In this document: in pieces, positions 1-31,401 of the stretch
Layout of the letters: each line of letters begins with the position of its first letter
Position numbering within the stretch: the first letter of the stretch is position 1
Source of the DNA: a virus
Reading direction: 5' to 3' (one strand)
IMG/VR virus record: IMGVR_UViG_3300030450_002666
Location: 1-31,401 of that record
DNA length: 31,401 nt
Made by a program: the position numbers and the translations under genes
The notes under the pieces: model-generated
Told to the model about the DNA's origin: nothing
What the model saw: the letters and a program-made list of their open reading frames with translations, nothing else
The model's database searches: none

Positions 1-450
1 GTAATCCTGCTTACAGAGTACATGGCTCTACTGTTGAGCCTCTTGTTCTGGATAGGGATAGTGTTCGAGTTGCCTATAGCGATGCAGCTACTGGCTAAGT
101 TTAGATTTGTCCCGTACTCAAGGGCTAAGACGCTACGCAAGTGGATTGTTCCGACAGCGTTTATCTTTGCTGCCCTTATCACACCGTCACTAGACGGAAC
201 ACTTACGTTCCTTGTTGCCCTACCCATCCTGATACTTTACGAGATAGGGCTAATAGCAGGATGGCTTACTGACCGTCAAGGCAATTACTTTGCCGACTTG
301 CCAATGGTCCAAAAGGTGTACGGACTAGTGCTTGCGGTTAAGTCAAAAATAGTTCAGATGTTTTACCGAATAGTAGCTAGGCTGAAACTATTAATTAACA
401 ACCTAATACGCAAGCGATTCCGAAAATATATCCAGCGATGGCGTAAATAG
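1..450 (+). CDS. tatC: TatC-like Sec-independent (Tat) translocase subunit, C-terminal part, open at the left edge
   Basis: The frame is open from base 1; the first ATG at 22 is internal. TatC is the membrane receptor subunit that binds twin-arginine signal peptides of folded exported proteins. The visible part matches the end of the family: a hydrophobic helix ending in GIVFELPIAM, corresponding to the E. coli stretch with the conserved FE(x)P glutamate (Glu170), then a loop with an RKW basic patch, then the ITP turn and the last helix LPILILYEIGL. The N-terminal helices, including the signal-peptide-binding loops, lie outside the window. After the last helix there is a very basic tail of about 55 residues, longer than in E. 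coli. The gene is on the + strand, like the virion genes at the right end, so it may be the end of the late region of a circular or circularly permuted genome (inference). Recognition as TatC is firm; function in the phage is unknown. Confidence 0.85.
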   Translation, partial: VILLTEYMALLLSLLFWIGIVFELPIAMQLLAKFRFVPYSRAKTLRKWIVPTAFIFAALITPSLDGTLTFLVALPILILYEIGLIAGWLTDRQGNYFADLPMVQKVYGLVLAVKSKIVQMFYRIVARLKLLINNLIRKRFRKYIQRWRK

Positions 451-773
451 AGAAAAGAATTAATGTTATGAATAAATCTTCAAGTTGCATTTAAATACCT
501 AGGGGTGCTACACAAATATAGCACCCCTAGTCTATGTCAATAGAGGTCGAACAAACGCCAACCTTTAGTTCTTGTATGAAGTAGAAAAACGCAACGGAAC
601 TCTACGCCATGAATGTGTTTGTAAGGAGGCGGATATGGAAAACACTCTCCTTAACTAATACTTTTTAGAACTATGTACCCTGAACTCGAAAGGAGTGGTA
701 AGTACGACCAGCTTTAATCACAAGCAGGAATAAGTTCTTCGATACCTATCGACATAATAATTATACCACCAGC
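451..773. other. intergenic stretch between tatC and the convergent replication operon
   Basis: This stretch lies between two converging gene sets and holds the hairpin at 499-530. On the + strand one frame from a TTG at 572 runs to TAA at 656-658 and then stays open to TAA at 731-733, so it reads as a short protein broken by one stop. Inside it AAGGAGG (623-629) precedes an ATG at 635 that opens only seven codons, and the SD bases pair with CTCCTT at 647-652. On the - strand, GGTATAAT around 760-768 followed by TTATGTCG resembles the start of the promoter palindrome at 10.55 kb. I see no convincing intact gene. Confidence 0.4.
499..530. terminator. perfect 12-bp hairpin between convergent genes
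   Basis: The arms CTAGGGGTGCTA (499-510) and TAGCACCCCTAG (519-530) are exact reverse complements around an 8-nt A-rich loop. The hairpin sits 49 bases after the tatC stop and downstream of the whole leftward operon, which is where a bidirectional terminator is expected. Neither flank has a classic long U-run; the leftward side (GTATTTAAATG) is the more U-rich. Termination is inferred from position and stem. Confidence 0.6.
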
Positions 774-962
774 CTATTCTTCAATACTCTTGACTAGCTG
801 TTCTATGTAGACCGAAGCGTCTAACAATTCTTCTTGCAAGTGAAGCAGCCACTCGGTCGGAGTTAAGCCAGCTTGATCGGTTGTCACTCCATATTCTTTT
901 TGTCCCTGAGCCGACCGACTTCTAACCTTACGGACAACAGCTTCGACGTTTAGATCATTCAT
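774..962 (-). CDS. small helical phage protein, MazG-like in style
   Basis: A 62-residue, mostly helical protein. The stretch SRSAQGQKEYGVTTDQ followed by WLLHLQEELLDASVYIEQL is typical of short phage proteins that resemble the core helix of all-alpha NTP pyrophosphatases (MazG type), with its EE..D acidic cluster. It is too short to be a full MazG enzyme, so catalytic activity is uncertain. I place the start at the ATG at 962, one base after the TAA of the upstream nuclease gene; a longer in-frame version from a TTG at 983 lacks a ribosome binding site. It is the last gene of the leftward operon. Confidence 0.75.
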   Translation of the reverse strand: MNDLNVEAVVRKVRSRSAQGQKEYGVTTDQAGLTPTEWLLHLQEELLDASVYIEQLVKSIEE

Positions 963-963
963 G

Positions 964-1287
964 TTATTTCTCTTTCCTTTCAACTAGTTTTAAAAAGTCG
1001 TCTATCAGCATAGTGACTCCGACAATGTTTCCGACATTCCCTTTACGAGCATGTTCCCAAGTAACTAGCGGTAGTTTTTCAGTACCTTCAGCAGCAGCTT
1101 GGGCTTGCTCTATTGCAGTTTGAAACCGACTAGAAATAACCTTGCCGTATTTATGTTCTATTGCAAAGACTTCATGCTCTACGTCAGGGGCGGAGCCACG
1201 CTCTCGCCCCGTAACCGGAACTCTTGTACCACCTAGTATTTCTGCAATCTTGCGTTCGGAAGCTTTCCAAGTTCCTCTAGCTGTCAT
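964..1287 (-). CDS. PD-(D/E)XK nuclease, probable Holliday junction resolvase
   Basis: A 107-residue protein with the layout of a minimal PD-(D/E)XK nuclease: a helix with Glu11 (SERKIAEILGG), then GSAPDVEHEV giving Asp35, then FAIEHKY giving Glu44 and Lys46, then a helix containing AIEQAQAAA. D-x8-E-x-K with an upstream helical Glu is the signature of Hjc-like resolvases and related phage junction nucleases. Such enzymes resolve branched replication intermediates before packaging, which fits the operon. The ATG overlaps the TGA of the upstream HTH gene (ATGA), suggesting translational coupling. A different DNA substrate, such as a VRR-NUC-like role, cannot be excluded. Confidence 0.75.
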   Translation of the reverse strand: MTARGTWKASERKIAEILGGTRVPVTGRERGSAPDVEHEVFAIEHKYGKVISSRFQTAIEQAQAAAEGTEKLPLVTWEHARKGNVGNIVGVTMLIDDFLKLVERKEK

Positions 1288-1478
1288 ACTACTCGCTCCT
1301 CCAAAAACTTTTGCAGCGATGTGCTAGAAACCTTGTAATAAGGCTTCGCTCCATCACCAGTAGAAAAGTCGAAAGCCTTTAATTGTTCTTCAGCAATAAG
1401 CTTGCGGACTGTCTGTGGGTCAAGGTTTAGTTTTTTCGCCACTTCTTTTATCGAATAAAACTTTAATTCACTGTTCAT
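1284..1478 (-). CDS. small MerR/excisionase-type helix-turn-helix protein
   Basis: A 64-residue protein containing YSIKEVAKKLNLDPQTVRKL, a textbook HTH of the excisionase/MerR (HTH_17) type, followed by a short beta wing ending in KVSSTSLQKFLEERVV. Proteins of this size bind DNA as excisionases or small regulators. No integrase is visible, so a regulatory or replication role is as likely as excision. An AGGAGGG site lies seven bases before the ATG. The 63 bases upstream hold a hairpin with TAACA/TGTTA arms (1497-1533), making this protein a candidate ligand for the TAACARGTGTTA dyads; that link is inference. Confidence 0.8.
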   Translation of the reverse strand: MNSELKFYSIKEVAKKLNLDPQTVRKLIAEEQLKAFDFSTGDGAKPYYKVSSTSLQKFLEERVV

Positions 1479-1496
1479 TTAATCCCTCCTAACATG

Positions 1497-1533
1497 GCAA
1501 CAGGTGTAACACCCCCTTAAAGGGGGGTGTTAC
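1497..1533. promoter_or_regulatory. dyad operator fused to a GC-rich hairpin between primase and HTH genes
   Basis: CAACAGGTGTAA (1498-1509) is a 10/12 match to the TAACARGTGTTA dyad. Overlapping it, GTAACACCCCC (1506-1516) and GGGGGTGTTAC (1523-1533) form a perfect 11-bp hairpin with a 6-nt loop whose outer arms are again dyad half-sites. It lies 3' of the primase stop and 5' of the HTH gene. It could work as operator DNA or as an RNA attenuator. Confidence 0.5.
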
Positions 1534-1541
1534 TAATACCG

Positions 1542-3599
1542 TTATTGCTGTGTTACTGCTAGTCCGTATTTCTTTTGGTTAGTTCCTACTGGAATTATCG
1601 TTACGAACATTCCGGTATTAGTTTTCTTGTCGTACATGTTTCGGCTAAGAGCCATGCTGACTGCTTGCTTGGTTATAGGGTTGTCGGCTGTACGAAGTTC
1701 TTGAACTATCTCGTCAACAGTTAAAGCACCAGACCCTCTAAGCAACGAAGCAATTCGGGTCTTAACACCAACACTTGCAGCAATAGCACCTCTGGTATCT
1801 AGTACATCAATCTTCGTAAATGAAGTTTCACCGTCTTCAATCTTCATGCGAACACCGATAGTCTTTTGCTTGTGAGAGTTGTTCGATTTCTGGTGAACAA
1901 AACCTAAGTCAGTGTAGTTGTCACCAACCGCTTGTTCTTTCTTTAACTCCCAGACATTCCGTGCTAGGTTCCACCAGAAAGATGAACCGAATAGCCGACC
2001 CTCTTTACTAGTGTGGCTAAGAATCAGCGATGTGCAGTTAAGCGAACGAAGTGTATTCATAAAACGCCTAGCTGTTTCACTGTCGTTAGCATCACCATCT
2101 AATGCAGGGATTAACGAGTCGATTACAACAAAGGCACCAGCGTTTGCGTCTACCCACTGTTTTACCTTGCCCTCTAGGGCTTCAAGCGGAGCCGTACAGC
2201 GCATGTAAGTAATCGGGAAGTCCTCTGGGACTAAATCGTTTTTCAAGCCCCTTGTTATGGACAACATTCTTTCGTGAAGTTCTATCTCGTCAGTCTCCCA
2301 ATCGAGATACAGAACGCCACCAGTATCAGACGGTAAGCTAATGCCGTCGATAATCGGAATGTTGGCAGCAACAGACATAGCAGTAGCTAGCGCAACCATA
2401 GACTTACCAGTACCACCATCGGCATAAATGATTGACGGTTGACGCTTAGGTAAAAAGCCTTCAACCAGCCACTCTCTTGCTGCTGGGTCATACTTGACTG
2501 ACCCTAGTTCCACAAAGTCACCGGGGTCGTCTTGCGCCTTGATTGCAATACGACATGCTAGGTCTATAACTGAATGCCAGTAGTCAGCTTGCAGTACAGC
2601 TTTGCGAAGTGCGTCGATAGCCTCTCTGCGCTTCGACATAGAAGTCATGTCGAATGCAACTGGACCGTAAGCCACACCTACTTGTGAATGGTTAACTTCA
2701 ATCATGCAGTCAATGCGGTTAAACCTTTTACGAACATGAGCAAAGTTAACTGAAACCCCCATGTCGTCAAAGCCCACATTAACGTCACCGTTAGGAGCTA
2801 TCTGAATTACAGGCTCAGTAACATCTGCGTCAGCCATAGACCGAACATCCATGCGGACAGCCCGACCAACAGCTGAGTGCCATGTCGCTTTAAGTTCTCC
2901 TTCGTTCATCGGCGGAGAACATTTACGAGCGTAGCTTTTTAGCGAAGACAGGATAATGTCTTTCGCCACTCCTCTAAGCCACAAGTAACGGGCTATCTGG
3001 TAAGCCATCGCATTACGTCCCGGCTCAGCAACTCCGTTCTCTAGGGCATCGGAGATTTCTCCGAACGTTTTGCCTTCCTCTTGTGAACTAGGCTGTTTGA
3101 ATGAACCTGCCCTAGTAATAAAACACTTAGGGACATCCTCAAACTCTGCGAACTCTCCGTTGTTAGGAACTTCTACTGTGTAGCACCTATCGTTGTCTAG
3201 TTTGCTAGGCGGAGCAACTACATACCCTGCATCATTCCGAACATCTACGTGGTCTAAAAACCCAGCACCTGTTCGGAGCAAGTTGTTGTATTTGTAGTAG
3301 TAATGCCAGCCGTTAGGTGTTTTAACCGTATAGGTTTCAGGCAACTGAACCCCTGCTTTACGCAGGGATTCAGCACCTTCTTCGCCATCAACATCAACAA
3401 CTGTTATGCCAGAGATAGCACCTGTTATGATTCCGACATTGGCTTCTGGTGTTTCATGCCAGAACGCTTTTAAGTCTCCAATGTTTAAGGGTTTCTTTTG
3501 GTACTCTTTCCAGCTTGTCAGTAAAGGTCGTTTGTCTTCAGGCTTGAGGGGGATGATGCTCATCCCCCTCTTTTGGTAGGTTAGTACGTCGTTAATCAC
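1542..3599 (-). CDS. primase-polymerase / RepA-like helicase fusion
   Basis: A 685-residue replication protein of at least three parts. Residues 1-150 are a Prim-Pol (archaeo-eukaryotic primase) domain, with the metal-binding Asp pair in ITVVDVDGEEG (Asp69, Asp71), HYYYKY with His99, and DVRNDAGYVVAPPS. Residues 190-250 are a helical primase C-terminal segment. Residues 385-560 are a RecA/RepA-type helicase: Walker A GGTGKS (395-400), Walker B AFVVIDSL (Asp494), and LILSHTS with His529. The C-terminus (about 610-685) looks like a winged helix. It would prime and unwind phage DNA. The GTG start at 3599 overlaps the previous stop (TAGTG). No DNA polymerase is visible in the window, so either it lies outside or the phage uses the host enzyme. 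Confidence 0.9.
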   Translation of the reverse strand: MINDVLTYQKRGMSIIPLKPEDKRPLLTSWKEYQKKPLNIGDLKAFWHETPEANVGIITGAISGITVVDVDGEEGAESLRKAGVQLPETYTVKTPNGWHYYYKYNNLLRTGAGFLDHVDVRNDAGYVVAPPSKLDNDRCYTVEVPNNGEFAEFEDVPKCFITRAGSFKQPSSQEEGKTFGEISDALENGVAEPGRNAMAYQIARYLWLRGVAKDIILSSLKSYARKCSPPMNEGELKATWHSAVGRAVRMDVRSMADADVTEPVIQIAPNGDVNVGFDDMGVSVNFAHVRKRFNRIDCMIEVNHSQVGVAYGPVAFDMTSMSKRREAIDALRKAVLQADYWHSVIDLACRIAIKAQDDPGDFVELGSVKYDPAAREWLVEGFLPKRQPSIIYADGGTGKSMVALATAMSVAANIPIIDGISLPSDTGGVLYLDWETDEIELHERMLSITRGLKNDLVPEDFPITYMRCTAPLEALEGKVKQWVDANAGAFVVIDSLIPALDGDANDSETARRFMNTLRSLNCTSLILSHTSKEGRLFGSSFWWNLARNVWELKKEQAVGDNYTDLGFVHQKSNNSHKQKTIGVRMKIEDGETSFTKIDVLDTRGAIAASVGVKTRIASLLRGSGALTVDEIVQELRTADNPITKQAVSMALSRNMYDKKTNTGMFVTIIPVGTNQKKYGLAVTQQ

Positions 3600-4537
3600 T
3601 ACCCACCAAACTCTTTCTTAAGCAAGGCGTACACCTTAAACCAGTAAGCCTTTTCGTTGTCGCTATCTGCAACGCTACCAACTTTTTCGTTTAGCCAAAC
3701 CGCTGCATCTGAAGCACCGTCTTCACCGAAGTACTCCTTCATCAAGGCTTTGCTCTCTAGTTGGTAGTCCAGAGGCGGAGCATCAAAGTCCATAGTTGTT
3801 TGCTCTTGCGGAACCTCTGACGGAGAGATCATTTTGTTCTTGTAACGCTGGAACTCTACGTCGTCGTCTTGGAACAGTGGCTCACCCTGCATAGCATGGT
3901 GTAAAGCCTCAATCCAAACATCTAACAGCTCGTCGCTTATTGCTTTTGCTGCTACCAGATGGCTTATGTTGTTAAATGCCGAGTTCTTAAGAATCCGAGC
4001 ATCCAAGTCACCTGAGTTTCCTCTTGGAGTTGGGGCAGCTTGTCCTTTAGGAGTGCTGTCTCCGCCTTGTTCTCCCGGTGCGTTAAGCCACGGGTCGTCA
4101 ACTGGTGTGTCAGGTGGAAGTCGCTTAGCACCAACAATTACATACTTAGCTTTTATCTGTCCGTCAGTCTTCTTAACGTAGTCGTCCCGCTGTAGCTTGA
4201 CTTCTACTATGTCCCCCGCATCCCAGCTAAAGGGGTTCAGGTTGTCGTCTCCGCTTTTCTCAGCGTTAACTACCCATTGAGCTAAACTAAAAGAATTAGT
4301 TTTGTTGTTCCACGATTCCTCTAAACTCCAGATAGCGTTGTAGTTACCATCACGTGGACCACGGTCAAAGGTAAAACCTAATCCGAACTTGTCTTTTTTA
4401 CTTTCAATTTGCAAAGTAACTGGCATAAAAGTTGCTTTGTGAAGCGTGGCAGTTTGGTCTTTACCAATTGCCCTTTCTTCACTTATATGCCTTTTGCTAG
4501 GGTCAGTTTTAAATGGATATTCACTTATGATTGGCAT
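3599..4537 (-). CDS. replication-operon protein of unknown function, possible ssDNA-binding role
   Basis: A 312-residue protein I cannot name. The first 140 residues look beta-rich (PVTLQIESKKDKFGLGFTFD, then VEVKLQRDDY and KAKYVIVGAKRL), as in an OB-type nucleic-acid-binding fold. A linker rich in Pro, Gly and Asp follows (about 145-180), then a helical region with an acidic stretch. An ordered beta domain plus an acidic tail, immediately upstream of the primase-helicase, resembles phage single-strand binding proteins, but no signature motif confirms it. A GGAGG site lies seven bases before the ATG, which overlaps the upstream TAA (TAATG). Confidence 0.7.
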   Translation of the reverse strand: MPIISEYPFKTDPSKRHISEERAIGKDQTATLHKATFMPVTLQIESKKDKFGLGFTFDRGPRDGNYNAIWSLEESWNNKTNSFSLAQWVVNAEKSGDDNLNPFSWDAGDIVEVKLQRDDYVKKTDGQIKAKYVIVGAKRLPPDTPVDDPWLNAPGEQGGDSTPKGQAAPTPRGNSGDLDARILKNSAFNNISHLVAAKAISDELLDVWIEALHHAMQGEPLFQDDDVEFQRYKNKMISPSEVPQEQTTMDFDAPPLDYQLESKALMKEYFGEDGASDAAVWLNEKVGSVADSDNEKAYWFKVYALLKKEFGG

Positions 4538-4950
4538 TACTTAGCCTCCTTAAAGGTAATAGTTTTCTTTTGAATGGCTCTTGCTTTCTGAATTACTTCG
4601 GCAACTGCGCCACCTAGTTTCTCCAGTTGTCTAGCACGAACACCATCAACACTTGTTTTTGTGGTAACAACTTCCTTAGTTGTTACAAGTTTTCGGTCGC
4701 CATCTGCTATAGCTGGGTCAAGAATGTCGTACACCTTTGACACAATTACAGGGTCAAGCTGACCGTAAGACTTAATGTAACCCTCCTGCATTACACCATC
4801 GTCGTCTGGGAAAAGCACAACCGAACTGCCTTCACTTTCCATGTCTGACAACAGTTCGGCTCTAAGAATATCTCTTTCTCTGGTTGCCTTTTTTAGATTG
4901 TTTTCTAGCTGGTAAAGTTCACGAACTTTGCCCATCAAATAATCCGACAC
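4537..4950 (-). CDS. unknown protein with N-terminal coiled coil
   Basis: A 137-residue protein of unknown function. Residues 5-40 are charged and heptad-like (LYQLENNLKKATRERDILRA), suggesting a coiled coil. The middle holds an acidic turn (FPDDDGVMQEGYIKSYGQLD) and the end is basic and helical. The GTG start at 4950 overlaps the previous stop (TAGTG) and follows a GGAGGT site by eight bases. Its place in the operon suggests a replication or recombination accessory role; no motif supports more than that. Confidence 0.7.
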   Translation of the reverse strand: MSDYLMGKVRELYQLENNLKKATRERDILRAELLSDMESEGSSVVLFPDDDGVMQEGYIKSYGQLDPVIVSKVYDILDPAIADGDRKLVTTKEVVTTKTSVDGVRARQLEKLGGAVAEVIQKARAIQKKTITFKEAK

Positions 4951-5369
4951 TACTTTCTACCTCCAATATCTTCTAGTATTTTTTCTTCATTCATAGCAAC
5001 CCAACGAACAACGTTGTTGTACTCCTTTATTAAGCCAACAACAAACAGTTGTTTTTGAGCAGTTAACGATTCCCTCCTCACCCCCAAAGCGTTACCTATG
5101 CCCTGCATTAAGTTGGAACCCACGAAAGATAAAACTAAATCTGTCTCTGGCTTCCAGCCATAAGTTATTTCTTTTTCATCTACACCATTGAACCATTCGA
5201 CAACCCTGTCAAAGTCTTCTTGTTGAGGCAAAGTTTCAGCAGCTTCTTTCAGCCTGTCCTTTACCTGATCGACTTCTTCTTCTGTCAAGGTTCTTCCTAT
5301 CTCCTCCTCCTTGTTCTGTTTAGCTAACTCAAAAAAGTAATCTTGGTATTCGCTTTTACCTTCGTCCAT
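4950..5369 (-). CDS. unknown acidic helical protein
   Basis: A 139-residue, Glu-rich, mostly helical protein. The first half (TLTEEEVDQVKDRLKEAAE) is amphipathic. The second half contains VLSFVGSNLMQGIGNALGVR and ends in helices with VRWVAMNEEKILEDIGG. I recognise no family. It follows the VWA gene by ten bases, has an AGGAGG site before its ATG, and overlaps the next gene, so it is co-translated with the replication genes. Confidence 0.7.
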   Translation of the reverse strand: MDEGKSEYQDYFFELAKQNKEEEIGRTLTEEEVDQVKDRLKEAAETLPQQEDFDRVVEWFNGVDEKEITYGWKPETDLVLSFVGSNLMQGIGNALGVRRESLTAQKQLFVVGLIKEYNNVVRWVAMNEEKILEDIGGRK

Positions 5370-5379
5370 AACTTTCCTC

Positions 5380-7068
5380 CTAAGCGTCTAGTTGTGCAAA
5401 CAAATGTGAAACTGCCTTGATACTTTCAGGGTCAGTGGGGTTGAACACGCAAGCCATGTCGCTGCCAAATCGTCTGAGTAAGTTTTGCGTCCTACCCCTT
5501 TTATCTGGTGTAACCAGCACCGTGACAATCTTGTTGCCTTGATTCCTTAAGTGGCGAGCAAACGCTGCTGAACTAGGGTCAGGGTGACCATCTGTAATAA
5601 CAACAACGGTCGCCTCTGGGTCTAGTGTTTGTATAGCCCAGTTCATAGCCGCTGACGTTGGTGTTCCGCCTTGTGCAACCCACTTAATATCAGCAGGAAT
5701 CTTCCCTGAAGTCTGACCTTCAATAATGTCTACACCGTACCTTCTACCGCTGTAGCCATAAGACTTACAGTTTGGCGATAGCTGTAACAACTGTGCAGAT
5801 AGACTCCAGATAGCTTCGGCAATTACGTTGAACCCAAACGGATTCTTGGTGATTGGGTCTCTGGTTGACGAAGAGCAGTCCGCAAGAACAACAATCTCTG
5901 GGTATTCATCGTCAACGTTAGAGTCAAACACGTTGGTTTTACCAAGTGACATTCTCCAAGCATCTGGAGTTACATACCCAGTTGTTTTGAACGCTGAGCC
6001 TTCGTTGAACTCCGGTGGTACTATCCCGTCCATGTCATAAGCTGGAACCCAAGACCGCTGCTTACGTACTTTTAATGGCAGGCGGCTAAACTCTTCAAGA
6101 ATCTTATCCAGTTGATACTGGTCGGCTTCGTGGTCTACCTCTTCCACAACCTCAGCTGGGGGCTTATCTTTAAGCTGCTCAAACTCACGGGCAGCTTGCC
6201 TTACATCCCGCTCAATTGCATCTTCTATAGACTTGTAACCTTTATTACTAACCCTAGTACCACCGTTGCTGCCGTCCTTCTTATCAGGTTCGACATCAGG
6301 GTCAGGGTCGACCTCTTGTGGTTCACCTTTACGGTCTCTATCTACAGGTCCTGTGTCAGTTCGCCTGTCACCACCTTTACGCTTAGGTTCTTTCTTAGGC
6401 TCTTCACCTTCATCAATCAACCTTTCCAACTCGTATACAAAGCGAGTAAAGGTAGATCGCAGGTTTTCATCTTCACAATCTTCATCGGATAGTGGGGTTA
6501 CAGATGATAAATCAACACTTGATTTAGCTATCGGCTTAGACCCTAACAACCTAGCAACTAAATCCATTTGGAAAGAAGCTAATCCGTCATGCCGGTACGA
6601 ATCTTCTGGGTAGCTAAGGTCTGTTTTTTCTTTGTACTCCTTAGCTAAAGCCTTAAGACTGGCTTGAAGAATCCCGTCGTTAAGGTAGTGCTGAGACGCA
6701 ACCTTAGCACCACGAGCATATTCAAATGCCGACAACGCCCCAGATATAACGTTGGAATACCTTGTGTTTACCGGAACAGGTTTCCCCATCGTCTGCTTCA
6801 CGTCATAAGCATGAGCATGTTTATCGGCAAGGGCATTCTTCACCCTAGCGAAGTAAGTTATTACAGGGTGGGCAAACTTACCAGCCATGAGCAGGTTGTG
6901 TTCAACGCTAGCCCTTGCTGGCATAATAATTTCGTAAGTGTCAGTCCAGTTTGCAACGGTATCGGAACCGACAATCCACCTTTCATTTTTAGCGGTACGT
7001 TTGACGTTGACTTGCTTGTTGGCAAGGTAGCCAAACAAGTCGTTGAATGTTTTGGTTTTGCTAGGCAA
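5380..7068 (-). CDS. VWA-domain protein, CobT-like partner of the adjacent MoxR ATPase
   Basis: A 562-residue protein. The C-terminal third is a von Willebrand A domain with a complete MIDAS: VLADCSSS (Asp397, Ser399, Ser401), GGTPTS (Thr469/Thr471) and VVITDGHPDP (Asp493). Before it lies a long charged linker (about 225-290, rich in Lys, Glu, Asp and Pro), a layout like the cobaltochelatase subunit CobT. Next to a MoxR/CobS ATPase it probably forms an AAA+/VWA remodelling pair; metal chelation itself is not implied. The best start is a TTG at 7068 with GGAG eight bases upstream; an ATG five bases earlier is in another frame. It lies 14 bases after the ATPase gene. The N-terminal 220 residues match nothing I recognise. 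Confidence 0.85.
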   Translation of the reverse strand: MPSKTKTFNDLFGYLANKQVNVKRTAKNERWIVGSDTVANWTDTYEIIMPARASVEHNLLMAGKFAHPVITYFARVKNALADKHAHAYDVKQTMGKPVPVNTRYSNVISGALSAFEYARGAKVASQHYLNDGILQASLKALAKEYKEKTDLSYPEDSYRHDGLASFQMDLVARLLGSKPIAKSSVDLSSVTPLSDEDCEDENLRSTFTRFVYELERLIDEGEEPKKEPKRKGGDRRTDTGPVDRDRKGEPQEVDPDPDVEPDKKDGSNGGTRVSNKGYKSIEDAIERDVRQAAREFEQLKDKPPAEVVEEVDHEADQYQLDKILEEFSRLPLKVRKQRSWVPAYDMDGIVPPEFNEGSAFKTTGYVTPDAWRMSLGKTNVFDSNVDDEYPEIVVLADCSSSTRDPITKNPFGFNVIAEAIWSLSAQLLQLSPNCKSYGYSGRRYGVDIIEGQTSGKIPADIKWVAQGGTPTSAAMNWAIQTLDPEATVVVITDGHPDPSSAAFARHLRNQGNKIVTVLVTPDKRGRTQNLLRRFGSDMACVFNPTDPESIKAVSHLFAQLDA

Positions 7069-7082
7069 TTCATAAACTCCTA

Positions 7083-8051
7083 TTACTTCTGTGCTTCGCC
7101 GATGTTGTTTTGGATTCGGTTAAGCAACTCTGAAATTTGGCTAAGCTGTGCCTGTTGAGGGTCAATTGGTGTTGATGCAACAGGCTCAACTGGTACTGAT
7201 TCTTCTGGCTTAGTCTCCTTTACTGGTGTTGTGTTAGTTACACGGTTGAAAGTAAATGTCGAGAAGTGGCTTTCAGCATTCAGGACAAGCGACTCTAGTG
7301 CTGAACTTGGGAACTTGTACATCAAGGTGTGCATGATTGCATCCTTGATATCTAGTCCCTTATCGACAATGTTCTGAGTCACTCGAACAAAGTCACCAGT
7401 GTTGATTGTGGTGTCCTTAGAGTTACGAGAGTCCCGAACCCAGTTCATTAGCCGTTTACGTAACTGCTGAGGCTCATCAACCTTACTGTCAATGATTCCA
7501 GCAAGCACCTTGTCTTCATCGGCAAGTGGCTCAGTGATTTCACAAACATAGCTGAATCTGCGGAGCAAGGCAGAGTCGATTGCGCTAGTTGAATACTTGT
7601 TGCTAACAGGGTTAGCAGATGCAACAAACCAGAAGTCATTGTGAACATCTACGTTTGATACACCAGCTTCTGGCAACGACCAGTACCTGTTTGCACTATC
7701 CAAAATACCTAGCAACCTACCAGCTAGGTCACGAGGTGCCCTTGTAAGTTCTTCACCCAAGAACATCTTGCCGTTGCGGATTGCTTCAGTAAGCAAGCCG
7801 TCTTGCCATTCGATACCAACGCCACCATTTATAGGTTGCGGTCGCCACATACCAACTAGCTGGTCAACGCTCATCTTCGGGAAGAAGTTGATACCAGTAA
7901 AGTCACGGTCATGTTTAGCAGCGTAGTGTTTCAGCAAGGTTGTCTTGCCCCAGCCACTATCGCCAATGAGAAGTACAGGGTCAGGGTTGTGTAACTCCAT
8001 ATTGTCCAACACACTCTGACCAAATTCTGAAAGATAAACTGCGGATTCCAT
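7083..8051 (-). CDS. MoxR/CobS-like AAA+ ATPase
   Basis: A 322-residue ATPase. Walker A is GDSGWGKTT (residues 30-38), Walker B is KMFLGEEL (Glu100/Glu101), sensor 1 is FVASANP (Asn147), and LLRRFSYV gives the arginine finger (Arg164/Arg165). The motif order and the EE-LTRAPRD signature place it in the MoxR family, close to the CobS type found in many large phages. The last 70 residues are a Pro/Glu-rich linker and a short helix that may dock on the VWA partner. AGGAG lies seven bases before the ATG. The palindromic promoter at 8101-8145 lies just upstream, so this is probably the first gene of the replication transcript. Confidence 0.9.
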   Translation of the reverse strand: MESAVYLSEFGQSVLDNMELHNPDPVLLIGDSGWGKTTLLKHYAAKHDRDFTGINFFPKMSVDQLVGMWRPQPINGGVGIEWQDGLLTEAIRNGKMFLGEELTRAPRDLAGRLLGILDSANRYWSLPEAGVSNVDVHNDFWFVASANPVSNKYSTSAIDSALLRRFSYVCEITEPLADEDKVLAGIIDSKVDEPQQLRKRLMNWVRDSRNSKDTTINTGDFVRVTQNIVDKGLDIKDAIMHTLMYKFPSSALESLVLNAESHFSTFTFNRVTNTTPVKETKPEESVPVEPVASTPIDPQQAQLSQISELLNRIQNNIGEAQK

Positions 8052-8100
8052 ATAATCACTCCTATTATTTATTTGCCGATCACCAACCGATTTGGCGGTG

Positions 8101-8145
8101 CATATATTATTACACCATATCTATTGATATGGTATAATATATCTA
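8101..8145 (-). promoter_or_regulatory. palindromic promoter/operator P1 upstream of moxR
   Basis: ACCATATC (8114-8121) and GATATGGT (8126-8133) form an inverted repeat with AT-rich flanks that extend the symmetry. Read leftward, TTATAC (8137-8132) and TGTAAT (8114-8109) are spaced by 17 bp, a plausible sigma70 promoter for the ATPase operon. Read rightward, TTACAC (8110-8115) and TATAAT (8133-8138) are also spaced by 17 bp, but no rightward gene follows. The element recurs almost unchanged at 10534-10580. Confidence 0.65.
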
Positions 8146-8147
8146 AC

Positions 8148-8579
8148 CTAGTCGCACACTTTTTCCACCCCCACTTTGATCGTATCTAAAGCTGCTTGTA
8201 CCTGTTCTCTAATAGAACTGCTAGGCAAATGAGTAATAACCTTCGCAGTTTTAGTAAGGAACTGCCTAGAACCACACACTCTGCACTTAGCCTTATCAAC
8301 AGAATTAGTCCCAGCTGTTCGGGTAGTCAGCTTTACCCCTTGCATTCCTGACCCAATACACCTATTCATAAACTGTCTTAGGGCAGTTCTATGCGTAACA
8401 TTGTGAAGGTCAAAGTCTTTATAGCTAGACTGATAGCCTTCAATTGGGCTTTTGATTTCAACTGAGAAGATAAAATCTAGGTCTGGCTGAACACTACTAG
8501 GTACTCTGCCACACATAGCGCACTTCACTTCGTCCCAAAGCTGAAGAATTGAACCGCTGCAATACTCACATTTACTCAA
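8148..8579 (-). CDS. zinc-ribbon protein of unknown function
   Basis: A 143-residue protein with two cysteine clusters. The N-terminal ribbon is Cys4/Cys7 with Cys20/Cys23 (SKCEYCSGS and KCAMCGRV); a second CxxC is at Cys99/Cys102 (AKCRVCGS). The middle (about 35-90) is beta and helical with no known motif. Metal binding is likely; the target is unknown. The start is a TTG at 8579 with GGAGG five to six bases upstream, in a junction where the preceding stop TAG sits inside the ribosome binding region. It is the last gene before P1. Confidence 0.75.
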   Translation of the reverse strand: MSKCEYCSGSILQLWDEVKCAMCGRVPSSVQPDLDFIFSVEIKSPIEGYQSSYKDFDLHNVTHRTALRQFMNRCIGSGMQGVKLTTRTAGTNSVDKAKCRVCGSRQFLTKTAKVITHLPSSSIREQVQAALDTIKVGVEKVCD

Positions 8580-8580
8580 T

Positions 8581-8748
8581 CTAGCCTCCTTTGTAATTGT
8601 TTACCGCTTCGACGATCAAATTAGCGTTGGCGATTGCCTCCTCCGGGCTGTTGCCTTCAGCAGTACAAACGTAGTTGTCCTCATTTATGGCAGCAGACTG
8701 AACGTGTATTCCAGTTGCGTACCACGGTCTTGGTGTTGCTTCATTCAT
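8581..8748 (-). CDS. small conserved phage protein (ATPRPW...AIANANLIVEAVN type)
   Basis: A 55-residue protein starting MNEATPRPWYATG and ending in EEAIANANLIVEAVNNY. This arrangement is frequent in phages of Gram-positive and environmental bacteria, and no function is established that I know of. I choose the ATG at 8748 because AGGAG lies 11 bases upstream; a longer reading from a GTG at 8772 would place that site inside the gene. The preceding intergenic region carries the tandem dyads at 8767-8799. Confidence 0.75.
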   Translation of the reverse strand: MNEATPRPWYATGIHVQSAAINEDNYVCTAEGNSPEEAIANANLIVEAVNNYKGG

Positions 8749-8766
8749 CTTGTCGATTACTCCTTC

Positions 8767-8799
8767 TAACACTTGTTACTAGTCCGCTAACACTTGTTA
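8767..8799. promoter_or_regulatory. two tandem TAACACTTGTTA dyads, 21 bp apart
   Basis: TAACACTTGTTA occurs at 8767-8778 and again, identical, at 8788-8799. The start-to-start distance is 21 bp, two helical turns, so two dimers would bind the same DNA face. The pair fills the 63-base gap between two small genes of the leftward array. No good -10/-35 pair is visible here, so it may block or insulate transcription or serve in replication. Confidence 0.55.
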
Positions 8800-8811
8800 T
8801 TTACATCCCAC

Positions 8812-8973
8812 TTATCCATGTCCATACTCTAACTCCTCAATACTAGTTCGGAAGCGACGGATTCTAGAACGATACTTGGCTTTATCAAATCCAACTCGTT
8901 TACCAGTGTGGCAAAGTTCACAGCCACGATTTCGCCTAGCTTTAGACTTGCGGTGCTTCTTAGGTTTACTCAT
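8812..8973 (-). CDS. small basic CxxC protein
   Basis: A 53-residue, Lys/Arg-rich protein (MSKPKKHRKSKARRNRGCEL) with one CELC pair at residues 18-21 and a nearby His, followed by an arginine-rich helix (YRSRIRRFRTSIEEL). It could bind nucleic acid through its basic face; four metal ligands are not obvious. The ATG at 8973 overlaps the stop of the preceding gene in ATGAGTAA, a classic coupled overlap. A longer reading from 9048 would overlap that gene by over 80 bases and is not preferred. Confidence 0.7.
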   Translation of the reverse strand: MSKPKKHRKSKARRNRGCELCHTGKRVGFDKAKYRSRIRRFRTSIEELEYGHG

Positions 8974-9211
8974 CTGAGAAAAATCCATTCTCTCTAGTCC
9001 AGTACAACTTCTTCCAAGCGAAGAAACCAGTTGCCCATTGGTGTTCAAACTCCTCCTTTGAATAAGCTAGCGAATATGTAGTTCGACCATCGAACATATT
9101 GCCGTACTCGATGATATGAGTTACGGGTTCATCAGACTCACCGCCAGATGTATAAACCCCATCGTTGCTAGTTATCTGATCGACAATCCCTTTGTCGTTT
9201 ATGCTTGCCAT
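8966..9211 (-). CDS. small protein of unknown function
   Basis: An 81-residue protein. It holds a loop-rich N-terminus, then a possible beta hairpin (THIIEYGNMFDGRTTYSLAY) and an aromatic helix (SKEEFEHQWATGFFAWKKLY). It has no cysteines, unlike its neighbours. I recognise no family. GGAGGT lies 11 bases before the ATG at 9211, and the 3' end overlaps the next gene. Confidence 0.7.
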   Translation of the reverse strand: MASINDKGIVDQITSNDGVYTSGGESDEPVTHIIEYGNMFDGRTTYSLAYSKEEFEHQWATGFFAWKKLYWTRENGFFSDE

Positions 9212-9499
9212 CTAACTCTTACCTCCAAATAATGCTGCTAGTGTTACTGCAACAATTCCAACTAGTAGCAGGGCGACCGTCACCCTAGCTAGAACTATTT
9301 CGCTACGCTTCACCGTAACGTATTCAATCGGCTTATCAACTTTCTTGATAGCTAGCTCTTTATTGTGTTCGTAAAACTCTGGGTGAACTAGCCCAGACCA
9401 AGCATAGGGAAGGCACTTGGCACAGAACCGTTCACCGTTCAAAGCTGGAAGGATTTTTTCTCCAACTTTTTTGCACCAAGCACAAGTCTTTTCATTCAT
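9212..9499 (-). CDS. membrane-anchored zinc-ribbon protein
   Basis: A 95-residue protein with an N-terminal four-cysteine ribbon (Cys6/Cys9 in TCAWCKK, Cys26/Cys29 in RFCAKCLP). A charged middle follows, then one hydrophobic helix at about residues 69-91 (VALLLVGIVAVTLAALF), close to the C-terminus. The layout suggests a tail-anchored inner-membrane protein with its metal-binding domain in the cytoplasm. The junction GGGGTAAACCATG contains the previous gene's stop (TAA). A role in host takeover or superinfection exclusion is possible but unproven. Confidence 0.75.
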   Translation of the reverse strand: MNEKTCAWCKKVGEKILPALNGERFCAKCLPYAWSGLVHPEFYEHNKELAIKKVDKPIEYVTVKRSEIVLARVTVALLLVGIVAVTLAALFGGKS

Positions 9500-9502
9500 G
9501 GT

Positions 9503-9703
9503 TTACCCCTCAAAGCTGATATATGTACTGTCGTACCGAACCAAATAATCCCTAGTGCCATTCAAAGCACTTAGAACGAAGTCACCGCTCGGTGTTGTGA
9601 CCTTGTAAATGCCATGCTCCTTTCTAACGTCGAACAACTTAGAAGCCCTAAGCTGCTTTAGTACTTGTTGCAAAGCTGGCTTTGCCCATCGTTCGATTTT
9701 CAT
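9503..9703 (-). CDS. small phage protein of unknown function
   Basis: A 66-residue protein with a basic helix (QQVLKQLRASKLFDVRKE) followed by a beta-rich half (GIYKVTTPSGDFVLSAL, then YLVRYDSTYISFEG). The shape suggests a small alpha/beta domain. I recognise no family. It is joined to the preceding gene by AAGGAGTAAACCATG, in which the upstream TAA stop lies between the ribosome binding site and this ATG. Confidence 0.7.
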   Translation of the reverse strand: MKIERWAKPALQQVLKQLRASKLFDVRKEHGIYKVTTPSGDFVLSALNGTRDYLVRYDSTYISFEG

Positions 9704-9706
9704 GGT

Positions 9707-9895
9707 TTACTCCTTTTCTGCCCAGTTCCCGTTCCAGAGATGAAGTAAACTGTCTGCACAGCCCTTGCAGAACATTCCATCGAATCTAGTTGTATCAGCG
9801 TCCTCAAGTCCACAATCGGTGCAAATGCCAGCGTCGCGCTGTGCTAGTTGCTGGTTTATTCGGTTCGTTGCAAATGGTGACTGTTCGATATACAT
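9707..9895 (-). CDS. small zinc-finger protein
   Basis: A 62-residue protein with Cys25/Cys28 (GICTDCGL) and Cys43/Cys46 (MFCKGCAD), spaced as in treble-clef or DksA/TraR-like fingers. The first 20 residues are polar (NRINQQLAQRD). It lacks the long coiled coil of DksA, so an RNA polymerase secondary-channel role is not supported. It starts after the shared junction CTAGGAGTAAACCATG, where TAG is the stop of the gene before it. Confidence 0.75.
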   Translation of the reverse strand: MYIEQSPFATNRINQQLAQRDAGICTDCGLEDADTTRFDGMFCKGCADSLLHLWNGNWAEKE

Positions 9896-9904
9896 GGTTT
9901 ACTC

Positions 9905-10240
9905 CTAGTCCCGTTCCAGACCGTTTACTTCATCTTCGGTGAAGCCAGCTGCATCTAGGGTTCGTCGAATCAGATGCTCAACTTCACCAGCCTCTAGGTT
10001 TCCGGTTTCACCAGCTAGCAATTCGATAATCGTCTTCGCTAACTTGAGATACGAAGTGCCTAGAACATAATCGTCACCGATTTTGCTTCCATACCTAGCT
10101 TCGTATTCAACCCTGTAGTCCTGTAGCCCTTCGATCAGGCTAACGAAAGGTGCTTCGAAGCCCTTCGGAGTCAACCAAGCCCTGACGTGGCGGTTCTTCC
10201 AGCCTTCAGTTTTAGCAACCTTGCCTTTTACGTTATTCAT
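9905..10240 (-). CDS. helical protein of unknown function
   Basis: A 111-residue protein, predicted largely helical, with segments FVSLIEGLQDYRVEYEARYG and YLKLAKTIIELLAGE and an acidic end. I recognise no family. Two in-frame ATGs exist: the one at 10246 is only two bases from AGGAG, while the one at 10240 is eight bases away and is chosen. The region upstream reads CTAGTAACTAGGAG, giving the previous stop and the ribosome binding site. Confidence 0.7.
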   Translation of the reverse strand: MNNVKGKVAKTEGWKNRHVRAWLTPKGFEAPFVSLIEGLQDYRVEYEARYGSKIGDDYVLGTSYLKLAKTIIELLAGETGNLEAGEVEHLIRRTLDAAGFTEDEVNGLERD

Positions 10241-10251
10241 ATTCATAACTC

Positions 10252-10488
10252 CTAGTTACTAGCAAATTCACAATCAATACCAGTTGGTATGCAGTACTCA
10301 CAATCAATACCAGTGATTACAACCTTGTTGCAACCATCGTTGGCACAAAAGACACAAGTGTCTGACTCGTAGCCAGTTGGATAGGCTTCTGCTTTGTCAT
10401 TGAAATAAGCACAAGTGCTATTGCAATAGACTTTTATGTCTACGGCATCACCTTGTTTATCTTCAACAAATTCAACATGGATAACCAA
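10252..10488 (-). CDS. cysteine-rich protein with internal repeat
   Basis: About 78 residues with cysteines in pairs: YCNSTC, CVFC, DGC and DCEYC. The C-terminus repeats itself (TGIDCEYCIP, then TGIDCEFASN). Metal binding is likely. I place the start at a TTG at 10488 because AGGAG lies seven bases upstream, matching the TTG starts of other genes here. An upstream in-frame ATG at 10536 would fall directly at the promoter P2, with no leader or ribosome binding site. The ATG overlapping the ribosome binding region is out of frame. Confidence 0.65.
   Translation of the reverse strand: MVIHVEFVEDKQGDAVDIKVYCNSTCAYFNDKAEAYPTGYESDTCVFCANDGCNKVVITGIDCEYCIPTGIDCEFASN
10268..10314. repeat. 30-bp-period direct repeat inside the cysteine-rich gene
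   Basis: The 17-mer TCACAATCAATACCAGT occurs at 10268-10284 and again at 10298-10314. The 30-base period keeps the reading frame and duplicates ten codons including one cysteine. Confidence 0.85.
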
Positions 10489-10533
10489 TTCATAACTCCT
10501 AATTTCATTAGCCGACCGACCAATTGCCGACGA

Positions 10534-10580
10534 CATATATTATTACACCATACCTAAAGGTATGGTATAATATATCTAAT
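10534..10580 (-). promoter_or_regulatory. palindromic promoter/operator P2, near-copy of P1
   Basis: ACCATACC (10547-10554) and GGTATGGT (10559-10566) flank a TAAA loop, with the same AT-rich surroundings as P1. The core differs from P1 mainly in compensating changes: ATATC/GATAT in P1 has become ATACC/GGTAT here, so symmetry is kept, as expected of a protein-binding operator. Leftward TTATAC-17-TGTAAT would drive the lower half of the small-gene array, starting with the cysteine-rich gene. Rightward TTACAC-17-TATAAT is also present. Confidence 0.65.
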
Positions 10581-10581
10581 G

Positions 10582-10728
10582 CTAGTTGATTCCGGTCTCC
10601 GCCGAGCAGTCTATGCAGCCGAATCTGCCAGTTGGTTTTATAAATTCACCTTGAATTTCATCGACATCGAAGATGAACAGTTCATCCCAGCGGTGAAATC
10701 CTAGTAGGCAAAGCAATTTTCCTAACAA
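10582..10728 (-). CDS. DUF1660-like small zinc-ribbon protein, paralogue A
   Basis: A 48-residue protein with a KLLCLLGFHRW start, a beta stretch and CIDC (Cys38/Cys41). The arrangement [KLLC..G.H.W]...CxxC is typical of the small DUF1660-type phage zinc ribbons. The start is a TTG at 10728 with AGGAG seven bases upstream; the upstream gene's TAG lies between them. It is paralogous to the next gene upstream, sharing a KLLC.LGFH.W core and clear DNA similarity. Family assignment is by motif only. Confidence 0.6.
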   Translation of the reverse strand: MLGKLLCLLGFHRWDELFIFDVDEIQGEFIKPTGRFGCIDCSAETGIN

Positions 10729-10731
10729 GTT

Positions 10732-10848
10732 CTAGCTCCTTTGTTCCCAGCAAGCCCTAATACATATTTCCGGCTTGCTTTTATGTGTAAATACTGGCTC
10801 CCAAAGATGAAATCCTAGCGAGCAAAGTAGTTTTTTTAGCCAATACAT
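10732..10848 (-). CDS. DUF1660-like small protein, paralogue B, shortened ribbon
   Basis: A 38-residue protein starting MYWLKKLLCSLGFHLWEP. It shares the KLLC.LGFH.W core with the gene just downstream, and the DNA at 10808-10837 resembles 10694-10720, so the two arose by tandem duplication. Here the second half differs: only single cysteines (Cys9, Cys29, Cys34) remain, with no CxxC, so the ribbon may be degraded or have different ligands. The ATG at 10848 is preceded by AGGAAACAGGA. Confidence 0.5.
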   Translation of the reverse strand: MYWLKKLLCSLGFHLWEPVFTHKSKPEICIRACWEQRS

Positions 10849-10857
10849 TCCTGTTTC

Positions 10858-10878
10858 CTAGTTCCTAGTTGCTAGTTC
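10858..10878. repeat. triple CTAGTTN heptamer at a gene end
   Basis: CTAGTTC, CTAGTTG and CTAGTTC follow one another at 10858-10878 and include the stop of the small helical gene. Double versions occur at 11041-11054 and 11425-11438, and related forms at 10251-10261, 11478-11491 and 11623-11633. On the coding strand these give AACTAG units from which stop codons and AGGAG sites are built. Confidence 0.7.
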
Positions 10879-11031
10879 TACGATTAGTGCCGCTTCAACT
10901 TGGGTCAAGCAGCAATCAACTAGCTTCTTAGCTCCGTCCTGTTGAATTTCCATAACCGCGAATAGCTTTACTGCTTCCGGTACACCTTCATAGCACTTGT
11001 TAGCTACGACATCTTCTTCGATTCGGTACAT
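10858..11031 (-). CDS. small acidic helical protein
   Basis: A 57-residue protein (MYRIEEDVVANKCYEGVPEA and onwards) that is mostly helical, with Cys40/Cys41 adjacent and the ending LIVELATRN encoded by the heptamer repeats. I recognise no family. AGGAG lies six bases before the ATG, in the junction CTAGTAACTAGGAG shared with other genes here. Codon-by-codon reading shows no internal stop. Confidence 0.6.
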   Translation of the reverse strand: MYRIEEDVVANKCYEGVPEAVKLFAVMEIQQDGAKKLVDCCLTQVEAALIVELATRN

Positions 11032-11047
11032 TTGTAACTCCTAGTTA

Positions 11048-11179
11048 CTAGTTTTCTGGACAGTCGTTAGAATGTCCATCTTCACAAGCTAGACACTCCG
11101 GGCAATGAAGCTCTAAGTCTTCATAGCAGTGAGTGCAAATATCCATACACTTCGGACAGCCTGATTCACAACAATCCAT
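11048..11179 (-). CDS. 43-residue cysteine-rich zinc-binding protein
   Basis: A tiny protein with ten cysteines in 43 residues: C3, C4, C8, C11, C15, C18, C26, C29, C32 and C40, including CPKC, CTHC and CPECLAC. Two zinc-ribbon knuckles can be drawn, and His17, His25 and His36 offer further ligands. The rest is acidic. The ATG at 11179 follows AGGAAG by six bases; the TAA of the upstream gene lies in between. It resembles small phage ribbon proteins in style but I cannot assign a named family. Confidence 0.65.
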   Translation of the reverse strand: MDCCESGCPKCMDICTHCYEDLELHCPECLACEDGHSNDCPEN

Positions 11180-11182
11180 TGG

Positions 11183-11398
11183 TTACTTCCTAGTCCAAAA
11201 TGCGTCGTCACTTCCGAAGAAGCTAGCACTTATTACAGTTTCGCTATGCCAAGTTGCTTTGAAGTAGAAGGGGTCTTCGGCTCCAGTTGCTAGTTGGGTT
11301 TTGATAGAACGACGTTCCGCTTTAGTGCTAGTTCGTCGGTCGAACTTAGTCTTCGGTTCGACTCTTAGGTACTTAGACTTTCGATAGCTTCGGGACAA
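11183..11398 (-). CDS. small basic protein of unknown function
   Basis: A 71-residue protein. The first 45 residues are strongly basic (SRSYRKSKYLRVEPKTKFDRR, then TKAERRSIKTQL) and suggest nucleic-acid binding. The second half is aromatic (DPFYFKATWHSE, then SDDAFWTRK). The start is a TTG at 11398 with GGAG eight bases upstream. I recognise no family. It is the second gene of the array, after the 143-residue gene. Confidence 0.65.
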   Translation of the reverse strand: MSRSYRKSKYLRVEPKTKFDRRTSTKAERRSIKTQLATGAEDPFYFKATWHSETVISASFFGSDDAFWTRK

Positions 11399-11519
11399 TT
11401 CGATTACTCCAATTTCAATTCTGACTAGTTGCTAGTTTCGAGGTAACTCGTCAGCTTGGGCTACCAATACCCAAGAACTAGCTACTAGCTGCCCCGAAGG
11501 GCAACTAGTAAGCCAAGTC

Positions 11520-11951
11520 TTACGACTTGGCTGAGATAGCTGCCAAAGCAGCTGTCATGGCTTCCATCGAAGCAGCAAGCTGCTTCATGGTGGATTCGAT
11601 AGAATCCAGTTGCGGAGAGTTGCTAGTAACTAGCTCCGGAGCCTTGTTACGAATGGAATCATTCGTAACTTTCGACTTCTTGGCAACTTTCGTTGCCTTC
11701 TTGCTGGTCTTACGACCAGCTAGTGCAAGCAGCTCCTTACGGAGCAGCTTGGTGGTCATGGACTTCGGAACCACAACCTTCCATAGCTTCGCTATGGCGA
11801 CTAGTTCGGCTTTCACCAACCGAAGGTCGTTTCGTCCAAATTCGGTCTTACCGAATTCTGCGTTGTAACGACGAATGTCGTCGCTGGGCGTTAGAGCGAT
11901 TTGCTGCAAATCGCTGAGGGCTGCTATGTCGTACTTCGTTGCCAATTTCAA
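11520..11951 (-). CDS. Lys-rich protein of unknown function encoded through a hairpin array
   Basis: A 143-residue protein. Residues 40-78 are helical (RLVKAELVAIAKLWKVV, then TKLLRKELLALAGRK) and recall a small SAP/HeH-type nucleic-acid-binding helix pair. Then comes a lysine-rich linker (KTSKKATKVAKKSKV) and a C-terminal amphipathic helix (MKQLAASMEAMTAALAAI) that could oligomerise. The layout fits a DNA-binding or histone-like protein, but no family is recognised. GGAG lies six bases before the ATG. The gene is filled with perfect short hairpins, including one that surrounds the stop codon (11511-11532), and a 110-nt hairpin ends about six bases before the GGAG site. It is the first gene of the leftward set. 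Confidence 0.65.
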   Translation of the reverse strand: MKLATKYDIAALSDLQQIALTPSDDIRRYNAEFGKTEFGRNDLRLVKAELVAIAKLWKVVVPKSMTTKLLRKELLALAGRKTSKKATKVAKKSKVTNDSIRNKAPELVTSNSPQLDSIESTMKQLAASMEAMTAALAAISAKS

Positions 11952-11961
11952 ACTCCAAATC

Positions 11962-12071
11962 GGTCTGGTTGGAACCCCTCAACCATCTGGAGGGGTTCTA
12001 CGGGGTATCAACCCCCTATTAGGGGGTATAATACCCCTTCAAACCCCTCCGGTTGATGGGTTCCACCGACC
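11962..12071. other. long imperfect hairpin, about 43 bp, upstream of the 143-residue gene
   Basis: Nested pairings: GGTC/GACC (11962/12068), GGT/ACC, GGAACCC/GGGTTCC (11971/12058), TCAACC/GGTTGA (11979/12051), a four-base bulge, GGAGGGGTT/AACCCCTCC (11989/12042), GGGGTAT/ATACCCC (12002/12031), and an inner ACCCCCT/AGGGGGT (12011/12021) with an ATT loop. It ends about six bases before the GGAG of the leftward gene, so it would form most of that mRNA's proximal leader. An alternative 9-bp hairpin (11972-11998) competes with part of it. Confidence 0.75.
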
Positions 12072-12323
12072 TAGCCACCAACTGCCATCGCCTTGTGACG
12101 CCGACCGATCGCTAGGACGGTAGTCCGGTGTCAGTCCGCACAGGAAACCCAGAGAGAGCATAGGCTCTCTGGGTACACGCAGCGCAGGATTATAGCCCCA
12201 GTTCAAATCGGGGTGGAAAATGTGCCAATTTCAGCAGCCTCCAACACGCGCCAGACCACCGTTGGTGGTCTGATACAGAGTCCCCAGACTCTGACTAGCT
12301 GGTTCTCTGGGGAGAACCGAAGT

Positions 12324-12368
12324 GTAACAACACAGTTGTTACAACACTAGTAACACTTGTTACTAGTG
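12324..12368. promoter_or_regulatory. two adjacent perfect dyads with GTAACA/TGTTAC arms
   Basis: GTAACAAC (12324-12331) and GTTGTTAC (12335-12342) pair around ACA. Next to them CACTAGTAACA (12345-12355) and TGTTACTAGTG (12358-12368) form a 24-bp perfect palindrome. The core TAACACTTGTTA (12351-12362) equals the sites at 8767 and 8788, and a degenerate match begins exactly 21 bp before it, at 12330. Probably a binding site for a dimeric regulator or replication protein. Confidence 0.6.
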
Positions 12369-12446
12369 AGAGGGTGAGCCGACACCCTCTGGGGAGGGTG
12401 ACACTCCTCGGGGATGCCGAGTGCCTCCACGCTTCAGGGGGCAATT

Positions 12447-12472
12447 GGGTTGTGGGTGGTGTGGGTGGTGGG
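12447..12472 (+). other. G-quadruplex-capable tract in a G/T-only stretch
   Basis: Four GGG runs start at 12447, 12454, 12463 and 12470 with loops of 4, 6 and 4 bases, satisfying the standard G-quadruplex pattern. The surrounding bases 12445-12485 are only G and T, and no C occurs from 12443 to 12528. A GGGGGGG run lies at about 12518-12524. On the opposite strand this is a C/A tract. Confidence 0.65.
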
Positions 12473-12619
12473 TGGTGGTGTGGTGAGGTGGTGTGTGGTG
12501 GTGTGTGTGTGATGGATGGGGGGGTATGCTGTGGAAGTAGGAGGAGTAAGGGTGAGTGACACCCCTCTGACAGATTATTTTTTCGCCTTGCCTTCCCCCT
12601 ATAACCCCCATGTAGTTTA

Positions 12620-12648
12620 GTAACACCTGTCTTTAAAACAGGTGTTAC
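12620..12648. promoter_or_regulatory. inverted dyad, 11-bp arms
   Basis: GTAACACCTGT (12620-12630) and ACAGGTGTTAC (12638-12648) are exact reverse complements around a 7-base loop. Each arm is a near-complete copy of the TAACARGTGTTA dyad, so the element could bind two dimers or form a hairpin. It is upstream of the rightward packaging genes. Confidence 0.55.
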
Positions 12649-12691
12649 GTTCCCCTAACCCCCCTATAGTCCCCCCTTCCCCCAATTTTCA

Positions 12692-12713
12692 GTAACAGGT
12701 GTTACAGGTGTTA
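12692..12713. promoter_or_regulatory. two overlapping TAACAGGTGTTA dyads
   Basis: GTAACAGGTGTTAC (12692-12705) overlaps TTACAGGTGTTA (12702-12713), with a 9-bp register shift. This is the dyad nearest to the terminase gene, about 170 bases upstream, and may control late transcription. Confidence 0.55.
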
Positions 12714-12819
12714 CAGTAGAGCTGGTTACAGTTTTGCATCCGGGGCGGTTTTCTTTCTCGCCGTCCTCGTCAGGGATAAGCTGATCTAAAAAGGTGCAGT
12801 TTTAGGTCTTGGTAGCCAC

Positions 12820-12860
12820 GGGGGTTCTGGCACTCCGCCTCCTTAGCTGCCGGAACCCCC
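12820..12860 (+). other. hairpin just upstream of the terminase gene
   Basis: GGGGGTTC (12820-12827) pairs with GAACCCCC (12853-12860), continued by GGCA/TGCC inside, around a C-rich loop of about 16 bases containing CCTCC. It ends 12 bases before the terminase ribosome binding site GGAGAG. CCTCC in the loop could compete for that site, but no long pairing is visible. A leader structure or a packaging-signal structure are both possible. Confidence 0.5.
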
Positions 12861-12885
12861 ACCCAATATGTTGGAGAGAGAAACA

Positions 12886-14262
12886 ATGTTGTTATCGGAA
12901 GACCGAAAAGCCTTACTAAACTCAATTGACGTTGATACTTGGAAGGAGCAAGAAGAGATTCTTGACCATCCTGCTCGAATAAAGCTGGTAGCTGGAGGTG
13001 AGCGAGCAGGTAAGAGTTTTCTTGGTGCTTTGTCAATTATCAGCAAGCTTGATGAATTTCAGCCCAATGATGTTGTTTGGTTGGTGGCAAGAGACTACGA
13101 GCGTACCCGTGCTGAGTGGAATTATTTGACAGATATGTTGGGCAAGCTTGGTTTCTTGGTAAAACAAACTAAGCGTATTGACCCCGGTGAAATGCAGGTA
13201 GTTTGTGGGACTACTGAGGTTCCCGGAACGTTTACGATTAAAACTAAATCGGCAAATGACTACCGAAGTTTGGCTATGGAAGCCCCAAGAATGGTAGTTA
13301 CGTGCGAAGCATCACAGATTGACCACGATAGTTTCTTAAGACTCCGTGGTCGTATCGCAGAAAAACGTGGGTATTTGTTCTTAGAGGGGACATTTGAAAT
13401 GTCTCTCGGCTGGTATCCGTCCCAATGGGAAGCTTGGCGTTTTTATCACTCTGAAGACGACGCAATTTCTTTTTCTTTGCCTTCTTGGACCAATAAAGTT
13501 GTCTATCCGGGCGGAGAAGAAGACCCGGAAATCGAATCGCTAAAGCGATTGCACTCTGAAAACTGGTTTAACGAGCGAATTGCTGGAAAACCTGCGCCTC
13601 CAAGGGGTCTTGTTCACGACACGTTCGACATGATTCGCCACGTTTCGGACAAAATTACCTATATTCCGGGAGAACCAGTCCATTTGTGGATTGACCCGGG
13701 GTATTCGCAGGTAACTAAGTCAGCTTATGCAGTTGAAGCTGTGCAAATTATCGACGGACAAGTTAGAGTTATTGACGAAATCTATGAGCGACTTAAAATC
13801 ACAGAAGAAATAATTGACATTTGTCAAGTAAAACCGTGGTGGCAGGACGTTTCTAGCGGTGTAATTGACATAGCTGCTCATAATTTTGGTGAATCCAGAC
13901 CTGTAGATACTTGGTTGCAGCAAGCTGGGTTGTATATGCACTCTGAAAGAGTAGGGATTATGGACGGAATCGAAAGATTCAATACTTACTTGAAGGAAAA
14001 TCCTGTGACTCGACAGGCAAGTATCATGTTCAACCCAAAATGCGTAGGGGTTTTGTCAGAGTTGGGAGCTTGCGCTAACCCGTTTGACGACCAAATGCAC
14101 GTTTACACTTGGAGAACAGACCGAGACGGTAACGTCGTAGGAAAAACTCCTAGGGATGCTTTCAATCACGGCGTAAAAGCGATAACCTACGGTCTTGTAT
14201 CGAACTTTGGCTTCGCCAGAACTACGGGGCAGGGGAGCTTAATTGCCGTAAACAGGTGGTAA
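12886..14262 (+). CDS. terL: terminase large subunit
   Basis: A 458-residue packaging motor. The N-terminal ATPase has Walker A GGERAGKS (residues 37-44) and a Walker B strand RMVVTCEASQ with catalytic Glu141. The C-terminal RNase H-like nuclease has LWIDPGYS (Asp270), SGVIDIAAHN (Asp328) and PRDAFNHGVKAI (Asp424, His428), the usual metal-binding acidic set. The protein cuts concatemeric DNA and pumps it into the procapsid. I prefer the ATG at 12886 because GGAGAG lies seven bases upstream; an in-frame ATG at 12868 has no ribosome binding site. No small terminase subunit is recognisable nearby. It opens the rightward module. Confidence 0.92.
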   Translation: MLLSEDRKALLNSIDVDTWKEQEEILDHPARIKLVAGGERAGKSFLGALSIISKLDEFQPNDVVWLVARDYERTRAEWNYLTDMLGKLGFLVKQTKRIDPGEMQVVCGTTEVPGTFTIKTKSANDYRSLAMEAPRMVVTCEASQIDHDSFLRLRGRIAEKRGYLFLEGTFEMSLGWYPSQWEAWRFYHSEDDAISFSLPSWTNKVVYPGGEEDPEIESLKRLHSENWFNERIAGKPAPPRGLVHDTFDMIRHVSDKITYIPGEPVHLWIDPGYSQVTKSAYAVEAVQIIDGQVRVIDEIYERLKITEEIIDICQVKPWWQDVSSGVIDIAAHNFGESRPVDTWLQQAGLYMHSERVGIMDGIERFNTYLKENPVTRQASIMFNPKCVGVLSELGACANPFDDQMHVYTWRTDRDGNVVGKTPRDAFNHGVKAITYGLVSNFGFARTTGQGSLIAVNRW

Positions 14263-14263
14263 A

Positions 14264-16108
14264 TTGGCAAAGATAGACGACCTAGTAACTAATTTAGAAA
14301 ACGTTTGGGAGTCTCCCGGATTTGTAACTAGGCGCGCCAGAATGGAAAGCGACTACGGTCTTTACCGTATGAATCCGCACGACGCTGGCGCAGGTTATCA
14401 AAGTTACACGTCGAATGCCCCAAGGATTCTTGCCGATAAAATTATTTCTTATCTGACAAACGCCAACATGTCGATTCGCGTCAACATGAGCGCAACTGTT
14501 GCAGATAGAAGCCCCGGCTCTAAGAAAGAAAAACTTGCAATCGGGTCGCTAAACCTAGCCGACGAGCGAATGCAAAGAATTGGTCAGCCAACACTTCGAG
14601 AGCAACTAGCTTTTTATTCAGTTCTTCGTGGTTGGTACGCTGGTCGAGCCTTGTTGAACAAGCGTGAAGACGGCAGCACATACGTTGACATTACCCCGTT
14701 TGACCCACTCCACTGTGTTTACGAAATGGACGACGATGGAGTTATCTGGCTAGCCCATAAGACTCGCAGGTCTCCTGCCAGCGTTAAAGCTAAATACAAA
14801 ATTGACGTTGAGCCAGCAATTGAAAAAGATGGCGAGCTGGCTGGCGTTGATGTTTGGGATTATTACGACCGAGACCAGCACGGAATAATAATTGCCAAAG
14901 GCAACGATGAGTACGCATGGGGCAAGAAGCTAACTAAACACAACATCAAAGATGTTAACGGAACTTCGTTTGCCCCAATTTTCCTAGGTGCTGTAGGACC
15001 ATCCCCTTGGATTCAGGCTGAAACAGCTAGTGACGATACGGCTAGGGACTTTGGTGAGTCTATATTTGCATCGAACCGTCAGCTTTATGACGACCTAAAC
15101 TTTGCAATGAGTGCGTACAAGACACTTGTAAGGCGCGCCGTTAAGCGTCCATACAAAGTTATTTCTCCAGATGGAACTACAACGCTAGAGTCTGACCCTT
15201 GGCAGGATGGTTCTGAGGTTCCACTTCCAGCTGGAACAGAAATTCAGTTGCTTGAAGAAGTATCAATGCCAGTTGATGCGCCAGCATTTGTTGGGATTGT
15301 TTCGGGTGAATTGCAGCGGGGTGGTTTATCAAACGTAAGTTACGGTGAACTGCCCTTTGCTATTTCAGGATTTGCAGCAAAAGTATTGCAAGAAGGCTCT
15401 GCCCACCAGATTGAGCCTAGAGTAAAAGCAATGACTGCTTGTTATAAGCAGATCACTGAACTTATTACGATGCAGTATGAACTTGGTGGCTTCAAGGCTA
15501 TGGACGTAACTGGTCGTCATAACGATGTATCAAGTTACTTCCACGAAGAAATTAAACCAGCAGATGTTGAAGATGCTGGTGCAATTGAAATTAAGTTCGG
15601 TGTGCGTATGCCACAGGACGAGCCTCAGCTAATCACGATGGCACAGATGATGCGTGAAGGTCAGCGACCTCTTGCACCGGACGAGTGGATTTGGGAAAAC
15701 GTCTTGCAGATCACAGATGTTGACCAGTTCAAGAACGCTATTAGCGCACAACAGGCGCACTCAACAGAGCCGAAGGCATTGTTGATTACGTTGATTGAAG
15801 GATTAATGCAAACAGGTGAGCAAGAGAAAGCCCTGATTTACGTTGACCTTTTGCGTAGAACAATGAAAGAAGAAAACCAGCAAGAGCAAGCAAAGGATAT
15901 GCAGTTTGACCAACTGCTTATGGCTGCTCAAATGGCTGCTGCTGGACAGCCACAGGGGGCACCTGAAGGAGGACAGGCTGGTCCTCCGGGAATATCTAAT
16001 GATATTCTTTCATCACAAATGCAGGGTTTTTCTAGAGCAGGTGACCCTGCACAAGCCCCACCCGGAACTCCCGGAGGACCGGGACCAAGGACGTTTAACG
16101 GAACATAG
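14264..16108 (+). CDS. portal protein
   Basis: A 614-residue protein directly after the terminase, where portals normally sit. The first 400 residues mix helices and beta turns as in dodecameric portals (RVNMSATVADRS; FDPLHCVYEMDDDGVIWLAH; ETASDDTARDFGESIFASNR). The C-terminal half has long helices (CYKQITELITMQYELGG) and ends in a Gln/Gly/Pro-rich tail. The start is a TTG at 14264, two bases after the terminase TAA, with AGGTGG four bases upstream. Assignment rests on position, size and pattern rather than a single motif. Confidence 0.82.
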   Translation: MAKIDDLVTNLENVWESPGFVTRRARMESDYGLYRMNPHDAGAGYQSYTSNAPRILADKIISYLTNANMSIRVNMSATVADRSPGSKKEKLAIGSLNLADERMQRIGQPTLREQLAFYSVLRGWYAGRALLNKREDGSTYVDITPFDPLHCVYEMDDDGVIWLAHKTRRSPASVKAKYKIDVEPAIEKDGELAGVDVWDYYDRDQHGIIIAKGNDEYAWGKKLTKHNIKDVNGTSFAPIFLGAVGPSPWIQAETASDDTARDFGESIFASNRQLYDDLNFAMSAYKTLVRRAVKRPYKVISPDGTTTLESDPWQDGSEVPLPAGTEIQLLEEVSMPVDAPAFVGIVSGELQRGGLSNVSYGELPFAISGFAAKVLQEGSAHQIEPRVKAMTACYKQITELITMQYELGGFKAMDVTGRHNDVSSYFHEEIKPADVEDAGAIEIKFGVRMPQDEPQLITMAQMMREGQRPLAPDEWIWENVLQITDVDQFKNAISAQQAHSTEPKALLITLIEGLMQTGEQEKALIYVDLLRRTMKEENQQEQAKDMQFDQLLMAAQMAAAGQPQGAPEGGQAGPPGISNDILSSQMQGFSRAGDPAQAPPGTPGGPGPRTFNGT

Positions 16109-16110
16109 TC

Positions 16111-17454
16111 ATGCTTTTTAGAATTACATACAGAGAGCCAGACGGTATATCAGGAACCTTTGAAATAGAAGCAGACGATCTGGCGGATGCGCGAAGAAAA
16201 GCAGCAAGAAGTAACGACCTTCCACCGGGAGCGCGAGTAGTAGGCGCGCCAACAACTATTACGCCTCAAGTTGAAACTGCCAACCAAGACGGGCAGGGTG
16301 ACCCACCAGAACCAGAACTAAAAACCTATAACGGAAAAGTTCTTCCTGCATTTTTTCAAAACCCTGCACAATATGCAGAATTCCTAACCCAGCCTGATGC
16401 AAGGAAGCAGATGGTTGTTGACAATAATTTACAAAACTTTGCAGAGCTAAATGACTACATTCTTGCTCAAGGTCAACTGGGGGTAACGGGAGAACAGGGA
16501 GAACAGGGGGGACCGGGAGGAGTTCCTTCATTTACAGAATTTATTCAAGAACAAATACAACTAGGAAACGTTGACCCCAATAAAGTAACGTTTAATGCTG
16601 ACGGTACTGTTACTACCCAGCCTAATTACTTTATAAACAAAACAGGTCTTGGCACGTTTGAAAATAACGATACTGACACGGTTGCAGGGGCTGGTGGACT
16701 TACCCAAGCAGAAATAGACGCAATAGTTAAATCGCAGACGATGGACCGTACTTCTCCCGGATTATCTGAGCGAGAAAGAGAACGCTTTCTAGAAGGCGTA
16801 ACTGACTTTGGAGCCTTTGCTGAAGGATTAAAAGGCACTCCGCTAGAAGGTCTTCGCGAGGCTGGTGGTTTCGGGCGAAGGTTTGCTGAACAGCAATTTG
16901 CTCCAGCAGAAGCTGCTTACCGAGCATCGCAAATTTTACCTCTTATAACCGGAGGTGGCTTGACTCAAGGGGCAGCAGAAGCATTAGCAACTAATGACGA
17001 GACTCTAAATGCTGCTCTAAGAAAACGTATATCTGGGGGAACTTTAAGTGATATAGAAGCAGCCCTGCTCGCTGAGTATGACTCTGTTTCAAATCAGCCT
17101 CAAACGTTTTCAGCTTTTACTAGGCGGTTCTTAGGGCAGGGACCTGAAGCAAGTAGAGCAGATTTGCTTAATCAGTTCCGAGAAGCAGCTGCTTTGGATG
17201 AAGCTGCAACTGGCATAGGAAGAGAATTTGCAAGACCGTCTAGTCAGGCAAATGCTGCCCAAATTGAAAATTTTGCAAGGTCTGCTTTTGCAAGTCAGTA
17301 TTCTCCGATAATTCAACAAGCACTCGCAGCAGCACTTCCTCAAAATGCTTTTGCAGATTATGCAAGAGAGTCTTTGGCTCCAACTCCGGGTGGGGGTACT
17401 GCCGAGCAGCCTAATTTCTTGCAGTTTATTGGTAGTCGTTACGGACTTATTTAG
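16111..17454 (+). CDS. virion-module protein of unknown function with short collagen-like stretch
   Basis: A 447-residue protein. The first 45 residues form a possible beta-beta-alpha unit (FRITYREPDGISGTFEIEAD, then LADARRKAARSN). A Pro/Gln linker follows, then a short Gly-rich stretch (GEQGEQGGPGG) and an Ala-rich helical C-terminal half with little hydrophobic core. It lies between the portal and the ejection-type polyvalent protein, so a role as an internal or connector protein is plausible. I recognise no family. The stop TAG overlaps the AGGAGG of the next gene. Confidence 0.7.
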   Translation: MLFRITYREPDGISGTFEIEADDLADARRKAARSNDLPPGARVVGAPTTITPQVETANQDGQGDPPEPELKTYNGKVLPAFFQNPAQYAEFLTQPDARKQMVVDNNLQNFAELNDYILAQGQLGVTGEQGEQGGPGGVPSFTEFIQEQIQLGNVDPNKVTFNADGTVTTQPNYFINKTGLGTFENNDTDTVAGAGGLTQAEIDAIVKSQTMDRTSPGLSERERERFLEGVTDFGAFAEGLKGTPLEGLREAGGFGRRFAEQQFAPAEAAYRASQILPLITGGGLTQGAAEALATNDETLNAALRKRISGGTLSDIEAALLAEYDSVSNQPQTFSAFTRRFLGQGPEASRADLLNQFREAAALDEAATGIGREFARPSSQANAAQIENFARSAFASQYSPIIQQALAAALPQNAFADYARESLAPTPGGGTAEQPNFLQFIGSRYGLI

Positions 17455-17463
17455 GAGGTTACA

Positions 17464-17775
17464 GTGGCTGCAATAGATTCTTTATTTTCATCTTTTCTAG
17501 AGGAAGAACCTAAAGCTGCGTTTTTTGGAACCTTGCAACAGCGGGGGATGCTCGACACTCCTACAAGGCAGAGGCAAGCTTCGGATATTTATAACCAAGC
17601 TATGCAAGGTTTCTATGGTCAGCTTGGCGCGCAAGTGTTAGGCGGAGAAGCTCCTACACTTACGTTTACTGATTACCTTGAACAGTTTCCGTTTACAGAA
17701 AGGTTTGCCCAACTAGGCAGATCGTTTAATCAGTCCAATAGGTTTTCTCCACGAACTAGATTCTTGTACTACTAA
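17464..17775 (+). CDS. small virion-module protein of unknown function
   Basis: A 103-residue protein beginning MAAIDSLFSSFLEEEPKAAF, helical with an aromatic C-terminus (FSPRTRFLYY). The start is GTG with AGGAGG five bases upstream. It ends in TAATG, overlapping the polyvalent protein start by one base. Its aromatic C-terminus (FLYY) resembles the end of the preceding protein (FIGSRYGLI) only in style. No family recognised. Confidence 0.68.
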   Translation: MAAIDSLFSSFLEEEPKAAFFGTLQQRGMLDTPTRQRQASDIYNQAMQGFYGQLGAQVLGGEAPTLTFTDYLEQFPFTERFAQLGRSFNQSNRFSPRTRFLYY

Positions 17776-20700
17776 TGGTTACTTCCTTTCAAAACTTCTT
17801 AAATAGCCGGGAGCAAAAGGACGCAACCTTCCCTGTTGTTCGTTCTAATAACCGCAGCTTTGCTCGCGTTAATCCTCTTACCCCTGAAGACCGGGAATGG
17901 CAAAACTCGGAAGAGTATAAGGCTGTTCAGAACAGAGTAGATGCAGGAGAGTTTTCTTACTCCTACGGGGCACTCGCCCAAGGCAACAGGGCGAGAATTC
18001 AAGCATTTAATAATGCGCGAAAAGACTTCGAGCAAAGAAAGAAAATAGAAGCTGAAGCCAAGAACATTAGGTCAGTTCGTATTTACAACTTGCAGGGTGA
18101 AGAATACGACCCTCAAAAAGAATCTCCCGAAACATTTCTTGAGCGTGACAAGAATAACTACATAACTCAGAACGACCTACAAAGTTTTACTTCTAGCAAC
18201 GCTGAAGCTGAAGCTCTTTACTACCAGCAACTGGTTGACTCTAACAACTTCCGTGCGCGAAAAGAGTACGGCGGTGCAGTTATTGACCGTCCAGTAAACC
18301 TGCCTACTGGTGACTTTAACGCGCAAATTAATGTTTACAAAACTAAAATTCTTGAAAGCCTAAGACCCTCAGTTACTCCGGGGGCAGGTACAAGAACTGG
18401 CGCGCAGGTAACTGCAAGTAGAGAAATAAAAGGTGGCAGAAGGTTTGCTAAAACCGTAGGCGGGTTTGCTAACCCAGCATCTACAACTTTCTTGCCAAAC
18501 ATGATAGCTTCGTCCGCTCTTTACCAATTGGGCAAAACAACTACAGGTAACGAGGGTGTAGCAAATGTAATGGGGCAAGCTGGACAGTTTGTAGGTTTTG
18601 GTCTTGCTGGTAAAGCATCAACTGCGTTTGCAAAAAAAGAAGTTATTGACCTTGCAAATCTTGGATGGAAAACCCTTAAAGGAAGTAAAAACCTACTTCA
18701 AAAAACTTTTGGTAGTAAAAAATCAAGGTCAGCTGAGCAACTACAAAATGCAATCCAAGACGCTGCTGCAAGCCCTCCAAGCACCCAGCTAACTAGGGAA
18801 GAATTAATACAGAGTGGCTACACAACGCCAGAGCTAAGACTTGCTTACAACAGGTCGCAGATTAACCCAGACGCTAGCCAGCGAAGCTACCAAACAACCT
18901 TCCTCAATGAAGCTGAGGATGGAAGTATTGAGTTTACTACTGGCAATAAATCAATAAAGGTTACAGATGTAGACAGTTTTGTAGACGCATCCTCAGATGT
19001 TCTAGGTCTTCAAGATGAAGTTCGGGAAACGCTGAGACCCATACTGAGAAATCTTTTTGTTGGTATAGGTCGAAGTATGAGAGTAACGGCAGACGAGGCT
19101 GCCCGCATGTCAGTAAGAGAAGTTTATGAACTTCCTAGTGGCACAAAAAATAAAGTAGCTGAGTTTGCAGCTGACTCCAATAATGTTGGCATTGACCTAA
19201 TACAAAACCTTGGCGGTGTTATTGGATACGTCAAGTACGGCAAGGCTCCAGCGCAGCAAGCTGATGGCTATGTCAGTGTCCTTCACGAAGTAGGTCACGC
19301 AATTCTTCCAGCTGTTCTCAGAATTGCAAAAGAAACAACACCAGCTAATAAGAAAAGTTTTGCAAAAGTTCTGCAAGAAAGAATTATTGACCGTGGAACT
19401 TTTACTGAAGCTCAAAAAAATATAATTTACCAAACAGACTTAGATGAACTGGTTGATGCTGTACATGGCTCGTACAGAAACAGGAGTTCATTTAATAAGT
19501 TAAGTGAGCTTGAGCAAAACGGGGAAGACTTTGGTCTCCAGCTAAACGAAGCATTTACTGAACTTTTTGTTAAATACATGCACGATGTAGCTTCAACTCA
19601 AAGAAGAGCTTACTCATTTGAAGTATCAGGCTTTTTAGATGAGGCTACTGCTTTTACTCAAAAAGCATTAACAACCCTGCTTAAAGAAAATGCACAGCTT
19701 AGCGGTGCTGCTTTTGATGCACCGAAGTATGCTAACTTCACAACTTTCAGATTGTTGCTTGACGCAGTTCTTACTGGCGATACAAGTAAGCTGTCAGACC
19801 CTGCGATAAATAAAACATTTAGAGAAATCTCCCTTTACTCTGACCAAGACCAAACTCCTATGGAAGTCAACAACATGGTTGATTACATTCTTGGGAGAAA
19901 AAACAGGGACTTTGATGTAGACGAGTATGTAGAAGATGCTGTTTTGTATGGCAAAGCAGTTACTGATATTGAAATACCGTTTAGGGAATTTCATGTAACT
20001 AATGTGTTTAGAAATATAGCTTTAGCCAAGCTAGGCGACGACCCTGTATACGCTCCGCACCTAGAACTAATTAGAACTGGTAAGGGAGGGGACTTAATTT
20101 CAAACTTCTTAGATGATTCTAATTGGCAGATGCTACGTGATTTAAAAATAGCAACTGAAACAGTTCTTTTTGATTCTAAAAACAAGGCTGCCAACCTGTG
20201 GGAGCTTTCTCCACAAATGCAAGAGCAACTAGTTCTTGTTAACTCCCTAGACGCGAATGATGTTGCGGCATCTGCATTCAAGGATTCCCGTGGCAGACCA
20301 GCCGTTTTCTTTCACGGCGGGACAGAATGGAAAGTTTTTGACCACGAACAAACAAATACTTTTGAAGGTCTATGGGGACCGGGGCTTTACTCTACAGACT
20401 CTCCTACTTCTGCAACTTACTTATACAATTACCTTGAAAAACAAGCCCGAGCAATAGAGGAGTTCGAGTTATCAGGGGCTATTGGTCTTACTGAAGAATA
20501 TAAACAGTATTCCGCACTTGGAAGAATCAGAGCTTTTTCAATAAAAGTCCCTGAAAGCAAAGTTTTTAATGCAGCAGCTGTTGGAGATTCAGATGCGGTT
20601 GCTACTAGGTATTTTAATACCTTGTTTTCGGATAAAGGTTTAAGTGAATTACATAGAGCCTTCCCAGATGTGGTTCCAGATGATGTAAGAGTTGGGGACA

Positions 20701-23700
20701 TAGAAGACTTATTTAGCCGAGATATTTTAAAAGATATAAGGTCAGCTCTTCCGGTCCAGCTTTCAAGGGCAATGTTTGAAATTATGGACTTTGACCCTAA
20801 ACTTTTAAATTTTGCACCTGACGCAGCAAGACGGTTAACAGACAACCCGGACGAATTTTTTAATCTTTACCTAAACGAAAAACAAGGCATAAAGGTTTTT
20901 GGTGAAGACTTTTACGAAAGTTTCCCTGTAAGTCAAACCGCAGAGTACGGTTGGAACTTTGGTTCTTCTTGGTCAGAGGCTCTTCAGCTAGCTTCAATAA
21001 GAGCAACCAAAAACGTTCTTGACTATTACTCCTACAGTCGGAGCTTGGATAATGTCGAGCTTACTTTTTCTCAAAAAGAATTTATAAAAAAGGTTAACGA
21101 AGACTTCGCTAAGTTTGAAGGCAGCGATGGTAAATACGACGGGAGTTTAAATTTTTCTATTCCTGAAGGCTTTTACACACTTCCTTATGTTTGGGATGCA
21201 ACTAGGGCAATAAACCTTAATGGTGATATAGCAAGAAGTTCAAGCTATCTATCAGACCCAGCTAGAGGCTTAAACAATACTCAAAGAGTTCTTACAGAGC
21301 TTGCCTTTAGTCATAAAACAGGAGACCTGCTTCAAGGTTTTGCGTTCGGAATACGCCCGGAGAAGGTTGACAAAAGGTTTCTTGACAGGTTTAACGGCAT
21401 TTACGATGAAGCTCAAGTTGAAGTCTTAGACACAATTGGCGGTATGAACATTGAAGGCATTCCGCACAAGGTCCCTATTCTCGTTGGAAGCAATGCAGCT
21501 ATTAACAGAAATATTGCATATGTGAAGATGACAGATGATGTTCCTTCTGGGACTGGCGACTACCTGCCCATGGAGCAACAACGGGGAACTGTGTTTGCTA
21601 GAAAGGGCGAAGCCCCCGACGACTCTATTCCAGCAGACAAGGTTGACGTTCAGAAAAGTTCTTACGGTAACGAAGTAGGTTCTGCTCTGGAAAGATTTAA
21701 CCAGCCAAGAATTGAATTCTCTAAAAAAGTAAGAGACCAAAAACTTGCAGCCACAGAACAGAATACTACCGGGCTAAACAAACAAGAAGCAGATGCCACT
21801 AAGCTAAATGTTCAGGCTAAGCAAGACCAAGGTCTTAATGCTTCAACTGGTAAAACGGATAACGCAAATATAATCCCCGGCGGTACAAACACTAGCTTTG
21901 CTTTTGGCTCTTACACACCACTAGCTGGTGATGTGCTTCGTGAAGTTCTCTTGTCCCCAACAGATGGGGTTCTTAGAACTAGCACAGGCATAACTGAGGA
22001 AGGTCAAAAGCGAATATACGAAGCTGTAGTTCCACGTATTAAAGAGCTGTTCGACTCTGAAGATTACAAGCAAGCCCTAAAGATAAAAAAAGACGCTACT
22101 GATAGAGCAGCAGCGCAAGCTAACGTAATTATAAAAACCGCTGAAGAATACAGAAAAACTGGCAGGTACACCGACCTTCAAGCAACAAAAGTTTCTGATG
22201 CTGCTATGCGTAAAAGCGAGCAAGTAAAGCAAGCTGAAGAAGACGCAAGGAATCTATTTCAAAGAATAGATATGCACCCTCTCGAAGTGCAAGCCCTGAT
22301 AGATCATGGCGAAAAGGTTCTAGCTGAAAAAGCTTTGCGTGGTGAAATTGGACGCAAGGCTCCTACGGGTAAACGTCAGCTTGGTGCAAAGATTGGAAAA
22401 GAATCAGGTGTGGCAGAGCTTGGTGGATTTTCTCAGCAAGATTACCGTGCAGCAGTTAAGAAGCTCCTTGGGCTTGACATTGAATCTAATGCCAAGGTTA
22501 TTCAAGATGCTTTGGATTCAGGCGATACCAAGATAGCAAACATCGACATTGCAGAATCGTTTGGAACTAGAAAGCTAAGTTACGCCGAAGTATTAACACC
22601 AAGAGAAACAGTAATTATTGGTGAAGCATTAGGGATTACAGTCAAACGTCAAAGTGAAGTTATGAGTCTTCGACGGTCGCTATGGCGATTGTTTGCTAAC
22701 GTTTTTAATTTGTCTCGAATAACAATGCTAACTGGTGATGCGTCGCCAATTATGAACCAAGGCGTTGTTCTTGGGTTTGGGTCATTTAGTAAAGTAAAAG
22801 GCTGGACCAACCTTGCTGAATCCATAGTCGGAACTCTAAGTGCTGGTAACTACAACAAGCAGATGCTTGCTATTTATTCCGACCCAGATTACGCAGCTAT
22901 GGAAAAAGCTGGTGTATTTATTGGTGACATAAATGGACCGCTAGCTAAACGAGAAGAAGCGTTCTTGGCTAACCTTTTTGGCTCTTCAAATGAAGTTGGC
23001 GTAATTGTTAAAAAATACCCTGCTCTAAAACCGTTTGTAAAAGTAGGCGCACCAGTAGTAAATGTTGTTGGCTACCCAATTAGGGCAAGCCAAAGATTCC
23101 ACACCTTGTACTTAAACAAACTTAGGTACTCAGCTGTTAAAGACTTCAACCGCGGTTTAATTGATAGCGGGTTGCCTGATTCAGTAAGGAATCAATTTAC
23201 AAAAAGGTATGCAGACTTTGTAAACAAAGCTACTGGAAGAGGCACTCTTTACGGGTTGGAAAAACTTCAGACAGAGCTTAACGATATTCTCCTTGCTCCT
23301 AGATGGTTAGCAAGTCGGGTTCAAACTCCTATTGCAATTATGGGTAGCGTTGGAACAGACGTTGCTGAGTATTACGGAAAGAAGGGAATTAAAACTGCAT
23401 CAGGGCAGAGGGTTTACGATTTCCAAGTAAGCAAGCAAATAGCTAACGACCTGATTAGGTCTTTTGCTGTCTTTAGCACTATTTCAGGAATACTTATAGC
23501 AGGTGGATACAAGCTGCACTCTGACTGGAGAAGAAGTGATTACGGGAAGCTAGAAAAGGGCAAAATAAATATAGATATTACCGGGGGTCTTGGTCCTATA
23601 TTTAGATTTATGGCTAGGACTACAAAAGCGTTTGTTGATGGCACGGCTGTAAGCACTATGGGCGTAACTTACTCAACAAATGCTGGGCAAATGTTTGAGT

Positions 23701-24662
23701 CTTTCCTGAGAAGTAAATTCTCCCCTATGTCTAATCAGGCTTACACAACCGTAACTAATAGAAACTTTTATGGAGAAGCCCCAGCTTCTACTTACAGGTT
23801 TGTGCCGGGAATGCTTGATTACAGGAATTACGTCCCTTTGTTTATTCAAACAATAATGGACTCAGCACGGGAAAATCTTTCACCAACTTCTCAAATAGCT
23901 GTTGGAATTGCTGCGTTTGGGGGAACAAACATAGGTGTCTACCCGGACAAAGAAGATTACTCAATGGAAACTTACGGGATTCCGTATAAAGAACTTTACC
24001 CGTATGAACAAACTTACATAGGTGAAACTTTTAGAGCCAACAGCGAGTTTGCTAGCAACCAGTTTGAAACATTTAAATCTCAAGTAGCTGACCAGCTGTA
24101 CTCAGATGTTCAAACAATTCTTGATAGTGATGATTACGAAAACGACAGTGAAAAGAATGGCAGGATTTACGAATTAAAGGTTCGTGCTGAAGCTGAAATA
24201 CGAGGAGCGCGCAAGTCTTTCTACGGAGAGTACGAAGGTACTAATCAAGAGCGAACCCAGCTAGAAGAAACTCTTGATGAATACTTCCAAGTAGTTACGG
24301 ATATTTACGGTGACCCCGCAAAATCAAACGAACGCCGTGACGAAGAAATAAAAGACTACATGGATTCCTTGTCGGGAAGAGAGAGGGCGTTTGTCGAGGC
24401 GAACAGAAGCCTGCTTCCTCTTCCTGAAGGGGTATTCAACTTACAAAAACGTAAAATTTCTCCTGCCTTAATGAAGGTGCTAAAGAAAGACGGAAAACTT
24501 CCTGACTTGCTTGAAAATGAGTATTACTCAGTACCGGCACAGTACGCAAGAAGCTTAGAAGCTCAACGTATGTTCTCTGCGGAAAAGAACAGGGCTGAGC
24601 AGCTTCCTGCTATGGAAGAGAGAATTGAAAACATTAGGATGGCTGGCGCACAAGTCGAATAG
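17775..24662 (+). CDS. giant polyvalent (internal virion) protein with metallopeptidase and ADP-ribosyltransferase-like motifs
   Basis: A 2295-residue multidomain protein of the polyvalent-protein class, thought to enter the host with the DNA. Residues 1-230 are charged and helical; about 230-290 are weakly hydrophobic. A zincin-like peptidase motif follows: LHEVGHAIL with His504, Glu505 and His508, and a candidate third ligand in LNEAFTELF (Glu592 or Glu596). Then comes an ART-like region: VFFHGGTEWKVF (His847) and GPGLYSTD (Tyr872), matching the His and Tyr motifs of H-Y-E ADP-ribosyltransferases. A helical linker (about 1250-1330) precedes a C-terminal region of about 1630-2130, with NVFNLSRITMLTGDAS, LLAPRWLASRVQTP and a hydrophobic segment (about 1897-1915) as in the large-polyvalent-protein C-terminal domains. 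The final catalytic ART Glu could not be fixed. Its place between the portal and scaffold genes supports packaging in the head. Confidence 0.85.
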   Translation: MVTSFQNFLNSREQKDATFPVVRSNNRSFARVNPLTPEDREWQNSEEYKAVQNRVDAGEFSYSYGALAQGNRARIQAFNNARKDFEQRKKIEAEAKNIRSVRIYNLQGEEYDPQKESPETFLERDKNNYITQNDLQSFTSSNAEAEALYYQQLVDSNNFRARKEYGGAVIDRPVNLPTGDFNAQINVYKTKILESLRPSVTPGAGTRTGAQVTASREIKGGRRFAKTVGGFANPASTTFLPNMIASSALYQLGKTTTGNEGVANVMGQAGQFVGFGLAGKASTAFAKKEVIDLANLGWKTLKGSKNLLQKTFGSKKSRSAEQLQNAIQDAAASPPSTQLTREELIQSGYTTPELRLAYNRSQINPDASQRSYQTTFLNEAEDGSIEFTTGNKSIKVTDVDSFVDASSDVLGLQDEVRETLRPILRNLFVGIGRSMRVTADEAARMSVREVYELPSGTKNKVAEFAADSNNVGIDLIQNLGGVIGYVKYGKAPAQQADGYVSVLHEVGHAILPAVLRIAKETTPANKKSFAKVLQERIIDRGTFTEAQKNIIYQTDLDELVDAVHGSYRNRSSFNKLSELEQNGEDFGLQLNEAFTELFVKYMHDVASTQRRAYSFEVSGFLDEATAFTQKALTTLLKENAQLSGAAFDAPKYANFTTFRLLLDAVLTGDTSKLSDPAINKTFREISLYSDQDQTPMEVNNMVDYILGRKNRDFDVDEYVEDAVLYGKAVTDIEIPFREFHVTNVFRNIALAKLGDDPVYAPHLELIRTGKGGDLISNFLDDSNWQMLRDLKIATETVLFDSKNKAANLWELSPQMQEQLVLVNSLDANDVAASAFKDSRGRPAVFFHGGTEWKVFDHEQTNTFEGLWGPGLYSTDSPTSATYLYNYLEKQARAIEEFELSGAIGLTEEYKQYSALGRIRAFSIKVPESKVFNAAAVGDSDAVATRYFNTLFSDKGLSELHRAFPDVVPDDVRVGDIEDLFSRDILKDIRSALPVQLSRAMFEIMDFDPKLLNFAPDAARRLTDNPDEFFNLYLNEKQGIKVFGEDFYESFPVSQTAEYGWNFGSSWSEALQLASIRATKNVLDYYSYSRSLDNVELTFSQKEFIKKVNEDFAKFEGSDGKYDGSLNFSIPEGFYTLPYVWDATRAINLNGDIARSSSYLSDPARGLNNTQRVLTELAFSHKTGDLLQGFAFGIRPEKVDKRFLDRFNGIYDEAQVEVLDTIGGMNIEGIPHKVPILVGSNAAINRNIAYVKMTDDVPSGTGDYLPMEQQRGTVFARKGEAPDDSIPADKVDVQKSSYGNEVGSALERFNQPRIEFSKKVRDQKLAATEQNTTGLNKQEADATKLNVQAKQDQGLNASTGKTDNANIIPGGTNTSFAFGSYTPLAGDVLREVLLSPTDGVLRTSTGITEEGQKRIYEAVVPRIKELFDSEDYKQALKIKKDATDRAAAQANVIIKTAEEYRKTGRYTDLQATKVSDAAMRKSEQVKQAEEDARNLFQRIDMHPLEVQALIDHGEKVLAEKALRGEIGRKAPTGKRQLGAKIGKESGVAELGGFSQQDYRAAVKKLLGLDIESNAKVIQDALDSGDTKIANIDIAESFGTRKLSYAEVLTPRETVIIGEALGITVKRQSEVMSLRRSLWRLFANVFNLSRITMLTGDASPIMNQGVVLGFGSFSKVKGWTNLAESIVGTLSAGNYNKQMLAIYSDPDYAAMEKAGVFIGDINGPLAKREEAFLANLFGSSNEVGVIVKKYPALKPFVKVGAPVVNVVGYPIRASQRFHTLYLNKLRYSAVKDFNRGLIDSGLPDSVRNQFTKRYADFVNKATGRGTLYGLEKLQTELNDILLAPRWLASRVQTPIAIMGSVGTDVAEYYGKKGIKTASGQRVYDFQVSKQIANDLIRSFAVFSTISGILIAGGYKLHSDWRRSDYGKLEKGKINIDITGGLGPIFRFMARTTKAFVDGTAVSTMGVTYSTNAGQMFESFLRSKFSPMSNQAYTTVTNRNFYGEAPASTYRFVPGMLDYRNYVPLFIQTIMDSARENLSPTSQIAVGIAAFGGTNIGVYPDKEDYSMETYGIPYKELYPYEQTYIGETFRANSEFASNQFETFKSQVADQLYSDVQTILDSDDYENDSEKNGRIYELKVRAEAEIRGARKSFYGEYEGTNQERTQLEETLDEYFQVVTDIYGDPAKSNERRDEEIKDYMDSLSGRERAFVEANRSLLPLPEGVFNLQKRKISPALMKVLKKDGKLPDLLENEYYSVPAQYARSLEAQRMFSAEKNRAEQLPAMEERIENIRMAGAQVE

Positions 24663-24682
24663 CTATTATTATTTTGTTACCT

Positions 24683-24715
24683 AAACAAGTGTTGTGTTTC
24701 ATTTAACAGGTGTTG
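24683..24715. promoter_or_regulatory. paired degenerate dyads 21 bp apart before the scaffold gene
   Basis: AAACAAGTGTTG (24683-24694) and TAACAGGTGTTG (24704-24715) match TAACARGTGTTA at 10 and 11 of 12 positions. Their 21-bp spacing equals that of the 8767/8788 pair. They fill the 70-base gap before the scaffold and capsid genes, the only sizeable break in this part of the late module, so they may control a capsid-specific promoter. No clear -35/-10 pair is visible. Confidence 0.5.
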
Positions 24716-24732
24716 CATAGCGGAGAAAATAA

Positions 24733-25584
24733 ATGACTACTGAGAGAAATGAACTAACAGGTCCATCTACGGTACAAGACATTCCGTTAGACATTAGTGT
24801 TCCAGCTGATGATGTTACTGCTCCACCAGAACCGGACGTTGCAAATGTTCCGGAACCAGCGGTGGAAGAAGCAGCAACTGAAGAGCCACGCATTGATGTC
24901 GGGGGTGCTGGTATCGACAATGTTTCTGGCAGCAATGAATCTCAGGCAGGGAATTCCGTTTACGAGACTGAAGAGTTTAAAAGCTTTCAGTCAGCTACAG
25001 ATAAACGAATTGCGGAAATGGAGAAACAGCTAGCAGAAAGTAAGGCTGCGGAGGCGGAACGTGCAGAGGTTGAAAGCTTAAAGAACCTAGATACTGAAGT
25101 TCGTCAGTACGCTGACCAACTTTATTCTGAGTTTGTAAATCAAGGTTTCGATGATGTAACTGCAAGGCAGTATGCAGATATGCAAACTGCAAGTGCCAAG
25201 CGGGAATATCTTGCAACTATTAAAGCAAACAAGCTTGAAAGACAGCTAAGCGAAACGAATAGCGAATATCAAAATCGCATTTTGCTTACCCGTCAATACG
25301 AATTGGCTTCTCAGTATGGGATTCCTTTCGATAGCTTGAATGGCTCCTCTTCACCTGAAGAAATGGAAATTAGGGCTAAATACGAAAAGAAAATTAATGA
25401 CCTAAGCGGAAGGCTTGAAAGAGCAATTCCGGGTCAGTCGTATGGCTCTAGTGTTCCAGCATCAGACGTAGCTCCAACAAATGCTGAAAATGTTTTAGAC
25501 CGTTACAACGCAGGAGACTCTGCAATAACTGAAGACATGGCAAGAACAGCTGCTAAGCAGATGGGTCTTTCCATATTCAATTGA
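24733..25584 (+). CDS. capsid assembly scaffold protein
   Basis: A 283-residue acidic protein with the usual scaffold profile: a Pro/Ala/Glu-rich disordered N-terminus (to about 80), then a coiled coil (KRIAEMEKQLAESKAAEAER, with long Glu/Lys/Gln helices to about 200) and a short C-terminal helix (ARTAAKQMGLSIF). It lies immediately before the major capsid gene, as scaffolds do. Scaffolds guide procapsid assembly and leave before or during packaging. No protease motif is visible in it. GGAG lies seven bases before the ATG. Confidence 0.8.
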   Translation: MTTERNELTGPSTVQDIPLDISVPADDVTAPPEPDVANVPEPAVEEAATEEPRIDVGGAGIDNVSGSNESQAGNSVYETEEFKSFQSATDKRIAEMEKQLAESKAAEAERAEVESLKNLDTEVRQYADQLYSEFVNQGFDDVTARQYADMQTASAKREYLATIKANKLERQLSETNSEYQNRILLTRQYELASQYGIPFDSLNGSSSPEEMEIRAKYEKKINDLSGRLERAIPGQSYGSSVPASDVAPTNAENVLDRYNAGDSAITEDMARTAAKQMGLSIFN

Positions 25585-25595
25585 GGTAAATTGAG

Positions 25596-26474
25596 ATGGC
25601 TAGCGTACAAACAAGTACAACTGGTAATCTCCAGAACATGTCGCGTATCATGCTGGCACAGGCACGATACACGGAAGAACACAACGCACCGATGGTTGGA
25701 CTCATTGAAAAGTTCAACCTTGGCAGCGGCGAGTACAAGCTGGAGATTCCTAAAGTCGGTCAGATGACCGCAGAAGACCTTACGGAAGGTCAGGACATGG
25801 TTGATAGCGAAGACATTGATGTCTCAACTATCACAGCCACAACTGCTGAAGTAGGTCTTAAGGTAATCGTTACCGACACTCTTCTTCGTCAGAACAACGA
25901 AGACGTTTACAAAATCATTGGTCGCCAGATGGGTGACGCTATGGCTCGGAAGAAGGACACAGACATCATTGCTCTGTTCCCTTCCCTAAATGGCGGTACT
26001 GCTCTTGGTGCTGATAATGCCAACCTTACTTTGGCTAACGCATCGGCTATTATTGCCAACGCTAAAGCAGACAAGTTTGGTACTGATCTGTTTATCGTGC
26101 ATCACCCCAATGCTATTTGGAAACTAGCAACTGACATTGGAAACACACTAGCAACTTACCCGTTGCCTGATGCTTTCAACAAGCCAGCTGTTAAGGACTA
26201 CTACACTGGTGTTAAGCTTTCTGGTGTTCCGTTCTTTGAGGATGGAAACATTGAGTACACTGGTACTAGTGGACATGTTTCTGGCTACGGTGTAGTTGCA
26301 GATAAAACCGCAATGGGTCACTTGTCCGCAAGTGGTCGTTCAGAAGAGCGTGAGCGAGACGCTTCGCTTCGTGCCTTCGAGGTTGTTGTTACTGAAGACT
26401 ATGCAGTCTTTGAAGTTGACGACACCCGTGGTGCTGCTTTGCTCTACGACATGCCTAATCCGGCAACTAGTTAG
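25596..26474 (+). CDS. major capsid protein, HK97-fold type
   Basis: A 292-residue protein with the typical sequence pattern of HK97-like capsid proteins. It holds an N-terminal arm (MSRIMLAQARYTEEHNAP), an E-loop region rich in Thr/Glu (about 50-75), the spine-helix region (VTDTLLRQNNEDVYKIIGRQ) and A-domain strands (DLFIVHHPNAIWKLATD, GVPFFEDG). It ends in VVVTEDYAVFEVDDTRGAAL. Well-balanced codons and an own ribosome binding site fit a highly expressed gene. It follows the scaffold by 11 bases. There is no sign of a fused delta domain or protease. Confidence 0.88.
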   Translation: MASVQTSTTGNLQNMSRIMLAQARYTEEHNAPMVGLIEKFNLGSGEYKLEIPKVGQMTAEDLTEGQDMVDSEDIDVSTITATTAEVGLKVIVTDTLLRQNNEDVYKIIGRQMGDAMARKKDTDIIALFPSLNGGTALGADNANLTLANASAIIANAKADKFGTDLFIVHHPNAIWKLATDIGNTLATYPLPDAFNKPAVKDYYTGVKLSGVPFFEDGNIEYTGTSGHVSGYGVVADKTAMGHLSASGRSEERERDASLRAFEVVVTEDYAVFEVDDTRGAALLYDMPNPATS

Positions 26475-26498
26475 TAATTCAAGGGGGGGCTTTAAACA

Positions 26499-26783
26499 AT
26501 GGTTTCTAAAAGTAGGATTGAAATGTCTGTAGGTGGAGCTGAAAAAATCTCTTTGTGGAAGTTTGAACCAAGTATGGATACTTGGGTTGAATGTCCTAAC
26601 TTACCCAAGTCGTTTCTACAAAAATACTTAGATAGAGGCTTTGTTATAAGCCCCCCTGAACCTGAGCCAGAGCCAGAAGAAAAGGTTCAGACCTTTTCGG
26701 AAGCTTTGGAATCAGGTAGGCTAGATGAGCCTGAGCCAACTCCTGCCCCACGCAAGAGAAGGCGACGGCGAACAAAGGTGTAA
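26499..26783 (+). CDS. small head-module protein with Pro-Glu repeat and Arg-rich tail
   Basis: A 94-residue protein. The first 50 residues look folded (SLWKFEPSMDTWVECPNLPK, then YLDRGFVI). The second half is low complexity: alternating Pro-Glu (PPEPEPEPEE), a short helix, then Pro residues and the tail APRKRRRRRTKV. The acidic-then-basic arrangement could bind DNA or capsid surface. Such proteins after the capsid gene are often head-completion or decoration parts; here that is inference. It is preceded by a GGGGGGG ribosome binding site. Confidence 0.68.
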   Translation: MVSKSRIEMSVGGAEKISLWKFEPSMDTWVECPNLPKSFLQKYLDRGFVISPPEPEPEPEEKVQTFSEALESGRLDEPEPTPAPRKRRRRRTKV

Positions 26784-26815
26784 CGATAGACCGAGCCTTT
26801 AACATCGGACTATCG
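26784..26815 (+). other. hairpin in the spacer after the small head gene
   Basis: CGATAG (26784-26789) pairs with CTATCG (26810-26815), with an inner CCGA/TCGG (26791/26805) separated by an A:A mismatch. It begins right after the TAA of the previous gene. It lacks a U-run, so RNA processing or stabilisation is as likely as termination. Confidence 0.45.
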
Positions 26816-26861
26816 CAGGACGTAGAGCCTGTTAAAACTTATCCCAAGGAGGGATATTAAA

Positions 26862-27605
26862 ATGGCATTTCCAGTATCAATTGCAGGAAGCTATGGGTGG
26901 GAAAAAGTAGAGACTTCTGACCAGAAGCACAAGCTTGGCACCCGTATGCAGTTTCCAGACGGTCGTGAGTTCCGCTATGCACATAACGGCGGTACGGCTA
27001 TCGGAGAAGGCTTGCTTGTTGCATCAGAAGCTTTGGTAGCACACCACGGTTCTGATGGTGACTTGGCAGTAGCAACAACCGCTGCTGGCTCACAAACAAT
27101 ATCTGTAACTGTTGAAGGTACAGCAGCAGCTAAGGACCTTTATAAAGAAGGCTATCTTTGGTTTAACGCAGCAGGTACTTCGGTGCATGAGTTCTACAAG
27201 ATTAAAGAGCATGACGCTTTTGATTCAGGTGGAGCAGCAACAGTTACCCTTGAAGACCAAAACGGACTTCACCAAGCTGTTACTAACGGAACAGACACTG
27301 TTGGACTAATGAAGAGTCCATACAAGGATGTAATCGTAGCCACGGCTGCTCTTGCAGAGCGACCAGTTGGAGTCACGGTAAACAACTTTAGTGCTAACTA
27401 TTACGGTTGGATTCAGACCAGAGGCTTGTCTGTCGCAAAGATAGATGGAACTCCTGCTTTGAACACACCGCTTGGTCCTAGTTCAAACCACGCCGGACAG
27501 CTTTTGGCTGTTGGCGCAGACACCACTGGTGGTGTTGCTAGGATTGTTAGCTTGGCAGGTGTTGATAACGAGTACGCACCTGTAATGCTTTACAACTTGG
27601 ACTAA
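26862..27605 (+). CDS. head decoration-type protein
   Basis: A 247-residue protein, rich in Gly, Ala, Thr and Val, with a beta-dominated pattern. The start MAFPVSIAGSYGWEKVETSD and the stretch GREFRYAHNGGTAIGEG resemble the small beta-tulip or decoration-type proteins coded next to phage capsid genes. No cysteines and no catalytic motif. GGAGG lies nine bases before the ATG. Its own strong ribosome binding site fits a protein needed in many copies. The exact role (decoration, fibre base or minor head protein) is uncertain. Confidence 0.72.
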   Translation: MAFPVSIAGSYGWEKVETSDQKHKLGTRMQFPDGREFRYAHNGGTAIGEGLLVASEALVAHHGSDGDLAVATTAAGSQTISVTVEGTAAAKDLYKEGYLWFNAAGTSVHEFYKIKEHDAFDSGGAATVTLEDQNGLHQAVTNGTDTVGLMKSPYKDVIVATAALAERPVGVTVNNFSANYYGWIQTRGLSVAKIDGTPALNTPLGPSSNHAGQLLAVGADTTGGVARIVSLAGVDNEYAPVMLYNLD

Positions 27606-27623
27606 TTATTTAGGGAGGCTAGC

Positions 27624-27965
27624 TTGGCGAAACAAAAACTTTGGTTGCCTGTATCCGCAGGTAGAAAAGCAGGGCATCGTCAGGTTAGCCTCTCTAAAGA
27701 TGTTGAACGAATAATCGGTCAACCGTCTGAAGAGACCTTTGATGTAGGTCACGGAAGAAACGTATACATTCCGGGAGCATCAAGACTTGAAGGACATCAG
27801 TTAGAAGAGTTACTTCATAAAGAGCGAGAATCTGCTGAGCAAGAAGTAAAAGAATTTGCAAAGCAGAAACCAACCCATCCGGTTAGCAAGGAAAAACTAG
27901 ACGACTTAAAGGGTGGTCTAAAGTCCATAGCTGACTGGAGAAGAAAGCGTAGATTAAGCAAGTAG
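27624..27965 (+). CDS. small virion-module protein of unknown function
   Basis: A 113-residue basic and helical protein starting from a TTG with GGGAGG five bases upstream. Residues 55-100 carry charged helices (EELLHKERESAEQEVKEF, then LDDLKGGLKSIADWRRKRRL). Such proteins in this position may be head-completion or scaffolding helpers. No family recognised. Confidence 0.65.
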   Translation: MAKQKLWLPVSAGRKAGHRQVSLSKDVERIIGQPSEETFDVGHGRNVYIPGASRLEGHQLEELLHKERESAEQEVKEFAKQKPTHPVSKEKLDDLKGGLKSIADWRRKRRLSK

Positions 27966-27972
27966 GTACATT

Positions 27973-29226
27973 GTGGCTGCATTTCAAAGCAGAACTAGAG
28001 AACAGATTAGACGCTCTATTGCTGCAAACTTAGATCAGGCTCCAGCAAGTTCTGCGTCAGGTAATGGCAGCACCACAACTCTTGTTGATGCTAACTACAT
28101 AGGTGGAGATGATGAGTTCAATGGCGGTTGGCTTATCTTTACATCTGGCACTAACGACGGTCTTATCCGTCGAGTAACCGACTACGCTAGCAGTACAGGC
28201 ACATTTACTTTCAAGCCCGCTGCTACGGCTTCCACAGCCACTAATGACACCTATGAATACTGGAGGTCTGAGTATCCACCAGCCCGTATTCATGAATTTA
28301 TTAATCAGGCTATTATCCAGCGAACCCCAAGAGGCTTAGTCATAGACGAAGACGAGTCGAATCATGGGCATGTTTTAGATTCTAGGTATGACATTCCATC
28401 AGGAATGGTTGCCGTATCCGCTGTTGATTACCGAAGCAATTACTCAGGAAAGAAAGTTGAAGAAGCTAATGCAGCTTGGACTCAAGGCACAAGCGTAACC
28501 GCAGCCACAGATTCCGAAGACTGGAAGGCTCACAATTCTTCTAGCCGTTTTTACTTAAGCAGTGTTTCAGCAGGTACGGTTGGGTACAAAGATATTACGT
28601 CTTTAAACCTGTCGAAGTATGACACCCTTGAGTTTTGGTTTAAATCTTCTGTAGCCCATACTGCTGGAGACCTAACTATTGTTTTGAGTAGTGCGTCCGC
28701 ACTAGGCTCAGCTAAGGAAACTATTAACATTCCAGCTGCTAGCGCACGTACTTGGACGTACATGCGAGTCAGCCTAGCTAATCCAGAGTTAGACTCAGCA
28801 ATAACTTCTGTAGGTATTAAGTATGTAACTGGCTCATCTACTAGGTATGTGTGGCTTAACGACATAAAAGCCGTTGATTCTCAATCTGCTACTTATGCCC
28901 GAATGTGGGGTGGCAACTACAGAATAGACAGGGAGTCACGCAAGGTATTTCTTACCGAACCTGCAAGGCGGGAGATTGGCTACAAGCTAATCCGACTTGT
29001 CGGTTACAAGCTTCCCTCTGTTCTTTCAGCTGACTCATCTACCTGTGAACTAGACCCGGACTTGGTAGCTGCTAGAGCTACAAGCAGGGCTATGTTTAGC
29101 TTGGCTAGAGGAAGAGCCACCGACCCCGATGACAACGACAGAAGGGCTGCTTTCTTTGAAGGTGTAGCTGCTCAAGCAGAGAGGTCACTTCCTGCAATTA
29201 GACCCGGCACAAAGTTGGTGGACTAA
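27973..29226 (+). CDS. connector-like protein with inserted beta-sandwich domain
   Basis: A 417-residue protein. The outer parts (1-150 and 310-417) fit a head-tail adaptor: a helix near the start (SRTREQIRRSIAANL), YPPARIHEFINQAI, and a C-terminal helix (DPDLVAARATSRAMFSLARG). Between about 160 and 300 lies a probable beta-sandwich: LNLSKYDTLEFWFKSS, DLTIVLSSASALGS, then TWTYMRVSLANP and SSTRYVWLNDIKA. That order of strands recalls carbohydrate-binding jelly-roll domains. The start is GTG (AGG six bases upstream), and the end overlaps the next start by one base (TAATG). No conserved sugar-binding residues can be identified from sequence alone. Confidence 0.68.
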   Translation: MAAFQSRTREQIRRSIAANLDQAPASSASGNGSTTTLVDANYIGGDDEFNGGWLIFTSGTNDGLIRRVTDYASSTGTFTFKPAATASTATNDTYEYWRSEYPPARIHEFINQAIIQRTPRGLVIDEDESNHGHVLDSRYDIPSGMVAVSAVDYRSNYSGKKVEEANAAWTQGTSVTAATDSEDWKAHNSSSRFYLSSVSAGTVGYKDITSLNLSKYDTLEFWFKSSVAHTAGDLTIVLSSASALGSAKETINIPAASARTWTYMRVSLANPELDSAITSVGIKYVTGSSTRYVWLNDIKAVDSQSATYARMWGGNYRIDRESRKVFLTEPARREIGYKLIRLVGYKLPSVLSADSSTCELDPDLVAARATSRAMFSLARGRATDPDDNDRRAAFFEGVAAQAERSLPAIRPGTKLVD

Positions 29227-31109
29227 TGGCATCTGTTGTTGGCAAGAACGAAATACTTCTTAACAGTGAGCGGTATCGAATCTCAGGACCAGTCCGCAAG
29301 ACTCTTGTAAGTATTGCTGCTCCAAGATTTACCATCGGTGACACCCAGCGTGGTGCTGACCCAAGGGCTTCTATCCTTACACAGAACGACTTCCGTGGCG
29401 GTATTGGCTGGGAGCGTGGTCTTGACCCTTCAACAGTAGACAGGGTGTGGTGGACTGATTGTCAGACTAGGTTCAAGGGGCATCTTCTTTTGCCCAGAAA
29501 ATCTAACGCTGCTACGACACAATCTGCTGGAACCATAAAGTCAATTACAGAATTTACTGTTGGTGCTAGTACAGACCTTTATGTTGTTCATTCTGACAAC
29601 AAGGTTTACAAGTACCTAAACGCTAGTGATGCGTGGTCTTCTAGTCTTAAAACTTTGAGTGGTCCGACAAAAGAAACTATTGTTTTTAGGGACACTACGG
29701 CTAACTATTTGATATTTGCCAGAGGGGAGTCTGGGTACTCATACACGACTGATGCCTCTACGTTTACAGACATGGACGTTGGTGCTGGTGCTGCAAGGAA
29801 TGTCGAATACTTTGCTATCTGGCATGGGCAGCTATGGGGCATAGACAGCGAAGGCGTTCTAAAACAGTGGGCTTCTGGACCAACTGCTAACCCTACAGAG
29901 AAGGCTGCGCTACCGCTTCCAGACGATTACGTCACATCCCTATTCGTTTACCGGGACGCTGCGGGTACTCCAATTATTTATGCAGGTACAAAGATTGGGC
30001 TTTGGGCTTACGATGAGACTAACAACCGCTGGGAAGAAACAGAACTAAGGCTTCCGTTCCACTCCAACTCTGGTAAGGGGACAGTTGTTTGGCGGGATGC
30101 TGTCTACTACCCTGCTGGCAACGCTATCTATAAATATCAAACAGGTGCTAACACAGCAGTAGTAAGCCTTGTTGGTTTTGACCGTGACCACGGTATCCCT
30201 GAAGCTTACGCAGGTCAGGTTATAAAACTAATCGGAACCCACAATGATTTACTTGCGTTTGTAAATGCAGATATAGATACAAGTTATACCGTTTTCGCCA
30301 CTGGTAGACAGTCTTCAGGTATGGGTGGAGCCTCCGCTGTTGTTTCTGGCACAGGAACATCTGCTATTTTGGGCTACAACGAAACAGCTTGGGAAGTAAA
30401 GTGGACAGGCGACGATAACACAGGGCTTGAGAACGCTCATGTAGGGTTTGCCTATAACGAATACCGAATGTGGTTTGGTGTTGGTAATGCTCTTTACTGG
30501 ACAGCCATATCGCCTGATGTAATAAACCCTGACGAAATTTCAACATTCCAGTACGCAAGTAGCGGAACAATGGAAACACCTTGGTTTGACGGAGGAGATG
30601 CTGCTGGTAACAAGACAGCCATTTCTTTAAGAGCCGTTACATCAAGTTGTTCTACTGATGTAAACATAGCTATTTCTTATGCGACTAATTTTAACGAGTC
30701 ATACACATCGCTTGGGACAATTACTACTAACGGTACAACCACCTATGATTTTGCTTCTGGTGTAGGTGTTGAGTTTGCATCTATCAAGTTCAAGGTAACT
30801 CTGACGAGTAATTCAGTTTTATCTAGTCCTGATCTAAACCTAATAGAGCTTAGGTGGAGAGAAAAGATTCCACCGAAGTATGGATTTAGCGTGACCATAG
30901 ATGCTAATAAAACCTTTAGGGGCAAAACTCCTAAAGAATTATTAGACAACATAACAACTGTTATTAACACCAACACACTTGTTGCATTTACTTACAAGGA
31001 CAATGATTCCGACAGGACTTATTACGTTGATTTGATAAGTGCTTCCGGTTTTGAATTTACTGGTTTAGATGAAAGAGGTCAGATACAAATCCAGTTGGTT
31101 GAAACGTAA
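29226..31109 (+). CDS. beta-propeller-like virion protein
   Basis: A 627-residue protein with repeated beta motifs in its first 440 residues: STDLYVVHSDNKVYKYLNAS, ANYLIFARGESGYSY, PIIYAGTKIGLWAYDETNN and AVYYPAGNAIYKYQTG. The blade-like repeats (short strands ending in an aromatic) suggest a beta-propeller; the last 180 residues look like a beta-sandwich. Proteins of this type follow the head-completion genes in some tailed phages and are usually tail or receptor-side parts. The start ATG overlaps the stop of the previous gene. Role: tail or surface protein, not proven. Confidence 0.7.
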   Translation: MASVVGKNEILLNSERYRISGPVRKTLVSIAAPRFTIGDTQRGADPRASILTQNDFRGGIGWERGLDPSTVDRVWWTDCQTRFKGHLLLPRKSNAATTQSAGTIKSITEFTVGASTDLYVVHSDNKVYKYLNASDAWSSSLKTLSGPTKETIVFRDTTANYLIFARGESGYSYTTDASTFTDMDVGAGAARNVEYFAIWHGQLWGIDSEGVLKQWASGPTANPTEKAALPLPDDYVTSLFVYRDAAGTPIIYAGTKIGLWAYDETNNRWEETELRLPFHSNSGKGTVVWRDAVYYPAGNAIYKYQTGANTAVVSLVGFDRDHGIPEAYAGQVIKLIGTHNDLLAFVNADIDTSYTVFATGRQSSGMGGASAVVSGTGTSAILGYNETAWEVKWTGDDNTGLENAHVGFAYNEYRMWFGVGNALYWTAISPDVINPDEISTFQYASSGTMETPWFDGGDAAGNKTAISLRAVTSSCSTDVNIAISYATNFNESYTSLGTITTNGTTTYDFASGVGVEFASIKFKVTLTSNSVLSSPDLNLIELRWREKIPPKYGFSVTIDANKTFRGKTPKELLDNITTVINTNTLVAFTYKDNDSDRTYYVDLISASGFEFTGLDERGQIQIQLVET

Positions 31110-31401
31110 TGGCTGAAAGCATTGACACGATTGTCACACCAGAATGGTGGGTAGGCAGTGGTCCTGAGTATTTATGCTGGCAAGCATTACTAAAATTAGG
31201 ACTCAAGCCAAATATAGATTTTTCGTATCAGTCTCAACTAGCTGGTGGCAGGCAATCAAAAGGGGGAAGAGTCATTGACTTTGAAATATACAATCCCCCT
31301 AACATTGCGATAAATGTACAGGGAGTGTTTTATCATTACGAAAAAGGTGCAGCGGTAAGACAGTCAGACATTCTTACCAGAGAGTACCTAGCGACATTGG
31401 G
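31109..31401 (+). CDS. PD-(D/E)XK / Vsr-like nuclease-fold protein, N-terminal part
   Basis: The visible 97 residues start at an ATG that overlaps the preceding TAA (TAATG). They include LLKLGLKPNIDFSYQSQLAG, GGRVIDFEIYNPPNIAINVQ and GVFYHYEKGAAVRQSDIL. The pattern (Asp in VIDFEI, then a strand with IAINVQG and a following His/Tyr) is that of the Vsr/DUF559-type branch of PD-(D/E)XK nucleases. The gene runs off the right edge. Its place in the virion module suggests use in virion assembly or in the injected complex. Confidence 0.7.
   Translation, partial: MAESIDTIVTPEWWVGSGPEYLCWQALLKLGLKPNIDFSYQSQLAGGRQSKGGRVIDFEIYNPPNIAINVQGVFYHYEKGAAVRQSDILTREYLATL

Follow-up and report, generated by a model that had tools for sequence, protein, structure and literature searches.

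To our knowledge, perfect hairpins fill genes almost nowhere except in the mitochondria of hairworms, where they are unexplained. Perfect inverted repeats, with both arms coding, lie in the mitochondrial coding genes of Nematomorpha, and template switching has been named as a possible mechanism (PMC6649704, PMC10380579). Template switching creates and maintains perfect hairpins, and loops that are stable in both DNA and RNA (GNRA, CTTG) are enriched among them (PMC8794818). The promoters of phage N4 are hairpins with a 7-bp stem and a 3-nt loop, in which a C:G closing pair and a loop of the form G..A are needed for extrusion at physiological supercoiling (PMC4496689). Here we describe a 31.4-kb phage contig (IMG/VR record IMGVR_UViG_3300030450_002666; this whole stretch of DNA is the window) in which about a kilobase is filled with short perfect hairpins. 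We refer to this region as a hairpin storm.

As in the palindromes of Nematomorpha, perfect repeats run through coding sequence with both arms coding, and protein and structure are kept together. However, the arms in Nematomorpha reach 142 bp and occur in many genes along the genome with no local focus, whereas the stems of the storm peak at 7 bp, have loops of 3 to 4 nt, occupy a single region of 1 to 3 kb, reach into noncoding DNA, and involve one gene family. Hairpins made by template switching (PMC8794818) share with the storm perfect stems, multi-base compensation, and an enrichment of CTTG, but they are scattered events in cellular RNA genes; in the storm, hairpins with a tuned stem length are packed densely into one place. 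The commonest class of storm hairpin, though not every hairpin, has the short geometry of the N4 early promoters. In N4, a virion RNA polymerase reads three promoters that are conserved in sequence, in contrast to the dozens of unrelated stems here; this precedent matches a single hairpin, not the array. RNA phages (MS2, Qbeta, and PP7) likewise carry hairpins through coding sequence, at a density far below the storm's 10 to 23 per kb. We found no counterpart of a localized hairpin storm in the open-access literature that we searched.

The storm is carried by a fast-evolving family of uncultured phages, in which it recurs naturally about ten times, storm-free relatives serve as controls, and one gene is a candidate partner. 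Two questions become testable in this family: whether DNA structure is selected through coding sequence, and what share template switching has in making or maintaining hairpins. Should the array prove functional, shape and stability, not sequence, would define this control or origin element, which homology-based annotation cannot see.

Hairpin density and genome setting

The storm sits between the two arms of the genome (Table 1). The left arm carries early and replication genes on the minus strand, and the right arm, read from the plus strand, carries the genes for terminase, portal, and capsid. Of the window's perfect stems with 7 bp or more, 36 in all, 17 fall in the 2 kb from 11001 to 13000. 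All four hairpins named in the original prediction are present exactly where it placed them, the 10-bp stem at 11646-11669 and the 9-bp stems at 11511-11532, 11895-11915, and 12252-12272. The hairpin-dense kilobase that it described is real, and the phenomenon is much larger than was claimed; the spacing is looser, with one hairpin per ~40 to 55 bases instead of 25 to 40. Neighboring genes had been said to contain far fewer hairpins. Most other genes of the window are near chance; the portal and MCP genes and the genes for proteins of 322 and 685 aa show a small excess, mainly of 5- to 6-bp stems. Three features add to that description: ORF143 is a minus-strand gene next to noncoding control DNA, the storm stops just short of the G/T-rich tract that starts at 12440, and a quasi-palindrome covers 11962-12071. 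No tRNA or tmRNA was found.

Table 1. Features of the hairpin storm and its borders (window coordinates; L004 is the relative grouped with the window)
Feature	Position	Strand	Description
Conserved 52-bp element	11431-11482		Directly 3' of ORF143
Hairpin storm	11439-12421		~18 perfect stems of 7-10 bp, short loops; spans ORF143 and its upstream noncoding DNA
Hairpin over ORF143 stop region	11511-11532		Stem 9, loop 4
ORF143, VTGG family	11520-11951	-	Small basic protein: 4-helix N-terminal domain, disordered basic linker, C-terminal helix; start probably TTG at 11945, by alignment to L004
Hairpin GAAGCAG-caag-CTGCTTC	11569-11586		Stem 7; L004 lacks one outer pair
Hairpin	11591-11608		Stem 7; full compensation in L004, TGGATTC to TGGACTC
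Hairpin	11646-11669		Stem 10, loop 4
Hairpin	11703-11720		Stem 7, gene-strand loop GTAA; stem retained in L004
Hairpin	11781-11797		Stem 7, gene-strand triloop cGAAg; stem retained in L004
Hairpin	11839-11857		Stem 8; L004 compensates one pair via E to K change
Hairpin	11895-11915		Stem 9; two pairs compensated in L004
Nested quasi-palindrome, ~110 nt	11962-12071		Inner stem ACCCCCT-att-AGGGGGT; between ORF143 and remaining control region; retained in L004 with compensation, GGGGTAT/ATACCCC to GGGATAT/ATATCCC
Hairpin	12147-12174		Stem 10, loop 8; kept in L004
Hairpin	12252-12272		Stem 9; L004 has a different 8-bp stem instead
Five hairpins in series	12276-12390		12276-12293, 12301-12318, 12323-12343, 12345-12368, 12369-12390; stems 7-10; L004 retains most
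G/T-rich tract	12440-12545	+	Best 77/80 bases G or T; right storm border
11-bp hairpin GTAACACCTGT..ACAGGTGTTAC	12620-12648		~250 bp before terL; most relatives have a hairpin at that position
Terminase large subunit (terL)	12886-14262	+	Listed ORF 12868-14262; start probably at 12886, by alignment to L004; first gene right of control region

Neither codon-preserving nor dinucleotide shuffles ever reached the density of the storm. ORF143 contains 12, 10, and 7 stems of at least 5, 6, and 7 bp, respectively, compared to 2.9, 0.75, and 0.31 (± 0.54) in synonymous-codon shuffles, of which 0 of 300 reach the observed counts. In the noncoding part (11952-12421), where dinucleotide shuffles yield 0.13 stems of at least 7 bp, there are 8, a number that none of 500 shuffles attained. 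Single-strand folding z-scores are -10.7 for 11439-11951 and -9.8 for 11952-12421. Storms of the family hold 10 to 23 hairpins per kb. By comparison, control phages (lambda, N4, HTVC010P, Krampus, and IME-EFm1) have at most 2 to 5 perfect stems of at least 7 bp per kb, and the RNA phages MS2, Qbeta, and PP7 have at most 3 to 5, their helices being mostly imperfect. A sequencing artifact was ruled out by the presence of storms in many metagenome data sets, by intact reading frames, and by compensated changes. Mobile palindromes (REP, Rickettsia palindromes) were also ruled out: the stems are unrelated, and there is no second copy of the storm in the record, where the sole extra self-match of the region is one palindrome to itself.

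Distribution and the VTGG gene

We used the terminase to fetch relatives, 14 and then 80 loci, with 64 to 94% identity; it was found in no bacterial genome searched. The same storm is present in about ten clades, one per genome and to the left of terL, and other clades are without it. Perfect stems of at least 7 bp peak sharply at -1500 to -500 from terL in many clades (window/L004, L025, L095, L009/L011/L015/L016, L039/L040, L069/L070/L081, L076, and L077, with a weaker peak in L005). The longer contigs have no hairpin peak besides the storm. Across the phage family it extends over 1 to 3 kb at the genome center, through genes and gaps alike. The storm of L092, 3 kb with 52 hairpins, covers noncoding DNA and genes of both strands, including the 5' parts of both divergent genes and a small-terminase-like gene on the opposite strand.

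ORF143 belongs to a fast-evolving protein family, VTGG, with the motif VT(G/S)Gx(I/V)D, a lysine-rich linker, and a C-terminal helix. AlphaFold predicts the four-helix domain at moderate confidence, followed by the disordered linker and the helix. Scanning with ORF143 only returned no relatives, an alignment-based scan returned storm relatives only, and neither Pfam nor PHROG matched ORF143 or its homologs, nor did any PDB fold significantly. With an 11-member profile, we found the VTGG gene in or beside the storm in every storm clade and in none of the storm-free clades. The best hairpin density is 3 to 23 per kb with the gene versus 0 to 3 without it (Mann-Whitney p of 1e-5, not corrected for phylogeny). 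Storms are weak in the VTGG-bearing clades L078, L083, and L087. In L076 and L077, the VTGG gene adjoins the storm rather than lying inside it, and other small genes are filled with hairpins. These gene contents, together with those of the L092 storm, indicate that place, and not gene identity, sets the location of the hairpins. We propose the VTGG protein as a candidate partner that binds or organizes the array.

One short motif of VTGG proteins, LLDKNGxxLxGxAxxxRIxKL, is also present in proteins of L117 (4479-6746, in tandem), L116, and L121, which are apparently T4-like phages and storm-free. We rejected kinship of VTGG to T4-like phage proteins through LLDKNG-type motifs: only the short motif is common, and those phages have no storms.

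Hairpin anatomy

We determined the stem-length distribution in ten storm loci for hairpins with loops of 3 to 4 nt. It is bimodal, being approximately at chance up to 4 bp, with a trough at 5 and a peak at 7. There are 83 stems of 7 bp (1.6 expected), 51 of 8, 25 of 9, and 6 of 10, and perfect stems longer than 10 bp are rare. Among 265 distinct hairpins, the loop has 3 nt in 141 and 4 nt in 104. Longer stems are richer in AT (rho = -0.20, p = 0.002). The folding energies of storm stems scatter less than those of random stems of the same length, with a CV of 0.30 versus 0.38 under DNA parameters and 0.35 versus 0.44 under RNA parameters. These results suggest that stability is the target, rather than length or sequence.

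Storm stems are mutually unrelated in sequence; what recurs is the loop and its closing pair. In 142 triloop hairpins, the loop is closed by C-G in 87, T-A in 34, G-C in 12, and A-T in 9. This bias toward C-G and T-A is confined to the loop-proximal pair and has largely faded one or two pairs further out; hairpins outside the storms of these genomes do not show it. A bias that is both loop-proximal and storm-specific argues that the stems fold as single strands and are not dyad binding sites. GNA triloops (59, both strands counted) are enriched on both strands. TNNA tetraloops number 34, compared to 6.8 expected, CTTG loops are enriched, and UNCG is seen once where 1.7 are expected.

Turnover and covariation

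ORF143 is only 25 to 71% identical between phages whose terL is 84 to 94% identical. The near-identical phages L011 and L015 share 95 to 100% identity around the storm and 84 to 88% inside it, and between L039 and L040, identity drops from about 97% to 61 to 65% at the storm. Whole hairpins are gained or lost, and the storm locus is mosaic. Close pairs show whole-stem replacements and hairpin-sized indels, with too few close relatives to polarize these changes. Between clades, the turnover of stems is complete.

The original prediction looked to relatives for compensating changes, and it is indeed through such changes that stems are preserved. Neither outcome that it had named as refuting, equal density in shuffles or stems not conserved by compensation, was observed. 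Paired double changes in homologous genes number 47, compared to 7.9 expected; one-sided changes in homologous stems are G.T in 23 cases and A.C in 26. In one hairpin, CTTCACC-gaa-GGTGAAG has become GAAAGAC-gaa-GTCTTTC, so that 6 of 7 pairs are replaced around the same loop, and the protein changes from SSPKVK to RKTKSF. In another, AATTCGGT-aag-ACCGAATT has become AATTTGGT-aag-ACCAAATT via an E to K change. Triloop hairpins in genes are distributed 40/7/33 over the codon phases, and the phase that is avoided is the one pairing third positions together, which indicates that the proteins are still under constraint.

Possible origin, folding strand, and competing explanations

In each of five long contigs, the cumulative GC skew reaches its minimum inside the storm or no more than ~250 bp away from it; this minimum coincides with the switch in gene orientation, where a minimum is expected even without an origin. 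We consider the storm region likely to be a replication origin. Three readings had been offered in the original prediction. A single-stranded DNA or origin structure fits best, since the GC-skew minimum is located here, the storm crosses noncoding DNA and genes of both strands, and G.U is not preferred over A.C. A noncoding RNA of conserved architecture is not supported, because no Rfam family matched at gathering score and stem turnover between clades is complete. Selection at the RNA level is weakened. A microRNA model on the 11962-12071 palindrome, on both strands, reached 40 bits against a gathering score of 100, and we discarded it as a generic long-hairpin match.

The best explanation for the array, its position, its folding signature, its covariation, and its gene association is, tentatively, a DNA mini-hairpin array at the divergent central control region, and likely origin, of this phage family. 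The strands would part at the control region, through supercoiling between divergent promoters or through unwinding of the origin. Each perfect repeat of 7 to 9 bp, with a C-G-closed loop of 3 to 4 nt, would then fold onto its own strand, like the hairpins of N4 early promoters. Pattern and stability would be kept, rather than sequence, with the arms rewritten or repaired in step; template switching probably assists this rewriting, and the overlapping genes would have to accommodate it. The VTGG protein would bind or organize the folded array. A bolder version, which we think somewhat unlikely, is that the storm represents a new kind of viral cis-element. Such an element would be a DNA hairpin array encoded by structure and independent of sequence; it would act at the phage origin or divergent control region together with a dedicated protein partner of the VTGG family, encoded within the array or next to it, and it would take precedence over protein constraint where genes overlap it.

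The storm could instead be a hot spot of template switching, at which, during replication near the genome center, the nascent strand repeatedly folds back, perfects quasi-palindromes, and adds or deletes hairpins, giving mainly a mutational product that weakly constrained genes tolerate and that has no function of its own. Such events would account for whole-hairpin indels, for mosaicism, for the perfection of the stems, and for several bases being compensated at once. Hypervariability restricted to the storm (99 to 100% identity elsewhere, 84 to 88% inside) and the lack of a preference for G.U also agree with this explanation, as do the CTTG loops, which are enriched in storms as they are in template-switch hairpins (PMC8794818). 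However, the sharp peak at 7 bp and the narrowed energies suggest a stability target, the storm is kept across clades that have differing genes there and is tied to one gene family, and storm-free relatives share the layout and the G/T tract. We regard a pure template-switch origin as unlikely.

Another possibility is that selection acts on RNA, with the 5' parts of the divergent transcripts forming stable hairpins, either as protection from host nucleases or RNA-guided defense or as a protein-binding transcript. Many stems do lie within transcribed genes, and the L092 storm covers the 5' parts of both divergent genes. In coding parts, loops on the mRNA strand are A-rich (GAA, AAA, TAAA), which could be explained by coding or by RNA selection. 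Loop energies beat background under nearest-neighbor parameters for RNA (t of about -5 to -8) and not under those for DNA, a comparison confounded by the fixed outer stem. Perfection of the stems points the other way: ~82% are perfect in storms versus 34% in RNA phages. G.U shows no excess over A.C inside stems, beside them, or between homologous stems, a test of limited power, as RNA controls differ from storms only at a p of 0.06. At the first unpaired position outside the stems, we counted 35 G.T (40 expected) and 49 A.C (45 expected). Counting internal mismatches reveals no G.U excess even in RNA phages, and we therefore place the weight on perfection, the first outside pair, and covariation. 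The near absence of UNCG and the lack of an Rfam family also speak against RNA, as does the predominance of triloops over tetraloops; in rRNA hairpins, loops of three make up 6% and loops of four 42% (PMC8794818). The RNA-level explanation is thus quite unlikely in our view. Weighing this evidence, we find DNA as the folding strand possible, at somewhat under an even chance, and RNA rather improbable.

It is highly improbable that, as in N4, a phage-encoded RNA polymerase uses several of the mini-hairpins as single-strand promoters. The geometry is shared (7-bp stems that end in a C-G pair and a 3-nt loop of the GNA type; PMC4496689), but the density of such hairpins in N4 does not exceed 5 per kb, and its promoters share conserved bases whereas the storm stems are unrelated. 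No RNA polymerase was found by Pfam or PHROG match in the scanned proteins, including one of 2295 aa, although a very divergent enzyme could escape. The 2295-aa protein, encoded at 17775-24662, has no Pfam or PHROG match and carries a zinc-peptidase-like HEVGHA motif.

Elements flanking the storm

The 52-bp element at the left edge of the storm is nearly invariant and common to several relatives (L004, L005, L009, L015, and L018). It has the potential to form a three-way junction from CTAGTT/AACTAG, CGAG-GTAA-CTCG, and CTTGGG..CCCAAG, with compensated pairs. The tetranucleotide CTAG is strongly over-represented in 8001-12430, with 60 copies; 46 of these are in 8001-11400, where 12.4 are expected. 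Mini-palindromes of the form CTAGTnACTAG frequently overlap the ribosome-binding sites of small genes on the minus strand (AACTAGTAACTAGGAGTT).

On the right side, G/T-rich tracts are found 430 to 780 bp upstream of terL in most relatives, including those that are storm-free. Iteron-like ACAGGTGTTAC repeats occupy 12620-12720, with one arm pair within the 11-bp hairpin, followed by AACAGGTGTTACAGGTGTTACAG; these are possible initiator or repressor sites. The leader of terL (12819-12886) has a hairpin, GGGGGTTCTGGC..GCCGGAACCCCC, whose loop contains CCTCC, complementary to the GGAG ribosome-binding site of terL. Relatives such as L040 and L011 also keep CCTCC in the loop of a hairpin. These features suggest a translational switch or a pseudoknot.
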